From: Hominimerdicola alba 8
GTDB lineage: Bacteria; Bacillota; Clostridia; Oscillospirales; Ruminococcaceae
DNA: 64,000 nucleotides
Assembly (NCBI RefSeq): GCF_000178155.2
Contig: NZ_ADKM02000134.1
Coordinates: 1 to 64,000, forward strand
Reading direction: 5' to 3'
Position 1 is the first letter of the stretch. Each line of letters starts with the position of its first letter. Shown here piece after piece: positions 1 through 64,000 of the stretch. The notes beneath the pieces are model-generated. The model did not search any database. It saw only the letters and a list, made by a program, of their open reading frames with translations, and was not told the origin of the DNA. The translations under genes were made by a program, and so were the position numbers.

Positions 1-120
1 CACGATAGCACCGCTGTTAACGGCTGTGGTTGCAGGTACTACAGCTGCTGCTGCGGGTACCATAACTGCCATTGCACACAGAACTGCTGCGCACTTGCTT
101 GCTGCTTTTGTCATTTTCAT
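1..120 (-). CDS. N-terminus of a secreted protein, truncated by the window edge
   Basis: Forty codons are visible, starting with ATG at 120 and still open at base 1. A strong ribosome site (GGAGGT on the minus strand, complement of 128-133) lies 7-8 bases upstream. The peptide has a basic start (MKMTKAASK) followed by an Ala/Val-rich hydrophobic core with AAAA and PAT segments, a clear export signal. The mature protein lies outside the window, so no function can be assigned. An AAAACGTTTT operator about 140 bases upstream of the start, shared with the two cellulases to its right, suggests a secreted enzyme or adhesin of the same fibre-degradation regulon; that is inference. Confidence 0.75.
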   Translation of the reverse strand, partial: MKMTKAASKCAAVLCAMAVMVPAAAAVVPATTAVNSGAIV

Positions 121-430
121 TTTGATGACCTCCATATAAAATAATTTTACCTTTTCCGAGTTACCCCTCTCGGAACTTAACAAGTTAAAAATATGATATA
201 ATGTGTATTTTTTTATATAGGTCATATCTTTAACTACATAGAATTATAACACATCTCTAAAACGTTTTCAATGGTAATTATCTAATAAATACATCTAACT
301 AATTAATCTGATTTGGGCTATATAAAACAAATTCTGTCCGAATTTCAACAAAAATACGCATAAACTGAGTATTTTCATGTGTGATTATATGAAGTATATG
401 TACACAAACTAATGAATAATGTAATTTTCA
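121..430. other. AT-rich intergenic region
   Basis: This stretch separates the partial secreted gene from the first cellulase. It holds the 5' leader and presumably the promoter of the leftward gene and the operator at 257-270. The sequence is very AT-rich, so several weak -10-like hexamers exist and none was chosen. No coding region was seen. Confidence 0.5.
257..270. promoter_or_regulatory. Palindromic AAAACGTTTT operator (LacI/CcpA-like)
   Basis: TAAAACGTTTTCA, centred at 263/264, is a near-perfect palindrome matching the core found upstream of both cellulase genes (3638-3646 and 6642-6653). Centre CG with flanking A/T arms is the hallmark of LacI-family sites, including catabolite-responsive elements. 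It lies upstream of the partial secreted gene. The regulator is not in this window. Confidence 0.55.
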
Positions 431-467
431 AAACAAAAAAACGGCAGCCTCCGAAAAGACTGCCGTT
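431..467 (-). terminator. Intrinsic terminator of the first cellulase gene
   Basis: Read on the minus strand, ACGGCAG (466-460) pairs with CTGCCGT (447-441) around a 12-base loop and is followed by a T tract (TTTTTTTGTTTT). It lies about 35 bases past the stop codon at 501. Confidence 0.8.
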
Positions 468-500
468 TATATTAGTTTTGCTTAAAGACTTCTGTTAAAA

Positions 501-3500
501 TTACTTAACTTTAACGGTAACTACAGAGTTCTTCAGTGCATTAACAACATCGAATTTGCCGTTAACTCTAGCAGCGATAGCTACCTTGTAGCTCATGCCG
601 GGAGTCATGTTCTTAGGCGAAGTGTAGCTGGTGGTGGTGATGTTGGAGGTCTGAACTCTCCACTTACCTGCCAGATATACAGCTATGCCATACTTGTCAG
701 CATTCTTAACCTTGTCCCAAGTGAAGCGCATCTGATGATACTGCTCGCTGTACTCTACCTTGATGTTGGTAGGCCATGTAGGATCAGGAACAGGAACAGG
801 AGACTCGGATGCTTCATCGATCATGAAGTTGGTCATCCAAACCAGAGGTGCGTTCCAGTTGATAGTTACTTCGTTTACAGACCAAGCCTCTGCGTTGTCT
901 ACATAGCACTTCTGGTTAGCCAGTGTGCCTCTCTTGTAGCCCAGACCGCCGATGTAAGGATCCTGCATACCTGCGCCGGGACCACCTGACAGAACGCCGT
1001 TAGGAGCCTTCGGGAAGGTAGGATCAACACCCTGAGCCCAGAATCTGTGGTGAGGCCATTCCATAGTCTTGTCGCCGTAGCCGCTTACATAAGAGAAGCC
1101 AAGACCGTTACGGCCGTAGATGTAGTCAAGTGCTTCAGCAGCACCGTTGAGGTACTTAGTACCGCTGTGGTCAACATCATAAGCATAAGCCAGTACCATA
1201 GCGTTGTTGATAACGAAGGAGTTGGAACCCCACTCGTAACCTGTTACCTTGATGCCCTTGCCGATATTAACGCCGTCCTCGAAAGTAGCCTCCTTATAAG
1301 GAATGCCCATGCCTTCCTTGCTCATCTGAGTCAGATAAGTGTCACCTGCATTGGTGATGGACTTCTTGATGGCAGCCTTATCGGTAGCAGAAGTCTTATC
1401 GCTCAGGTACAGAGAAAGGGTACCCAGACCGCTTGTGCAGCCCCAGTTGAACGAGCTGAACGAACCGTTGTTCTCGCCGCCGCCCAGGTTGGTGGTCAGG
1501 CTGAATGCCTTGTCGTTGCCTGTGTTGTCGTTAGGATTCTTGTACTGCTTGAGGAAGTTATAGTAAGTGCTGTCGCCTGTAGTTGCATACAGTTCGCAAG
1601 CTGCCCAGTAAGCATCGTCGCCAACGTAGGTGTCGCCGTAAGCGCCGCCGCCGATAGCCTGATCCAGAGGAGCGAAATAAGGATCGGTCTCAGAATTGCC
1701 CTTTGCAATGTTCCACTTAGACTGCTTAGCAATGATAGCATTCCAGCTGGTCTTTGCATTCTGCAGGCACTTGTTAGCGAAGCTGTCATCAACGCCCTTC
1801 CACAGACGTGCAGCCTGTGCAGCGCAAGCGATCATGTTGAATGTAGCTGCATAAGTAGCGGGCTTAACGATACGAACTGTGCCCCAGCCCTTCTCGCCGT
1901 TCTCCATTACTTCCTTATCATAGTCCCAAGGCTTGGTAGCCAGACCGGTCCACTTGTGGTCATGCAGCTTGTGATATACGAAGCCGTTTTCGTCGATCAT
2001 CTTGAACATCCACTCGAGTTCAACTCTTGCTTCGTCCAGTATATCAGGATTATTGTCCTTGTTTTCAGGGATAGATATTGTGCCGTTTGTCCACTTATCA
2101 GCTGTGCCGTTCTTCTTGGTGAACTCATAAGCATTCTGCAGAGTCCATACGGAGATACCGCCGTTAACTACGTACTTACCGTGGTCACCTGCATCATACC
2201 AACCGCCTGTACCGTCGATGGTCTTGCTCTTCTCTACGTCAGAAGCATCAGAATTGTAGGATTTTACCCACTTGCTCTGAACATAAGCGGTGTCAGGGTT
2301 GTGACCATACTTGCTGTGAGCCAGTGCAGTCTTGTCGCCCGAAGTGATGTACTGAGACTCTATCGGAACGCCTGAACGGTTCTGATAGTAGTAGTTCATC
2401 GAATCCTTCAGCAGCTGTGTGTTGTAAACTTCATCAGAGATAACGAAGTTGGAAGACTGGTTCATTACGAACTGCTTCTTTGTCTGAGGATTTGTCCACA
2501 TCAGCTTGTCGCCGCTGAGCTTGGTATCGTTAACGTTCTTTGCAAGCAGAACCTGTGTGCCGCTTACGCCAACGGTATCCTTAACGAAGATGTAGTATTC
2601 ACCTGTAGTCTTGAAATCAGAGAAATCGATGATATGAACGTTAGCACCTGAATCCTTCAGTCTGGTAATAGTTTCATTGCCTACCGTTACAGTAGTGGTC
2701 TTGCCTGTACCCGAATCAGGGTCAGCACCGAATACCTTGGTCTTGCCTGTATAAACAGTCTGACCGCTGGTGTTGCGGATCTCGAAAGTCAGAGGTGAAG
2801 AAGCATCGGTAACGTAAGATGCCTTCTTGGACAGGTTAGGATAGTAACCGATCTGGTTCAGACGAACGTTGCTCTCAGGTCTTACGACACCCATCTCATT
2901 CTCGGTGTTCCAGTTCCACTTGTCGGAAGTTACATCGATCAGTGACAGGTTATCGAACTTCAGAACAGTGCCGTTCTCGAAGCAGTCAACATCCTGATAC
3001 TGACCCTTGCCGCCGTAGTGGAATGCCCACTCAGCAACTTCAACAGTTTCCTTAGCAGTGAACTCAGCATCAAAGCTGTTGTCGCCCTGCTGGATCTTTA
3101 CGCAGCTCCACTTTGAATTGAAGTCGCTGTCGCTGCAGTTATTGTGCCAAACTTCAACAGTTCCGCCGTAGTTACCGATCTTGGTGTACATCTCACCGGA
3201 CTTGGAAGCGTTTACTTCCCAGTGTACCTTGTAGGTGTGACCTGCCTCGATGTGCAGACCTCTGTGACGCAGCTGAAGATCCCATCTGGACTCAGGACCG
3301 TCGTTGTTAACGATCTCTACATTGTAAGTACCGCCGCTGATGTCAAATTTCTGCTTAGCGGGGTTGGTCTCACAGGTGTGCCATGGAAGACCTACGCCTG
3401 CATCGAAGTCGTTCTGACCGAGCTGCTGACCTGCGAAAGCGCTCAGAGGTGCTATCGAAGCAGCTGTGGATAAGGTAACTACCGATGCCAGAAGACCGCT

Positions 3501-3527
3501 GGCAAAACGTCTCATTGATTTGTGCAT
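501..3527 (-). CDS. Secreted GH9 cellulase with CBM4/9-like, Ig-like and CBM37 modules
   Basis: Secreted endo- or cellobiohydrolase-type cellulase of 1008 residues. The ATG at 3527 was chosen because GGGAGGG lies just upstream and the signal peptide follows at once (cut near AFA|GQQ, residue 32); the reading frame stays open 29 codons further upstream without a ribosome site. Order of modules: beta-sandwich CBM4/9-like domain (about 33-205), CelD-type Ig domain beginning VRLNQIGYYP (about 225-325), GH9 catalytic (alpha/alpha)6 barrel (about 380-905), CBM37 (917-1008). The catalytic DAGD is at 445-448 (Asp448 the likely base) and the general acid is Glu886 in SVNEVTINWN. A PHHR substrate-binding motif is present. 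It lies next to a second GH9 gene in the same direction, each with its own promoter and terminator. Family 9 and CBM37 assignments are from recognised motifs; substrate range is inferred. Confidence 0.93.
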   Translation of the reverse strand: MHKSMRRFASGLLASVVTLSTAASIAPLSAFAGQQLGQNDFDAGVGLPWHTCETNPAKQKFDISGGTYNVEIVNNDGPESRWDLQLRHRGLHIEAGHTYKVHWEVNASKSGEMYTKIGNYGGTVEVWHNNCSDSDFNSKWSCVKIQQGDNSFDAEFTAKETVEVAEWAFHYGGKGQYQDVDCFENGTVLKFDNLSLIDVTSDKWNWNTENEMGVVRPESNVRLNQIGYYPNLSKKASYVTDASSPLTFEIRNTSGQTVYTGKTKVFGADPDSGTGKTTTVTVGNETITRLKDSGANVHIIDFSDFKTTGEYYIFVKDTVGVSGTQVLLAKNVNDTKLSGDKLMWTNPQTKKQFVMNQSSNFVISDEVYNTQLLKDSMNYYYQNRSGVPIESQYITSGDKTALAHSKYGHNPDTAYVQSKWVKSYNSDASDVEKSKTIDGTGGWYDAGDHGKYVVNGGISVWTLQNAYEFTKKNGTADKWTNGTISIPENKDNNPDILDEARVELEWMFKMIDENGFVYHKLHDHKWTGLATKPWDYDKEVMENGEKGWGTVRIVKPATYAATFNMIACAAQAARLWKGVDDSFANKCLQNAKTSWNAIIAKQSKWNIAKGNSETDPYFAPLDQAIGGGAYGDTYVGDDAYWAACELYATTGDSTYYNFLKQYKNPNDNTGNDKAFSLTTNLGGGENNGSFSSFNWGCTSGLGTLSLYLSDKTSATDKAAIKKSITNAGDTYLTQMSKEGMGIPYKEATFEDGVNIGKGIKVTGYEWGSNSFVINNAMVLAYAYDVDHSGTKYLNGAAEALDYIYGRNGLGFSYVSGYGDKTMEWPHHRFWAQGVDPTFPKAPNGVLSGGPGAGMQDPYIGGLGYKRGTLANQKCYVDNAEAWSVNEVTINWNAPLVWMTNFMIDEASESPVPVPDPTWPTNIKVEYSEQYHQMRFTWDKVKNADKYGIAVYLAGKWRVQTSNITTTSYTSPKNMTPGMSYKVAIAARVNGKFDVVNALKNSVVTVKVK

Positions 3528-3635
3528 TGTTTTAACCCTCCCTGAAAAATTAAAAGATTGTTTTACGTACTTGCAGCTTACCCGGCTGCATTTTCCTGAT
3601 TGGTACGATCGCATTCTCCCCCGAAAATACAGAGA

Positions 3636-3714
3636 AGAAAACGTTTGAGAAGTGGCTCATGTCAGCCCTTTCTCTTACCATCTATATTATAATATATCTA
3701 ACAAAAAAGGTCAA
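3636..3714 (-). promoter_or_regulatory. Promoter and operator of the first cellulase
   Basis: On the minus strand: -35 TTGACC (3714-3709), 17-base spacer, -10 TATAAT (3691-3686). AAAACGTTT (3638-3646) lies about 43 bases downstream of the -10, inside the transcribed leader. The second cellulase has the same arrangement, a position suited to roadblock or steric repression. Confidence 0.65.
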
Positions 3715-3719
3715 TAGCT

Positions 3720-4085
3720 TTTAAAAAATTCATTTAGATTGACAATTGAAAGCTCCTAAAATTGGGCATTCCATACAACACGAAATGTAAACAAAGCGTG
3801 AATGGTAACCATTCTGACAACAGGCTGTTAACCCTCTGCAAACATCGTGTTAATCGTTTAAGTATTTGAAGATATATTAATATTTTTGCAAAATCTTTCT
3901 GCTTCTGCTATCGTCCCTCGGCGGTCTGAAAATTCAATGTGCAGCTTAACATATCCTCGTATGATTTAACATATTGGATACAAATAATTTTATATATTGC
4001 GGCGTTGTTTTCATATAGTGGTGCAGACTTTATCTTTGACATTTTCAAAACAGCACGACATCTCTTCTTACGAACAGGGGAGTGC
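3720..4085. other. Intergenic stretch without recognised features
   Basis: AT-rich spacer between the first cellulase promoter and the terminator of the second cellulase. No coding frame with a ribosome site, no tRNA and no repeat shared with other parts of the window was seen. Confidence 0.5.
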
Positions 4086-4117
4086 AGAAAAAGCGGCAGT
4101 CTTTTGAAAGACTGCCG
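4086..4117 (-). terminator. Intrinsic terminator of the second cellulase gene
   Basis: CGGCAGTCTTT (4117-4107 on the minus strand) pairs with AAAGACTGCCG around a two-base loop, followed by CTTTTT. The GCAGTCTTT motif is also part of the first cellulase's terminator, so the two 3' ends may share ancestry. Confidence 0.85.
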
Positions 4118-4151
4118 CCGATAACGTTTAAGTTGATGGGATATGCCCTTA

Positions 4152-6611
4152 TCACTTTACAGTGACCTTGACTGCGTTCTTGATAGCGTTTACAGTGTCC
4201 CACTTGCCGTTTACTCTAGCAGCGATAGCTACCTTGTAGCTCATGCCGGGAGTCATGTTCTTAGGCGAAGTGTAGCTGTTGGTGGTGATGTTTGAAGTCT
4301 GTATCCTCCACTTGCCTGCGAGATATACTGCGATACCGTACTTGTCAGCGCCATCTACCTTGTCCCATGTGAAGCGCATCTGATGATACTGCTCGCTGTA
4401 AGCTACCTTGATGTTGGTAGGATAAGTTACAGAAGGTGTAGGATCGGGCTGAGGTGTTACAGTGCCGTTTCCTCTTGTGAATGTGTAGTCGGACTTTGTA
4501 GCCTTAGTGCCGTCAGGCTCGGTGCCCCATACATGTACGCCGTTTACATACATCGGCATCTGCTGGTTGAGCGAATCAGCCTTCTTGAGGTCGGTAGCGG
4601 TAGCTATGCCGCCCTTGTAAGACCAGTCGTTTGTAGGATCCCAAGCGCCTGTGGTAGGCTTGCCGTTAACAGCATCGGGAATGGAGATCCTGAACTGAAC
4701 TTCATCGCGGTGTTCGCTCTGACCTGTAGGCTGTATTGCTCTGCCGTCCTCAAACTTGATCGAAGCGTAGAGCGTGTTGCCCGACTTGTCGCCTGCGTAA
4801 ACATAAGGACCTGTAACGGTAGCATAGCCCTGCTGACCTGCCTGATACTGCTGTGACTTGCCTTCTACCTTGATATCATCGATAGTCAGACCTGCATCGA
4901 ATATCTCGGAAGCGTCGAAGTAATATCTGTACTCGATATCCTTAGCTACTCTTGCGGGCCAAGCGGTGTGGTTCATAGCCCAAGCCTTTATCTCGGTGTA
5001 GCTGTTGCCCTTGCCGTTGAGGACTGCCGCAACTTCCCATTCTGCCCACTTTGGAGTTTCCTGTGCAGGGAAGTTCGAGAGCGGCTTGCCGCCGTGATCG
5101 TCTATCATAGCGCAGAGTGCTGCGGTGTAGCCTGCGTTGTAGTCGATAGCTACCTCAGTGTATTCGTACTGACCAACGCCTATCTTTTCGATATCGTAGT
5201 TGCCCTGACTGTCAGGACCGCCTATAAGTGCGCCGTAGAGGGTGTGTGCATATTCTGTCTGCCAGCCCTCATCGCCGCCCGAACTCTGACCCAGACTGTT
5301 CCAGTGGTCATCATGTATGCCTGAAGCAGTTCTGTGGTGGATAGCTATCGGGTTCTTATCGCCCATGCCGAGAACGTAGCAAAGACCGAGATCATTGTCT
5401 CCCAGACAGTAGTTCATCTGTGACTCAGCCCAGTCATTGTACTTCTTCACCTTAGCAGAGTCGTCCTTGAAGATGGTGTCACTTGCCAGCTTAGCGATCC
5501 ATGCAGTGTTGGTAGCGTGGCGCAGCGAACCCCAGTTTGTCAGGTGAGAAAGTCCGTCAGAGGTTATGTTGCCCTCGAACTTCTTGATGTTGCTGTCTGC
5601 TTCGCCCATCCAGTAGCGGATATGCTTGTCTATGTGGTTCACCCACTCCTGCTTGCCTGTGATCTGCGCGTACAGCAGAGCGGCTGCCTGTGTGGTATCG
5701 TCCCAGCAAAGACCCCATGAATACTTCCAGTTGGTGGACTGGCTCTCGGTGGGGAAGTTGGGGATATATTCATTCTCGACCTTTTTCAGGTAAGAGGTAT
5801 CGCCTGTAGCCTTGTACAGCCAGAGTGCTGCATACATGCAGTCATCGAGCCATGTGGAAGTAGGATACATGCTGCCCATGCCGCCTCTGTCCTTAGTATC
5901 TCTTATCTTGTCAGCGCCCGCAAAGAGGTCTTTTGCATGCTTGAGGTACTGCGCTGCTGTGGTTGGGTCGGAATCCTTGAATATCAGATAGCCCTCAGCC
6001 AGTGCCGCAGCGGAAATGCCTGCAACAGAAGCGTTCTCGATTATATCGTAGGGGCGCTCCCAATCGCCGCCGTTGAGGTGATGCTTGCGAAGATATACCT
6101 CAGCGCTGCACCAGATGTTGTGGTCGGTAGAACCGCCCTCAAAGTCACCGATAGTGCCGACCATCTTGCCGTTGCCCTGATCGCACGCCATAACGTAATC
6201 AAGACCCCATTTGAGGTTGTTGCGGTAGAGTTCGCCCATACCTGCCTTATCAACAGCGTCCTTATACTCAATGTAGCCCCAGCCCATCATAGCGGCTGAG
6301 TAAGCATTTGTCAGTGTGAACTTGAAGTGGTCGCCTGCGTCGAACCAGCCGCCCTTCACGAAATCGGTTTCTTCGCCGTCCTCGTTCACCATCGAGTCGC
6401 CTCTCCACTGAACGTTGTTCCATTCGGGAAGTTTGCCCGATTGCTGCACTTCGTAGAAGAACATGGACTTCTGGAGTGCTTCTGCGTAGTTATATGCGGA
6501 AGCTGCGTTTGCCTTTACCATCGGAACAGAAGCGTTCTTAGGTAAAGCGGTCGCCATACCTGCGGTCAGTACAAGTGCGGATACTGCTGCGGTGATCTTT
6601 TTAAATACCAT
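4152..6611 (-). CDS. Secreted GH9 endoglucanase with CBM3c-like and CBM37 modules
   Basis: Processive-type GH9 cellulase of 819 residues. The start at 6611 is set by GGAGGAG just upstream and a following signal peptide (about 1-36). The GH9 barrel begins YNYAEALQKSMFFYEVQQSG (from about residue 39) and carries DAGD at 91-94 and the acid Glu486 in TEVAIDYNAGYTAAL; an HHRTASG motif is also present. It is followed by a CBM3c-like module (about 520-690), a Pro/Thr linker and CBM37 (729-819). GH9 followed directly by CBM3c is the classical architecture of processive endoglucanases, where CBM3c feeds chains to the active site. Its CBM37 is nearly the same as that of the neighbouring cellulase. Regulated through the operator at 6642-6653. 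Confidence 0.93.
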   Translation of the reverse strand: MVFKKITAAVSALVLTAGMATALPKNASVPMVKANAASAYNYAEALQKSMFFYEVQQSGKLPEWNNVQWRGDSMVNEDGEETDFVKGGWFDAGDHFKFTLTNAYSAAMMGWGYIEYKDAVDKAGMGELYRNNLKWGLDYVMACDQGNGKMVGTIGDFEGGSTDHNIWCSAEVYLRKHHLNGGDWERPYDIIENASVAGISAAALAEGYLIFKDSDPTTAAQYLKHAKDLFAGADKIRDTKDRGGMGSMYPTSTWLDDCMYAALWLYKATGDTSYLKKVENEYIPNFPTESQSTNWKYSWGLCWDDTTQAAALLYAQITGKQEWVNHIDKHIRYWMGEADSNIKKFEGNITSDGLSHLTNWGSLRHATNTAWIAKLASDTIFKDDSAKVKKYNDWAESQMNYCLGDNDLGLCYVLGMGDKNPIAIHHRTASGIHDDHWNSLGQSSGGDEGWQTEYAHTLYGALIGGPDSQGNYDIEKIGVGQYEYTEVAIDYNAGYTAALCAMIDDHGGKPLSNFPAQETPKWAEWEVAAVLNGKGNSYTEIKAWAMNHTAWPARVAKDIEYRYYFDASEIFDAGLTIDDIKVEGKSQQYQAGQQGYATVTGPYVYAGDKSGNTLYASIKFEDGRAIQPTGQSEHRDEVQFRISIPDAVNGKPTTGAWDPTNDWSYKGGIATATDLKKADSLNQQMPMYVNGVHVWGTEPDGTKATKSDYTFTRGNGTVTPQPDPTPSVTYPTNIKVAYSEQYHQMRFTWDKVDGADKYGIAVYLAGKWRIQTSNITTNSYTSPKNMTPGMSYKVAIAARVNGKWDTVNAIKNAVKVTVK

Positions 6612-6641
6612 CTTATAACTCCTCCTATAAATTGAATAACT

Positions 6642-6715
6642 GAAAACGTTTTCGATACTAAAAAACTATCGTATCTGAACAATACAACTATAACATATTC
6701 GGGGCTGTTTGTCAA
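6642..6715 (-). promoter_or_regulatory. Promoter and palindromic operator of the second cellulase
   Basis: On the minus strand: -35 TTGACA (6715-6710), 17-base spacer, -10 TATAGT (6692-6687). The perfect palindrome GAAAACGTTTTC (6642-6653) lies about 39 bases after the -10 and 31 bases before the start codon. It fits the LacI/CcpA operator style and repeats the geometry of the neighbouring cellulase. Confidence 0.7.
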
Positions 6716-6940
6716 TAAGGCGTAAAATAATTTAACTTTCTTCTACAAATTTATTTAATATTTACCTACTCCCTTGCTGGGCAGATATTTTCCCTGTTTG
6801 CCGTGATATCTTCGGTGCTGCGCGGTATACTATGCTGTCAAAGCCTTTGTGTCAGCACCACTTTAACGTTTTCGGAAAAGTCGGTCTGTGCGATATTGAA
6901 GTTGTCTTGTGCAGCATTTTCACCATACTATTTATATTAT

Positions 6941-7060
6941 GACTATCCCTTTAGCACACCAACTAAAAATGCGGTGAACAAAAGGATAATTGAGCACCAT
7001 ACGCCAAGAACCTTAAGTTCTGTATAGCCTCTGTTTTTGTGGTGTGTCAGCGGGATAACC
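6941..7060 (+). repeat. Dispersed palindromic element, family A, copy 1
   Basis: About 115 bp with imperfect terminal inverted repeats: left TATCCCTTTAGCACACCA (6944-6961), right TGGTGTGTCAGCGGGATA, ending at 7057. The middle holds ACGCCAAGAACCTTAAGTTC. Related copies are at 18649-18758, 41183-41268 and 46537-46641. No open frame; it resembles a MITE or a structured RNA repeat. It occupies the otherwise featureless gap between the second cellulase promoter and the dockerin gene's terminator. Confidence 0.8.
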
Positions 7061-7100
7061 ACAATTTATATTAAATGACATTATCTCTCTGCAAGTATAA

Positions 7101-7129
7101 AGACCTCCCGCGCTCGCTGCGGGAGGTCT
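7101..7129 (-). terminator. Hairpin terminator after the dockerin gene
   Basis: AGACCTCCCGC (7101-7111) and GCGGGAGGTCT (7119-7129) form an 11-bp stem with a 7-base loop, 17 bases past the stop at 7146. The T tract on the minus strand is weak (CTTTATACTT). Confidence 0.65.
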
Positions 7130-7145
7130 TGTATCGGTTATGATA

Positions 7146-10100
7146 TCATTTGAGGAACTTGATCCCCTTGACATGCGCCGCCAGCTTTGCAACATCGGTT
7201 ACGTTCAGTTTGCCGTCACCGTTTATGTCTGCTGCTATGAACCTGTCATCGGCTATCTGCTTTATTCCTTTTATGTGTGCTGCCAGCTTTGCAACATCGG
7301 TGACATTTATCTTCCCGTCGCCGTTTATGTCGCCCAGCATTGACTGCTGATGTTCGTTGGATCCATCTCCGCCCTGTTCGCCTTCAGCTATCCCGAACTC
7401 CAGGGAAACTGTACCGTTGTAAACTCCCTTGCCCTTGACGGTTATCTTGCCTTTGCCGACGCCCATGTTGTTGTAGTAGCTTACGATGTAATCAACGCCC
7501 TCAGTCAGTACCGTGTCACCGTTCATCACAGTGACTTCGGGTTCGACTGCAACGCCTGTGTACTTATAATCCTCAGAAGCTATCGAGATGCTGCATCTTT
7601 CAAGATTTTTCACGGTTATCAGGAAAGATTTCTGCAGCTTGCCGCTGTATCTGCCCATACCTTCCGCTGTAACGAAAGCTGTGCCGATGTTAACGTTGTT
7701 CGAGAAGCTGATAGTGTAGTCAACGCCGTATATCAGTGTTTCGCTGCCGTTGGTTATGGTCACATCGGGTCTGATCTCTGTGCCTGTGTATTCGATAGTG
7801 CTTTCAGAGAATGACATTGTAAGTTCGCTGATATCTCTGACTGTTATGTAGAAGTTTTCGGTGAGCGTTCCGCTGTATCTGCCCATGCCTGTAGCGATGA
7901 CAGTGGCAGTTCCGACCTCTGTGTTGTTCTGATATGAGAGTGTGTAGTCAGTGCCGTTAACGAGTGTGACATCACCTTTCTTTATAACGACCTCAGGTTC
8001 TATCGCTGAACCTGTGTAAGCAAAGGTATCATTTGGCAGTGTCATGGTTATGCCTGCCACGCTCGCACTCTTTATTATGAATGTTTTTGAGAGCGTTCCG
8101 CCGTACTTGCCTTTGCCTGTTGCGGTGACGGTCGCTGTGCCGATGTTGGTGTTGTTCTGGTAACTCAGTGTGTAGTCTGTACCGCTGACCAGTGTAGTGC
8201 TGCCGTCCTTGATGGTCACATCAGGCTTTATCTGTGAACCTGTGTATTCAAACGAAGCTGCCTGCATCGTCATTGTGCAGCTGCCGAGATTTCTCAGACC
8301 GATGGTGAATTCTTTGGTGATGCTGCCGCTGAAATTGCCCTTGCCCGTTGCAACTACCTTAGCAGTGCCCGCATTGATATTGTTTGAATATGACAGCGTG
8401 TAGTCAGTGCCGTTCACCAGCGTGGAACTGCCGAATTTTATGGTGACATCGGGCTTTATCTGCGAACCTGTATAATCAAAGGAAGATGCCGACAGCGTCA
8501 TGGTGCAGCTGTTTATATCTTTCGCCTTGATGGTGTAGGTCTTGCTTACTGTGCCGCTGTATATGCCTTTGCCTGCTGCGGTGACGGTCGCTGTGCCGAC
8601 TTTTGTGTTGTTCGAGTAAGAAAGTGTGTAGTCGGTACCGTTCACAAGAGTGGTACTGCCGTTCTTGATGGTGACGGTGGGTTGTATAGCGTAGCCTGTG
8701 TAATCAAATGAAGTGGGCGATATAGTCATTGTGCAGTCGCTTATGCTGTTTGAACCGATGGTGAAGGTCTTGGAGATAGAACCTGAGTAATTGCCCTTGC
8801 CTGAAGCTACAACAGTAGCGACACCTACCCCGATATTGTTCGAGAAAGTCAGCGTGTAATCTGTGCCGTTCACAAGAGTCGTATTTCCGTCTTTCAGTGT
8901 AACAGTCGGCTGTATCGCATACCCTGTATATTTAAATGAAGATGCGTTCAGCGAGATGGTGCAGCTGCTTATCTTCTTTGCGCTGATGGTGAAGGTCTTG
9001 GACAGCGAACCGCCGTATTTGCCCTTGCCCGAAGCCGTTACAGTAGCCGTACCCGCCTTGATATTGTTGGAATATGAAAGTGTGTAATCTGTACCGTTAA
9101 CAAGAGTGGTACTGCCGTTTTTTATGGTAACTGTGGGCTGTATCGCTGAACCTGTGTAAGTGAAGCTGGTCGCTGAAAGCGTCATGGTACAGGTGTCGAT
9201 ATTTTTCATGCCAATGGTGAAAGTCTTCGAGATAGTTCCCGTATACTTGCCCTTGCCTGTAGCGGTAACAGTAGCAGTGCCGATATTAGTATTGTTGGAA
9301 TATGAAAGTGTATAATCTGTTCCATTTACAAGAGTCGTACTGCCGTTCTTGATGGTCACAGTCGGCTGTATAGCCGAACCTGTGTAATCAAAAGAAGTTG
9401 CACTGAGGGTCATTGTGCAGTCGCTTATCTTCTTTGCGGTTATGGTGAAAGTCTTGGAGATCGTACCTGTATAATTTCCCTTACCTTTGATGGTCACAGT
9501 CGCGGTGCCGATGTTTGTGTTGTTGGAATATGAAACCGAGTAATCTGTACCATTCACAAGAGTCGTACTGCCGTTCTTTATAGTGACAGTCGGCTGTATA
9601 GCCGAACCTGTATACTCAAACGAAGTTCCTGATAAAGTCATAGTACAGCCGTTGATATTAGTGGCGCTCTTAGCCGATATCGTGAAAGTTTTCGAGATAG
9701 TTCCCGTATACTTGCCCTTGCCTGTGGCGGTAACAGTAGCAGTGCCGACGTTAGTGTTGTTGGAATATGAAAGTGTATAATCTGTACCGTTAACAAGAGT
9801 CGTACTGCCGTTCTTGATGGTCACAGTCGGCTGTATAGCCGAACCTGTGTAATCAAAAGAAGTTGCACTGAGGGTCATTGTGCAGTCGTTTATCTTCTTT
9901 GCGGTTATGGTGAAAGTCTTGGAGATCGTACCTGTATAATTTCCCTTGCCTGTGGCGGTAACAGTAGCAGTACCGATATTAGTGTTGTTGGAATATGAAA
10001 GTGTGTAATCTGTGCCATTAACAAGAGTCGTACTGCCATTCTTGACAGTGACAGTCGGCTGTATAGCCGAACCTGTGTACTCAAATGAAGTTCCTGATAA

Positions 10101-12812
10101 AGTCATAGTACAGCCGTTGATATTAGTTGCGCTCTTAGCCGATATCGTGAAAGTTTTCGAGATAGTTCCTGTGTACTTGCCCTTGCCTGTAGCGGTAACG
10201 GTAGCAGTGCCGACATTAGTATTGTTGGAATATGAAAGTGTATAATCTGTACCATTCACAAGAGTCGTACTGCCGTTCTTGACAGTGACAGTCGGCTGTA
10301 TAGCCGAACCTGTGTAAGTGAAACTGCTCGAAGAGAGCGTCATGGTACAGCCGCTTATCTTCTTTGCGGTTATGGTGAATGTCTTAGATGTAGAACCGCT
10401 GTATTTGCCCTTGCCTGTGATGGTCACAGTCGCGGTGCCGATGTTTGTGTTGCTGGAATATGAAACCGAGTAATCTGTACCGTTCACAAGAGTCGTACTG
10501 CCGTTCTTGACAGTGACAGTCGGCTGTATAGCCGAACCTGTGTACTCAAATGAAGTTCCGCTGAGTGTGACTGTGCAGCTGCTTATGCTGTTAGCAGTTA
10601 TGGTGAATGTTTTGGATACAGTCCCCGTGTACTTGCCCTTGCCCGTAGCGGTAACAGTAGCAGTGCCGACATTATTATTGTTGGAATATGAAAGTGTGTA
10701 ATCTGTACCGTTAACAAGAGTGGTACTGCCGTTCTTGATGGTCACAGTCGGCTGTATAGCCGAGCCTGTGTAGGTGAAACTGCTCGAAGAGAGCGTCATG
10801 GTACAGCCGCTTATCTTCTTTGCGGTTATGGTGAAAGTTTTTGAAGTTGAACCGCTGTACATGCCCTTGCCTGTGATGGTCACAGTCGCGGTGCCGATGT
10901 TTGTGTTGTTGGAATATGAAACCGAGTAATTGGTGCCGTTAACAAGAGTCGTACTGCCGTTCTTGACAGTGACAGTCGGCTGTATAGCCGAACCTGTGTA
11001 CTCAAACGAAGTTCCGCTGAGTGTGACTGTGCAATTGCTGATGGGTGTCAGCGTGCCGAAAGTCAGCAGGTTAACAAGGTTGCCCGAATACTTGTTTGTG
11101 CCGTTGGAGTCAAGCGCCGCAGTGCCCTTGCCTACTATCTTTATGTATTTGAATTTCAGGTCGTTGTAGAACGCGCTTGCCTGAATATTCGTGCAGCTTG
11201 CGGGGAAACACAGCGTTTCCGCCTCGACAGCGGCACCGATAGGGGAGAGGGTCTGTAGTGCGGTGCAGCCCTTAAAAGCCGTTCCGCTGACTGCCTTTAT
11301 GTTGCCCACAGTCACCGCAGTTATGCCCGTATCGCCCTGAAAACAGCCTACAGGTATGCACTCAACGCCCGATGGCAGGTTTATCTTGTTTTTGTAACTT
11401 GACCACGAACTTGCTGCTTTGGTCATATCTGCTCTTGGATATATGGCGAGCTTTGTGCAGCCCGCAAAAGTGTTGCCGCTTGAATAGTCATATGCGTCAG
11501 AGGTCGAAGTGTCCTCTGTGCGCTTGTATGTGTATGTTTCAACATTATCGGTAAAAACGGTATTACCGTCTAGGTATTTCAGGTCGTCCGAAACCACCAG
11601 CTTTTCCAGCGAAGTGCAGTTCTGAAAAGCGTTTGAAGCTATGGTCGTGCAGGCTGCGGGCAGTGTCACAGCGGTCAGACTGCTGCAGTTGATGAATGCT
11701 GACGAACCTATCACAGCGCAGTTGGAATTTGATGCTGTTTCGTTTCCGAACCAGACAGTGTTCAGACCTGTACAGCCGTTGAAAGTGTAGTTTGGCAGCT
11801 GCTTTATATTTGATGGTATGGTCATGTTTTTCAGTGATGTGCAGCCGTTGAACAGTTTTACGCCCATGTAGCCCAGTCCGTTCGGCAGCGAATTGTTAGA
11901 AGTGTTGCCGTCAACTATCATCTGTGTCAGGGCGACATCGTCCTGAAAAGCGCCTGTATTTATGCTCTTGACCTTTGTACCTTTGCCGAAATCGATAGTC
12001 TTGAGAACTTTGTCGTTCCAGAAAGCCTCCTGACCTATCAGCGAAATGTTTGAATTGTCAGCAAACTTTACACTTGTCAGCGCATTGCAGCTCATAAAAG
12101 CACGCTGACCGATACTTGTCAGCGATGCAGGCAGCGAGAGTGTCGTCAGCGAATTGCAGCCGCCGAAAGCTGTGCTCCCGATAGTAGTGGTCTTTCCGTT
12201 GAAATCTATGCTCTTGATGCCCGAACCTGCGAATGCGCCGTCATCAATGTTTGTGACATTGTTCAGCTGCAATACGCCCGAAGTGCTGCCCACAAATACG
12301 GAGCAGTTTGCAAAAGCCATCTTTCCGATGCTGGTTATGCTGCTGCCGAAAGTTGCATATTTCAGTTTCGCACATGCAGAGAACATGCTTGTGCCGACCT
12401 CGTTTATGAAACCGTCATTGAAAGTAACGCTCTCAAGGTTTTTCACCGTTGTGCTGAAATAAGTCGATGAAGGCGGATTAAGTATTACCTTGCACTTGCT
12501 CAGGTCAACAGAAGAATCCTTTGCTTTCAGGCTGTTGAACAATTCTGTCTTGTAGCCCGAAAAGTTGAAACTGATTGAAGTCGCAGATGTACTGCTGCTG
12601 AAATATGAAGATGTCGGTACGAGCAGTATCGTCATCTTGGTCGTATCAAGTGTTGCTGTCAGCAGTCTGTCGTTTGAATAGACCGTGTAAGTTGCCGCCT
12701 GTGCGGTTATCGGTGCCGCCAGCGGCAGAAACTCCGCGATCTCAGGCACAGGTGCCGCAGCAAAAGTCATCAGCAGTGCCGCGATGCCTGCCGCTATCCT
12801 CTTTTTCATCAT
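7146..12812 (-). CDS. Giant secreted protein: BspA-type LRRs, 16 Ig-like repeats, C-terminal dockerin
   Basis: 1888 residues from the ATG at 12812, chosen because AAGGGGT lies upstream and a signal peptide starts there (MMKKRIAAGIAALLMTFAA). Residues about 60-580 are BspA-type leucine-rich repeats (units such as IGSSAFINCSSLTAVTLP). About 590-1810 are 16 tandem Ig-like repeats of about 75 residues, each with YTGSAIQPTV, NGTDY and GTATVTATGKGKY. Residues 1826-1888 form a type I-like dockerin: two copies of D-x-N-x-D-G-K with VTDVAKLAAH and KGIK, the two halves nearly identical. The dockerin predicts docking to a cohesin; LRR and Ig stalks suggest binding of a surface or host/plant ligand. No catalytic domain is visible. 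Transcribed from its own promoter at 12874-12902, away from the cellulases' operator. Function as adhesin or scaffold partner is inference. Confidence 0.9.
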   Translation of the reverse strand: MMKKRIAAGIAALLMTFAAAPVPEIAEFLPLAAPITAQAATYTVYSNDRLLTATLDTTKMTILLVPTSSYFSSSTSATSISFNFSGYKTELFNSLKAKDSSVDLSKCKVILNPPSSTYFSTTVKNLESVTFNDGFINEVGTSMFSACAKLKYATFGSSITSIGKMAFANCSVFVGSTSGVLQLNNVTNIDDGAFAGSGIKSIDFNGKTTTIGSTAFGGCNSLTTLSLPASLTSIGQRAFMSCNALTSVKFADNSNISLIGQEAFWNDKVLKTIDFGKGTKVKSINTGAFQDDVALTQMIVDGNTSNNSLPNGLGYMGVKLFNGCTSLKNMTIPSNIKQLPNYTFNGCTGLNTVWFGNETASNSNCAVIGSSAFINCSSLTAVTLPAACTTIASNAFQNCTSLEKLVVSDDLKYLDGNTVFTDNVETYTYKRTEDTSTSDAYDYSSGNTFAGCTKLAIYPRADMTKAASSWSSYKNKINLPSGVECIPVGCFQGDTGITAVTVGNIKAVSGTAFKGCTALQTLSPIGAAVEAETLCFPASCTNIQASAFYNDLKFKYIKIVGKGTAALDSNGTNKYSGNLVNLLTFGTLTPISNCTVTLSGTSFEYTGSAIQPTVTVKNGSTTLVNGTNYSVSYSNNTNIGTATVTITGKGMYSGSTSKTFTITAKKISGCTMTLSSSSFTYTGSAIQPTVTIKNGSTTLVNGTDYTLSYSNNNNVGTATVTATGKGKYTGTVSKTFTITANSISSCTVTLSGTSFEYTGSAIQPTVTVKNGSTTLVNGTDYSVSYSSNTNIGTATVTITGKGKYSGSTSKTFTITAKKISGCTMTLSSSSFTYTGSAIQPTVTVKNGSTTLVNGTDYTLSYSNNTNVGTATVTATGKGKYTGTISKTFTISAKSATNINGCTMTLSGTSFEYTGSAIQPTVTVKNGSTTLVNGTDYTLSYSNNTNIGTATVTATGKGNYTGTISKTFTITAKKINDCTMTLSATSFDYTGSAIQPTVTIKNGSTTLVNGTDYTLSYSNNTNVGTATVTATGKGKYTGTISKTFTISAKSATNINGCTMTLSGTSFEYTGSAIQPTVTIKNGSTTLVNGTDYSVSYSNNTNIGTATVTIKGKGNYTGTISKTFTITAKKISDCTMTLSATSFDYTGSAIQPTVTIKNGSTTLVNGTDYTLSYSNNTNIGTATVTATGKGKYTGTISKTFTIGMKNIDTCTMTLSATSFTYTGSAIQPTVTIKNGSTTLVNGTDYTLSYSNNIKAGTATVTASGKGKYGGSLSKTFTISAKKISSCTISLNASSFKYTGYAIQPTVTLKDGNTTLVNGTDYTLTFSNNIGVGVATVVASGKGNYSGSISKTFTIGSNSISDCTMTISPTSFDYTGYAIQPTVTIKNGSTTLVNGTDYTLSYSNNTKVGTATVTAAGKGIYSGTVSKTYTIKAKDINSCTMTLSASSFDYTGSQIKPDVTIKFGSSTLVNGTDYTLSYSNNINAGTAKVVATGKGNFSGSITKEFTIGLRNLGSCTMTMQAASFEYTGSQIKPDVTIKDGSTTLVSGTDYTLSYQNNTNIGTATVTATGKGKYGGTLSKTFIIKSASVAGITMTLPNDTFAYTGSAIEPEVVIKKGDVTLVNGTDYTLSYQNNTEVGTATVIATGMGRYSGTLTENFYITVRDISELTMSFSESTIEYTGTEIRPDVTITNGSETLIYGVDYTISFSNNVNIGTAFVTAEGMGRYSGKLQKSFLITVKNLERCSISIASEDYKYTGVAVEPEVTVMNGDTVLTEGVDYIVSYYNNMGVGKGKITVKGKGVYNGTVSLEFGIAEGEQGGDGSNEHQQSMLGDINGDGKINVTDVAKLAAHIKGIKQIADDRFIAADINGDGKLNVTDVAKLAAHVKGIKFLK
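7385..11060 (-). repeat. Tandem Ig-like repeat array inside the dockerin gene
   Basis: Sixteen in-frame units of about 225-234 bp. Units 1-9 in protein order (DNA right to left) are very similar, with alternating sub-types (FEY then FTY or FDY) that give a two-unit higher-order period. Units 10-16 are progressively diverged towards the dockerin. This pattern fits recent expansion of the N-terminal part by unequal exchange. Confidence 0.85.
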
Positions 12813-12873
12813 GGTCGATACCCCTTTTCCTAAATGTTTGAATACCCTAAAATAAATCAAATTTCCACATTAT

Positions 12874-12902
12874 ATTATAACATATTTTCATAAAATTTTC
12901 AA
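12874..12902 (-). promoter_or_regulatory. Promoter of the dockerin gene
   Basis: Minus strand -35 TTGAAA (12902-12897), 17-base spacer, -10 TATAAT (12879-12874), about 62 bases upstream of the start codon. No AAAACGTTT operator is present, unlike the cellulase genes. Confidence 0.6.
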
Positions 12903-13377
12903 CTCAAAAAATCTTTTCGCTGTGGTAAGAAAACAAAAATTGTCAGTTCACACAATTTGCCTTGTTTTTTTGCGTTTCGGCAGACCGCCTGCATTCGGCT
13001 GATATTTCATATTTTACGCAATTTGCAAAAGTTTTTGTAAATTATGCCAAAGCCTTTTTCTGTTACAAAAAACATTTCCTATATAAAAGTCTGCATGTCT
13101 GCCTTTGATGCTCTTTCGTATGTCATAATGCACGAATATCACCGCAATATTTCGTTGCTGTGACAGGTGTTTAATGCCGCTTGTGCGGTGGAACTGCCGC
13201 GCAGGATATATTATATGTATGTGACAGATGCAGAAAGAAAAAACGATGGACCCATGCGGGTCTGTGGTGCATTCGGGAAAATTCCCCTCCGTTGTTCGGG
13301 AGATACGGTGCGGGAATATCTTAAATGACAGGCACATATCCCGCTGATCGCGAGTAGTATAGTGCGGGGGTGGTAAC
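12903..13377. other. Intergenic region between divergent genes
   Basis: About 475 bases between the dockerin gene promoter and yunB. The left part is AT-rich, the right part GC-rich. Short open frames on both strands here lack ribosome sites and recognisable sequence. No RNA gene or repeat was identified. Confidence 0.5.
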
Positions 13378-14001
13378 GTGAGCCGCAGACGCGCATCAAA
13401 AAAGTGCAGGGCATCATACATCATACTTGCTGTCATAGTGGTCATTGTGGTGACAGTGACCTGTATGGCGCATGAACTCAACGAACATCTGGCAGAGATA
13501 ACCGAGTATCGCGGCAGAAAAGCCGCCACAGAGGTGCTTACCGCCGCAGTTGAAAGGACTATGGCGCGCTGCGGCGATACTCAGCTTTACAGGCTGGGCT
13601 ACGATGACAGCGGGCAAGTCATATCGGCGCGGCTGGATGTAAATGCCGCCAATCGCCTGAAAAATATCCTCACCGAAGAGGTCGGGCGCGGTATTGATAA
13701 GCTGGGCGAAGACGGCATCTCAATACCGTTCGGTACACTTCTGGGCGTGCCGTTTTTTACAAGCAAGGGCGCGGCTTTTGAACTGGGCGTCCAACAGCTT
13801 GGCGCGGTCACAGGTGACTTCTCTTCGACTCTTGAAAGCGCGGGCATCAACCAGACACGGCTGACGGTCATGATAACTGTAACGGTGGAGATACGCGCGA
13901 TCCTGCCCGATGGTCACACAGATATAACCGCGCAGGAAGAGTATGTCATAAACGACTGCATGATCGTAGGTGATATCCCCGAAACATACATGATGCACTG
14001 A
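13378..14001 (+). CDS. yunB: YunB-like sporulation protein
   Basis: 207 residues from a GTG start with GGGGGTGG upstream. A basic N-terminus (SRRRASKK) is followed by one membrane segment (about 12-29) and an extracytoplasmic domain containing YDDSGQVISARLDVNAANRL and IPFGTLLGVPFF, the signature of the YunB family. In Bacillus yunB is a mother-cell sporulation gene whose loss impairs spore formation. The length matches a somewhat short family member. It stands alone between the dockerin gene and ligA. R. albus is described as non-spore-forming, so the gene may be a remnant or serve another envelope function. Confidence 0.8.
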   Translation: MSRRRASKKCRASYIILAVIVVIVVTVTCMAHELNEHLAEITEYRGRKAATEVLTAAVERTMARCGDTQLYRLGYDDSGQVISARLDVNAANRLKNILTEEVGRGIDKLGEDGISIPFGTLLGVPFFTSKGAAFELGVQQLGAVTGDFSSTLESAGINQTRLTVMITVTVEIRAILPDGHTDITAQEEYVINDCMIVGDIPETYMMH

Positions 14002-14026
14002 AAATTTAACTGTACAAAAAATAGCC

Positions 14027-14055
14027 TTGTAATTATCGCGCAGATGTGGTATAAT
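14027..14055 (+). promoter_or_regulatory. ligA promoter with extended -10
   Basis: TTGTAA (14027-14032), 17-base spacer, TATAAT (14050-14055) preceded by TG one base upstream (TGGTATAAT). It lies 32 bases before the ligA start. Confidence 0.7.
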
Positions 14056-14057
14056 AA

Positions 14058-16067
<2,010 letters not shown>

Positions 16068-16079
16068 AAGCATAAACAA

Positions 16080-16116
16080 AGACCCGAAGCCGTGAATGAC
16101 TTCGGGTCTGATTTTT
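16080..16116. terminator. Bidirectional terminator between ligA and the DUF815 gene
   Basis: GACCCGAAG (16081-16089) pairs with CTTCGGGTC (16100-16108), followed on the plus strand by TGATTTTTT and on the minus strand by TTTGTTTA. It separates two convergent genes. Confidence 0.85.
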
Positions 16117-16120
16117 TGTA

Positions 16121-17314
16121 CTATTCTTCTGTGCCCTTGATGTATTCGACAAACTGCTTTGCCACTCTGGGAGAGCGCCCGCCCTTGCCCAGCGCGAACT
16201 GTTCCGCCCTGAGTTCAAGTTCTTCGCGGGCGGTCTTCAGCTGATACTGGTCAGCCAGCTTGTCCACCAGATCGAGATACAGCTTTTTGTCGGGTTTCTG
16301 GAACGTTACAGTCAGTCCGAAACGGTCGGACAGCGACAAAAGTTCCTGCATGGTGTCTTTAAAATGTATCTCGTCGCCCTTGCGTGCCGTGAAAGTTTCC
16401 CTTACCAGATGGCGGCGGTTCGAGGTCGCATATATCACCAGATTTGATGCCGTCGAAGCCACACTGCCTTCCAGAATTGCTTTCAGCGCCGCATAGTCGT
16501 TGTCGTCCTCCGTGAATGACAGGTCGTCTATGAAAATGATGAATTTCAGCGGGTTGCGGCTTATCGCTTCAACGATGTTCGGTATCTCGTGCAATTGCTT
16601 CTTTTTAAGTTCGATGAGCCTCAGACCCTCACAGGCGTACTCGTTGGCTATCGCCTTTACCGTTGAGGATTTGCCTGTGCCGCAGTCGCCGTACAGCAGT
16701 ACATTGTTGGCAGGTTTGCCCGCCAGCAGAGCCTTAGTGTTCGCTATCACCTGACTGCGCTCCTCCTCATAGTTGTGCAGTTGTGAGAGCCTTATGGGGT
16801 CGGGGTATTCCACAGGTGTCAGCACACCGTCCTTGATGACGAATATGTGGAACTTCGAGTAAACGCCGTAGCCTACCTTATTTATAGCATGTACCCTCTC
16901 GGCATATACCTGCGAAAGGTCCTGCGGGCTGACCTTGTATTCCGGCAGAAAACCGTCATAGCTTATGCGCCTGATAAATTCGTCACAGGGTATGGCAGAC
17001 AGTTCATCGAGAAAAGCCAGTTCGCTTGCAAGACAAGCCTCCAGCATCGTACCTGTGGGCTTGCCCTCGCCCTTTTTCAGCAGATAAAGGTTCTCGTCCT
17101 CCAGCATTATCTTCTTGATGTATTCGGTCAGGTCATCGCTGTAGTTATAAAGTTCTGCACACATGTCGCAGTACCATTCCACCGCCATATCGGTGTTTTT
17201 CTCTTCAATGCAGAGCATTGTCTGCATCATGCTTTCGATAACATTGTCCTCCCGCAGTTTTCTGAATACCACCAGACTGCGCACCTGCGTCAGTAAACGC
17301 TTAAAGTCTGTCAT
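16121..17314 (-). CDS. DUF815-family AAA ATPase
   Basis: 397 residues. The ATG at 17314 is preferred because GGAGG lies eight bases upstream; the ATG five codons earlier overlaps that site. An N-terminal helical region of about 190 residues precedes a AAA-type P-loop domain with Walker A GDCGTGKSS, Walker B FIIFIDDLSF and a sensor-like YATSNRRHLV. This combination is the DUF815 family, widespread in Firmicutes and of unknown cellular role. The C-terminus (GGRSPRVAKQFVEYI) is also typical. It lies downstream of a 135-bp repeat array and two small genes on the same strand; whether they are co-transcribed is unclear. Confidence 0.85.
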   Translation of the reverse strand: MTDFKRLLTQVRSLVVFRKLREDNVIESMMQTMLCIEEKNTDMAVEWYCDMCAELYNYSDDLTEYIKKIMLEDENLYLLKKGEGKPTGTMLEACLASELAFLDELSAIPCDEFIRRISYDGFLPEYKVSPQDLSQVYAERVHAINKVGYGVYSKFHIFVIKDGVLTPVEYPDPIRLSQLHNYEEERSQVIANTKALLAGKPANNVLLYGDCGTGKSSTVKAIANEYACEGLRLIELKKKQLHEIPNIVEAISRNPLKFIIFIDDLSFTEDDNDYAALKAILEGSVASTASNLVIYATSNRRHLVRETFTARKGDEIHFKDTMQELLSLSDRFGLTVTFQKPDKKLYLDLVDKLADQYQLKTAREELELRAEQFALGKGGRSPRVAKQFVEYIKGTEE

Positions 17315-17350
17315 TTTATTTTCCTCCATTTTATCTTGAACAGTATTTTT

Positions 17351-17890
17351 ACCGGAACAGTCCGTTTTTTATCTCCGATAGTATTTTATCCTGCCGATGC
17401 ACTGCATCAGACAGCAAGCCGCCGGTTTTGAACGATATTTGTCAGTTCTCGTTCTCAGCGACAGTCTTTCAGACATCGCTTTATCACCAGAACAGTCCGT
17501 TTTTTATCTCCGATAGTATTTTATCCTGCCGATGCACTGCATCAGACAGCAAGCTGCCGGTTTTGAACGATATTTGTCAGTTCCCGTTCTCAGCGACAGT
17601 CTTTCAGACATCGCTTTATCACAGGAACAGTCCGTTTTTTATCTCCGATAGTGTTTTATCCTGCCGATGCACTGCATCAGACAGCAAGCCGCCGGTTTTG
17701 AACGGTATTTGTCAGTTCCCGTTCTCAGTGACAGTCTTTCAGACATCGCTTTATCACCGGAACAGTCCGTTTTTTATCTCCGATAGTATTTTATCCTGCC
17801 GCTGTTCCGCATCGGACGGTGAAGCGGCAGTCCTGAACGCTGTTTATCGGCTCTCACTTTCGGTGACAGTCTTGCGGACGGGCTTTATCA
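17351..17890. repeat. 135-bp tandem repeat, four units
   Basis: Units start at about 17351, 17486, 17621 and 17756, spaced exactly 135 bases by the CAGTCCG marker (17358, 17493, 17628, 17763, and 17897 inside the neighbouring gene). The first three units are almost identical; the fourth, next to the gene, is diverged. Each unit begins with the complement of the last codons and stop of the minus-strand gene at 17888 (EIKNGLFR then stop). Since 135 is a multiple of three, an open frame runs through the array on the plus strand; it has only a TTG start without a ribosome site and is not called. No spacer-like variation, so not CRISPR. Confidence 0.85.
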
Positions 17891-18259
17891 CCGGAACAGT
17901 CCGTTTTTTATCTCAGCTATCTCATAGCCGCCGTTTCGCAGGAGTTCATACCCGTTAACCGTACAGGTCTTTCGGCTGACAAAAGCGCCATCGCCCAGCA
18001 GTGACAGCACCAAAGCTGCGCCGCTCGGTCTGTCGGTCATCAGGCTGACTTCCTCGCCGCCTTTCACAGCCCTTATCACTTCGGGAAAGCTGTCATCTCC
18101 GTCATCGCCCCCGCGCGGAAAATGCACTTCGACAACGGCAGTTTTATCTTTTTCGGGCGATAGTTTCATGCTTATCCCGCCGTTAAAGCAGATAAGGCAG
18201 ACATACCTCCCACCGCCGACAGTCAGCACGCGGGTCTTTTTCTTCACAGCACCACCCAC
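17888..18259 (-). CDS. Small protein of unknown function
   Basis: Up to 123 residues; the start is uncertain (GTG at 18259, or the in-frame GTG four codons later). It overlaps the end of the upstream gene by 16 bases, suggesting translational coupling. Visible features: a basic start, a central acidic stretch (RGGDDGDDSFPE) and a C-terminus YEIAEIKNGLFR. I do not recognise a domain. The 3' end has been copied into the adjacent 135-bp tandem array. A link to the DUF815 ATPase downstream is possible but unsupported. Confidence 0.6.
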   Translation of the reverse strand: MGGAVKKKTRVLTVGGGRYVCLICFNGGISMKLSPEKDKTAVVEVHFPRGGDDGDDSFPEVIRAVKGGEEVSLMTDRPSGAALVLSLLGDGAFVSRKTCTVNGYELLRNGGYEIAEIKNGLFR

Positions 18260-18519
18260 TTCTCACCGACAGCCGACCTTTCAGCCGACTGTCCGCGTCC
18301 AAGCACCGCCATTGCACCAACGGTATTATCAAGTTTATAAATATAGCGGAGCGATACCAGCCGCGCATCTTCCTCACAGTGTTGACCGCCGCATAAAAAC
18401 TGCCAATAGCCGTCATCATCATGGGAAACATAAAGTATCTGCCGCCCGCCGTCAGTCACATGACAGCAGGTGAACACAGCAGTGTCCTGCGGGTCATCAA
18501 ACGGAAAGATATCTGCCAT
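18244..18519 (-). CDS. Conserved small protein of unknown function
   Basis: 91 residues from an ATG at 18519 with AGGTGG upstream. The sequence ILYVSHDDDGYWQFLCGG followed by H-x-EEDAR and a later Trp-rich tail looks like a family of short cytosolic proteins often seen in Firmicutes genomes, for which I know no function. Start of a two-gene unit with the gene at 17888-18259. No membrane segment or signal peptide. Confidence 0.65.
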   Translation of the reverse strand: MADIFPFDDPQDTAVFTCCHVTDGGRQILYVSHDDDGYWQFLCGGQHCEEDARLVSLRYIYKLDNTVGAMAVLGRGQSAERSAVGEKWVVL

Positions 18520-18648
18520 ATAAACACCACCTGCTTACATTATATAACATTTTTGTCTATAAGTCAACAGTGACTATCCGCAGTCTGTGCGGCTCTGAAA
18601 ACACCTGAAAAGACAGTTCTGAAAAACAGATATAATGTTTGATGTGGT

Positions 18649-18758
18649 TTTCCCGCTGACACACCACAAAAACAGCGGCTATACAGAACTTAAGGTTCTT
18701 GGCGTATATTTTTCCCCCGCCGCAGGCGGGGGAAAATATGGGGCGCTAAAGGGATAAT
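18649..18758 (-). repeat. Dispersed palindromic element, family A, copy 2
   Basis: Opposite orientation to copy 1: begins TTCCCGCTGACACACCAC and ends CGCTAAAGGGATAA. The GAACTTAAGGTTCTTGGCGTAT core is conserved, but the remaining interior is replaced by a near-perfect GC-rich hairpin (CCCCCGCC at 18714-18721, GGCGGGGG at 18725-18732). It lies in the leader region between the divergent small-gene unit and purL, ahead of the purL promoter. The rest of this 357-base gap shows nothing else. Confidence 0.8.
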
Positions 18759-18781
18759 CATAATGTTTAATAATTAAGTCA

Positions 18782-18811
18782 TTGACAAGCACCCCCAAGA
18801 TGTAGTATAAT
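18782..18811 (+). promoter_or_regulatory. purL promoter
   Basis: TTGACA (18782-18787), 18-base spacer, TATAAT (18806-18811). The leader is only about 60 bases, leaving no room for a purine riboswitch. Confidence 0.75.
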
Positions 18812-18876
18812 ATAGCATATATATGCACATTCTGTAATGCAGGATGTCAAAAATGATCTGTAAAGGAGCTGCTGAT

Positions 18877-21800
18877 ATGTCAGTATACAGAATTTATGTT
18901 GAAAAAAAGCCCGAATTTGCGGTAGAAGCCAATTCTCTGCTGGGCGGTATCAAGTCGGCACTGGGTCTTGAGGGACTCAAGGGTCTGCGTGTGATAAACC
19001 GCTATGACGCTGAGGGTCTGCCCCGCAAGGATTTTGAACTCGCTATACCTGTGGTGTTCTCCGAACCCGCAGTAGATGTCACCTACGACCATCTCCCCGC
19101 TGTTGGCGAGGACGAACAGATCTTTGCTGTTGAATATCTTCCGGGTCAGTTCGACCAGAGAGCCGATTCCTGCGCACAGTGCATCTCACTGCTGACAGCA
19201 GGCAAGCGCCCTGTCATCAAGTCTGCACGTATCTATATCGTTTCAGGCAGCCTGACAGATGAAGAACTCGACCAGATAAAGCACTACATGATAAACCCTG
19301 TTGAGTCGAGAGAGGCTTCCCTTGACGAGTTTGAAACACTGGATATCAAGTACGATATCCCCACTACAGTCGATACTGTTGACGGCTTCATTTACTCCAC
19401 TGAGGACGACCTCAAGGCAATGCTGAGCGAACTGGGTCTTGCGATGGATCTTGACGATATCAAGTTCTGCCAGAAGTATTTCAAGGAGCAGGAGAACCGC
19501 AACCCCACCATCACTGAGATCAGAATGATCGATACCTACTGGTCGGATCACTGCCGTCACACCACATTCTCAACCATAATTGACAATGTGTCCATCGAAC
19601 CCGATTATATCGCGGCTACCTTTACCGATTATATAAATGCCAGAAAAGACCTTTACGCAGGCAGGACGGACAAGCCCATCACTCTGATGGATCTTGCATG
19701 CTTCGGCGCTAAGCAGCTGAAAAAAGCAGGTCTGCTGAAAGACCTTGACGAGAGTGAGGAGATCAATGCCTGCTCGGTAAAGATCAAGGTAGATGTTGAC
19801 GGCGTAGATGAGGACTGGCTGCTGATGTTCAAGAACGAAACTCACAACCACCCCACCGAGATCGAGCCTTTCGGCGGTGCGGCTACATGTCTGGGCGGCG
19901 CTATCAGAGATCCGCTGTCGGGTCGTTCCTACGTATATCAGGCAATGCGCGTGACAGGTGCGGGCAACCCGCTCGTCCCTGTTGAGGATACTATCGCAGG
20001 CAAGCTGCCCCAGAGAAAGCTGGTAGTCGGCGCGGCTAACGGCTATTCTTCATACGGCAACCAGATAGGTCTGGCTACAGGTCATGTACATGAGATATAT
20101 CATCCCGGCTACGTTGCAAAGAGAATGGAGATAGGCGCGGTCATCGGCGCTGCTCCCGCATCTAACGTAAGGCGTGAAAGACCTGCTCCCGAAGATATCG
20201 TTATCCTGCTGGGCGGCAGAACAGGACGTGACGGCTGCGGCGGCGCAACAGGTTCTTCTAAGTCCCATACACTGCACTCGCTGGAAACATGCGGTGCTGA
20301 GGTGCAGAAGGGTAATGCTCCCGAAGAGAGAAAACTCCAGAGATTGTTCAGAAATCCCGAAGTTACTTCGATGATAAAGCGCTGCAATGACTTTGGTGCA
20401 GGCGGCGTATCGGTGGCTATCGGTGAACTGGCTGACGGTCTTCAGATAAACCTCGACCTCGTTACCAAGAAGTATGACGGCCTTGACGGCACAGAACTTG
20501 CTATCTCCGAATCGCAGGAGAGAATGGCTGTGGTAATAGCTAAGGAAGACCTCGAAAAGTTCATGGCTGAGGCTGCTAAGGAAAACCTCGAAGCTACTAT
20601 GGTTGCAAGAGTGACCGAAGAGCCAAGACTGAGAATGAACTGGAACGGCAACACTATCGTTGACCTTTCAAGAGAATTCCTCAACTCCAACGGCGCTGAA
20701 AAGCACACCGATATCGAAGTTCCCACACCTGTTTTCGCAAACGATGACGGCGGCGAGGATACTGCTGACCGTTGGGAAGCTATGATATCCAACCTCAATA
20801 TCTGCTCGCAGAAGGGTCTGGTAGAGCGCTTCGACTCCACCATCGGTGCAGGCACAGTGCTCATGCCTTACGGCGGTAAATATCAGAACACACCTACACA
20901 GGCTATGGCTGCAAAGCTGCCTGTACTGGGCGGCGAGACCACCACTGCTTCTGTTATGGGCTGGGGCTTCAACCCATATCTTTCCAGCGTAAGCCCCTAT
21001 CATGGCGCTATGTCGGCAGTTGTTGAGTCCATCTCTAAGGTCATCGCGACAGGCGGTACTTATGAGCACTGCTGGCTGACTTTCCAGGAGTATTTCGAGA
21101 GAACACAAAACACTCCGTCACGCTGGGGCAAGCCTTTCTCCGCTCTGCTGGGTGCATATAAGGCTCAGATAGAACTGGGCTGCGGTTCTATCGGCGGCAA
21201 GGACTCGATGTCGGGTACATTCGAGAACATAGATGTTCCTCCGACACTGGTATCTTTCGCAGTTTCCACTGCCAAGACCGATAAGGTCATCTCGCAGGAG
21301 TTCAAGAAGGCAGGTTCTAAGGTAATACTGATACGCCCTGAGTACGATGCAAACAACATCGTTAACTTTGACAGCCTGAAAAAGGTATTTGAAAAGGTCG
21401 AGAAGCTCATCGCTGACGGCAAGGTGCTGGCGTGCTGGTCTGTGGCTTACGGCGGCGTTTCCGAAGCTGTGGCTAAGATGGCATTCGGTAATAAGATAGG
21501 CTTTAAGTTCACCGATAAGATGTCCTCAGCCGAACTGTTCCGCGCTTGCTACGGCAGCTTTGTTATCGAACTGGCTGACGGCACTGAAACTGATGAGAGG
21601 GTCATCGGCGTTACCACCGAAGCGTATACTATCGAGAACAACGGCTACACCATCGACCTGAACAAGTTACAGGCTTTGTGGGAGGGCAAGCTGGAACCCG
21701 TTTACCCTGTTCACGTAAACGAGCCTGCTGACAAGCCAAACAAGTACAGCTTCAAGGCGGAAGAGAGAAAATCTCCCGCTATAAAGGTCGCAAAGCCTAA

Positions 21801-22590
21801 GGTGCTGATACCTGTATTCCCCGGCACAAACTGCGAGTACGACACCGCAAGACAGTTTGAGAAGGCTGGTGCTGAAGCTGAGATATTCGTGGTAAGGAAC
21901 CTCTCCGAGCAGGCTATCAAGGAGTCTGTTGACGCTATGGAGAAGAAGATAAAGCAGTCGCAGATAGTTATGCTGCCCGGCGGTTTCAGCGGCGGTGACG
22001 AGCCTGACGGAAGCGGTAAGTTCATCGTTTCGTTCCTCAGAAACCCCAAGCTGACAGATGCTATCCATGACCTGCTGAAAAACCGCGATGGTCTGATGCT
22101 GGGTATCTGCAACGGTTTCCAGGCTCTTGTAAAGCTGGGTCTTGTGCCTTACGGCGAGATCGTTGACATGCGTGACGATTCGCCTACACTGACCTTCAAT
22201 ACCATAGCAAGACACCAGTCGAAGATGGTCAACACACGTATCGCTTCCAACAAGTCGCCCTGGCTGGCAGCTTGTGAGGTCGATGATATACACTCCATCG
22301 CAATTTCTCACGGCGAGGGCAGATTTGTAGCCACCGCTGAGGAGATAGCTAAACTGGCGGCAAACGGTCAGATAGCTACACAGTATGTTGACTTTGACGG
22401 CGAGCCTACTTTCGATATACACTGCAACCCCAACACTTCTTTCGATGCTATCGAGGGTATCACTTCGCCTGACGGCAGAGTGCTGGGTAAGATGGGTCAC
22501 TCCGAAAGAATGGGCAACGGTGTCTGCATCAACGTGCCCGGTGCTAAAGACCAGAAGATATTCGAGAGCGGCGTAAATTACTTCAAATAA
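18877..22590 (+). CDS. purL: Phosphoribosylformylglycinamidine synthase, single-chain PurL
   Basis: Fourth step of purine synthesis: FGAR + glutamine + ATP to FGAM. 1237 residues from the ATG at 18877, set by AAGGAG seven bases upstream. It is the long single-chain form, with an N-terminal PurS-like region, two AIR-synthase-like halves (NETHNHPTEIEPFGGAATCLGG; FGAGGVSVAIGE) and a C-terminal glutamine amidotransferase beginning PVFPGTNCEYD, with nucleophile Cys1078 in GICNGFQ and the late SHGEGRF and HPE-like motifs. Length is close to that of other clostridial single-chain enzymes. No other pur gene lies in the window. Confidence 0.96.
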   Translation: MSVYRIYVEKKPEFAVEANSLLGGIKSALGLEGLKGLRVINRYDAEGLPRKDFELAIPVVFSEPAVDVTYDHLPAVGEDEQIFAVEYLPGQFDQRADSCAQCISLLTAGKRPVIKSARIYIVSGSLTDEELDQIKHYMINPVESREASLDEFETLDIKYDIPTTVDTVDGFIYSTEDDLKAMLSELGLAMDLDDIKFCQKYFKEQENRNPTITEIRMIDTYWSDHCRHTTFSTIIDNVSIEPDYIAATFTDYINARKDLYAGRTDKPITLMDLACFGAKQLKKAGLLKDLDESEEINACSVKIKVDVDGVDEDWLLMFKNETHNHPTEIEPFGGAATCLGGAIRDPLSGRSYVYQAMRVTGAGNPLVPVEDTIAGKLPQRKLVVGAANGYSSYGNQIGLATGHVHEIYHPGYVAKRMEIGAVIGAAPASNVRRERPAPEDIVILLGGRTGRDGCGGATGSSKSHTLHSLETCGAEVQKGNAPEERKLQRLFRNPEVTSMIKRCNDFGAGGVSVAIGELADGLQINLDLVTKKYDGLDGTELAISESQERMAVVIAKEDLEKFMAEAAKENLEATMVARVTEEPRLRMNWNGNTIVDLSREFLNSNGAEKHTDIEVPTPVFANDDGGEDTADRWEAMISNLNICSQKGLVERFDSTIGAGTVLMPYGGKYQNTPTQAMAAKLPVLGGETTTASVMGWGFNPYLSSVSPYHGAMSAVVESISKVIATGGTYEHCWLTFQEYFERTQNTPSRWGKPFSALLGAYKAQIELGCGSIGGKDSMSGTFENIDVPPTLVSFAVSTAKTDKVISQEFKKAGSKVILIRPEYDANNIVNFDSLKKVFEKVEKLIADGKVLACWSVAYGGVSEAVAKMAFGNKIGFKFTDKMSSAELFRACYGSFVIELADGTETDERVIGVTTEAYTIENNGYTIDLNKLQALWEGKLEPVYPVHVNEPADKPNKYSFKAEERKSPAIKVAKPKVLIPVFPGTNCEYDTARQFEKAGAEAEIFVVRNLSEQAIKESVDAMEKKIKQSQIVMLPGGFSGGDEPDGSGKFIVSFLRNPKLTDAIHDLLKNRDGLMLGICNGFQALVKLGLVPYGEIVDMRDDSPTLTFNTIARHQSKMVNTRIASNKSPWLAACEVDDIHSIAISHGEGRFVATAEEIAKLAANGQIATQYVDFDGEPTFDIHCNPNTSFDAIEGITSPDGRVLGKMGHSERMGNGVCINVPGAKDQKIFESGVNYFK

Positions 22591-22613
22591 TATGATGCGC
22601 ACCGATGCGCTGA

Positions 22614-22642
22614 TTGACAATTTATTTACACTGTGATATAAT
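22614..22642 (+). promoter_or_regulatory. Consensus promoter directly abutting repeat family B
   Basis: TTGACA (22614-22619), 17-base spacer, TATAAT (22637-22642). The family B element starts at the next base, so transcription would begin inside it and the element would form the leader of the acetyltransferase gene. Confidence 0.7.
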
Positions 22643-22745
22643 TATAGCAATCCAACTATTTAAATTCACAAAATCCAGTCGCAAAAGCTCGGATCTATGG
22701 ATTTTGTGACTGGATTTTGTCTGAATTTTAAGGCGGATTGCTATA
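22643..22745 (+). repeat. Dispersed palindromic element, family B, copy 1 (103 bp)
   Basis: Ends are inverted repeats (TATAGCAATCC / GGATTGCTATA), and an inner pair CAAAATCCAGTC / GACTGGATTTTG encloses a loop, so the whole unit can fold into one long interrupted hairpin. The second copy is at 47246-47348 with five base differences. No coding capacity. Confidence 0.85.
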
Positions 22746-22776
22746 AGGCAGTACCGTTTTTGCGGTGCTGCCTTTT
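22746..22776 (+). terminator. Terminator-like hairpin in the acetyltransferase leader
   Basis: AGGCAGTACCG and CGGTGCTGCCT form an 11-bp stem with one mismatch or wobble around TTTTTG, followed by TTTGATTT. It lies between a consensus promoter and the ribosome site of the gene at 22798, so it either ends purL transcripts or acts as an attenuator. Confidence 0.6.
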
Positions 22777-22797
22777 GATTTGCGGAGGTGTTATGCT

Positions 22798-23454
22798 GTG
22801 AAAGACGGAAAAACTCCTGACCCGAACGTGGTACACCCCATCAGCGGATATGATAGGGAGATATACATAAAACCGACCATTACCGCCCCTAACATCATCG
22901 TGGGTGATTTTTCATATATCGCAGACAGTGATTTTGAGTCGCATGTGACTCATCATTATGAATGGAACGGTGATAAGCTGATAATAGGGAAGTTCTGCCA
23001 GATAGCGGCGGGGGTCGAGTTCGTTATGAACGGCGCAAATCACCAGATGAACGCAGTTTCAACTTTTCCGTTCTACACGCTGGAGGGTTGGGATATGCAG
23101 CCGCCGGCTACAGCTGATATGCCGCTCAAAGGCGATACTGTCATCGGCAATGATGTCTGGATAGGTCAGAATGCCGTCATACTGCCCGGTGTGCATATCG
23201 GTGACGGCGCGGTGATCGGGGCGAACAGCGTGGTGGGCAGTGATGTCACACCATATACTATCGTAGTGGGTGACCCCGCAAAGGCTATTCGCAAGCGTTT
23301 TGATGATGAAATGATAGAATTGCTGGAAAAATTCAGCTGGTGGGATAAAAGCATTGAGGAAATCAATGCTCTCATACCGATGCTGACATGCAGTGATACA
23401 GAAAAAGTCAGAGAGTTTATAAAGCAGTCCTTGTGCGGCGGAAGTTCGCTGTGA
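22798..23454 (+). CDS. Vat-like xenobiotic O-acetyltransferase
   Basis: 218 residues of the left-handed beta-helix (hexapeptide) xenobiotic acetyltransferase family, which uses acetyl-CoA to acetylate streptogramin A (Vat) or chloramphenicol (CatB type). The GTG start at 22798 is set by GGAGGT eight bases upstream; the ATG in between is closed by a stop after one codon. Motifs match Vat closely: [21 protein letters not shown] with the catalytic His82 position, [23 protein letters not shown] and [13 protein letters not shown]. Actual resistance function is not shown. The gene sits behind a promoter, a family B repeat and a hairpin. Confidence 0.88.
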
Positions 23455-23482
23455 TGACTGTGTTTTCAAGGAGGTACTTCAA

Positions 23483-23962
23483 ATGGAAAAACTGCTCAAA
23501 CTGTTAAAGAACAACGCCAGACTGTCGAATGCCGAACTTGCTGTGATGCTGGGCAAGTCTGAGGCTGATGTTGCGGCAGATATAGAAAAGCTGGAAAAAG
23601 ACGGCATCATCACAGGCTATACCGCCATCGTTGATGAAGCTGTCTATGACCCGAATTCCGTGACTGCGCTGATAGAACTGAAAGTTACCCCGCAGTCCCA
23701 GTCGGGCTATGACGATATCGCAAAAGCTATCGCCGCTTACGAACAGGTCGAGTCGGTGCGCCTCATGTCGGGTGCGTATGACATACTTGTGTCGGTGACA
23801 GGCACAAATATCCGCGAAGTATCCCGCTTTGTGGCTGAGAACCTCGCCGCCATAGATGCTGTGCAGTCCACCGCGACACACTTCCTGCTGAGAAGCTATA
23901 AGGTCAACGGCATATCCGTTACCGCAAATGAAAAAGACGAGAGAGGCTTGATGTTCCCATGA
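23483..23962 (+). CDS. Lrp/AsnC-family transcriptional regulator
   Basis: 159 residues. N-terminal winged helix-turn-helix (LLKNNARLSNAELAVMLG) followed by a RAM/AsnC ligand-binding domain (VESVRLMSGAYDILVSVTG). Lrp-family proteins bind amino acids and act as octamers or dimers on DNA. AAGGAGG precedes the start. The stop overlaps the start of the aminotransferase gene by four bases (ATGA), so the two are translationally coupled and the regulator probably responds to an amino acid handled by that enzyme; this pairing is common in clostridia. Confidence 0.92.
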   Translation: MEKLLKLLKNNARLSNAELAVMLGKSEADVAADIEKLEKDGIITGYTAIVDEAVYDPNSVTALIELKVTPQSQSGYDDIAKAIAAYEQVESVRLMSGAYDILVSVTGTNIREVSRFVAENLAAIDAVQSTATHFLLRSYKVNGISVTANEKDERGLMFP

Positions 23963-25143
23963 TAGATTATAATAAAGTGCTTTCGCCTGCCATCGTTGGC
24001 ATGAAGCCCTCAGGCATACGAAAGTTTTTTGATATCGCACAGCAGTTGGAGGGTGTTATCTCGCTGGGCGTGGGCGAACCCGATTTCAAGACCCCTTATG
24101 TTGTCAGGCGTGAGGCGATAAATGTCCTTGAAAAAGGCAGGACTTCTTATACAGCCAATGCGGGTCTTGCCGAACTGCGCGAGGAGATAGCAAAATATTT
24201 CCATAAGCGCATCGGCGTTGACTATGACCCGAAAGATGAGATAATCGTGACCGTCGGCGGTTCTGAGGGCATCGACCTCTGTCTGCGCTCGGTGGTGACT
24301 CCCGGTGACGAAGTGCTGATAGTTCAGCCGTCATTTGTCTGTTACAGCCCCATAGTCACCCTCTGCGGAGGCGTGCCTGTGCCCATCGAAACAAAGGCAG
24401 AGAACGAGTTCCGCCTGACTGCCGCTGAACTGCGCGGGAAGATAACCGACAAGACAAAATTGCTGGTACTTCCTTTCCCGAACAACCCCACAGGCGCTAT
24501 CATGCGCAAAGAAGATCTCGAAGCCATAGCGGAAGTCCTGCGCGATACGAATATACTGGTGCTTTCTGACGAGATATACTCCGAACTCACCTACAGCGGC
24601 AAGCATGTTTCGATAGCTTCACTGCCCGATATGCGTGAGCGCACCATCGTGATAAACGGCTTTTCAAAGGCGTATGCCATGACAGGCTGGCGGCTGGGCA
24701 TCGCCGCCGCACCGAGAGAACTTATCTCGCAGATGCTCAAACTGCACCAGTATGCCATCATGTCCTCACCGACTGTAAGCCAGTTTGCGGCAATAACCGC
24801 ACTTCGCCAGTGCGATGACGATATAGTTAAAATGCGCGATGAATACGATATGCGCCGCCGCTATCTGGTGGACGCTTTCAATAAACTGGGTCTTGACTGT
24901 TTCACGCCGCAGGGCGCTTTCTATGTGTTCCCTTGTATCAGGAGCACAGGTCTTTCCAGCAGCGATTTCTGCGAAAAGCTGGTGTACAGCAAAAAGGTGG
25001 CAGTCGTGCCGGGCAACGCTTTCGGTGACTGCGGAGAGGGCTTTGTGCGCGTATCTTACGCCTACTCACTCAGCCACCTGAGAGAAGCGATAAAGCGTAT
25101 AGGAGAGTTTTTAGAGGAGCTTAAAAATGGCACTGTACAATAA
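23959..25143 (+). CDS. Class I PLP aminotransferase
   Basis: 394 residues, fold-type I aminotransferase, likely aspartate or aromatic amino acid type. It has the substrate-arginine region near the start (ISLGVGEPDF), PNNPTG, SDEIYSEL and the PLP lysine Lys237 in GFSKAYAMTGWRLG. Coupled to the Lrp gene upstream and overlapping ispE downstream by 17 bases. The exact substrate cannot be read from sequence. Confidence 0.92.
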   Translation: MIDYNKVLSPAIVGMKPSGIRKFFDIAQQLEGVISLGVGEPDFKTPYVVRREAINVLEKGRTSYTANAGLAELREEIAKYFHKRIGVDYDPKDEIIVTVGGSEGIDLCLRSVVTPGDEVLIVQPSFVCYSPIVTLCGGVPVPIETKAENEFRLTAAELRGKITDKTKLLVLPFPNNPTGAIMRKEDLEAIAEVLRDTNILVLSDEIYSELTYSGKHVSIASLPDMRERTIVINGFSKAYAMTGWRLGIAAAPRELISQMLKLHQYAIMSSPTVSQFAAITALRQCDDDIVKMRDEYDMRRRYLVDAFNKLGLDCFTPQGAFYVFPCIRSTGLSSSDFCEKLVYSKKVAVVPGNAFGDCGEGFVRVSYAYSLSHLREAIKRIGEFLEELKNGTVQ

Positions 25144-26026
25144 TCTGAAAGTCAAGGCTTACGGCAAGGTAAATCTCTTGCTGGATATAATCGGCAGGCG
25201 TGAGGACGGCTATCATATGCTCAATACCGTCATGCAGACGGTCAGCCTGTACGATACGCTGGAACTGTCGCTGGACGAGTCTGCCCCTGAAGGCATAGAG
25301 ATAGTCTGCGATAAAGAGGGCTTTCCGCTGGACGAAACCAACCTTATCTGGAAAGCGGCAGAACTTTTCAAAGAGTTTGCGCATATACGCTTTGGCGGCA
25401 AGCTGATAGTAAATGTCGAGAAGAATTTGCCGTCACAGGCAGGCATGGGCGGCGGAAGTGCTGACTGCGCCGCTATGCTGAAGGCTATGAATACGTTTTT
25501 CGGTACACTTATCGACGAGGACGATCTCTGCGATCTGGGTGCAAAGCTGGGGGCTGATGTGCCTTTCTGCGTAAAAGGCGGCACAAGGCTGTGTCAGGGC
25601 GTGGGCGAGATAATGAACCTTCTGCCCTCACTTGACTGCGGATTTGTCATAGTAAAGCCCGATGTGAGCGTGTCAACGCCCGAAGCCTACAGGCGCTATG
25701 ACCTGCTGAAAGACCCGCCGAGAAGCAACCTCGATTATTTCCTGAAGTCGCTGTCAACGGGCAGCGTGTTCTCGACAAGCATATACCTGTTCAATGTTTT
25801 TGAAACTGCCATAGACCTGCCAGAGATAGCGCAGGCGAAGCAGGCGCTCAAGGAGGCAGGTGCGCTCAATTCGCTGATGACAGGCAGTGGGTCGGCAGTG
25901 TTCGGCGTGTTTGAAACTGAGGAATATGCAAAGACGGCGGCAGAAAAGCTGAAAGACCGATACGCTTACTGCGAGGTCTGCAAGCCGCTGAAAAGTTCCT
26001 ATGAACTTATGTGGGTCAACAGATAA
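25127..26026 (+). CDS. ispE: 4-diphosphocytidyl-2-C-methyl-D-erythritol kinase
   Basis: GHMP kinase of the non-mevalonate isoprenoid pathway, phosphorylating CDP-methylerythritol. 299 residues, usual length. AYGKVNLLLDIIGRREDGYH at the start and the ATP-binding loop LPSQAGMGGGSAD are diagnostic. The start has AGAGGAG upstream inside the end of the aminotransferase gene, so translation is coupled. The pathway's other genes are not in the window. Confidence 0.96.
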   Translation: MALYNNLKVKAYGKVNLLLDIIGRREDGYHMLNTVMQTVSLYDTLELSLDESAPEGIEIVCDKEGFPLDETNLIWKAAELFKEFAHIRFGGKLIVNVEKNLPSQAGMGGGSADCAAMLKAMNTFFGTLIDEDDLCDLGAKLGADVPFCVKGGTRLCQGVGEIMNLLPSLDCGFVIVKPDVSVSTPEAYRRYDLLKDPPRSNLDYFLKSLSTGSVFSTSIYLFNVFETAIDLPEIAQAKQALKEAGALNSLMTGSGSAVFGVFETEEYAKTAAEKLKDRYAYCEVCKPLKSSYELMWVNR

Positions 26027-26047
26027 ACATGAAAGGTCGGCTATGAG

Positions 26048-27013
26048 ATGAACAATAGATGCAAATTCTGCGGTTACAGATTTAAGGACAAGGGCGAGCA
26101 GATATGCCCCGAGTGCCTGACTGCCCGCGAGGAGGACATAACCTGCGGCAGTTTCGGTGAGGACGACCACAGCCATGCGGTCTATGATGACAGATATTTT
26201 TCTTCACAGACTTATGCACGCAACGATACGTTCCGTGACGGCAGAGCGGAGTTCCTGAAAGATGAGCGCCGCGCCGAGAACCGCACTGCGGCTTCAAAGT
26301 ACGAAAAGCGCAACGGCGGCGACATCAGTATGGAGATGAACACAGGCAGGGCGCAGCCATTTGGTTACGGTTACGATCCACAGAATATAAGACCGAGCGA
26401 ACGCGGCTATACTCCGCCCGCTAACGGTCAGGGCAAACCAAACGGCTGCGGCAAAGGCTGTCTGGTGTTTATCATACTGATGGTCATTTTAGTTTCGTGC
26501 TTTTTCTATATGGTAGACCACCCGAAAGCAGTCGAGAAACTTTTCGGCGGCAAACTGAACACCGAAAATACCGTTCAGACCGAACAGGGAGAAATGAGCT
26601 GCTTTTTTGTCAGCAGTGTCAGAGATGAGATAGACTCAGATTCGGAAGACCTTAATACATTTACAAAGAAGAATCTCTTCCTTATCGAAAACGGCGAAAT
26701 GGTGGAGAGCAGTGATGCTTCTGCAAGGAAACTGTACTCATACCAGTGCGAATTCCGCTTTAAGTATGAAGATAATTCGCCTGTCAGCAGAGATGACCTC
26801 GATATAAAAAATGTCCACTGTGCCGCTTTTGATGCTGATGACAATATCATAAGCAGTTACGATGGATTTGTGGCTGATAAGGTGCTGATAACAGTAGGTT
26901 CGCAGTCTTCCATCAGACCAACACTTCTTTGCGATTCTGAGTGCAGCCGTGTGGTGATCTCTATTGATGCTGAGTTCAAGGGCGAGTCTGTAAACTACGA
27001 TTTTGAGATATGA
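26048..27013 (+). CDS. Zinc-ribbon single-pass membrane protein, unknown function
   Basis: 321 residues. A zinc ribbon at the N-terminus (Cys5, Cys8, Cys20, Cys23) is followed by a low-complexity charged and Gly/Pro-rich segment (about 30-135), one membrane helix (about 138-156) and a C-terminal domain of about 160 residues predicted outside, with polar beta-rich sequence. This architecture (cytosolic zinc ribbon, linker, helix, exported domain) is common in Firmicutes, but I recognise no named family. The stop overlaps the start of the radical SAM gene by four bases. Confidence 0.8.
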   Translation: MNNRCKFCGYRFKDKGEQICPECLTAREEDITCGSFGEDDHSHAVYDDRYFSSQTYARNDTFRDGRAEFLKDERRAENRTAASKYEKRNGGDISMEMNTGRAQPFGYGYDPQNIRPSERGYTPPANGQGKPNGCGKGCLVFIILMVILVSCFFYMVDHPKAVEKLFGGKLNTENTVQTEQGEMSCFFVSSVRDEIDSDSEDLNTFTKKNLFLIENGEMVESSDASARKLYSYQCEFRFKYEDNSPVSRDDLDIKNVHCAAFDADDNIISSYDGFVADKVLITVGSQSSIRPTLLCDSECSRVVISIDAEFKGESVNYDFEI

Positions 27014-27915
27014 GCATGAACGATATACTTAAGTGCTGCACTCTTTGCCCGCGAAGATGCGGCGCTGACAGGCTTGCAGGCAAAACAGGCTTCTGTCATG
27101 CGGGTGCAAAAGCAAAGATAGCCCGCGCCGACCTCCATTATTGGGAAGAGCCGCCCATCAGCGGCAAAAACGGTTCGGGAACGGTGTTCTTTTCGGGCTG
27201 TAATTTGCAGTGCTGTTTCTGCCAGAACCATGAGATATCAGAAGGCTGCAAGGGCTTTGAACTGAGTGATGAAGAACTTGCGGAAACATTCCTTATGCTG
27301 CAAGGCAAGGGCGCTGAAAATATCAATCTGGTGACAGCAGCACCGTATGTGCCGCAGATAATCAACGCACTGGATATAGCCGGCGACAGGCTGACTGTAC
27401 CGATAGTCTATAACAGCGGCGGCTACGAGAACGTAGAAACGCTGGAAATGCTTCGCGGTCGGGTGGATATCTTCCTGCCCGACCTGAAATATTATTCGTG
27501 TAAACTTTCGGCTGAGTATTCGGGCGCGGCAGACTATTTCGAGCAGGCATGCAGGGCGCTCATTAAAATGTGGGAACTGGTGGGCGCACCGCAGTTCGAT
27601 GAAAATGGTATGCTCAAAAAGGGTGTTATCGTCAGACATCTGGTGCTTCCCAACTGTCGGCATGACTCAGCAAAGATAGTGGGCTGGCTGGCAGATAATT
27701 TCGCGCCGCATGAGATACTTATAAGCCTTATGAGCCAGTATGTGCCGATGCACAAGGCGCTTGACATCAAAGCGCTGTCAAGGCGCACTTCCACATTCGA
27801 GTATAACACCATCTGCGAAATGGTCGAAAAATGCGGTTTTGACGGCTATTTTCAACAGCGGGCGGCGGCTGAGGACAAGTATGTTCCCGAATTCTTTGAT
27901 GAAAAATACTACTGA
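27010..27915 (+). CDS. PflA-like radical SAM protein (PflX/COG1313 type)
   Basis: 301 residues. The radical SAM cluster motif is C64-x3-C68-x2-C71 in FSGCNLQCCFCQN. An N-terminal Cys-rich segment (Cys9, 10, 13, 17, 29) may bind a second cluster or zinc, as in the uncharacterised PflX-like group. The family is related to pyruvate formate-lyase activating enzyme, but the target is not known. It is translationally coupled to the zinc-ribbon membrane gene. The stop codon runs straight into the 100-bp tandem repeats. Confidence 0.85.
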   Translation: MSMNDILKCCTLCPRRCGADRLAGKTGFCHAGAKAKIARADLHYWEEPPISGKNGSGTVFFSGCNLQCCFCQNHEISEGCKGFELSDEELAETFLMLQGKGAENINLVTAAPYVPQIINALDIAGDRLTVPIVYNSGGYENVETLEMLRGRVDIFLPDLKYYSCKLSAEYSGAADYFEQACRALIKMWELVGAPQFDENGMLKKGVIVRHLVLPNCRHDSAKIVGWLADNFAPHEILISLMSQYVPMHKALDIKALSRRTSTFEYNTICEMVEKCGFDGYFQQRAAAEDKYVPEFFDEKYY

Positions 27916-28213
27916 GCTTTTGTAATTCACAATTCATAATTCATAATGTATAATTGTTGACATAAACGAAAGTTTCGTTCGTTTTGGCAAAATATGATTA
28001 ATTTGTAGGGTGGGAGCTTTTGTAATTCACAATTCATAATTCATAATGTATAATTGTTGACATAAACGACAGTTTCGTGCGTTTTGGCAGAATATGATTA
28101 ATTTGTAGGGTGGGAGCTTTTGTAATTCACAATTCATAATTCATAATGTATAATTGTTGACATAAACGAAAGTTTCGTGTGTTTTGGCAGAATATGATTA
28201 ATTTGTAGGGTGG
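27914..28213 (+). repeat. Three tandem 100-bp repeats
   Basis: Units begin at 27914, 28014 and 28114 and differ by only a few bases. Each runs from GAGCTTTTGTAATTCAC through ATTCATAATTCATAATG and TTGACATAAACGA to TTTGTAGGGTGG. The first unit overlaps the stop codon of the radical SAM gene. No spacers, so not CRISPR. Confidence 0.9.
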
Positions 28214-28543
28214 GAGCTTGCTCCCACCTTTTGCTATTCGCACCCGCTTACGGGGAACATCTCTGGCTATGCACACCCTTGCGGGAAACACCTCTCGAAT
28301 TGTAGGGCGGGTGGCTTGCCCCCGCCGTGTGACACGCACAGAACCGAGATAGAACGGCGAACCATCATGGCGATATCCCGATAATTCGGCGTTGTAACAT
28401 GTCATGGTGGCGTAACATGGCGGGAGTTATGCCGACACGGTCGCATACGCCCCTGCCCTACACAGAGTTTTCCACACATGGAAAACGGCAAACTTTCGCC
28501 CATGTCAATAATTATGAATTATGAATTGTGAATTATGAATTAA
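27924..28543. repeat. Composite non-coding element bounded by inverted arms
   Basis: The left arm (27924-27975, repeated in each 100-bp unit) is matched in inverted form at about 28489-28540: AATTCACAATTCATAATTCA, then TTGACAT and CGAAAGTTT. Between them lie GC-rich hairpins (28208-28227 and around 28298-28320). Open frames inside lack ribosome sites and recognisable sequence. It fills the gap between the radical SAM gene and the lipoprotein operon promoter. Confidence 0.65.
28208..28232 (+). terminator. Terminator-like palindrome
   Basis: GGTGGGAGC / GCTCCCACC with a two-base loop, followed by TTTT. It is the first palindrome past the tandem repeats and a plausible end for transcripts of the aminotransferase to radical SAM operon. 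Confidence 0.6.
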
Positions 28544-28576
28544 CAGAAGCGCTGTGCGAAAAATAAGTGAAATCAC

Positions 28577-28605
28577 TTGCAAACAGACGGTGAATGTGTT
28601 ATAAT
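28577..28605 (+). promoter_or_regulatory. Promoter of the lipoprotein/two-component operon
   Basis: TTGCAA (28577-28582), 17-base spacer, TATAAT (28600-28605). The sequence AATCACTTGCA and AATGTGTTATAAT recurs around the recA promoter. Confidence 0.65.
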
Positions 28606-28643
28606 AATTGTGTATGAAATGTTCGTTGAGGGGATGTGATCTG

Positions 28644-29987
28644 TTGCGCAGAATGCGTATAAGTCTTGCGGCGGCGGTGATGGCTGCAAGCGTGGCTATG
28701 AGCGGCTGTACAGGGTTCAGCTTTACTGTTGACGGTCTGCTGAATGCACCTAAACTAACCGAAGAACAGGGCGAGATACACGAGGCTCTGACTGCGGCGG
28801 TAGGCGGCAGTATCACACTGAAATACCCCAGAAACGGAGATAATCGTTCAGCTTTTGTGATCGCTGACCTCGATGGCGAGGTGGGCGAGGAAGCGCTGGT
28901 ATTCTATGAATACAGCACAGGCGGCGGCTCGGACGACGGCATAAGGGTCAACCTGCTGGACAAGGACGAAGAGGGCAAATGGTACTCGGTGAAAGAACTG
29001 GCAGGTGCAGGCACTGATGTTGATAGGGTCATAATCACCCAGATGGGCGAGAAAAGCCGCTGTAACGTGCTGGTGGGCTATCAGTCGGTGACGGGCGGCG
29101 AAAATTCACTGGAGATATACAGCTGCTACGAGGGTGACTTCAAGCGGGTCGGTACAGATACCTATTCGGTGCTGGATACGCTGGATATAAACTATGACGG
29201 CTACCGTGAGATAGTCACTATACAGCGCCAGAATAACGCAGATACGGGCGCTGTCACCGCAAAAGCATCTCTGCTCGATATGGCTGACGGCGAACTGGTG
29301 AAAACTGAGGGCATAGAGATGTGCGCTAATGTGCAGAACTATGTCAATACCTGTTCGGGTCTGCTGAATAAACAGCATGAAGCTATTTTTATAGACGGCT
29401 TGAATCAGGACGGCAGTTTGCAGACCGAGATAGTCTACTACAGATATTCCAGCCTGCAAAACCCCATGCAGCTGAGTCCGCAGAAACTCCTGCCGCTGTG
29501 TACGCGCCCCACAGGTTACTACAGTACAGATGTGGACGGTGACGGCATAGTTGAGATACCCTCTACCAGACCGATGACAGGGTACGAAAATGCCATCATA
29601 GACGAGATGGTCTATATGACAACATGGAACATATACGAAGATTTCTTTAACCTGACCGAGAAGTATCGCGGATATTATTCGATATCCAACGGCTATTTCT
29701 TCGCTTTCCCAAACAGGTGGAACGACCTTGTGACGGTCAAGCGTGAGGCTGATACTTCCGAACTGGTGTTCTATAAGTATGAGGGGGATATAAATGCCTC
29801 GAATACCGAGATAATGCGTATCGCGGCGGTGGCAAGGCGCGACAGTCAGGAGTATGTTGATGACGGATATCGGCTGATAGCGAATAAAGGTCAGCTTGAT
29901 TATTATGTCAAACTTCCCGAAGATACGCGCGAACCGCTGATACTGACCATAGATGAGGTAAAGAACAATTTTTATATAGTTGACTGA
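28644..29987 (+). CDS. Lipoprotein upstream of a two-component system
   Basis: 447 residues from a TTG start at 28644 with GAGGGG ten bases upstream; the next in-frame ATG is three codons later and too far from that site. The signal peptide ends in a lipobox (AMSGC, Cys22). The exported part has Asp-rich loops (IADLDGEVGEEALVF, DINYDGYREIV, DVDGDGIVEI) spaced as in VCBS/FG-GAP-like calcium-binding beta-propeller blades. Its place directly before a response regulator and a sensor kinase suggests it informs or serves that signalling system at the membrane; the ligand is unknown. Confidence 0.8.
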   Translation: MRRMRISLAAAVMAASVAMSGCTGFSFTVDGLLNAPKLTEEQGEIHEALTAAVGGSITLKYPRNGDNRSAFVIADLDGEVGEEALVFYEYSTGGGSDDGIRVNLLDKDEEGKWYSVKELAGAGTDVDRVIITQMGEKSRCNVLVGYQSVTGGENSLEIYSCYEGDFKRVGTDTYSVLDTLDINYDGYREIVTIQRQNNADTGAVTAKASLLDMADGELVKTEGIEMCANVQNYVNTCSGLLNKQHEAIFIDGLNQDGSLQTEIVYYRYSSLQNPMQLSPQKLLPLCTRPTGYYSTDVDGDGIVEIPSTRPMTGYENAIIDEMVYMTTWNIYEDFFNLTEKYRGYYSISNGYFFAFPNRWNDLVTVKREADTSELVFYKYEGDINASNTEIMRIAAVARRDSQEYVDDGYRLIANKGQLDYYVKLPEDTREPLILTIDEVKNNFYIVD

Positions 29988-30066
29988 CACCCCGTTCGGC
30001 GTCAGGTAACTATGATATACGATAACGGAAAAATATACTGAATACTTACCGAGAGGAGAGTTTGCA

Positions 30067-30771
30067 ATGAAAAAAGTGCTTGTTTGCGAAGACGAAGATT
30101 CTATCCGCGAGTTTGTGGTGATAAATCTGGTGAGAAGCGGCTATGAAGTGGTCGATGTGAACTGCGGCGAGGACGCACTCAAGGCTTATGAAGAGAATGA
30201 GGGTGCTTTCGATGTGGCACTGCTGGATATAATGATGCCCGGTATCGACGGTATGCAGGTCTGCAAGAAGATAAGGGAGAAAAATTCGGGCATGGGCATA
30301 ATCATGCTGTCGGCAAAGAGTCAGGAGATGGATAAGATATCCTGCCTGATGAGCGGCGCTGATGACTATATAACCAAGCCTTTCTCCATATCCGAACTGA
30401 TCGCGAGAGTTGATGCTGTTTGCAGGCGAGTCAACCGCTCGGCAGTAAAGCCCGAAGAAGCATCTACCATAACATCGGGTCCTTTCGTGCTTAATCTGAA
30501 GAGCCGCACTGTGCTGAAAAACGGCAGACAGATAGACCTGACACAGGTCGAGTACCAGATAATGGAATACTTTTTCAAAAACCAGAACGCCGCGCTTGAC
30601 CGCTCCAGCATACTAAACCACATCTGGGGCGAAAGCTATTACGGCGATGACAAGATAGTCGATGTTAACATCAGGCGTATCCGCATGAAGATAGAGGACG
30701 AACCCTCCAACCCGAAGTATATACTGACCATATGGGGCTTCGGCTATAAGTGGTCGGGCGGAAACGGTTAA
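30067..30771 (+). CDS. OmpR-family response regulator
   Basis: 234 residues: receiver domain with the phosphorylation site Asp54 in VALLDIMMPGIDG, the conserved Lys in DDYITKPFS, and a C-terminal winged helix (VEYQIMEYFFKNQN to KYILTIWGFGYKW). GAGAGGAG precedes the ATG. Immediately followed by its sensor kinase. Which genes it controls cannot be read here. Confidence 0.95.
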   Translation: MKKVLVCEDEDSIREFVVINLVRSGYEVVDVNCGEDALKAYEENEGAFDVALLDIMMPGIDGMQVCKKIREKNSGMGIIMLSAKSQEMDKISCLMSGADDYITKPFSISELIARVDAVCRRVNRSAVKPEEASTITSGPFVLNLKSRTVLKNGRQIDLTQVEYQIMEYFFKNQNAALDRSSILNHIWGESYYGDDKIVDVNIRRIRMKIEDEPSNPKYILTIWGFGYKWSGGNG

Positions 30772-30785
30772 GGGGTCTGCATAAA

Positions 30786-32312
30786 TTGAGTGTTGATACA
30801 AAGCGTAAATATCGCGGCGGCGAAAGCATAACAAGGCACTGGCTGGTCAACAGCATGGGCATAGTCACGCTGATACTGCTGGTGGTGGAGATAGTGCTGA
30901 TATTCATTGTGCGCAGTTACTACTACAGTTCAGCCAAGCAGTATGTGACTTCCAAGATGAATATAATCACCACATCGGTGATGAATTCCTCAGATGATAC
31001 CACCAACTATAACGCCGAGATACGAAATATCGTTGAAACATATGAAGATAAGGACAGGATAGAACTTATGGCGATAACCGCTGACGGCAATGTTGATGTC
31101 ACATCATCGGGCTTCTCTTTGCAGGGCGGCGACAGCATGAGCGATTATAAAGAAGCCAAGTCCTCAGCGGCAGGCACAGCCTCGCAGATAATCAGACTGC
31201 CCACAGGCGAAAAGGTGGTGGCTGTTACAGCTGTCATCTCTCCGAAAGGGTGCGACTACGAAGCACTGAGAATGCTCAGTTCCATGAAGAACATTGACCG
31301 GCAGATAGGCATGCTGATCGTGGTGATAACGGCGATAGTCACAGGCATAATACTGCTGATGTTCTTTACAGGCATGTATTTTATCAGGCAGATAGTCATA
31401 CCTATAAGAGGTATCGCAGATATCACCCATAAGTACGCTAAGGGCGATTTCTCAAAGCGTATCGAGAAGAAGAGCGAGGATGAACTGGGTGAACTGTGCG
31501 ACTCGATAAACAACATGGCGGAAGAACTTTCAAATACCGAGCAGATGAAGAACGAGTTCATATCATCGGTATCGCATGAACTGAGAACACCGCTGACAGC
31601 CATCAAGGGCTGGACTGAAACTGTAGCTACCATGTACGGCGATGTGGAAACTTTCAAGAAAGGTATGCGCGTCATAAACAGTGAAACGGAACGCCTTTCG
31701 CAAATGGTCGAGGAATTGCTTGACTTCTCGCGCATACAGGATAACAGACTGCTTTTGCAGATGGATACCATAGATATACTGGCTGAACTGGGCGAAACGG
31801 TGCTGATCTATCAGGAAAGGGCGAGGGTGCTGGGCATAACGCTCAACTACTTTGAGCCTGATATGCTCCCTTTCGTTTACGGCGATAAGAACAGGCTCAG
31901 ACAGGTGTTCATCAATGTGGTGGATAACGCCATAAAGTATTCAGATAAGGGCGACACCGTATCGGTGGAGGCTTATGAGGAAGAGGGAGATATCTGTATC
32001 TCCGTGTCTGATACGGGTATAGGCATATCAAAGGAAGACCTGCCGCGCATCAAACAGAAATTCTTCAAGGCGAACCACACACGGCGCGGTTCAGGCATCG
32101 GTCTGGCGGTGGCAGATGAGATAATAGCAAGACACGGCGGTACGCTGACAATAGACAGCGAGCAGGGCGTGGGTACGACAGTTATGATAACCCTGCCGTT
32201 CATTGAGCAGGAACACAAGTCGGAGGAGAGCGACACAGTCGATGTGGAACTGATATCCTCAGATGACAAGCCCGAAGGGGCTGTAGAAAGGAATAATACC
32301 GATGAGCAATAA
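30786..32312 (+). CDS. Sensor histidine kinase
   Basis: 508 residues from a TTG start (30786) behind AAGGGG; the frame is open further upstream but lacks a better site. Order: membrane helix (about 17-38), extracytoplasmic sensor (about 40-170), second helix (about 176-200), HAMP (IRGIADITHKYAKGDFSKRI), dimerisation domain with phospho-acceptor His264 in SHELRTPLTA, and ATPase domain with N box (NVVDNAIKYS) and G boxes (DTGIGI, GSGIGLAV). The C-terminus has an acidic tail. Overlaps the DUF1385 gene by 11 bases. Confidence 0.94.
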   Translation: MSVDTKRKYRGGESITRHWLVNSMGIVTLILLVVEIVLIFIVRSYYYSSAKQYVTSKMNIITTSVMNSSDDTTNYNAEIRNIVETYEDKDRIELMAITADGNVDVTSSGFSLQGGDSMSDYKEAKSSAAGTASQIIRLPTGEKVVAVTAVISPKGCDYEALRMLSSMKNIDRQIGMLIVVITAIVTGIILLMFFTGMYFIRQIVIPIRGIADITHKYAKGDFSKRIEKKSEDELGELCDSINNMAEELSNTEQMKNEFISSVSHELRTPLTAIKGWTETVATMYGDVETFKKGMRVINSETERLSQMVEELLDFSRIQDNRLLLQMDTIDILAELGETVLIYQERARVLGITLNYFEPDMLPFVYGDKNRLRQVFINVVDNAIKYSDKGDTVSVEAYEEEGDICISVSDTGIGISKEDLPRIKQKFFKANHTRRGSGIGLAVADEIIARHGGTLTIDSEQGVGTTVMITLPFIEQEHKSEESDTVDVELISSDDKPEGAVERNNTDEQ

Positions 32313-33279
32313 TGCTAATGCGGGCAAGGAAAAATTCAAGTCGAAGATAGGCGGTCAGGCGGTCATAGAGGGCGTTATGATGCGCGGAATAGATAAGATG
32401 TCTATGGCGAACCGCCTGCCTAACGGCGAGATAGATATCGATATATGGGAGATAAAAGGCGGCAAGAATCAGGCGTGGTACAGGAAAACGCCTTTCGTGC
32501 GAGGTATCTTCAATTTTGTGACCTCGATGCTGGACGGCTACAAGTGCATCTCCCGCTCGGTAGACAAGCAGATGACCGATGACGGCGAAGCTGATGAAGA
32601 GCCTACAAAGTTCGAGAAGTGGCTGGAAGAAAAGCTGGGCGATAAGCTGATGCCCGTAGTTTCAGGCATCTCTATGGTGATAGGCGTTGTGATAGCGCTT
32701 TTCCTGTTCATGTGGGTGCCGTCGGCTGTCATCAAGCTGGTCGAGCATATAGCGGGCACAGAGTTCAACGCGGTGCTCAAGAACGTGATCGAAGGTCTGC
32801 TGAAAATAGCAATATTCGTGGGCTATACAGCGCTGACTTCACTTATGCCCGATATGAAGCGCCTGTATGAATATCATGGTGCCGAGCATAAGACCATAGC
32901 CTGCTACGAAGCCGAAACAGAACTGACACCCGAAAATGTCAAGAAGTTCGTGCGCTTCCACCCGAGATGCGGCACCAGCTTCATTTTTCTGGTGCTGTTC
33001 ACAAGTATATTTGTCAATACCATCTTCCGAATATCATGGGCAAGCCTGCCGCTGAGAGTGCTGTGCAAGCTGGCGCTCCTGCCTGTGGTAACGGGCATCG
33101 CTTATGAACTCATAAGACTGGCAGGCAAATATAATAACGCCTGCACAAGGATATTCTCCGCGCCTGGACTGTGGATACAGCGCATAACCACCCGCGAACC
33201 CGAAACTGACGAGATCGAGTGCGCTATCGCGGCGCTGAAAGCCGTTATCCCCGAAAACAAAGAGGAAGACAGATGGTGA
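32302..33279 (+). CDS. DUF1385 (YqhQ-like) membrane protein
   Basis: 325 residues. The start region KIGGQAVIEGVMMRG and YHGAEHKTIACYE are the family's hallmark. Several membrane helices lie in the middle (about 115-150 and 155-180) and near 220-275. Members are widespread in Firmicutes, often beside prmC, prfA or rpmE; their role is not established. It overlaps both neighbours, so it is in the same transcription unit. Confidence 0.9.
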   Translation: MSNNANAGKEKFKSKIGGQAVIEGVMMRGIDKMSMANRLPNGEIDIDIWEIKGGKNQAWYRKTPFVRGIFNFVTSMLDGYKCISRSVDKQMTDDGEADEEPTKFEKWLEEKLGDKLMPVVSGISMVIGVVIALFLFMWVPSAVIKLVEHIAGTEFNAVLKNVIEGLLKIAIFVGYTALTSLMPDMKRLYEYHGAEHKTIACYEAETELTPENVKKFVRFHPRCGTSFIFLVLFTSIFVNTIFRISWASLPLRVLCKLALLPVVTGIAYELIRLAGKYNNACTRIFSAPGLWIQRITTREPETDEIECAIAALKAVIPENKEEDRW

Positions 33280-34151
33280 CTTACAGAGAACTGCTGAAAA
33301 AGCAGACGGCTGTTCTCGAAAAGGCGGGCAACGACAATGCGCTTTTCGATGCCTGCGAACTGATGGGCAAGGCGCTGGGCGCTGACTGTCGGGGCGGTGC
33401 ATTTGAAAGTCTGCTGGCGGGCGAAGCTGAAACTTCGGTGAAAGCTGAGTTTGAGGGGCTTTGCCAAAAACGTGTGAATGGTGAACCGCTGCAGTATCTT
33501 CTGGGTGAGTGGGAGTTCTACGGACTGACACTGAAAGTCGGTAAAGGTGTGCTTATCCCCCGACAGGATACCGAAACACTGGCAGACCTTGCGGTGGCTA
33601 AGTACAAAAAAACGGATAATATAGTTGTTGCAGACCTCTGTTCGGGCAGTGGGTGTATAGCGCTGGCGCTGGAAAAACACCTTAAATGCCGCGAGGTCTG
33701 GGCGGTTGAAAAAAGTGAAGCGGCGGCAGGTTATCTCAAAGATAATCTGGCGCTGAACCATTCGGCGGTGAAACTTGTCATGGGCGATGTGCTGGATAGT
33801 GATACCGCGAATAAGATACCTGCGGCTGACCTGATAGTCTGCAACCCGCCTTACCTGACGGCTGATGATATGGCGGCTCTGCAAACGGAAGTCACTCATG
33901 AACCTAAAGAAGCCCTTTACGGCGGTGAGGACGGTCTTGACTTTTACAGGGCTGTCACCCGCATCTGGAAAGACCGCCTGAAACAGGGCGGCACTCTTAT
34001 TTACGAGATAGGCGCAGGTCAGGAAGACGACGTTATGCAGATAATGGTACAGCATGGCTTTGAAAATGTGCGGTGCAGACCCGATCCATGCGGGATAATG
34101 CGCTGTGTTATGGGTACAAAAAATGAACACCTCACCGAAAGGACAGAGTAG
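33273..34151 (+). CDS. prmC: Release factor glutamine methyltransferase PrmC
   Basis: Methylates the GGQ glutamine of peptide-chain release factors with SAM. 292 residues from the ATG at 33273 (GAGGAAG upstream), overlapping the previous stop. N-terminal helical domain, then a Rossmann methyltransferase with VADLCSGSGCIALAL and the catalytic NPPY in IVCNPPYLTADD. Typical length. Confidence 0.95.
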   Translation: MVTYRELLKKQTAVLEKAGNDNALFDACELMGKALGADCRGGAFESLLAGEAETSVKAEFEGLCQKRVNGEPLQYLLGEWEFYGLTLKVGKGVLIPRQDTETLADLAVAKYKKTDNIVVADLCSGSGCIALALEKHLKCREVWAVEKSEAAAGYLKDNLALNHSAVKLVMGDVLDSDTANKIPAADLIVCNPPYLTADDMAALQTEVTHEPKEALYGGEDGLDFYRAVTRIWKDRLKQGGTLIYEIGAGQEDDVMQIMVQHGFENVRCRPDPCGIMRCVMGTKNEHLTERTE

Positions 34152-34155
34152 CTGA

Positions 34156-34704
34156 ATGCTTTATATAATCAGACACGGTAAGACTGACTGGAATTTATTG
34201 CATAAATTGCAGGGCAGAACTGATATACCCCTGAACGAAGAGGGACGGCAGATGGCGCGTGAAGCGGCAGAAGAGTACCGCGATGTGCATTTCGATGTCT
34301 GCTACTGTTCGCCGCTTGTAAGGGCGCGTGAAACTGCCGAGATACTGCTTGAAGGCAGGTCGGTACCCATTATGACCGATGACAGGCTGGCGGAAATGTG
34401 CTTCGGTGAATACGAGGGCGCTGAATACAGTTTCTCTGCAAACGACAGCCCGATAAATACGCTTTTCCACGAACCCGAAAATTACAGGGGCGCAGGCAGT
34501 GCCGAAACGCTTGACGAACTTTTCGCAAGAACAGGCAGTTTTCTCAAAGAAGTCGCGTACCCACTGGTGGAACAGGGCAAAGATGTGCTGATAGTCGGGC
34601 ATGGCGCGATGAATTCATCGATAGTATGTCAGGTGAGAGGTCTTGAACGTAAAGATTTCTGGAGTGCGGGCATTGAGAACTGCAAGCTGATGAAACTGAA
34701 ATGA
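34156..34704 (+). CDS. Histidine phosphatase family protein
   Basis: 182 residues of the phosphoglycerate mutase-like branch. The phospho-histidine is His7 in IIRHGKTDWN; SPLVRARETAEIL and VGHGAMNSS supply the other active-site residues. Substrate unknown; relatives include alpha-ribazole phosphatase and broad phosphatases. Four bases after prmC. Confidence 0.9.
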   Translation: MLYIIRHGKTDWNLLHKLQGRTDIPLNEEGRQMAREAAEEYRDVHFDVCYCSPLVRARETAEILLEGRSVPIMTDDRLAEMCFGEYEGAEYSFSANDSPINTLFHEPENYRGAGSAETLDELFARTGSFLKEVAYPLVEQGKDVLIVGHGAMNSSIVCQVRGLERKDFWSAGIENCKLMKLK

Positions 34705-34723
34705 CATCGCCGTAAGTCGGCGG

Positions 34724-35101
34724 GTGAAACTTTTGAAGAACCGAAAGAAGTACCTTAAACGCCGCGCAAGACTCAGGCGGCTGATAAACGAAGGCTTTGA
34801 ATTTGAAACAGGGTATGTCTGTGAGGTATGCGGTGAAAAGCTGTATGACTTCCCGACATACGATGCGAGGGGTTGTTTGAAATGCGGCGGCTGGGCAGAA
34901 GATGTCTGCGGTGACCCCGATTGTCCAATGTGCGGCAAAAGACCCGCATCGCCGCTCGGTGTGTATTTTGAGAGCCGACAGACAGCGGCACATGCGCTTT
35001 GCCGCAAGCGCAGTTTGCAGGATAACTATTTTCACAAGTCGAACGGCGCTGTGAAACACAGAAAAAGGCGTTTGCAGTACAAAAAAATACTCAATAATTG
35101 A
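34724..35101 (+). CDS. Small basic zinc-ribbon protein, unknown function
   Basis: Up to 125 residues; start unsure (GTG at 34724, or TTG three codons later), with only a weak ribosome site. It is Arg/Lys-rich at both ends with paired cysteines in the middle (CEVCG, CLKCGG, CPMCGK), so one or two zinc-binding sites are likely. Possibly nucleic-acid binding. Last gene of the run before the recA promoter. Confidence 0.6.
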   Translation: MKLLKNRKKYLKRRARLRRLINEGFEFETGYVCEVCGEKLYDFPTYDARGCLKCGGWAEDVCGDPDCPMCGKRPASPLGVYFESRQTAAHALCRKRSLQDNYFHKSNGAVKHRKRRLQYKKILNN

Positions 35102-35150
35102 AATACGTACAACTTTTGGTACGCAAAGACGCAAAAATCGAAAAAATCAC

Positions 35151-35188
35151 TTGCAGTCCGTACAAGCGGACAGTTAATGTGTTATAAT
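35151..35188 (+). promoter_or_regulatory. recA promoter region with internal inverted repeat
   Basis: TATAAT at 35183-35188. An inverted repeat GTCCG (35156-35160) / CGGAC (35167-35171) sits where the -35 region is expected. TTGCAG at 35151 is too far (26 bases) to serve as -35 with this -10. No Bacillus-type GAAC-N4-GTTC SOS box was found. Possible operator; low confidence. Confidence 0.4.
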
Positions 35189-35244
35189 ATAAGCAGGAAA
35201 GAAAGATTTCCGAAAAAATATATGTTTGAAAGGAAATATCGAAA

Positions 35245-36444
35245 ATGGCTATTGATAAGAAGAAAAAGGAAAAATCACCACAGGTACACAACATAACAGA
35301 CGCGGACGAAAAGAAGAAGGCACTTGAAACTGCCATCGCGTATATAGAGAAGCAGTTCGGCAAGGGTGCTATAATGAAGCTGGGCGATGCAAGGGCAATG
35401 GACGTTGAGGCTATCCCCACAGGTTCAATGACACTTGATATGGCGCTGGGTATAGGCGGCGTACCGAGAGGACGAATCATCGAGATATACGGACCTGAGT
35501 CTTCGGGTAAGACCACTGTTGCGCTGCACATAATCGCTGAAACACAGAAAATGGGCGGCGAGGTCGCATTCATCGATGTCGAGCATGCCCTTGACCCTGT
35601 GTATGCGCAGAATCTCGGCGTTGATATCGACAGTATGCTGGTATCACAGCCCGACAGCGGCGAACAGGCGCTGGAGATAGCCGAAGCGCTGGCTCGTTCG
35701 GGCGCTATCGACTGCATAGTTATCGACTCGGTGGCTGCGATGGTCACAAAGGCTGAAATTGACGGCGAGATGGGCGACACCCACGTAGGTCAGCTGGCAA
35801 GACTGATGTCGCAGGCGATGAGAAAGCTGACAAGCGTTGTGTCAAAGTCCAATACGACCTGCGTATTCATAAATCAGGTGCGTGAGAAGATAGGCGTTAT
35901 GTACGGCAACCCCGAAACCACTCCGGGCGGTCGTGCGCTCAAGTTCTATGCTTCGGTAAGAATTGAAGTAAGACGCGGTGAGCAGATAAAGGACGGCGGC
36001 GAAGTTATCGGTAACCGTACACGCTGCAAGGTAGTCAAGAACAAGGTAGCACCTCCTTTCAAGGAGTGTGAGTTCGATATCATGTACGGCAAGGGCGTTT
36101 CCCGCGTGGGCGAGATACTCGATGCTGCGGTAGATCTGGGCATCGTCAAAAAGGGCGGCGCATGGTTCAGCTACGAAGACTACAAGCTGGGTCAGGGACG
36201 CGACAACTCAAAGCAGTTCCTGCTGGATCACCCCGATGTCATGGCTGAGATAGAGGAAAAGGTAAAGAAGCAGGCTGCTGAGGCGCTGGCAGCTGCCAAT
36301 AAGAAGAGCGATAAGAAGTCAAAGCTGGAGGAAAAGGCTAACGCAGGCGCATCAGCCGATGTCGATGAAGATGAGCCTACAGCACCGTCTGAGGAAAATT
36401 TTGAGGAGTTCGCACCTGTTGACATCGACAGCTTCGGTGAGTGA
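35245..36444 (+). CDS. recA: Recombinase RecA
   Basis: DNA-dependent ATPase for homologous recombination and the SOS response. 399 residues, slightly long because of an acidic, Lys-rich C-terminal tail. Walker [10 protein letters not shown], Walker [11 protein letters not shown], the KGAIMKLGD start and the L2-region segment [17 protein letters not shown] are all intact. Directly followed by recX, its modulator. Confidence 0.98.
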
Positions 36445-36447
36445 TAA

Positions 36448-37083
36448 ATGCTTAAAATAACGAACGTTTCCAAATATAAGGGAATGACCATGATGATCGA
36501 GTTTGAGGACAGGGAAGCCGAGTTCTTGAATCAGGAGATCGTCCGCAGATATAATTTAAAGGCAGGCTTAAGTCTGCCTTTGTCTGCGTGGGAGGATATC
36601 AGAGCCGAAGAAGAGTACCGCAAAGCTCGTGAAAGGGCGCTTTATCTGCTGGATTACCGCGACTATTCCTATGTTGATCTGTTCCATAAGCTGGAAAAAA
36701 ACTACAGCGAGGATACCTGTTATCGGGTAATGGACAAAATGGTGGAGCTGGGTACGATAAATGATAACCGCTACGCTGAGGGTCTGGCGAGGCATTACGT
36801 TGAAGTGAAATGCTTCGGAAGCAGGCGGGCTTTTCAGGAGATGCGCGGCAAGGGTCTGACGGCTGAGGTCATCAAACGTGCGCTGGCAGTTTATGATGAA
36901 GATGAAGATACGACATGGTACGACAGACTCTACGAATTGGTCGAACGAAAGTACCTCAGATACCTTGATGACGAAAAAGGCGTGAACAAGGTGAAGAATG
37001 CACTGGTGCGATACGGCTACAGCTATGACCTGATAAAAGATGTGCTGAGAGATATAGGGGAAGAGTACAGCGAGGAGGAATAG
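36448..37083 (+). CDS. recX: Regulatory protein RecX
   Basis: 211 residues, all-helical RecX family inhibitor/modulator of RecA filaments. RARERALYLLDYRDYSYVDL and INDNRYAEGLARHYVE are family signatures. Three bases after recA, so co-transcribed. Normal length for Firmicutes. Confidence 0.93.
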   Translation: MLKITNVSKYKGMTMMIEFEDREAEFLNQEIVRRYNLKAGLSLPLSAWEDIRAEEEYRKARERALYLLDYRDYSYVDLFHKLEKNYSEDTCYRVMDKMVELGTINDNRYAEGLARHYVEVKCFGSRRAFQEMRGKGLTAEVIKRALAVYDEDEDTTWYDRLYELVERKYLRYLDDEKGVNKVKNALVRYGYSYDLIKDVLRDIGEEYSEEE

Positions 37084-37086
37084 GGT

Positions 37087-37491
37087 ATGGATAAGATAAG
37101 GTATAATGATGAGCAGGAAGCCTTCGAGATAGACTATGAACTGTGGGGGCAGAAGGTCACTGTGCTGTTTTATATGGAAGAACAGCAGGAGATAATCGAA
37201 AATCTCTCAGAGATAGCCGATAAGCTGGGCAAACTTGACCGCAATAAGTCAAAAATTGCCGAAGTCATCAAGCGTGACGGCTGTTATGATAAGAAGAAGT
37301 TCCCGCTGATGACCATAGCACAGCTGGAAGAACAGATGAAGATAGACAGTGCATTTGTAGATATGGACGAGGACGGTGTGGTGCTGGGCGCTACCGTTGT
37401 CACCCAAAACGGCGCACTGGGCGAGGGTGTTATGGTAGAAGTGCTTGAAGACGGCGCGCTGGAAGTGTCTGCTGAGGGTAAATTGCTGTAA
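37087..37491 (+). CDS. Hypothetical protein downstream of recX
   Basis: 134 residues, acidic, no signal peptide or membrane segment. It starts three bases after the recX stop, so it belongs to the recA unit. No domain was recognised; the sequence looks like a soluble protein with an N-terminal beta region and central helices (EEQQEIIENLSEIADKLG). Confidence 0.75.
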   Translation: MDKIRYNDEQEAFEIDYELWGQKVTVLFYMEEQQEIIENLSEIADKLGKLDRNKSKIAEVIKRDGCYDKKKFPLMTIAQLEEQMKIDSAFVDMDEDGVVLGATVVTQNGALGEGVMVEVLEDGALEVSAEGKLL

Positions 37492-37505
37492 ATTTCTCGC
37501 AGGTC

Positions 37506-37534
37506 TTTACAAATCGGGAAAATGGTGCTATAAT
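37506..37534 (+). promoter_or_regulatory. rimO promoter
   Basis: TTTACA (37506-37511), 17-base spacer, TATAAT (37529-37534). Confidence 0.65.
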
Positions 37535-37583
37535 ATAGGAATGTATTGATTAAAAGTTTGTTTTTGATTGGAGTTCTTATCGT

Positions 37584-38915
37584 ATGTCTACAAGAGTGGG
37601 TATGGTATCACTCGGATGTCCCAAAAATCAGGTGGACGCCGAGCATATGCTGTTCGACCTGAAAAAAGAGGGCTATCAGATAGTCGCAGATGCGGCACTG
37701 GCTGATGTTGTAGTAGTCAACACCTGCGGCTTTATCGAAAGCGCAAAGCAGGAAGCCATCGACACTATATTGGAATTCTGCACCCTTAAGCAGGAGGGCA
37801 GGATAAAAGCCGTGATAGCCACAGGCTGTCTGGCTGAGAGATACCGCGATGAAATGAAAAAGGAGATACCTGAGCTTGATGCAGTGGTGGGGCTTGGCTC
37901 AAACTCAAAGCTGCCTGAGATAATCAGGGATATCTATCGCGGTGAAGAGCAGATATGTGCTTACGGCAGCAAGACCGACCTGCCGATGGAGGGCGGAAGG
38001 ATAATATCCACCGAACCCTTCTACGCATATATTAAAATAGCTGAGGGCTGTTCCAATAACTGTACCTACTGCGCTATCCCCGCTATCAGAGGAAAGTTCC
38101 GCAGCAGGAAGATGGAGGATATACTCGAAGAAGCAAGATGGCTGGCTGAAAACGGTGTTACCGAACTGGTGGTCATCGCACAGGATACCACAAGGTACGG
38201 CGAGGATATCTACGGAAAGTCAAAACTGCCCGAACTGCTGAGAGAACTCTGCAAAATAGATGGTTTCAAATGGATAAGAACACTTTACAGCTATCCCGAA
38301 CGTATCAGCGAAGAGTTCATAGATGTGCTGGCAAGCGAGGAAAAGCTGGTGAAATATATCGATATGCCGATACAGCACTGCAACGGTGATGTGCTAAGGT
38401 CGATGAACCGACCTGGCAACGAAGCGTTCTTGCTTGAACTGATATCGAAGCTGAGGGCGCGTATCCCCGATATCGTGCTGAGAACTACGCTGATAGCAGG
38501 TTTTCCGGGTGAAACTGAGGCGCAGTTTGAAGAACTCTGTGAGTTTGTGAAGAATGTGGGCTTCGAGCGGCTGGGTTGTTTTGCTTATTCCCCCGAAGAG
38601 GGCACTAAGGCTTTCTCGATGGAGGGTCAGGTCGATGAACAGACCAAAGAGCGCCGCGCTGATATAATCATGCGTGAGCAGATGCTTGTGGCTGACAGAT
38701 ATAATCAGGCACAGCTTGGCAAGACCATCGAGGTGGTTTGTGAGGGCTTTGACCGCTATGCTGAATGCTATTTCGGCAGAGGTACGGCTGATGCCCCTGA
38801 GATAGACGGCAAGATATTTTTCACCTCTGAGAAAAAAGTGCAGGTGGGTCAGTATGTAAAGGTCGAACTTTTCGATACAATGGATTATGACCTGCTGGGT
38901 ACAGTAGTTGAATAG
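37584..38915 (+). CDS. rimO: Ribosomal protein S12 methylthiotransferase RimO
   Basis: Radical SAM enzyme that adds a methylthio group to Asp of ribosomal protein S12. 443 residues: UPF0004 domain with Cys12 (SLGCPKNQVDAE) and NTCGF, radical SAM core with C-x3-C-x2-C in GCSNNCTYCAIP, and a C-terminal TRAM domain. The first motif PKNQVD distinguishes it from MiaB. Followed closely by pgsA. Confidence 0.95.
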   Translation: MSTRVGMVSLGCPKNQVDAEHMLFDLKKEGYQIVADAALADVVVVNTCGFIESAKQEAIDTILEFCTLKQEGRIKAVIATGCLAERYRDEMKKEIPELDAVVGLGSNSKLPEIIRDIYRGEEQICAYGSKTDLPMEGGRIISTEPFYAYIKIAEGCSNNCTYCAIPAIRGKFRSRKMEDILEEARWLAENGVTELVVIAQDTTRYGEDIYGKSKLPELLRELCKIDGFKWIRTLYSYPERISEEFIDVLASEEKLVKYIDMPIQHCNGDVLRSMNRPGNEAFLLELISKLRARIPDIVLRTTLIAGFPGETEAQFEELCEFVKNVGFERLGCFAYSPEEGTKAFSMEGQVDEQTKERRADIIMREQMLVADRYNQAQLGKTIEVVCEGFDRYAECYFGRGTADAPEIDGKIFFTSEKKVQVGQYVKVELFDTMDYDLLGTVVE

Positions 38916-38927
38916 GAGGTCGGTAAA

Positions 38928-39521
38928 ATGAAGAGTATGAATCTGCCAAATAAACTGACAGTGCTGAGAGTGGTGCTGATACCGTTCTTTATGTTCTTCC
39001 TGCTGTGTTTTGAACTGGGAGAGCGTACACATACCATACTTGCGCTGATAGTTTTCATAGCCGCATCGCTGACTGATATGCTTGACGGTAAGATCGCAAG
39101 GTCGCAGAATCTTGTGACGACTTTCGGCAAGTTCCTTGATCCGCTGGCGGATAAACTGCTGGTAATGGTGGCGCTCATCAGCTTCACATTTGAACGGTGG
39201 ATAGACCCTATAGCGGTAGTCATAATCCTTGCAAGAGAATTCATGGTGACAGGACTCAGACTGGTGGTCGCAGGCGAGGGCGTTGTGGTAGCCGCAGGCA
39301 TCTGGGGCAAGGCGAAGACCGCTTTCACTATGGTGGCTATGATAGTCATAATGTTCCTGCAAATACTTTACCCCGAACTCAAAGGTGCGCCGGATCTGAA
39401 CTGGCATTCACCGGTATTCCTGATAAATGAAGCGCTTATTTGGATAGCTGTCGTGCTGACAGTGGTATCAGGCGGCATCTATCTCAAGGCTTACGGCAAG
39501 TATATCGACCCCAACGAATAG
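38928..39521 (+). CDS. pgsA: CDP-diacylglycerol-glycerol-3-phosphate 3-phosphatidyltransferase
   Basis: Makes phosphatidylglycerol phosphate in the membrane. 197 residues with several membrane helices and the CDP-alcohol phosphotransferase motif D-x2-DG-x2-AR-x8-G-x3-D-x3-D (DMLDGKIARS to GKFLDPLADK). AGGAGGT precedes the start. The pairing with rimO is common in clostridia. Confidence 0.94.
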   Translation: MKSMNLPNKLTVLRVVLIPFFMFFLLCFELGERTHTILALIVFIAASLTDMLDGKIARSQNLVTTFGKFLDPLADKLLVMVALISFTFERWIDPIAVVIILAREFMVTGLRLVVAGEGVVVAAGIWGKAKTAFTMVAMIVIMFLQILYPELKGAPDLNWHSPVFLINEALIWIAVVLTVVSGGIYLKAYGKYIDPNE

Positions 39522-39534
39522 AATAAAAAAATGC

Positions 39535-39785
39535 GTATCAGCAAAAGTACCCGCGTTTGCGTACTACAGAGAGGAGCCGTTCGGTGCAAGGCTTCGTTCG
39601 GGCGCGGTGAAGTGCGGCTGACAGCAGGGAGTGAGGAAAGATGACGAGTATTCCTCCCCGTTACCCCGCGTTAAGGGGAAACAAGGCTGTGTAAAGAAAT
39701 GCACAGCAAAGCGGAGTGGGACCGCGTGTGAGAGATCATTCGCCTCCGAATGCGTAAGTTTTGCGCGTTCGGAGGCTTTTTTGTT
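39535..39785 (+). promoter_or_regulatory. Cysteine T-box leader
   Basis: T-box riboswitch ahead of cysE. Stem I shows AGAGAGG and GGTGCAAGG elements followed by GAAG-TGC, giving a TGC (Cys) specifier at 39613-39615. The T-box proper (AGTGGGACCGCG) is at 39715-39726 and is followed by a terminator hairpin. Uncharged tRNA-Cys would favour the antiterminator and turn on cysE and probably cysS. Confidence 0.88.
39742..39784 (+). terminator. Regulated terminator of the T-box
   Basis: GCCTCCGAA (39742-39750) pairs with TTCGGAGGC (39768-39776), followed by TTTTTTG. Competes with the antiterminator containing the T-box sequence. Confidence 0.85.
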
Positions 39786-39816
39786 TCAGCTTTCTGCTCA
39801 TTTGGAGGAAACACTT

Positions 39817-40485
39817 ATGGGAAATATCATCGGAAGCATCATAAAAAATTATAAGGCAGAGATACAGTCGATAAAAGACAGAGATCCTGCCGCTGCAAGC
39901 ACGCTGGAGATACTGACTTATGCAGGTCTGCATGCGGTGGCTATGTACAGGGTGGCTCACTGGTTCTATATAAGGGATCTGAAATTCATCGCCAGAGTCA
40001 TCTCGCAGACCGCCCGCTTCCTGACGGGCATCGAGATACATCCCGGTGCCAAGATCGGCAAGGGTCTGCTGATAGATCACGGCGCAGGTGTGGTAATAGG
40101 TGAAACCGCCGAGATAGGCGATAACTGCCTGCTCTATCAGGGGTGTACGCTGGGCGGCACAGGCAAGGATCAGGGCAAGCGCCACCCCACACTGGGCAAT
40201 AATGTGATGGTCGGGTGCGGCGCTAAGGTGCTGGGACCTTTCAAGGTGGGCGATAACTCCAAAATTGCCGCAAATGCGGTCGTGCTTGAAACTGTTCCGC
40301 CGAACTGTACCGCTGTGGGCGTGCCTGCAAGGGTCGTTAAGCAGAATGGCAAGCGCACCCTCGACCTCGACCAGATACACATACCCGATCCTGTTTCGCA
40401 GGAACTCTGCAAAGGCCGAATGGAACTGGAAAGGCTCAGAAAACGTGTGGAAGCACTGGAAAAACGCCTTGAAAAGGAGGGCTGA
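39817..40485 (+). CDS. cysE: Serine O-acetyltransferase
   Basis: First step of cysteine synthesis: serine + acetyl-CoA to O-acetylserine. 222 residues from the ATG at 39817 (TTTGGAGG upstream); the frame is open further upstream but that part is the T-box leader. Hexapeptide-repeat protein with IEIHPGAKIGKGLLIDHG, GTGKDQGKRHPTLG and a C-terminal coiled-coil segment (MELERLRKRVEALEKRL). Controlled by the Cys T-box. Confidence 0.96.
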   Translation: MGNIIGSIIKNYKAEIQSIKDRDPAAASTLEILTYAGLHAVAMYRVAHWFYIRDLKFIARVISQTARFLTGIEIHPGAKIGKGLLIDHGAGVVIGETAEIGDNCLLYQGCTLGGTGKDQGKRHPTLGNNVMVGCGAKVLGPFKVGDNSKIAANAVVLETVPPNCTAVGVPARVVKQNGKRTLDLDQIHIPDPVSQELCKGRMELERLRKRVEALEKRLEKEG

Positions 40486-40488
40486 TGT

Positions 40489-41166
40489 ATGGAACATTAT
40501 GACCTTATAGACCTCATGCTTTCAAAACCCTATATATTTACAGGCGAGAGCCTTACAGCACTGAGGTTTTTCCTTAATGGTTATTCCTATTGCAGACTGG
40601 AACACAAGATGATCGACAGCGAGCCGCAGTTCAGCCTTTTTCCGCTTCCCTGGAAATTTTTCGGGCTGTATGTGAGATGTCAGATACCCGTTGACTGCGG
40701 TGAGCGCGAGTGGTATTATCAGATGATGTCATACTATGGCGATAAAGAGGGCTACCGCATGTTCTGTAAGTTCTACAGCGAGTTCAGGCGATTAGAGGTG
40801 TCTTCCATGCGCCGCATGTCGCTGAATTATGACCAGATATCCCTTTATTACGAACTTCTGGATAGAAAAATGGAAACGCATCAGGGCGAACCTGAGTATG
40901 AAGTATTTGACAGAGCGAGTAAATTATCGCCGCAGTCTGTGTATATCATAAATCTGTCAGATGGCACTTCGCTGGTGGCGCTGGAAGATGTCAGTCATGT
41001 CAGGCTGATGCTGTGCTTTTTCAAGAGCGAACAGCGCGCAGAGAAATATGTCTACAGTCTTTTTACCTCATTTGATGCAAACTGGTTCGAGGTCACCGGG
41101 GTGAGCGAGCCTAAGTTTACCAAGCCCTTGACCGCAGACAGTGATTATATCGATTCCGAACTTTGA
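40489..41166 (+). CDS. Hypothetical protein between cysE and cysS
   Basis: 225 residues, AAGGAGG upstream, three bases after cysE, so co-transcribed. Rich in Tyr and Phe, no signal peptide or membrane segment. No domain recognised. Its place inside the T-box locus is the only hint of a role in cysteine or sulfur metabolism. Confidence 0.75.
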   Translation: MEHYDLIDLMLSKPYIFTGESLTALRFFLNGYSYCRLEHKMIDSEPQFSLFPLPWKFFGLYVRCQIPVDCGEREWYYQMMSYYGDKEGYRMFCKFYSEFRRLEVSSMRRMSLNYDQISLYYELLDRKMETHQGEPEYEVFDRASKLSPQSVYIINLSDGTSLVALEDVSHVRLMLCFFKSEQRAEKYVYSLFTSFDANWFEVTGVSEPKFTKPLTADSDYIDSEL

Positions 41167-41182
41167 AAATGATAATATGAGT

Positions 41183-41268
41183 GACCCCCTTTAGCACATC
41201 ACTTCATACGCAGGTATTATAATTGACAGTGCTTCACGTAAGGCTGTTTATTGTGGTGTGTCAGCGGG
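41183..41268 (+). repeat. Dispersed palindromic element, family A, copy 3 (short, diverged)
   Basis: Left end CCCCCTTTAGCACATCA, right end TGTGGTGTGTCAGCGGGA, same orientation as copy 1. The interior is shorter and unrelated to copy 1 apart from a TTATTGTGGTG stretch. It lies in the leader just ahead of cysS. Confidence 0.7.
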
Positions 41269-41306
41269 ACAGCCATAAACGATAATATAAATTGGAGGAC
41301 TTAAAA

Positions 41307-42719
41307 ATGAGAATTTACAACACACTTTCGCACAAGGTAGAAGAATTTGTGCCGAACACAGCAGGCAAGGTGGCAATGTATACCTGCGGACCTACCGTGT
41401 ACCACTTCGCGCACATCGGCAACCTGAGAAGCTATATAATGGAGGACGTTCTGGAGAAGTACATGCGCTGGCAGGGTCTTGATGTCAAGCGCGTCATGAA
41501 CATCACCGATGTGGGACACCTGACATCTGACGGCGATACAGGAGATGACAAAATGCTCAAAGGCGCAAAGCGCGAGCATAAGACTGTCATGGAGATAGCA
41601 AAGTTCTATACCGATGCTTTCTTCACCGACTGCGCTAAGCTGAATATCAAGACCCCGGATGTGGTCGCACCTGCCACTACCTACATCGATGAGTTCATCA
41701 AGGTCATCTCTTCACTTATAGAGAAAGGCTATGCTTACGAGGCAGGCGGAAATATCTACTTTGATACTTCCAAGCTGGACGAATACTATGTGTTCCACAA
41801 TTTCAGCGCTGAAGACCTCGAAGTAGGCGTGCGCGAGGGCGTTGAGGAAGATACCAACAAGCGCAATAAGGCGGATTTCGTGCTGTGGTTCACAAAGTCC
41901 AAGTTTGATGACCAGGAACTTAAGTGGGAATCTCCCTGGGGTGTGGGCTATCCCGGCTGGCATATCGAGTGCAGCTGCATCTCCATGAAAAATCTGGGCG
42001 AATATCTGGATATCCACTGCGGCGGCGTTGACAATATTTTCCCGCACCACACCAACGAGATAGCACAGTCTGAGGCTTATATAGGTCACAAGTGGTGCAA
42101 CTACTGGTTCCACGTACACCACCTCAATACCGACACAGGCAAGATGTCCAAGTCAAAAGGCGAGTTCCTGACTGTTTCACTGCTGGAAGAAAAGGGTTAT
42201 GACCCGCTGGTCTACAGGTTCTTCTGCTTGCAGTCCCACTACAGGAAGTCACTGGTATTCTCATGGGAAAACCTGGATAATGCCAAGACTGCTTACGAAA
42301 AGCTGACAGCGCGTATCGCTTCACTTATGTCGGGTGACAAGGGCGAAGTCATTTCTGCTGACTTTGATGCGCTCAAAGCAAAGTTCACCGCCGCTATGGA
42401 CGATGATATAAACACTTCCAACGGCATAACCGCACTGTATGATGTCCTCAAAGCTGATACCACACCTGCTACCAAGCTGGCGCTGATAGAGGACTTCGAC
42501 AAGGTGCTGTCTGTCGGTCTTATCAAGGCGGCTGAAAAGCAGAACGAAGAGAAGTCGGGCGGCGATATCCCCGCTGAGGTAATGGCGCTGGTCGAGGAAA
42601 GACAGGCGGCAAGAAAGGCTAAGGATTTCGCGAAGGCTGACGAGATACGCGATAAGATAGCAGCACTGGGCTACGCTGTAAAGGAAACTCGTCAGGGCAC
42701 TGAGATAACCAAGCTCTGA
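41307..42719 (+). CDS. cysS: Cysteinyl-tRNA synthetase
   Basis: Charges tRNA-Cys. 470 residues from the ATG at 41307 (TTGGAGG upstream). Class Ia signatures: YTCGPTVYHFAHIGN (HIGH-type), zinc ligands including the Cys of ECSCIS, HHTNEIAQSEA, and KMSKS in TGKMSKSKGEF. Likely read through from the Cys T-box, although a family A repeat lies between it and the upstream gene. Confidence 0.97.
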   Translation: MRIYNTLSHKVEEFVPNTAGKVAMYTCGPTVYHFAHIGNLRSYIMEDVLEKYMRWQGLDVKRVMNITDVGHLTSDGDTGDDKMLKGAKREHKTVMEIAKFYTDAFFTDCAKLNIKTPDVVAPATTYIDEFIKVISSLIEKGYAYEAGGNIYFDTSKLDEYYVFHNFSAEDLEVGVREGVEEDTNKRNKADFVLWFTKSKFDDQELKWESPWGVGYPGWHIECSCISMKNLGEYLDIHCGGVDNIFPHHTNEIAQSEAYIGHKWCNYWFHVHHLNTDTGKMSKSKGEFLTVSLLEEKGYDPLVYRFFCLQSHYRKSLVFSWENLDNAKTAYEKLTARIASLMSGDKGEVISADFDALKAKFTAAMDDDINTSNGITALYDVLKADTTPATKLALIEDFDKVLSVGLIKAAEKQNEEKSGGDIPAEVMALVEERQAARKAKDFAKADEIRDKIAALGYAVKETRQGTEITKL

Positions 42720-42732
42720 TCGGGGTGGTACG

Positions 42733-43596
42733 ATGGAAAAGAAAACGGAAAAGAAAAATTACTATCAGGTCAAGCACAGTGAGCGTTTTAAGACCTATTT
42801 CAGGTTCTCACTGATAGCTATGTGCTTTGTGCTGGTGTTCACGCTGTTTCAGGCTTGCCAGCGTGCAAAGGACGGCGGTGGGCTTGACCCCGATGATGTT
42901 GAGCTGATACAGTATCAGCTGCCGAAAGATGATGCGCCTGTTGTGGTATTTGAAACAAGCGAGGGCAGCTTCACAGCAGTGCTGTATCCCGATGAAGCCC
43001 CGGAATTCTGCAAGTATTTTGAGGGTCTTGTGAATGATGGCTACTATGACGGCACCTACGTTTTTGCAGTGCAGGATGGTGTGTATTTCATGGGCGGCTC
43101 AAAAGCATCAGATGGCACTGACACCGACTCAACTGACAAGAAACAGCTTGAACCTGAGATACACAAGAATTTATGGCCATTCAAAGGCACGCTCATCTCC
43201 TACGGTGACAAGGGCGGTTCGATATTTGACAGGAAGATAATGTCGGGCAGCCGAATACTGTTTGTTGACTCTGTGGAATTTACTGAAGATTTCATCAAAG
43301 AACTTGACTCGGCGGGCGGCAATAACGACCTTGTGGAGGCTTTCAAGAAAAAGGGCGGCATACCAAATTTCTCACAGCAGTATACCATATTCGGGCAGGT
43401 ATATGACGGCTTTGAGGCGTATGATGCCATTTGCGGCAAGGAAGTGACCGACAGCGAGAGCATGCGGCCAAAGCAGACCATCACCATAGAACGGGCATAT
43501 ATGTCAACATATGGTGAGCATAAAAATGACAGCTTTTTCGACATCTCGACCGATACCCTTTCATCGGCTGACCGAACTGTCACCGACGGCGAATAA
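42733..43596 (+). CDS. Membrane-anchored cyclophilin-type peptidyl-prolyl isomerase
   Basis: 287 residues. A basic N-terminus, one membrane helix (about 23-43) and an extracytoplasmic cyclophilin-like domain: VVFETSEGSFTAVLYPDEAPEF, VNDGYYDGTYVFAVQDGVYFMGG and YTIFGQVYDGFEAYDAI. The fold is clear, but catalytic residues of classical cyclophilins are partly replaced (for example VYFMGG where F-x-MQGG is usual), so activity is uncertain. Fourteen bases after cysS. Confidence 0.82.
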   Translation: MEKKTEKKNYYQVKHSERFKTYFRFSLIAMCFVLVFTLFQACQRAKDGGGLDPDDVELIQYQLPKDDAPVVVFETSEGSFTAVLYPDEAPEFCKYFEGLVNDGYYDGTYVFAVQDGVYFMGGSKASDGTDTDSTDKKQLEPEIHKNLWPFKGTLISYGDKGGSIFDRKIMSGSRILFVDSVEFTEDFIKELDSAGGNNDLVEAFKKKGGIPNFSQQYTIFGQVYDGFEAYDAICGKEVTDSESMRPKQTITIERAYMSTYGEHKNDSFFDISTDTLSSADRTVTDGE

Positions 43597-43655
43597 AATA
43601 CAGCAATAAACAGACCTCTGCGTGCATAAGGGCGGCGCTGATATAGAAGTTTTAA

Positions 43656-43695
43656 GCCATGGTATTTCTGATGCAAAGTCAGAAGTACTATGGCG
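43656..43695 (+). terminator. Hairpin after the cyclophilin gene
   Basis: AGCCATGGTATTTCTGA and TCAGAAGTACTATGGC form a long imperfect stem followed by GTTTCTATT. Likely terminator just ahead of the next promoter. Confidence 0.55.
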
Positions 43696-43701
43696 TTTCT
43701 A

Positions 43702-43730
43702 TTGACAGTGCATAGATGACGTGCTATAAT
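43702..43730 (+). promoter_or_regulatory. Consensus promoter of the PfkB kinase gene
   Basis: TTGACA (43702-43707), 17 bases, TATAAT (43725-43730), a full match to the sigma-A consensus. Confidence 0.75.
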
Positions 43731-43784
43731 GGTAACTAACATAAATCGGAATTTACTTTTCCAAAACAGAAAGGTCGGATAAAT

Positions 43785-44579
43785 GTGAATATTATTGCTA
43801 TGACTTGTATGTGCGTAGATGTTTTTGATGATACCGGAGAAATCCGACCCGGTGGTGAAGCATTGAACTTTGCTGCAATTGCATCAAAATACAATCATAT
43901 TTCAGTTGATCTTCTTGGTGCAATTGGTGACGATGATTATGGTAAGGCAATATTGAGATCTATTGAAAATAAACCTATCAACAAAGAGTTTATCCACATT
44001 ATTTCAGGCTCTGCTACTGCAAACCATCGGATTTATCTTACTGAGAAAGGTGATAGATATTTCAAAGATGATTCATGGAACGGTGGTATTCATGACACAT
44101 ATCTTCTTAGCGATTCTGACAAGAACAGAATTGCAAGTGCTGATGTTATCTTTATAACCTTTGATTCTCCTAATTTTGATGATGTATTAGAACTTAGAAA
44201 GAGTTGTCGTTTTCAGCTTGCCGTTGACTTCAACGTGCTAAGAGATTTTAAGAAAATAGAAACTATTGTACCGTACATTGACTTCTTTTTTATCAGTGGT
44301 GAGAAGAGTATTCTTTTACAATTTCAAAAATGGTCTGAACGGTATGACAACATATTTAACATTACACTTGCAGAAAATGGCAGCGTTACTTATTATATGG
44401 GAAAAGAATATAGAGTGGATGCTGTGCCTGTCAATAATGTAATTGATACAACTGGGTGCGGTGACAGTTATCATGCTGGCTTTCTTTGTTCATATTTGAG
44501 AGATTGTGATATTATAAATGCAATGAATGAAGGTTCAAGAGTCGCTTCTAAAACATTAAGTCATATTGGCGGCTTTTAA
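43785..44579 (+). CDS. PfkB-family sugar kinase, AT-rich
   Basis: 264 residues from a GTG start with AAAGGTCGG upstream. Ribokinase fold with PGGEALNFA near the start and the catalytic TTGCGDSYHAGF near the end. It looks closest to fructoselysine 6-kinase (FrlD) among small PfkB kinases, but no deglycase or transporter accompanies it, so the substrate is open. The gene is strikingly AT-rich in third positions (AAT, ATT, GAT, AAA), unlike all neighbours, suggesting recent transfer. It has its own promoter and stands alone. Confidence 0.85.
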   Translation: MNIIAMTCMCVDVFDDTGEIRPGGEALNFAAIASKYNHISVDLLGAIGDDDYGKAILRSIENKPINKEFIHIISGSATANHRIYLTEKGDRYFKDDSWNGGIHDTYLLSDSDKNRIASADVIFITFDSPNFDDVLELRKSCRFQLAVDFNVLRDFKKIETIVPYIDFFFISGEKSILLQFQKWSERYDNIFNITLAENGSVTYYMGKEYRVDAVPVNNVIDTTGCGDSYHAGFLCSYLRDCDIINAMNEGSRVASKTLSHIGGF

Positions 44580-44643
44580 CGGGTATATGTTAATCTTGCA
44601 ACATCAAATTATGATTTGTCTTAGCAGTTGTATAAAATACAAT

Positions 44644-44673
44644 GCCCCGAAGCACTTTGAAGTGCTTCGGGGC
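44644..44673. terminator. Hairpin between convergent genes
   Basis: GCCCCGAAGCAC and GTGCTTCGGGGC form a 12-bp perfect stem between the kinase gene and the GGDEF-EAL gene. Neither side has a strong T tract; likely serves both directions. Confidence 0.7.
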
Positions 44674-44718
44674 AAAACTTCTATATGCGTACCCGTCTTA
44701 ACGCAGAGGTCTTTGTGT

Positions 44719-46395
44719 TTATTTACGTATTCCGATGCCGTCAAGCCGTTTTTCAAACTCGTCTTTAGGCAGTGGTCTGTCATAGTGATATCCCTGAGCA
44801 ATGTCACAGCCGTAGCGTTTCAGTATTTCGACCTGAGTTTTGGTTTCAACACCCTCAGCGATACATTCAAGCCCCATCTCCCGCGCCATAGCGACAACGT
44901 ATTTGAACATGACTGTTCGCGGGCTGGACTCATCGTCATCATCTATAGGCACGATGCTCTTGTCTATTTTGATGACGTTCCAGGGGACTTCCTTTATAAG
45001 GTTCAGCGATGAATACCCGCTGCCGAAATCATCGACCGAAGCTGATATTCCCCGTTCCTGCAACCCATTGACCACACGTTTAAGGTCTTTGAACTCCACA
45101 TCGGTAGTAGTTTCTGTCAGTTCTGCCTCGATAAGATGGTGTGGAATATTATGCCTGTCGATTATTTCCATCAGGTGTTTCAACAGGTCAACATCGAGTA
45201 TGTGCTTGCGCGAAAAGTTGACAGAGATGCGCGGCAGCTGTCTGCCCTCATCGAGCCACTGCCGTATATCGCGACAGACATGGTCTATCATGTAGAAATC
45301 CAGCTTGCATATATCCGTATTCTGTTCCAGTATTGGTATAAACTCGTCAGGCGGTATCAGCCTGCCGTCATGCTTCCATCTGCACAGCGCCTCTGCACCT
45401 GTCATTCTGCCATCTCTGACATCGACTTTCGGCTGATAGTAAACGAGAAATTCCTCTTTTTTCAGCGCTTCGGGGAATATGTGCTGTATGGTGGCGTTGT
45501 GTTTTTTTGTGTTGACAAGTTCCTCGCTGTAGAAGATTATATCTTCCCGCCCCGCGCTTTTTGCAATGTATGATGTTGGCATTACCTTGTCAAGCAGGTC
45601 GGAGATGCCCGCATATCTGTAGTCAGCTTCCACTATATAGATGCCCGCAGTGGCGCTGAGCATTATGCTTTCGCCGTAATCTTCACCGAACCTGACAACA
45701 GCACCGCTAAGATGACCGAACACAGCATCTACCTTGTCGGCATCAAATATGGTTATAAAATTATCACCGCCGATTCGGCAGACAGGTATTTCACAGCCCG
45801 TCAGCGCTTCAAGATCGTCAATGAAGCGGCGCATAACAGTGTCGCCGTTCTTTCTGCCTATCTGATTGTTGACCGCCTGAAAATGCCGCAGGTTGAAGTG
45901 TGCCACAGCCTTTCCCTGAAGATCGTTCTTTCCGCCAAGACTTTCGACCTGAGTACAGAAATATCGCAGATTGTGGTAGCCCGATTCGTCTATATATGCG
46001 AAACGGTTCGCGACTTGCTTTAGCATCTGGCGGCTGTTGAACACAAACAGTATCGATATCATCAGCGCGAGCCTGTTCCTAATCCTGTCACACCACTCAG
46101 CACCGCCGTTCAGGTGGAAAAATTCATATATCACAACGCCGCCGCCGTCCGTGACCCTTCTGTCAACGATGACATTATCATCATGCACGCCGTTTTCATA
46201 CAGCACCAGTTTTACTCTGTTATCAGAACCCTCAAGTTCAATGTTCTCATAAAATGTGATCTCCAGCTTTGCCACATCGGATATCCTGCATATGTCACCG
46301 ACAGCTTCTCTGATAACATTCGGGTCGAGAGCATCTTCTGAATCATTCAGCTTTTGAAGAAAATGCCTGAAAGCAACAACAATGTCTTCTGTCAT
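44719..46395 (-). CDS. GGDEF-EAL protein with degenerate GGDEF, likely c-di-GMP phosphodiesterase
   Basis: 558 residues from the ATG at 46395, which has GAGGAGG upstream; the frame continues upstream without a site. The N-terminal 140 residues show no known sensor domain. The GGDEF domain is degenerate (GGDNF at 209-213, so the catalytic Glu is Asn). The EAL domain is intact: EAL at 335-337, LTETTTD and DDFGSGYSSL, residues that bind metal and activate water. The protein should therefore break down c-di-GMP rather than make it. Monocistronic. Confidence 0.9.
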   Translation of the reverse strand: MTEDIVVAFRHFLQKLNDSEDALDPNVIREAVGDICRISDVAKLEITFYENIELEGSDNRVKLVLYENGVHDDNVIVDRRVTDGGGVVIYEFFHLNGGAEWCDRIRNRLALMISILFVFNSRQMLKQVANRFAYIDESGYHNLRYFCTQVESLGGKNDLQGKAVAHFNLRHFQAVNNQIGRKNGDTVMRRFIDDLEALTGCEIPVCRIGGDNFITIFDADKVDAVFGHLSGAVVRFGEDYGESIMLSATAGIYIVEADYRYAGISDLLDKVMPTSYIAKSAGREDIIFYSEELVNTKKHNATIQHIFPEALKKEEFLVYYQPKVDVRDGRMTGAEALCRWKHDGRLIPPDEFIPILEQNTDICKLDFYMIDHVCRDIRQWLDEGRQLPRISVNFSRKHILDVDLLKHLMEIIDRHNIPHHLIEAELTETTTDVEFKDLKRVVNGLQERGISASVDDFGSGYSSLNLIKEVPWNVIKIDKSIVPIDDDDESSPRTVMFKYVVAMAREMGLECIAEGVETKTQVEILKRYGCDIAQGYHYDRPLPKDEFEKRLDGIGIRK

Positions 46396-46524
46396 AACGC
46401 CACCTCCTCTCTGCATCGCTTTAAATGAACATAATGCGTATAATACATTACCATTTAAACACATTATAGCATAATCAATCAGATTTTTCAAGAGCATTAT
46501 AAATTTCATTCACAAATTTACACC

Positions 46525-46664
46525 TTTTTATATTGTTATCCCGCAGACACACCACAAAAACAGCGGATATAAGGTTCTTGGCGTATGGTGCTCAATTATC
46601 CTTTTGTTTACCGCATTTTTAGTTGGTGTACTAAAGGGATAGTCATATTTTTATATTGTTATCC
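46525..46664 (-). repeat. Dispersed palindromic element, family A, copy 4, with flanking direct repeats
   Basis: Core 46537-46641, inverted relative to copy 1 and very similar to it: TATCCCGCAGACACACCAC at one end, TACTAAAGGGATA at the other, and the same TGAGCACCATACGCCAAG interior. A 17-bp direct repeat (TTTTTATATTGTTATCC, 46525-46541 and 46648-46664) brackets it, its last bases merging with the element end. Confidence 0.8.
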
Positions 46665-47245
46665 GATGGCATACCGAACCAAACAGCATACTGACAGGGC
46701 ATAAAGTGGTTGGCGGGTAATTTTTTCGACACATGTAGGGGAAAATACAAACGCTCGGCCATCTTTATAAACACTGCGTTTAAGGGAGAGCCGATCATTA
46801 ATATGAAGCACCTTTCACAGCAAATTACGAACGAACGGGAAGTGCCCGTACAGGGTCTTGCGCTTTTAAACTTCGTCATTACACCGCGTTTCGGCGTCTG
46901 CACCTCTTATGCGCTTTGGCGTGGGCAGAGGCGGTGGGGTGCGAACGTTCTTCGGTTGTTATGTCGGGTGCGTTTTCAAGATGCTGTGGGGAGCACAGGA
47001 GTATTCCCGCTGATGGTCGTACCGTAGTTCCGATAAAGGCGGCGAACAGCGTGCATGCTCTCCTACTATCAGTTAAAAACGGTCAAAAGTTGTACGTTTT
47101 TGTACAACTTTTAATGAAATATGCCTTGATCAAAACAAAAAACAGTTGTTTGCACAGACTGTTGTGCGCAATTTTATTGCATATGCACATGATATGGCGG
47201 TGGCTTTTTGAATAAGGTAATTATTTTAATAGACCACTAAGAATT
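46665..47245. other. Intergenic region, no confident gene
   Basis: About 580 bases between two dispersed repeats. Short open frames exist on both strands (for example minus 46643-46903 and plus 46710-47027) but have no convincing ribosome sites and no recognisable family; the minus frame may be a decayed gene. A short hairpin (AAAGTTGTACG / CGTACAACTTT style, near 47087-47110) is visible. Confidence 0.45.
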
Positions 47246-47348
47246 ATAGCGATCCAACTATTTAAATTCACAAGATCCGGTCGCAAAAGCTGGGATCTAT
47301 GGGTTTTGTGACTGGATTTTGTCTGAATTTTAAGGCGGATTGCTATAG
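47246..47348 (+). repeat. Dispersed palindromic element, family B, copy 2 (103 bp)
   Basis: Same length and orientation as copy 1. Five differences: three A-to-G changes in the 5' arm (which keep G-U pairing in RNA) and two in the loop. It lies about 70 bases upstream of the promoter of the SUF-like operon. Confidence 0.85.
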
Positions 47349-47417
47349 TATGGCGCGGCAGTTGGACAGCTATAAAATTTATTTAGATATAATGTACGCT
47401 TGTTAAGAAAAAAACTA

Positions 47418-47446
47418 TTGTAATAAGTCAGAAAATGTGGTATAAT
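47418..47446 (+). promoter_or_regulatory. Promoter of the minimal SUF operon
   Basis: TTGTAA (47418-47423), 17 bases, TATAAT (47441-47446), preceded by TG as in an extended -10. Confidence 0.65.
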
Positions 47447-47476
47447 AGCAAAGTAAGTTTGCAGAAACTTTTTACT

Positions 47477-47490
47477 GTTGCAAATGCAAC
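47477..47490. promoter_or_regulatory. Palindrome in the SUF leader
   Basis: GTTGCA-AA-TGCAAC is a perfect 14-bp palindrome about 31 bases past the -10 and 62 bases before the start codon. It could bind a regulator or form a short RNA hairpin. No regulator is known for it. Confidence 0.4.
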
Positions 47491-47551
47491 ATACATCACG
47501 CTTAAAGTATGCTAAAATAGTATATATTAAAGACGAAAGGACATTTTTAAA

Positions 47552-48283
47552 ATGCTGGAGCTTAAAAACATCACTTTCAGCGCTGACGACAGCGGAAAGA
47601 CTTCCGACATAATTCGCGGTATAAGTCTGATGATACCCGATGATAAATTCATAGTTATAACAGGACCGAACGGCGGCGGCAAATCCACCCTCGCAAAGAT
47701 AATCGCGGGCATAATCAAGCCCACTGACGGCAGGCTGATATTCAACGGCACCGATATAACCGATATGAGCATAACAGAAAGGGCGAGATCAGGCATTGGC
47801 TTTGCTTTTCAGCAGCCCGTAAGGTTCAAGGGGCTGACAGTGCTTGACTTGCTGAGGATAGCGGCAGGCAAAAATCTGTCAGTTTCAGACGCATGCACCT
47901 ATCTTTCGGAAGTTGGTCTGTGCGCCAAAGATTACATCAGGCGCGAGGTCAACGCTTCGCTGTCGGGCGGTGAGCTGAAGAGGATAGAGATAGCTACCGT
48001 CATGGCAAGAAATGTCAAGCTGGCTGTTTTCGATGAACCCGAAGCAGGCATCGACCTGTGGAGCTTCAATAACCTGATACGCATTTTTGAGAACATGCGC
48101 AAGGCTGAGCAGAGCAGGACAGTGGTAGTCATCTCCCATCAGGAAAGACTGCTTAAAATAGCAGACGAGATAATAGTACTGTCGGACGGTCAGCTGATAA
48201 AACAGGGTCCTGCCGAAGATATACTGCCCGAGATAATGAGCAGTAACTATGCACAGACTATTTGTCCGAAGATAGAAGATTAA
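47552..48283 (+). CDS. sufC: SufC-like ATPase of a minimal Fe-S assembly system
   Basis: 243 residues, ABC-type ATPase of the SufC kind: Walker A GPNGGGKST (38-46), Q-loop FAFQQP, signature LSGGELKR, Walker B LAVFDEPEAGID, switch His in VVISHQ. The DEPEAGID and absence of transporter subunits identify SufC rather than a transporter. With the next gene it forms a two-gene scaffold for iron-sulfur cluster assembly in the cytosol, without SufS, SufU or SufD, the arrangement described as a SUF-like minimal system in anaerobes. Confidence 0.92.
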   Translation: MLELKNITFSADDSGKTSDIIRGISLMIPDDKFIVITGPNGGGKSTLAKIIAGIIKPTDGRLIFNGTDITDMSITERARSGIGFAFQQPVRFKGLTVLDLLRIAAGKNLSVSDACTYLSEVGLCAKDYIRREVNASLSGGELKRIEIATVMARNVKLAVFDEPEAGIDLWSFNNLIRIFENMRKAEQSRTVVVISHQERLLKIADEIIVLSDGQLIKQGPAEDILPEIMSSNYAQTICPKIED

Positions 48284-48296
48284 GGAGGCGATGGAG

Positions 48297-49223
48297 ATGT
48301 TGAAGATGGATGCTGTACAGAAACAGCTTTTACAGGAAGTTGCAGAACTTCACGATATTCCCGAAGGCGCATACAATCTCCGCGCCAACGGTGAGTCGGT
48401 GGGCAGGAATTCCACTGCCAATATCGAGATAATCGGTAAGACCGACAAGAGCGGTATCGACATAAAGATAAAAGACGGCACTAAAAATGAGAGTGTACAC
48501 ATTCCCGTTGTGCTGAGTGAGAGCGGTCTGAAAGAAACTGTATACAATGATTTCTATGTCGGTGAGAACTGCGATGTGCTGATAGTTGCAGGCTGCGGCA
48601 TCGACAACTGCGGCACTCAGGATTCTGAACATGACGGTATCCACAGGTTCTTCGTAGGTAAGAATTCAAAGGTGAGATATGTTGAAAAGCACTACGGTTC
48701 GGGTAATGGCACAGGCAAGAGGGTACTGAACCCTGTTACTGAGGTATATCAGGAAGAGAACAGCGTCGTTGACATGGAAATGGTGCAGATAAAGGGCGTT
48801 GACAACACCGACAGAAAGACTATAGCCGAACTTAAGGCAGGTGCAAAGCTGAATGTCCGTGAAAGACTGATGACACACGGCGAACAGCAGGCGTTCAGCA
48901 CCTACAGCGTTTCGCTGAATGGTGACGGTTCAAGCGCCGATGTAGTTTCCCGCTCGGTGGCAAGGGATAATTCCTACCAGAAACTCGACCTTTGCGTTAA
49001 CGGCAACGCGGCATGCAGCGGTCACACCGAATGTGACTCTATCATCATGGACAGCGGCAGGATACTGGCAGTGCCATCGCTGGAAGCCAACAGCGTTGAT
49101 GCGGCACTTGTACACGAAGCGGCTATCGGCAAGATAGCAGGCGAACAGCTTATCAAGCTGATGACTCTCGGTCTGACCGAAGCTGAGGCGGAAGAGCAGA
49201 TAATCAACGGTTTCCTTAAATAA
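48297..49223 (+). CDS. sufB: Short SufB/D-like scaffold protein
   Basis: 308 residues. The ATG at 48297 is preferred because AAGGAGG lies eight bases upstream; one two codons earlier is too close. The parallel beta-helix core of SufB/D is recognised by YVEKHYGSG, AELKAGAKLNVRERLMTHGEQ and the conserved end GHTECDSIIMDSG to PSLEANSVDAALVHEAAIGKI. It is much shorter than standard SufB (about 460-490), lacking the N-terminal extension, which fits the minimal (SmsB-type) scaffold. Partner of the SufC-like ATPase 13 bases upstream. Confidence 0.9.
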   Translation: MLKMDAVQKQLLQEVAELHDIPEGAYNLRANGESVGRNSTANIEIIGKTDKSGIDIKIKDGTKNESVHIPVVLSESGLKETVYNDFYVGENCDVLIVAGCGIDNCGTQDSEHDGIHRFFVGKNSKVRYVEKHYGSGNGTGKRVLNPVTEVYQEENSVVDMEMVQIKGVDNTDRKTIAELKAGAKLNVRERLMTHGEQQAFSTYSVSLNGDGSSADVVSRSVARDNSYQKLDLCVNGNAACSGHTECDSIIMDSGRILAVPSLEANSVDAALVHEAAIGKIAGEQLIKLMTLGLTEAEAEEQIINGFLK

Positions 49224-49235
49224 GCAAAAATTCAA

Positions 49236-49267
49236 GTGCACACGGAAAATTCTCCGTGTGCGCTTTT
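49236..49267. terminator. Terminator between convergent operons
   Basis: GCACACGGA (49238-49246) and TCCGTGTGC (49253-49261) form the stem, followed by GCTTTTTG on the plus strand and by an A/T-rich tract with TTTTT on the minus strand. Confidence 0.85.
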
Positions 49268-49271
49268 TGTG

Positions 49272-51512
49272 TCAGAAGCCCTCTTTGTCGCACCAGCTGT
49301 TGACTGCCGCCAGCATGCCGTCGATGTCAAGCACACCGTAGGCAAAGCCCTTGCGAACCAGTTCGGCAGGCAGATGCTCGTCATATTTCTCGAATAACGG
49401 TATCTCTTTCGGATAGACCAGTTCCATCGGGTCGATTGGCTTGTTCGCTTCCTCCCTCAGTGTGCGGAAGAATTCTTCTTTGGTGGCTTTCATCGTGAAC
49501 TGGATAAAGTAAGGTCGGCAGGAATCCAGTCCGCGCATCTTCACCTTTTCTCTGCACCGCACATTCAGAAATCTCTCCAGTGCAAAGAAAGCATAAGTAC
49601 CCACCCATGGGAAAAGCGCCCACATGTCGCCCCCCAGATTTATCAGATTGTCAGTGGTGACTCCCGAATTTCTCGTTGAGATACGCGCCTGTTCAAGTCT
49701 TGCCACAGCGTTCCTCATAAGGTATGGATAACTCTTGTCCTCGCACAGCACCTGTTTCATGCGCTGTAATATCTTTGTGTTTATATCTCCGGGACAGTCC
49801 CCGAAATATGCAGGGACTTTGCCTTTGACGGGTTCGCAGTATACCAGATGACGCTTGTGGTCAAGTTCGGTGACTATCCATACCTGACCCGCGATGGCTA
49901 TTTTTTCACCAACGGGCGGCGGCATCACCAGCGTGCCCAACTCCTGCGACTCGCACCTGACCGTGTACTCCTCGTTCTCCTGAAAAACAGCGTAGAATTT
50001 GAAGTTGTTCACCAGCCGTTCCCCCGCCAGACCCACTATCAGCCCGCCCTCTTCGGTGCGCTGTATGTGTTCTTTCTCTATCAGGTGGCGCAGGAGTATC
50101 TTATAGTCGTCGGCGGTTATGCGGTGGAAATATTTCAGCGTAAGCACCCGCTGTGCCAGCTGTGCGGGTGTCAGTTCGCCGCAGGAAGCCAGTGTTGACA
50201 TGGTCTGGTGATACAGCAGGCTGAACGGCAGGCGGTCAAATCTCGGCGGTTCGACCCACCGCTCTTCCAGATATACCTGCACAAGCGCTATGCCCTGCAA
50301 CAATTTCCACGGGACTGTTGATGGCAGCATAGTTCGCGGTTCGGGCATATCCTCACGCATCACGAACCACATCTCAGGCGGCAGGTCGCGTCTGCCGGTT
50401 CGCCCCATTCTCTGCAAAAATGATGATACCGTAAAAGGCGCATCTATCTGAAAAGCCCGTTCCAGCCTGCCGATGTCTATGCCGAGTTCAAGGGTAGCAG
50501 TGGTGACAGTGGTCATCTGCACATCATCATCTTTCATGGCGGCTTCGGCAGTTTCACGGTATGATGCAGACAGATTTCCGTGATGTATCAGAAATCTGTC
50601 CCGCTCGTGGTTTGCTTCACAGTAAGACCTCAGCGTGGTGGTGACTGCTTCGCACTCCTCGCGCGAATTTACAAAAACCAGACACTTCTTCCCCCGCGTG
50701 TGTTCAAAAACATATCCGATGCCTGGATCGGCGTGCTGAGGTGCTTTGTCGGTGGCTTCTTCAAGTTCGGGCAGTGCTTTTATGTCCTTTTTATTGGACG
50801 CTGCCTGCACATCGCTGACATAGAAATGCTCCATCGAGAGCCGCCAGCGCGTGCCTTTGGCTTCTATTTTAGGTATCGCAGTTCGCCTGCCGCTGCCCGC
50901 GCCCAGAAATTCTCCCGCCGCTTCGGGGTCGCCTATCGTGGCAGAAAGCCCTATCCTTCGGGGATTGACCCCTGCCTGCCTGCAAAGCCGTTCTATTATG
51001 CAAAGTGTCTGTCCGCCTCTGTCGCCCCTCATCAGCGAATGCACCTCATCTATCACGATGAACCGCAGGTCGCCAAACAGCTTTGCTATGGCGGCGTGCT
51101 TGCGCATCAGCATGGCTTCCAGTGATTCGGGAGTTATCTGCAATATTCCCGACGGCTTTTTCAGCATACGCGCCTTATGCGACTGTGCCACATCGCCATG
51201 CCAGTGCCACACAGGTATCCCCGCATCTTCGCAGAGGTCGTTAAGGCGGGTGAACTGGTCGTTTATCAGCGCTTTCAGCGGACCGATGTAAATAGCCCCC
51301 ACCGAGCGCGGCATGTCCTCAGAAAACAGCGTAAGTATCGGAAAAAATGCCGCTTCCGTCTTGCCCGATGCTGTAGAAGCCGTCAGCAGAAGATTGTCAT
51401 CGGTGTTGAATATCACATCGCCCGCCGCCGCTTGTATGGCACGCAGGCTTTCCCAGTTGTTTCGGTATATAAAGTCCTGCACGAATGGTGCATAGCGGTC
51501 AAAAACGTTCAT
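49272..51512 (-). CDS. Lhr-like superfamily II DEVH helicase
   Basis: 746 residues. Walker A TASGKT (47-52), DEVH in FIVIDEVHSLMRG, motif III LSATIG, and motifs V-VI in TTATLELGIDIGRL and FLQRMGRTGRRD. The DEVHSLMRG/RGGQT pattern places it in the Lhr-like group, as in BrxHI of type 2 BREX. After the helicase core comes a winged-helix region and a C-terminal domain without recognised motif. It is the last gene of a minus-strand operon with a TerB-N/C protein, a DUF2791-like ATPase and a P-loop kinase. Two AAGGG-like sites precede the ATG. Likely an ATP-driven DNA or RNA translocase. Confidence 0.9.
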   Translation of the reverse strand: MNVFDRYAPFVQDFIYRNNWESLRAIQAAAGDVIFNTDDNLLLTASTASGKTEAAFFPILTLFSEDMPRSVGAIYIGPLKALINDQFTRLNDLCEDAGIPVWHWHGDVAQSHKARMLKKPSGILQITPESLEAMLMRKHAAIAKLFGDLRFIVIDEVHSLMRGDRGGQTLCIIERLCRQAGVNPRRIGLSATIGDPEAAGEFLGAGSGRRTAIPKIEAKGTRWRLSMEHFYVSDVQAASNKKDIKALPELEEATDKAPQHADPGIGYVFEHTRGKKCLVFVNSREECEAVTTTLRSYCEANHERDRFLIHHGNLSASYRETAEAAMKDDDVQMTTVTTATLELGIDIGRLERAFQIDAPFTVSSFLQRMGRTGRRDLPPEMWFVMREDMPEPRTMLPSTVPWKLLQGIALVQVYLEERWVEPPRFDRLPFSLLYHQTMSTLASCGELTPAQLAQRVLTLKYFHRITADDYKILLRHLIEKEHIQRTEEGGLIVGLAGERLVNNFKFYAVFQENEEYTVRCESQELGTLVMPPPVGEKIAIAGQVWIVTELDHKRHLVYCEPVKGKVPAYFGDCPGDINTKILQRMKQVLCEDKSYPYLMRNAVARLEQARISTRNSGVTTDNLINLGGDMWALFPWVGTYAFFALERFLNVRCREKVKMRGLDSCRPYFIQFTMKATKEEFFRTLREEANKPIDPMELVYPKEIPLFEKYDEHLPAELVRKGFAYGVLDIDGMLAAVNSWCDKEGF

Positions 51513-51657
51513 TTTCTGCCCTTTCCCTTAAAAGCTGTATCTTCATTCTTCTGCGGAAACGCCTGCGCTGAACATTATTGCGGTTCAGGCACCAACAGGC
51601 ATATAAACGGTCGAAACCGTCTTCTTCGGTCATATTGCGGTGTATGTTGTTTTTCAT
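51499..51657 (-). CDS. 52-residue Arg-rich small protein inside the TerB/helicase operon
   Basis: ATG at 51657 with TAGGGGG nine bases upstream, stop at 51499-51501, overlapping the helicase start by 14 bases. The peptide has a CWC motif and a strongly basic stretch (RRRFRRRMK). The frame fills the otherwise empty gap between the kinase and helicase genes, and the overlap suggests translational coupling. No family recognised. It could be a nucleic-acid-binding accessory subunit or only a coupling leader. Confidence 0.6.
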   Translation of the reverse strand: MKNNIHRNMTEEDGFDRLYACWCLNRNNVQRRRFRRRMKIQLLRERAENERF

Positions 51658-51668
51658 TCCATATCCCC

Positions 51669-52160
51669 CTAAAGTCCGAATAAATATTCATCAGCCTCTT
51701 CGCGCGACCTGAACACCGTTACATCTTTATCGCTGTACTTTTCGAGCAGTTCATATATCTTCGGCAGATTTTTTTCGCGGAATTCTTTTATATGGTCCTC
51801 AAAATCGGGGTCAAGTTTTTCCTCGAACCAGGGCATATCGGGGCGCGGCGTGCCCAGCCGTTCCTTAGCGCCCGCCAGACAGACTTCTGTTGGCAGGTCA
51901 AACAGGAACACCTTATCGCATTTTTTTATGCGCTTTTCCATAGTGCGCTGATAGTTGCCGTCTATTATCCAGCTTTTTGTACACATGACAGTTTCCAGCC
52001 TGTGGTCGAAGACCTCCCGCGAAACAGTTGTGTGGTCGGGACGGTGGTAGATAAGGTCAAGGTGGAACAGCGCAAGCCCTGTCAGCGCGGAATATCTGCG
52101 CGCAAATGTGCTTTTGCCCGACCCCGGACACCCGATGACTATCACCCTGTCGGTGTTCAT
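51669..52160 (-). CDS. P-loop kinase of the adenylate kinase/FlaR-like type
   Basis: 163 residues. Walker A GCPGSGKST (10-18), FHLDLIYHRPD, WIIDGNYQRTMEKRI and a FLFDLP strand resemble the family annotated as topology modulation protein or FlaR, small nucleotide or shikimate kinase-like enzymes of unknown substrate. It overlaps the upstream ATPase gene by four bases (ATGA), so it is a true member of the operon. Confidence 0.85.
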   Translation of the reverse strand: MNTDRVIVIGCPGSGKSTFARRYSALTGLALFHLDLIYHRPDHTTVSREVFDHRLETVMCTKSWIIDGNYQRTMEKRIKKCDKVFLFDLPTEVCLAGAKERLGTPRPDMPWFEEKLDPDFEDHIKEFREKNLPKIYELLEKYSDKDVTVFRSREEADEYLFGL

Positions 52161-53473
52161 ATGTCAAATTCGGCAAAATCGCCGCCCGCAGTTTCTTCCT
52201 CAGCCGCAGGCTTTGAATACTCAAAGCCGCCTGAGGTGATAGTTTCCGAAATGTTTATCTCAGGGTTCTGGAAAGCGATGTCGAGAAGTTCGATGAAATC
52301 GCGTATCACCTCACGGGGCGTGATGTGGCTGTCAGCCCCTATCCGCCCGAATTCGGTCTTGATGAAGACTATCATATCCTCCTGCGTTATGCGCTGTTCA
52401 TAGCCGAAAAGCTGTGCGTGTATGTCAGCCAGCTTTTCGGTCAGCACAAGCATCTCCTCATAAGTCAGCGGGACAAGGTGTATCACAGGTGCGAGCATAT
52501 CCCGTATGCCCTCGCGTCCGAAGCGCCCCTCAGCAAGGCGCGAGCGCAGTGCTTCATAGCTGTATACGCCCCGTCTGGTATCCTCTATGCACTGCGGAGT
52601 GCCGCCCATTATTATGCCGAGATACTTCGCCTTTCCCTGTAAAGTGTCGTTGTACATCGTAAGTATCTTTTCGTAGTTGTACTGTCTGGTGATGGCGTTG
52701 GGTATCTTGTATATGTTCACCAGTTCGTCCACCAGCACCAGCAGACCGCTGTAGCCCGCCATTTTCAGGAACATGGCGAACAGCTTTATGTACTCATACC
52801 AGTCATCGTCCGTGATGATGATGTTTACGCCAAGTTCGCCCTTAGCTTCTGTTTTGTTTACATATTCGCCCCTGAACCACTTGACTACTTTTGCTTTCTG
52901 TTCGTCATCACCCGAAACAGCCGCGCGGTAGTAGATAGTCAGCAGTCTTGCAAAGTCAAAGCCGTGAACCATCTCATTCAGTGCGTTTATCACCTGATAT
53001 ATCTTCTTCTCCACTTCTGCCGCAAATTCGGGCGAAGTCGGTTCGAGTCCGCTGTCAGCCGCCGCTTCTGCCTGCACACCGCTTATCCAGCGGTCGAGTA
53101 TGAGCGTCAGCGCACCGCCGTCGGGACGTGTTTTGGTGGACATGTTGCGTATAAGTTCCTTGTAGGTCGCAAGACCCTGACCCTTTGTGCCTTGCAGACG
53201 GCGTTCGGGTGAAAGGTCGGCATCTACCACCACGAAATTCCTGTCCATCACATGGCTTCTGATGGTCTGCAAAAGAAAACTTTTGCCGCTGCCGTATTTG
53301 CCCACGATAAATCTGAAAGACGCACCGCCGTCCTCGATTATGTCAACATCGTGCAGAAGCGCATCTATCTCGACTTCTCTGCCCACTGTTATATACGGCA
53401 GACCTATTCTCGGCACAACGCCGCCTTTCAGTGAATTTATCACAGCCGAAGCTATCCTCTTTGGTATCTTCAC
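52157..53473 (-). CDS. DUF2791/BrxD-like P-loop ATPase
   Basis: 438 residues. Walker A VGKYGSGKSF (57-66), Walker B LLVLVDELVNI and a sensor-like GTPQCIEDTRRG. The pattern of a BREX-type ATP-binding domain (DUF2791, related to BrxD/BrxC) is clear: REVEIDALL near the start and RSRLAEGRF late. In type 2 BREX this family accompanies an Lhr-like helicase, as here, but no methylase, PglZ or PglW is present. It overlaps the TerB gene upstream and the kinase gene downstream by four bases each. Confidence 0.87.
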   Translation of the reverse strand: MKIPKRIASAVINSLKGGVVPRIGLPYITVGREVEIDALLHDVDIIEDGGASFRFIVGKYGSGKSFLLQTIRSHVMDRNFVVVDADLSPERRLQGTKGQGLATYKELIRNMSTKTRPDGGALTLILDRWISGVQAEAAADSGLEPTSPEFAAEVEKKIYQVINALNEMVHGFDFARLLTIYYRAAVSGDDEQKAKVVKWFRGEYVNKTEAKGELGVNIIITDDDWYEYIKLFAMFLKMAGYSGLLVLVDELVNIYKIPNAITRQYNYEKILTMYNDTLQGKAKYLGIIMGGTPQCIEDTRRGVYSYEALRSRLAEGRFGREGIRDMLAPVIHLVPLTYEEMLVLTEKLADIHAQLFGYEQRITQEDMIVFIKTEFGRIGADSHITPREVIRDFIELLDIAFQNPEINISETITSGGFEYSKPAAEEETAGGDFAEFDI

Positions 53474-54984
53474 GGAAGTATCATTCCTTTCAGTTCTTCT
53501 TCGTAATCCTCTATGACAACAGGCGTGTCACCGTCAAATGTCAGTACTGTATCTGCAAAAGCGTCATACAGCTTTTCATTTATGCTGTCAGCCATAAGTG
53601 ACGGCATAGAACCGGTTTTCTGTGCCGCCTGACGGCAGTCGCCGCCGTATAAAATCGCCTGCATGAAAGCGTATTCTCCGTCATTCAGCGGCGTGCTGTT
53701 CTGCACAGCATCATCATGCTCCTCCTCTGCCGTGACAGTCGGTTCGGGCTGAGATGTCGGCTCATCATCGTACTCTTCTTCAACTATCAGCTTGTCACGT
53801 GTGATGGCGGCGGCGCGGCGTATGCTTCCCAGCTTTGAGAGGTCTATCTCGACTTTTGCGGCTTCTTCACGCTTTTTGCGTTCGGTCAGTTTATCTATCT
53901 GCTCGCTTATCACCTTTTGCATCTGCTTGGTTATGTCGGGGCATTGCAGGCTCTTTTTGAAGCCCAGCTTTGTCCGCATCATGCTGTCCACCGCCCGCAG
54001 GAGGTCGCCCAGTTTTTTCTTGCTGTGGGGCTTGCCCGAATATTCCTCGCAGTACCACAGCCCGTTTGAGAACACGTATCTGCGCACTTTGTCTATCTCA
54101 TATACCGTGTGCTTTGTGACGCGGTGGTGGCAGAATACCGACATCGCGAACATGCTGTGGGTCGTGGTAGATATATTTCCGAAAAACTTGTAGAACAGGC
54201 TGTTCTGCCTGTGTGCGGCGTAGTAGGCGTTCAGTTCCAGATAGCTTCCCGCCGCCACTGCCGCAAAATCTTCGGGACAGGTCTTGTAGAAAGTCGAACG
54301 TTCTGCGTTGTAGGAAGAAAGTGTGTTCATTGCAGAAAACAGTTCTTCCTCAGAGTGTTCGGCAGGACTTTTCAGTGTCATAAGAGCCTTGTCAAATATT
54401 ATGTTCTCACTGCATTCCAGAAGTGATATGTCAAGGTCGTAATATATCACCATGTCAAACAGCCATTTTTCGATGTAAGTCTTCAGCTTCGGCTGTAGTT
54501 CACCGTAGTGTTCGAGTATCATCTTCATGTTGCTGTAAGCGTCTATGCGTTTTTGTACGCCTATAAGATTTATCATCTCATAGCAGTAGATGAATATGTA
54601 TGACAGGCTTATATCGGGGTATTCTCCCTTTCTGACCATAGTGCGCCAGCCAAAATAAGTGCGCTGCTGCGGCAGTGTCATATCTGAATATGTAGGTGAG
54701 TATTTTTCAAACGGAACAAAGTCAGTGCAGCTGTCTTCATAGCCAGCCATGAAATTTCCCTGTTTGTAGAAAAGCCACTCGCGCGATTTCCACTGTGCTT
54801 CGGGCAGGTAGACCATTCGGCGCATCTCCATCAGCTTAGGCGGAGTATCCTGCTTCGGTATAACATCCTGCACAAGCTGAGAAGCACGTTTTAAAATGGG
54901 TTCATCTTTATATATCTTATCACTGAGTTCTTTCAGCTTAGTGTCACCCATGATAAGTTCTATAAGGTCTTCGATATTTTTCAA
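53470..54984 (-). CDS. TerB-N/TerB-C domain protein
   Basis: 504 residues from a TTG start (54984) placed by GGGAGGT seven bases upstream; the frame extends 11 codons further without a site. Residues about 75-180 form a TerB-N domain (YKQGNFMAGYED, QQRTYFGWRTMVRKGEYP). The C-terminal part has a TerB-C domain (LSKLGSIRRAAAITRDKL), an acidic linker and a helical end. TerB-N/TerB-C proteins occur next to ATPase and helicase genes and are predicted to act in stress or DNA-processing complexes rather than tellurite resistance itself. First gene of the operon. Confidence 0.85.
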   Translation of the reverse strand: MKNIEDLIELIMGDTKLKELSDKIYKDEPILKRASQLVQDVIPKQDTPPKLMEMRRMVYLPEAQWKSREWLFYKQGNFMAGYEDSCTDFVPFEKYSPTYSDMTLPQQRTYFGWRTMVRKGEYPDISLSYIFIYCYEMINLIGVQKRIDAYSNMKMILEHYGELQPKLKTYIEKWLFDMVIYYDLDISLLECSENIIFDKALMTLKSPAEHSEEELFSAMNTLSSYNAERSTFYKTCPEDFAAVAAGSYLELNAYYAAHRQNSLFYKFFGNISTTTHSMFAMSVFCHHRVTKHTVYEIDKVRRYVFSNGLWYCEEYSGKPHSKKKLGDLLRAVDSMMRTKLGFKKSLQCPDITKQMQKVISEQIDKLTERKKREEAAKVEIDLSKLGSIRRAAAITRDKLIVEEEYDDEPTSQPEPTVTAEEEHDDAVQNSTPLNDGEYAFMQAILYGGDCRQAAQKTGSMPSLMADSINEKLYDAFADTVLTFDGDTPVVIEDYEEELKGMILP

Positions 54985-55019
54985 GAATTGCACCTCCCGC
55001 ACAATAGGTATACACACAT

Positions 55020-55048
55020 ATTATACCATATATCCCCGCCGATTTCAA
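55020..55048 (-). promoter_or_regulatory. Promoter of the TerB/helicase operon
   Basis: Minus strand -35 TTGAAA (55048-55043), 17 bases, -10 TATAAT (55025-55020), about 36 bases ahead of the TTG start. Confidence 0.6.
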
Positions 55049-55178
55049 GTCTTGACGGTACATCTTAACGGACTCGAAAAGCAAAAGCGGCAGTTCGCTG
55101 TATATTATAGCGGATATAACACCACTCTGAGAGCTGTCACGGCACGCTCGCCAAAAGCAGATATTTCAGCAAAAGCGC

Positions 55179-55207
55179 TTGACATTTTGAAAAAAAGGAG
55201 TTATAAT
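55179..55207 (+). promoter_or_regulatory. Promoter of the thiamine operon
   Basis: TTGACA (55179-55184), 17 bases, TATAAT (55202-55207). Divergent from the TerB operon promoter. Confidence 0.75.
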
Positions 55208-55225
55208 ATAACGGTAAACGAATAA

Positions 55226-55310
55226 ACGGGGAGCTTGTAGGCAGGCTGAGAGGATAGCGACAGAGCTATCGACCCGCGACCTGATTTGGATAATGCCAAC
55301 GTAGGGACAT
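55226..55310 (+). promoter_or_regulatory. TPP riboswitch (thi box)
   Basis: Contains GGGGAGCTTGTAGGCAGG-CTGAGAGGAT, ACCTGATTTGGATAATGCCA and ACGTAGGGA, the diagnostic thi-box segments that bind thiamine pyrophosphate. Followed by a terminator hairpin, so it controls transcription of thiS to thiC. Confidence 0.95.
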
Positions 55311-55325
55311 AACAAACCGAACTAT

Positions 55326-55359
55326 CGGGGGACTGTTTTTGCGCGCAGTCCCCCTTTTT
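55326..55359 (+). terminator. Riboswitch-controlled terminator
   Basis: GGGGGACTG (55327-55335) pairs with CAGTCCCCC (55346-55354), followed by TTTTT. Confidence 0.88.
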
Positions 55360-55382
55360 GTTGGCTGATGGGAGGTAAAGAA

Positions 55383-55577
55383 ATGGTAAAGGTAAACGGC
55401 GATATCACTTCGTTTGACGGAAAGACCGTCACTGAACTGCTGGCTGAAAACGGCTACGACCCCAAAAGGGTAGCTGTTGAACTTAACCTCGATATCCTGC
55501 CGAAATCGCAGTATGACAGCACTGTGCTCAAAGACGGCGACAGCGTTGAAGTCGTCAGCTTTGTGGGGGGCGGTTAG
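55383..55577 (+). CDS. thiS: Sulfur carrier protein ThiS
   Basis: 64 residues, ubiquitin-like beta-grasp protein that carries sulfur as a C-terminal thiocarboxylate for the thiazole moiety. The C-terminus GGG provides the essential Gly-Gly. The ATG at 55383 is chosen over one at 55368 because GGAGGT lies between them. One base before thiF. Confidence 0.93.
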   Translation: MVKVNGDITSFDGKTVTELLAENGYDPKRVAVELNLDILPKSQYDSTVLKDGDSVEVVSFVGGG

Positions 55578-56213
55578 ATGATACCCACATGCGAGGATAT
55601 GTATGGTGCGCTTGAAGCGCGTCACGGCAGAGAACTTCAAAAAAAACTGTCTGAGGCAAAAGTCGCCGTCTGCGGGCTGGGTGGCTTGGGCTCTAATGCG
55701 GCAGTGCATCTGGCGAGAGCAGGCGTGGGCGAACTGATGTTGTTTGATATGGATAAAGTGGATATCACTAATCTCCATCGTCAGCAGTATTTTACCGACC
55801 AGCTGGGTCAGCCGAAAGCGGCGGCACTTGCCGAAACACTCGGCAGGATAGCGCCATACTGCAAGATAACTGCCCATGAAGTCAAGCTGACCGAAGATAA
55901 TATGGCTGAACTTCTGAAAGACTGCCATATAGTCTGCGAATGCTTTGACAAGGCAGACCGGAAAGCCATGCTTGTAAATTTCGTGCTGGAGAATTTTCCT
56001 GATAAGTATATGATCGCCGCTTCGGGCATGGCAGGGCTTGCCAGTGCCAACGAGATATGCACCAGACGGATAACGAAACATTTCTATCTCTGTGGTGACG
56101 GTCACACTGATGTGAATGAAGCAGGCACGCTGTTCGCATCAAGGGTGGCAGTTTGCGCGGCACATCAGGCTAATATGGTCATAAGGATAATAGCGGGCGA
56201 AACTGAGCCCTGA
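55578..56213 (+). CDS. thiF: ThiS adenylyltransferase ThiF
   Basis: 211 residues, E1-like enzyme that adenylates the C-terminus of ThiS. The nucleotide-binding VCGLGGLGSNAAVHLARAG, DITNLHRQQYF and DKADRKAMLV are conserved. Shorter than the E. coli protein and of the clostridial type found next to ThiS. Confidence 0.93.
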   Translation: MIPTCEDMYGALEARHGRELQKKLSEAKVAVCGLGGLGSNAAVHLARAGVGELMLFDMDKVDITNLHRQQYFTDQLGQPKAAALAETLGRIAPYCKITAHEVKLTEDNMAELLKDCHIVCECFDKADRKAMLVNFVLENFPDKYMIAASGMAGLASANEICTRRITKHFYLCGDGHTDVNEAGTLFASRVAVCAAHQANMVIRIIAGETEP

Positions 56214-56231
56214 GGAAAGGATAAGATAAAT

Positions 56232-57005
56232 ATGGAAAACAATGACAAGCTGATAATAGGCGGGCATGAGTTCAATTCGAGATTCATACTCGGTTCGGGC
56301 AAGTACTCGCTTTCACTTATAAAAGCGGCTGTCGAGAATGCAGGCGCTGAGATAATCACGCTGGCAGTAAGACGCGCCAACACCAAAGAACACGAGAGCA
56401 TACTCGACCATATCCCTGAGGGTGTCACACTTCTGCCGAATACTTCCGGTGCAAGAAATGCCGAAGAAGCTGTGCGCATAGCAAGGCTCGCCCGTGAACT
56501 TGGATGCGGCAATTTCGTAAAGATAGAGATAATGCGCGATACAAAGTACCTCCTGCCCGATAACGCAGAAACTATCAAGGCGACAGATATTCTGGCAAAC
56601 GAGGGCTTTGTGGTAATGCCATACATGTATCCCGACCTCAATACCGCCCGCGACCTTGTTAATGCAGGTGCGGCTTCGGTAATGCCGCTGGCATCACCGA
56701 TAGGTTCAAATAAAGGTCTTGCCACAAGGGATTTCATACAGATACTCATTGATGAGATAGACCTGCCTATCATCGTTGACGCAGGCATCGGCAGACCATC
56801 GCAGGCTTGCGAAGCTATGGAGATGGGCGCGGCGGCTGTAATGTCCAACACCGCACTTGCAACTGCGGGCGACCTGCCGATGATGGCTGACGCTTTCCGC
56901 AAGGCGATAGAAGCAGGCAGACAGGCTTACCTTTCGGGTCTGGGCAGAGTGCTTGTCAGGGGCGCATCACCCTCCGATACGCTGACGGGCTTCCTGAGGG
57001 ACTAA
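56232..57005 (+). CDS. thiG: Thiazole synthase ThiG
   Basis: 257 residues, TIM barrel forming the thiazole ring from deoxyxylulose phosphate, dehydroglycine and ThiS thiocarboxylate. The Schiff-base lysine is Lys97 in NFVKIEI. Conserved [27 protein letters not shown] and VDAGIGRPS are present. Confidence 0.96.
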
Positions 57006-57017
57006 GGGGGCGCTGAC

Positions 57018-58268
57018 ATGGAGAACAATTATATCTTCGACTCTGAGGGGCTTTCGGAAGAAGCACTGAGGCGCAAGCACAAGCTGGAAAATGACCCCTC
57101 CTGCCGCACCGACCACATGAAGTATATGGAAGGTCAGGAGCAGATAAAGAGCGATATCCGCGAGAAAGTCATGGCACATTTTAACAGCTATGATGCCTCT
57201 GCCTACACTGCAAAAGATGTTTCACGCGCCTTACAGCAGGCAACTATCGGCGTTGAAGAGTTCAAGGCACTGCTTTCGCCCGCCGCTGAACCTTTCCTTG
57301 AACAGATGGCTGAACGTGCAAGGGTGGAAACAAGAAAGCATTTCGGCAACACGGTCTACCTGTTCACACCGCTGTATATAGCCAATTACTGCGAGAATTA
57401 CTGCGTTTACTGCGGCTTCAACTGCTATAATAAGATACGCCGCATGAAACTCAACATGGAGCAGATAGAGCATGAGATGAAAGTCATCGCGGACAGCGGC
57501 ATGGAGGAGATACTTATACTCACAGGTGAGAGCAAAGCGATGAGCGATGTAAGGTACATCGGAGAAGCATGCAAGCTGGCACGCAAGTATTTCAGAATGG
57601 TGGGCGTTGAGATATACCCTGTCAATGTTGAGGACTACCGCTATCTCCACGAATGCGGCGTTGACTATGTCACCGTCTTTCAGGAAACTTATGACAGTGA
57701 CAAGTACGAAACGCTCCATCTGGCAGGTCACAAGAGGGTGTGGCCTTACCGCTTTGAAGCGCAGGAAAGGGCGCTCATGGGCGGCATGAGAGGTGTTGCA
57801 GGGTCGGCATTGCTGGGACTTTCCGATTTCAGGAAAGATGCACTTGCCACTGCACTGCACATGTACTATCTGCAAAGAAAATACCCGCAGGCTGAGATAT
57901 CACTGTCATGTCCCAGACTGCGCCCGATAGTCAACAACGACAAGATAGACCCGCTGGACGTCCGTGAAAAACAGCTTTGTCAGGTGCTTTGCGCTTACAG
58001 ACTTTTCCTGCCGTTTGCAGGCATCACCGTTTCTTCCAGAGAGTCGAAGAGTTTCCGTGACGGCATCGTGAAGATAGCCGCAACTAAGATATCTGCGGGC
58101 GTTTCCACAGGTATCGGTGACCATGAGAGCAAGTACACAGGCAAGGAGAATGCCGAAGAGGGCGACGAGCAGTTCGAGATAGCCGACAGCCGCAGTTTTG
58201 AAACGATGTACAAGGATATGTCGGACGAGGGGCTTCAGCCTGTGCTGAACGACTATCTGTATGTGTAA
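57018..58268 (+). CDS. thiH: Tyrosine lyase ThiH
   Basis: 416 residues, radical SAM enzyme cleaving tyrosine to dehydroglycine for the thiazole ring; use of ThiH rather than ThiO fits an anaerobe. Cluster motif C125-x3-C129-x2-C132 in YCENYCVYCGF. The C-terminal BATS domain ends before an 8-base overlap with the next gene. Confidence 0.96.
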   Translation: MENNYIFDSEGLSEEALRRKHKLENDPSCRTDHMKYMEGQEQIKSDIREKVMAHFNSYDASAYTAKDVSRALQQATIGVEEFKALLSPAAEPFLEQMAERARVETRKHFGNTVYLFTPLYIANYCENYCVYCGFNCYNKIRRMKLNMEQIEHEMKVIADSGMEEILILTGESKAMSDVRYIGEACKLARKYFRMVGVEIYPVNVEDYRYLHECGVDYVTVFQETYDSDKYETLHLAGHKRVWPYRFEAQERALMGGMRGVAGSALLGLSDFRKDALATALHMYYLQRKYPQAEISLSCPRLRPIVNNDKIDPLDVREKQLCQVLCAYRLFLPFAGITVSSRESKSFRDGIVKIAATKISAGVSTGIGDHESKYTGKENAEEGDEQFEIADSRSFETMYKDMSDEGLQPVLNDYLYV

Positions 58269-59490
58269 GGTAGTCTGCGTAACTGCGCTGACACTTTGCG
58301 AAAACGCCCATAAACAGCTTGAGAAGATAGCTGAGAGCGGCGCTGATATGCTGGTGCTTCGGGCAAAAGAACTGACTGAGGACGAGTATAAAAAGCTGGC
58401 GGCGCGGGTCATGGAGATGTTTGCTGAGAGCAGTACGAAAGTTGTGCTTCACAACTTTGTGGGTGCGGCGCTGGAACTTGGCGCGGAATGTATCCACCTG
58501 CCGCTGGGGGTACTGCGCGGGCTTGATGATGACACAAAGTCAAAATTCAGGCTGATAGGCGCTTCATGCCACTCGACGGAAGATGCGCTGGAAGCGCAGA
58601 CTCTGGGGGCAGGTTATGTGACGGCGGGTCATGTTTTTAAGACCGACTGCAAGAAAGGTCTTGCAGGGCGCGGGCTTGACTTTGTGCGAAAAGTCAGCGG
58701 TGCGGTGGATATACCTGTTTACGGTATAGGCGGCATCTCGCCCGAAAATGCGGGGAAGGTCATTCGTGCGGGCGCTGACGGAGTGTGTGTGATGAGCGGC
58801 TTCATGTCGGGCGAACCGCACATGCTTACAGAAAAACTCAGGGAAGTGATGAATATGAGGATAACAGGCGATAAGCTGAGGCTTTACGCAATTACAGACC
58901 CCGCGCTCGTTAAAGAGCGGGGGATAGTCAGCTGTGTGGAAAGTGCGCTCAAAGGCGGCGCGAACATCATTCAGCTGAGGGACAAGCAGTGCGGTCATGA
59001 GGGGCTTGTGGCGCAGGCAAGGGAACTTCTGCCTGTATGCCATAAGTACGGTGCGCCGCTGATAGTCAATGATGACTGGCAGGCTGCCATAGAAGCAGGC
59101 GCAGACGGTGTCCATGTGGGCATAGAGGACGCACCTGTTGACGAGATAAGGGCGAAAGCAGGCGGCGGCTTCATGATCGGGGCGACTGCAAAGACTGTCG
59201 CGCAGGCGCAGAACGCTCAGGCGGCGGGGGCTGACTATTTAGGCGTTGGGGCACTGTTCCCGTCGCCCACAAAGACAAATGCGATACCTGTCAGCAAGGC
59301 GCTTTTCAGTGAGATAGCAGGCGCTGTGAGCATACCATGTGTAGCCATCGGCGGCATAAGCCTTGAAAATATAGGCACGCTTGCGGGCATGGGTGCAGAA
59401 GGATTTGCGGTAGTTTCGGCGGTTTTCGGGGCTGACGATATCGAAAGCAGGACGGCGCGGCTGAAAGAACTGATAAGCGGAATGTTCTGA
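58261..59490 (+). CDS. thiE: TenI-like/ThiE tandem fusion
   Basis: 409 residues made of two TIM-barrel halves of the same superfamily. The C-terminal half (about 199-409) is a full thiamine phosphate synthase, which joins HMP-PP and thiazole phosphate: QLRDK (238-242), VNDDW (269-273), PSPTKTNA (334-341) and VAIGGI (361-366). The N-terminal half (1-197) keeps the fold pattern (LVLRAKEL, YGIGGI) but has changed these positions (HNF for NDD, FKTDCKKG for PTxTK) and looks like TenI, the thiazole tautomerase. The frame is unbroken across the join; an internal start at Met199 with AGGGAAG upstream could also yield ThiE alone. Confidence 0.9.
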   Translation: MCKVVCVTALTLCENAHKQLEKIAESGADMLVLRAKELTEDEYKKLAARVMEMFAESSTKVVLHNFVGAALELGAECIHLPLGVLRGLDDDTKSKFRLIGASCHSTEDALEAQTLGAGYVTAGHVFKTDCKKGLAGRGLDFVRKVSGAVDIPVYGIGGISPENAGKVIRAGADGVCVMSGFMSGEPHMLTEKLREVMNMRITGDKLRLYAITDPALVKERGIVSCVESALKGGANIIQLRDKQCGHEGLVAQARELLPVCHKYGAPLIVNDDWQAAIEAGADGVHVGIEDAPVDEIRAKAGGGFMIGATAKTVAQAQNAQAAGADYLGVGALFPSPTKTNAIPVSKALFSEIAGAVSIPCVAIGGISLENIGTLAGMGAEGFAVVSAVFGADDIESRTARLKELISGMF

Positions 59491-59619
59491 TAAAATGCGC
59501 AGATGACCGACCGCAACGGCGGAACGTTCTGCGCTGAATGATATAAAGAGCGGCATATCGGGGGCACCACCTTATGTCGCTATACAAAACCAATGCTAGT
59601 AAACGAGAGGAGTAATACT

Positions 59620-60429
59620 ATGAGAACAGCATTGAGCATCGCGGGAAGCGATTCCAGCGGAGGCGCCGGGATACAGGCAGATATCAAGACAATGACGGCA
59701 AACGGCGTTTTCGCCATGACAGCCGTTACTGCCCTGACTGCACAGAACACGACGGGCGTTTCGGGGATAATGGAGGTAACTCCCGCTTTTCTTGCCGAAC
59801 AGCTTGACCGTGTATTTGAGGATATTTTTCCCGACGCTGTAAAAATAGGCATGGTATCATCGGCGGCGCTGATAGAAGCCATAGCTGACAAGCTGACAGA
59901 GTATAAGGCGAAGAACATCGTGCTTGACCCTGTTATGGTGGCTACCAGCGGGGCAAGGCTCATCAGTGAGGAAGCTATCGATACGCTGAAAAAAAGGCTG
60001 ATACCCCTTGCTGAGGTCATCACGCCCAACATTCCAGAAGCGGAAGTGCTGGCGGGTACTGAGATACGTTCGGCTGATGATATGGAGAAAGCGGCAGAGC
60101 AGATATTCGCGGAGTACGGCTGTGCTGTGCTTTTAAAAGGCGGTCATCAGCTCAACGATGCCAACGACCTGCTGGTGGGCAGGGGAGTGAAAAAGTGGTT
60201 CGAGGGCAAACGCATCGACAACCCCAACACTCACGGCACAGGCTGTACGCTTTCAAGTGCCATAGCATCAAATCTTGCAAAGGGCTATGCGCTGGACGAA
60301 GCTGTTGAGAGAGCAAAGAGGTATATCTCAGGTGCGCTGGCGGCTATGCTCGATCTGGGGCATGGCAGCGGACCGATGGATCACGCATTTGCGATAGACA
60401 ATGAATTTACAGCAGAAAGGAAAAATTGA
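59620..60429 (+). CDS. thiD: Hydroxymethylpyrimidine (phosphate) kinase ThiD
   Basis: 269 residues from the ATG at 59620 (GAGAGGAG upstream). Phosphorylates HMP and [35 protein letters not shown] and the catalytic [14 protein letters not shown] are diagnostic of this ribokinase-fold enzyme. About 130 bases after the fusion gene; the gap holds nothing recognised. Confidence 0.95.
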
Positions 60430-60430
60430 C

Positions 60431-61744
60431 ATGAGAGAATATGCAACACAGATGGAAGCCGCAAAGAAAGGCATCATCACACCCGAAATGAAGATCGTAG
60501 CCGAAAAGGAGTATATCGACCCCGAAGAACTCCGCGCACTGGTGGCTAAGGGCGAGGTGGCTATACCCTGCAACATAAACCACAAGGCTATTTCCCCTGA
60601 GGGCATCGGCACAAGAATGCGCACAAAGATAAACGTTAATCTGGGCATATCGGGCGATGCTAAGGACTACGAAAAGGAAATGCAGAAAGTCGAACTGGCA
60701 CACAAGTTCGGTGCTGAGGCGATCATGGATCTTTCAAATTACGGCAAGACCAACACTTTCAGGCGCGAACTGATAGCAAAGTCGCCTGCTATGATAGGCA
60801 CTGTGCCGATGTACGATGCTATCGGCTATCTGGAGAAGGATCTGCTGGAGATAACCGCTGAGGATTTCCTGAAAGTTGTACGCGCACATGCAGAAGAGGG
60901 CGTGGACTTTATGACCATTCACGCAGGTATAAACAGACGCGCTGTTGAGGCTTTCATGCGCGAGGGCAGAAAGATGAACATAGTTTCGCGCGGCGGCTCA
61001 CTGCTTTTTGCGTGGATGATGATGACAGGCAACGAGAACCCGTTCTACGAGCATTATGATGAAGTGCTGGAGATACTCCGTGAGTTCGACTGCACTATCA
61101 GTCTGGGCGATGCACTGCGTCCCGGCTGTATAGATGATGCTACCGATGCAGGTCAGATCGCCGAACTTATCGAACTGGGTCACCTGACACAGAGGGCTTG
61201 GGAGAAAGATGTTCAGGTAATGGTCGAGGGTCCCGGTCACATGGCTATGAACGAGATAGAAGCAAACATGCGTTTGCAGAAGCGCATCTGCCACAATGCG
61301 CCTTTCTATGTGCTGGGTCCTGTTGTTACCGATATTTTCCCCGGCTACGACCACATCACGACTGCCATTGGCGGCGCTATCGCGGCTTCCAGCGGTGCTG
61401 ATTTCCTCTGCTATGTTACACCCGCAGAGCATCTCAGACTGCCTGATGTCAACGATGTAAAGGAGGGCATTATTGCCAGCAAGATTGCCGCTCATGCTGC
61501 TGACATAGCTAAGGGCGTTCCTCACGCAAGGGACAAGGACAACGCTATGGCAGAAGCAAGGCACAAGGTCGAGTGGGAGGAGATGTTCAAGATAGCTTTT
61601 GACCCCGAAAAGGCAAGGGAGTATTTTGAAAGCACACCGCCCGCTGACAGACACACATGTTCGATGTGCGGCAAGATGTGCGCCGTTCGCACCACTAATA
61701 TGATACTCGAAGGCAAGACCGTAGAGTTCTGCTCGGAAAAGTAA
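60431..61744 (+). CDS. thiC: Phosphomethylpyrimidine synthase ThiC
   Basis: 437 residues from the ATG at 60431 (GAAAGG upstream), one base after the thiD stop. Radical SAM enzyme converting AIR to HMP-P. It is the short form lacking the N-terminal domain of E. coli ThiC. Core signatures include [25 protein letters not shown] and [11 protein letters not shown]. The C-terminal cluster motif reads C410-x2-C413-x3-C417, in CSMCGKMC. Last gene of the riboswitch operon. Confidence 0.95.
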
Positions 61745-61756
61745 CAGTACAAAAAA

Positions 61757-61790
61757 TAGCCCCCGTACTCAGCTGAGTGCGGGGGTTTTG
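61757..61790. terminator. Terminator between thiC and the protease gene
   Basis: CCCCCGTACTCAGCT and AGCTGAGTGCGGGGG form a long stem with one mismatch, followed by TTTTGTGTTT on the plus strand and by CTATTTTTTG on the minus strand, so it serves both directions. Confidence 0.85.
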
Positions 61791-61793
61791 TGT

Positions 61794-63449
61794 TTACCTT
61801 TCCAATTCTGCAAGATATTCAAGGGAATAGTCCATAAGGTAGTCTTTGCCGTCATCAAACAGGGCGGTGAGCGCCTGATTGTTGTAAGGGACTTTAATAT
61901 CCACCTCAATGCCCGACTGATAGTCTGTGCCGCTGTCGATGAATACAGAGCCGTCCTTATTCAGCATGAGGGAACTTGAAAAGCTGAACATTCCTAAGTC
62001 GAGATCTGTCGGTGTTACGCCCTGCGCCGAGCCTGAACTTTCGGTAAAGCCGATTATCGTGGTGTTGTCAAAGCCCGACATCAGCTTGGTTATGTGGTCG
62101 GCGGCACTGACGGAATGGGCTGTCACCAGCACGATTATCCTGCCTTCGTCACCGAGAATATTTTCGCCGTCAAAAACTATATCGTGGTCGGTCTTCCACT
62201 TGCCGCCGCCTTCACTTTTGTAGCAGTGAGAGGTGTCGTCCCAGTAGGCATCGGTCACGTAGTAGTGTTCACCCTCAGGGGCGAACAGCTGTGCTATCGC
62301 CTTGACCATACTGCCCGAACCGCCGTTGTTCTCGCGAATATCAATTACTATATCACGAACGCCCTGTTCTTTCAGTGCAAGAATGTTCTCGCGTATCTCT
62401 TTCTGCATGGCGGCATGGTCATCTTTTTCGGAAATGCTGTCAAATGACATGGTCTTTATGCGCAGGCAGGCGGTGGTGTCATTCAGCTTTGTGACAGTCA
62501 TGTGTCCCACGTTAAGACCCTGATTGATAGTTTCATAAGCATCTTTACAGCGCGAATAGTAGTCATCGTTCAGCTTTGGCAGAGTTATGGTCTGCTGAAC
62601 GCCGTCATCGTCGGTATAGACCAGTTCGGCGGTTTCGCCGCCTGTGCCTGCGGCGAAAAATCCCTCGTAGAACTTTGCGTTGTCCTCGTCGGCATAGTTC
62701 TGCATCTCATAAAGTTCAGACTGCTTGTCGGCTTCGGCGGGGGAGATACCGTTCCAGCTGATGACGGGTGTGCCGTTGTGTATTCCTTTAGCTTTCAGGC
62801 TGTCATCTACCTGCACCGCCGCGAAAGAACCGTCAGCCAGCTTTGTTATGACCAGCCCGTAGTCATTTCCGCCTGCACATTTTTTTGCGGCTTTGTTGGT
62901 TTCTTCATCGGTGATGTAGTTTACATGCAGGTCATGGAACTCAGCGCAGAATTTCGCCCAGACTATCTCGTTGCGCACCTTGTCGTGGGCTTTTTCGGCT
63001 TCCTCGAACTGTGGGAGGTATTTGGCGTAGAGTGCGTCCCAGTCTATCTCTTTTTCTTCCGAAAGAACATAGTGGGCTTTCATTTTGTTGAAGCCGTTAT
63101 TGAAATTCTTCACCAGATCGGGGGTGCGGTAGCCGCCGACAAGGGTGCAGAGTGGAAGTGCTGTCAGCCCCAGCACAGCCGCCGTGACGGAAGCTATCTT
63201 TCGCGGCTTTTTTTCGGGCTTTGCAAGACCGATGACGAACACTGCTGCCGCGATATATGCGGGAAGCATCAGCTTTTCAAAGCCCGCGAGGTAGGTGAGT
63301 ATCGCGGTGAGAAAGGCGGGGACGAGCCAGCAGATGCGCCAGCGCGAACTCATGACCTTTTCGGCGTAGTTCGCCAGTGCCCAAAGCAGTACACTGCAAA
63401 GGGGCATAAGTGCGATGATGACAAGGTCGATATTTTTAATACTATCCAT
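61794..63449 (-). CDS. Membrane-anchored S41-like (tail-specific/C-terminal processing) protease
   Basis: 551 residues. About four membrane helices in the first 110 residues precede an extracytoplasmic domain of the S41 peptidase fold: VIDIRENNGGSGSM and the nucleophile region VLVTAHSVSAADHITKLM, with the Ser before AAD as catalytic candidate. A PDZ-like stretch (GIHNGTPVISWNGISPAEA) precedes it. It resembles bacterial S41-like surface proteins found in Firmicutes; substrate unknown. The start has GGGGGC upstream. Confidence 0.85.
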   Translation of the reverse strand: MDSIKNIDLVIIALMPLCSVLLWALANYAEKVMSSRWRICWLVPAFLTAILTYLAGFEKLMLPAYIAAAVFVIGLAKPEKKPRKIASVTAAVLGLTALPLCTLVGGYRTPDLVKNFNNGFNKMKAHYVLSEEKEIDWDALYAKYLPQFEEAEKAHDKVRNEIVWAKFCAEFHDLHVNYITDEETNKAAKKCAGGNDYGLVITKLADGSFAAVQVDDSLKAKGIHNGTPVISWNGISPAEADKQSELYEMQNYADEDNAKFYEGFFAAGTGGETAELVYTDDDGVQQTITLPKLNDDYYSRCKDAYETINQGLNVGHMTVTKLNDTTACLRIKTMSFDSISEKDDHAAMQKEIRENILALKEQGVRDIVIDIRENNGGSGSMVKAIAQLFAPEGEHYYVTDAYWDDTSHCYKSEGGGKWKTDHDIVFDGENILGDEGRIIVLVTAHSVSAADHITKLMSGFDNTTIIGFTESSGSAQGVTPTDLDLGMFSFSSSLMLNKDGSVFIDSGTDYQSGIEVDIKVPYNNQALTALFDDGKDYLMDYSLEYLAELER

Positions 63450-63461
63450 TTTTTTGCCCCC

Positions 63462-63977
63462 TTATTCTATATCGTCTTTGTGGAAGTAGCTGTATGCCGC
63501 CCAGAGGTATGCCGCGCCTGCCGCCAGCGAAGAAATGATGATGCGTACAGCAAGTGCAGTGTCGATATTGGGGTCGTAGATGACCTGTGCATCACGTTCA
63601 AGCCCGAAAGTCGCCCAATAGTCGAAGTGCAGAAGGTTCTGTATGCTTGTGAATGCCAGCACTGCGCCTGTGGGGTCAGCCTGCGCGGGCAGAAGCGTAA
63701 GAATGCACATGTAGCCGTAGCAAGCCAGAAAAGCATAACCCGGACGTTTGATGATGTATGTCAGCAGTATGTAAAAGCATATCTGTCTGAAAAACGGGAA
63801 TGCCATCAGCAGTATGCGCGTAACTGCCGCGCTGACGGGTATGCTGTTGCCCCAGCCTGTCAGCAGGGAGTATAAAGTCAGCGGTAATACCATCATCAGA
63901 GATCCCAGCAGTATGTTGAAAACGACAGTGACCGTCACCCTCGCGACGAATGACTGCTTTCTCAGTCTGCCAGACAT
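63462..63977 (-). CDS. Multi-pass membrane protein, unknown function
   Basis: 171 residues with about four hydrophobic helices (for example TVTVVFNILLGSLMMVLP and ICFYILLTYII) and a short acidic tail. The ATG at 63977 has no clear ribosome site in the 23 bases left, so it is probably coupled to a gene beyond the window. It lies 12 bases upstream of the S41-like gene and is likely co-transcribed with it. The sequence pattern is reminiscent of permease subunits next to an ABC ATPase, but this is weak. Confidence 0.7.
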   Translation of the reverse strand: MSGRLRKQSFVARVTVTVVFNILLGSLMMVLPLTLYSLLTGWGNSIPVSAAVTRILLMAFPFFRQICFYILLTYIIKRPGYAFLACYGYMCILTLLPAQADPTGAVLAFTSIQNLLHFDYWATFGLERDAQVIYDPNIDTALAVRIIISSLAAGAAYLWAAYSYFHKDDIE

Positions 63978-64000
63978 AAGTTCATAATTGGCAGTTTTGT

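Follow-up and report, generated by a model that had tools for sequence, protein, structure and literature searches.

A probable Shango anti-phage operon with two putative passenger genes in the Ruminococcus albus clade

Core genes of the operon and their relationship to Shango and BREX

Shango was reportedly first described by Millman et al. in 2022. It is a named three-gene anti-phage system composed of a TerB-domain protein (SngA), a BrxD-like ATPase (SngB) and a BrxHI-like helicase (SngC). Shango has been tested against phages and protects P. aeruginosa PA14 (PMC10250203), has been recorded in rumen genomes (PMC13356809) and contains a helicase, SngC, that clusters with BrxHI, DruE and DpdJ (PMC12278908); BrxD and BrxHI form a tight dyad in which BrxD possibly loads BrxHI (PMC12839542). 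A homologous ATPase-helicase dyad occurs in type 2 BREX.

The operon studied here lies in the window, a 64,000-nucleotide stretch of DNA from a relative of Ruminococcus albus that lives in the gut. All five minus-strand open reading frames of the original prediction are confirmed, encoding a TerB-N/TerB-C protein, an ATPase, a kinase, a small protein and a helicase. The three core genes, their order and their domains are those of Shango, and we assign them with near certainty to sngA, sngB and sngC. SngA (53470..54984, minus strand) matches the PADLOC SngA model with 245 bits (6.6e-73) and Pfam TerB_N (3.5e-33) and TerB_C (6.4e-23), and it was also modelled with AlphaFold2. We chose the TTG start behind GGGAGGTG, giving 504 aa, whereas the mechanically called frame begins at GTG 55017 and has 515 aa. 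SngB (52157..53473, minus strand; 438 aa, GTG start) is a BrxD-like AAA+ ATPase with a Walker A motif at residue 58. It scores 638 bits with PADLOC SngB (2.4e-192), versus 156 bits with PADLOC BrxD, and matches Pfam BrxC_BrxD at 4.7e-171. SngC (49272..51512, minus strand; 746 aa) is a BrxHI/Lhr-like SF2 helicase scoring 921 bits with PADLOC SngC (1.5e-277), versus 431 bits with BrxHI. It contains Pfam DEAD and Helicase_C domains with DEVH at residue 155. The family assignments made from the sequence were therefore right. The operon is a known system and not a new one, so that its earlier description as little described does not hold: the combination of TerB protein, BrxD-like ATPase and BrxHI-like helicase is published and phage-tested, and the prediction of a defence role agrees with the Shango identity.

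The genes sngA, sngB and sngC are co-directional in this order in one operon, and, unlike in Shango as described, two genes are inserted between sngB and sngC. Overlaps of the ATGA type had been proposed to join the first three genes; this is correct for the sngB/kinase junction, but the sngA stop overlaps the sngB start as GTGA. The kinase is followed after 11 nt by the small gene, which overlaps the start of sngC by 14 nt. Upstream of sngA is one strong sigma-70-like promoter-like site (55020..55048, minus strand; TTGAAA-17-TATAAT, 11/12), and a terminator-like hairpin (49234..49265, both strands scored) is found 3' of the helicase gene, between sngC and sufD. Both are consensus matches only, with 10 promoter-like sites found versus 6.2 expected by shuffling.

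The original prediction also noted a BREX-like ATPase and helicase without the BREX core, and this is what we find. Under a reading as a reduced type 2 BREX, the operon would retain BrxD and BrxHI as a remnant, and SngB and SngC do match the models of these two proteins. However, the SngB and SngC models score far higher, and the score of SngB with the NCBIfam BrxD equivalog (157.4 bits) is under the cut-off of 350. In contrast to type 2 BREX, a TerB protein is present here, neither PglW nor a methylase is among the five genes, and a search of the organism's own genome (98.78% complete) returned 0 matches to PF08665 (PglZ). We therefore reject membership in type 2 BREX, and a BREX remnant is extremely improbable.

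The kinase and the small protein between sngB and sngC

The first inserted gene (51669..52160, minus strand) encodes a P-loop kinase of 163 aa with an intact Walker A motif. It matches the NCBIfam models PRK08118 and PRK07261 ("DNA topology modulation protein") over nearly its whole length and above the adenylate kinase models. Unlike the kinases of these families, it stays under the curated cut-offs (123.9 bits versus 215 for PRK08118) and is located within a defence operon. We refer to kinases of the PRK08118/PRK07261 type as FlaR-like.

The kinase and the small protein had been considered parts of the system. Across Shango loci the evidence points the other way, and both are likely optional, lineage-specific inserts. 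Of nine loci from the R. albus clade, five have an intact kinase, two a remnant and two none, and the SngABC frames are open in all four loci lacking an intact copy. In a survey of 128 loci with distinct SngB, which leaves out the window and includes some stretches that end prematurely, 121 gave no match to the kinase, and outside the nine R. albus-clade loci the kinase was detected in 1 of 120. Kinase and SngB co-occur in 10 of the 297 family genomes versus 10.6 expected, which is not above chance, and kinases of the PRK08118-like family are mostly located away from Shango. The gene order recurs in these 128 loci, SngC coming after SngB at a spacing of at most 60 nt in 82, 61–300 nt in 17 and more than 300 nt in 13; other loci have unrelated ORFs in this gap.

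Alternatively, the operon might represent a Shango subtype that relies on the kinase, and perhaps on the small protein, as a functional component, the kinase for instance phosphorylating a nucleotide or signal used by SngA or SngC. The intact Walker A motif and the ATGA coupling to sngB agree with such a role, and dN/dS of 0.155–0.208 in the five pairs computed indicates that the kinase is kept under purifying selection where intact. Another Shango lineage (L042) also contains it, joined by an identical ATGA; a close relative of L042 (L038, SngB 97.2% identical) lacks it and has a plain junction. This second copy provides some evidence of a functional tie and counts against a passenger status. 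In a tree of 39 kinases, six Shango kinases form a clade of seven (support 93/78); the seventh, however, is a stand-alone gene falling among the Shango copies, so that the Shango kinases are not an exclusive clade. Given the losses and the rarity described above, we regard such a subtype as unlikely.

The second inserted gene (51499..51657, minus strand) encodes a small basic protein of 52 aa (55–60 aa in kin). Its frame is open in eight of the nine R. albus-clade loci and broken in the sister genome L002. It has no Pfam match, and its predicted structure is a single basic helix of low confidence (pLDDT 60.5). Relatives of the small protein are present in 5 of 294 family genomes, all five without an SngB match. 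The operon of one relative also encodes a LexA-like repressor, a Y-family polymerase and an SRAP protein; in three of the other neighbourhoods (L272, L273 and L275) no SOS link was seen. Taken together, the operon very likely encodes the Shango anti-phage system (SngABC) as it occurs in the R. albus clade, along with two optional passenger genes. The kinase and the small protein would be dispensable captured genes riding on operon transcription, acting at most as modulators.

Distribution and chromosomal site

The operon is stably placed within the R. albus clade and patchy in the genus and family. In the clade it is situated between sufD and thiS and not in a defence hotspot such as cDHS1 of P. 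aeruginosa; both flanks are kept in seven of nine loci and a single one in the remaining two. A further set of 13 R. flavefaciens-type loci (query locus L011 included) shares the same downstream LysR-type gene at 89–100% identity. These stable positions could reflect a chromosomal genome-maintenance module, fixed in the R. albus clade, in which a helicase loader, a helicase and a TerB adaptor serve no defence function, and the sufD-thiS position would fit such a role as well. The scarcity of defence genes nearby points in the same direction. For other Shango loci, we took up to two ORFs of 130–900 aa per side (61 loci with any). Loci with all four gave 156 ORFs, of which 148 were considered, and near-duplicate neighbourhoods were dropped by hand, leaving 100 ORFs from 26 loci. 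At a strict E of 1e-15, five PADLOC families were matched, each in at most 2 of the 100 ORFs, a count and not an enrichment test against random neighbourhoods. Thus, no defence island backs the defence reading, and the expectation of defence-gene neighbours found little support.

However, counting the organism's own genome, SngB is present in only 9 of the 29 genomes of the genus and 38 of the 297 of the family, which is not the pattern of a fixed core housekeeping unit, and one congener (G023) has an empty sufD-thiS site. Plasmids also give SngB-like matches (691 records, of which 542 are predicted to be conjugative), and the order sngA-sngB-sngC is annotated in all three of these plasmids that were inspected; a search of phage records with SngB found no match. 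Considering also the phage protection published for a relative and the divergent SngA tract described below, a pure maintenance role is very unlikely.

Divergence of SngA and a possible division of roles

SngA diverges far faster than SngB and SngC, which is a new observation. In the window's three measurable pairs, dN/dS is 0.104–0.155 for SngA versus 0.006–0.041 for SngB and SngC, many dS values being above 1 and near saturation. L006/L007, a pair that is not saturated, shows a smaller contrast (SngA 0.060, SngB 0.034, SngC 0.030). Among 77 loci, the seven pairs with SngB at least 97% identical show median identities of 84.8% for SngA and 96.9% for SngC. The neighbouring thiF is also fast (dN/dS 0.09–0.17 in the window's pairs); hence rapid protein change by itself is no proof of an arms race.

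A divergent tract (53901..55200, minus strand) covers the promoter region and sngA codons 1 to about 360. In comparison with L002, identity in the tract is 63–89% per 100 nt, while sngB and sngC are 96–97% identical overall. Four-fold sites differ at 64/160 in sngA versus 118/1108 in a pool of sngB, sngC, thiG, thiH, sufC and sufD (Fisher p 2.6e-18), or 148/1258 when thiF and the kinase are added (p 6.9e-17). The control pair L006/L007 shows no sngA excess (43/199 versus 178/553 in sngB and sngC). Thus, the promoter and the first 70% of sngA look like a tract exchanged between the two sister genomes, its divergence fitting recombination. With thiF differing from L002 at 18/86 four-fold sites, the putative tract may extend into this gene.

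A table in a 2026 review gives the Shango mechanism as unknown (PMC12926258). The same row also contains Hachiman, whose mechanism is published, so that it is not a careful census; among the papers listed by our literature searches, none on the Shango mechanism was seen. Tentatively, SngA may be the variable recognition part and SngB/SngC a conserved loader-helicase motor. SngB, an ORC/Cdc6-like AAA+ ATPase, would load the SngC helicase onto the DNA of an incoming phage or activate it there, and motor action on this DNA would block phage replication. SngA, as the diversifying subunit, would act as sensor, providing recognition or the trigger. Its C-terminal part has weak fold matches to winged-helix DNA-binding domains. 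The AlphaFold2 model of SngA (mean pLDDT 88.3) matches LysR-type DNA-binding domains weakly (best E 0.6), a sequence comparison with solved structures gave one match (E 0.5), and a fold search among viral proteins found nothing below E 0.08. A more speculative and rather doubtful extension is that Shango is cassette-like. Around the conserved SngB/SngC motor, the promoter and N-terminal 70% of SngA would be swapped by recombination between close relatives, and the sngB-sngC slot would repeatedly acquire small enzymes that widen or regulate the response. Genes found in this slot include ArsC/Spx-like genes, clusters with a NUDIX-like gene and, in two or more lineages of Shango, a PRK08118-like kinase.

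The inserted genes are a caution to annotators, since a gene in a defence operon is not automatically part of the system. The fast and apparently exchangeable SngA, set against near-constant SngB and SngC, suggests a simple, testable division of roles, for which the window and its sister L002, with nearly identical SngB and SngC and different SngA alleles, provide a ready-made pair.

Identity and layout of the operon

Five minus-strand genes form one apparent operon in the window (54984 to 49272). A promoter-like site, TTGAAA-17-TATAAT, lies at 55048-55020 on the minus strand, and a hairpin with a terminator score on both strands follows sngC (49234-49265). The operon is flanked downstream by the end of sufD and upstream by a TPP riboswitch (a tool result; 55217-55324, plus strand) heading thiS-thiF-thiG-thiH, the suf and thi names being our reading of the translations. 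A consensus sigma-70 promoter-like site (12/12) precedes this riboswitch, the two together spanning 55179-55324. The three large proteins match the PADLOC models of SngA (53470-54984, 245 bits), SngB (52157-53473, 638 bits) and SngC (49272-51512, 921 bits). The related BREX models score far lower in PADLOC (BrxD, 156; BrxHI, 431), and PglZ, already noted as missing in the original prediction, has no match anywhere in the genome, which carries one SngB copy. Judged by these matches, the absence of PglZ and the published descriptions, the TerB protein, ATPase and helicase are the three Shango genes, making the operon a further case of a known system. Thus, contrary to the first proposal, the combination is not little described, having been named and phage-tested in print (PMC10250203). 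Shango of Pseudomonas aeruginosa PA14 has the same set of TerB-like protein, ATPase and DEAD/DEAH helicase; on plates its protection is modest (10-100-fold) and covers many phages, though not every one, and in liquid it is generally strong; the same source describes the identification of E. coli Shango as then recent (PMC10250203). Shango is also among the systems detected in rumen genomes (PMC13356809).

The closest SngB record, at 100% identity, is from an uncultured Ruminococcus MAG, followed by named R. albus strains at 93%, suggesting that the window genome belongs to a relative of Ruminococcus albus. On the minus strand at 501-12860, the window also encodes two GH9 cellulases together with a leucine-rich-repeat protein of 1904 aa that matches dockerin and CBM_X2.

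The predicted SngA model is confident (pLDDT 88.3) and comprises a C-terminal part preceded by a helical body at the N terminus. Its best fold matches, LysR-type DNA-binding domains, are weak (E 0.6) and, by our reading of secondary structure, appear to fall within TerB_C at the C-terminal end. The Walker A motif of SngB is intact, and SngC contains the DEVH and QRMGRTGR motifs. BrxD and BrxHI form a tight dyad in which the ORC/Cdc6-like ATPase may load the helicase; that paper mentions neither TerB nor Shango (PMC12839542). By analogy, SngB would load the SngC helicase. Since no nuclease was recognised among the operon genes, we tentatively prefer a model in which phage DNA is stalled or stripped rather than cut, a step that is possible rather than probable.

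Gene order, genomic site and distribution

Gene order was surveyed in 128 loci with distinct SngB, excluding the window, on stretches reaching only ~1.5 kb past SngB. The spacing from sngB to sngC is ≤60 nt in 82 loci, 61-300 nt in 17 and >300 nt in 13. In three loci the SngC match lacks its 5′ part, in one (L010) sngC is upstream, sitting between sngA and sngB, and in one (L079) it is inverted; 11 loci have no SngC match on the available stretch, three of them with <300 nt left. SngA adjoins SngB upstream in 109 loci and lies farther upstream in eight; the other 11 have no SngA match. Of 72,556 plasmid records, 691 carry SngB-like genes, every one at <60% identity, with the same three-gene order in all three records opened.

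Both the sufD and thi flanks are present in seven of the nine R. albus-clade loci. Of the remaining two, L003 ends inside sngC, leaving only the thi side visible, and L008 has only the suf side, with an EAL/GGDEF-like gene upstream in place of thi. In the window, an EAL/GGDEF protein lies past the suf genes (44719-46509), on the opposite side of Shango from that in L008; it shows 57-78% identity among clade loci. By our reading, extra ORFs separate sngC from sufD in four loci (L004, L006, L007, L219), and in genome G002 (L219:9788-12389) ~2.6 kb with transposase-like pieces lies between sngA and thiS. The congener G023 has an empty site, where sufD is 268 nt from thiS and the operon is absent. 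Counting the window's own genome, SngB occurs in 9/29 genomes of the genus, 38/297 of the family and 44/398 of the phylum, the last figure including weak matches. Given these counts, the flanks and the empty site, the operon is patchy at large, yet stable in position in the R. albus clade. The presence of defence genes among the neighbours, another early idea, gained little support: 100 ORFs flanking 26 other Shango loci yielded five PADLOC families at E 1e-15, each in at most two ORFs. By this measure, therefore, the surveyed loci are not dense defence islands.

Genes between sngB and sngC

Five clade loci carry an intact PRK08118-like kinase gene: the window (51669-52160), L002, L003, L004 and L008. 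In L006 and L007 it is reduced to a remnant bearing deletions and stop codons, and L005 and L219 lack it. The 52-aa ORF (51499-51657) is open in eight of the nine, being broken in L002. In the survey, the kinase was matched in seven of 128 loci, including the two remnants; outside the clade, which accounts for eight of the 128, it occurs only in L042 (1/120). Since L038, a near relative (SngB 97.2% identical), has a plain sngB-sngC junction without the kinase, its presence in L042 probably reflects a recent gain. Among 297 family genomes, the kinase is matched in 83 and SngB in 38; comparison of the two lists places them together in 10, versus 10.6 expected, and only the window and G003 (a remnant) have the kinase beside sngB. 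Within the genus, 4/11 kinase-bearing genomes have no SngB match. Thus, kinases of this family are widespread, and most lie away from Shango. In a 39-kinase tree, the six Shango kinases group with a single stand-alone gene in one clade with moderate support (93/78), the bootstrap being not fully settled.

Other Shango operons carry different genes in this gap, named from our reading of the translations rather than a family search: an ArsC/Spx-like gene in L061 and L069, clusters that include a NUDIX-like gene in L054 and L062, and a PPIase-like gene in L111. The set of such loci, which also includes L012, further contains a 95-aa ORF in the gap. From the losses within the clade, the rarity in the survey, the chance-level co-occurrence and these other occupants, we conclude that the kinase and small protein are probably optional cargo. 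They had been proposed as parts of the system, an idea at odds with a kinase degraded or absent in 4/9 clade loci. In genome G117 (L274:6508-10108), a relative of the small protein shares a minus-strand run of genes with an SRAP protein, a LexA-like HTH/S24 protein and a Y-family polymerase, neighbours hinting at a DNA-damage link of the small-protein family.

Divergence of SngA

Between the window and the eight other clade loci, protein identity is 59-80% for SngA, versus 93-100% for SngB and 89-99% for SngC. Across 77 loci, the seven pairs with SngB ≥97% identical have median identities of 84.8% (SngA) and 96.9% (SngC), and the 280 pairs with SngB at 85-90% have 44.5% and 84.0%, respectively. 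With many dS values >1, dN/dS is 0.104-0.155 for SngA (three window pairs with computable dS) and 0.006-0.041 for SngB/SngC (window pairs listed). The closer pair L006/L007 shows a smaller contrast (SngA 0.060 versus SngB 0.034 and SngC 0.030). Between the window and its sister locus L002, 64/160 four-fold sites differ in sngA, compared with 118/1108 in pooled sngB, sngC, thiG, thiH, sufC and sufD (p 2.6e-18). Because thiF (18/86) and the kinase (12/64) are moderately raised, they were kept out of the pool; including them gives 148/1258 (p 6.9e-17). The L006/L007 control pair has no sngA excess (43/199 versus 178/553 in sngB and sngC; lower if anything, p 0.005), which argues against mutation-proneness of sngA as a simple explanation.

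The tract diverging between the window and L002 runs from the promoter region to approximately codon 360, after which 89-100% identity is regained within sngA; SngA protein identity is 76% over codons 1-345 and 89% over the remainder. By this pattern, the promoter and N-terminal part of sngA look to have been replaced by recombination. The tract may extend into thiF, or there may have been several events; none of the nine clade loci could be identified as the donor. On these comparisons, SngA is the variable part of Shango.
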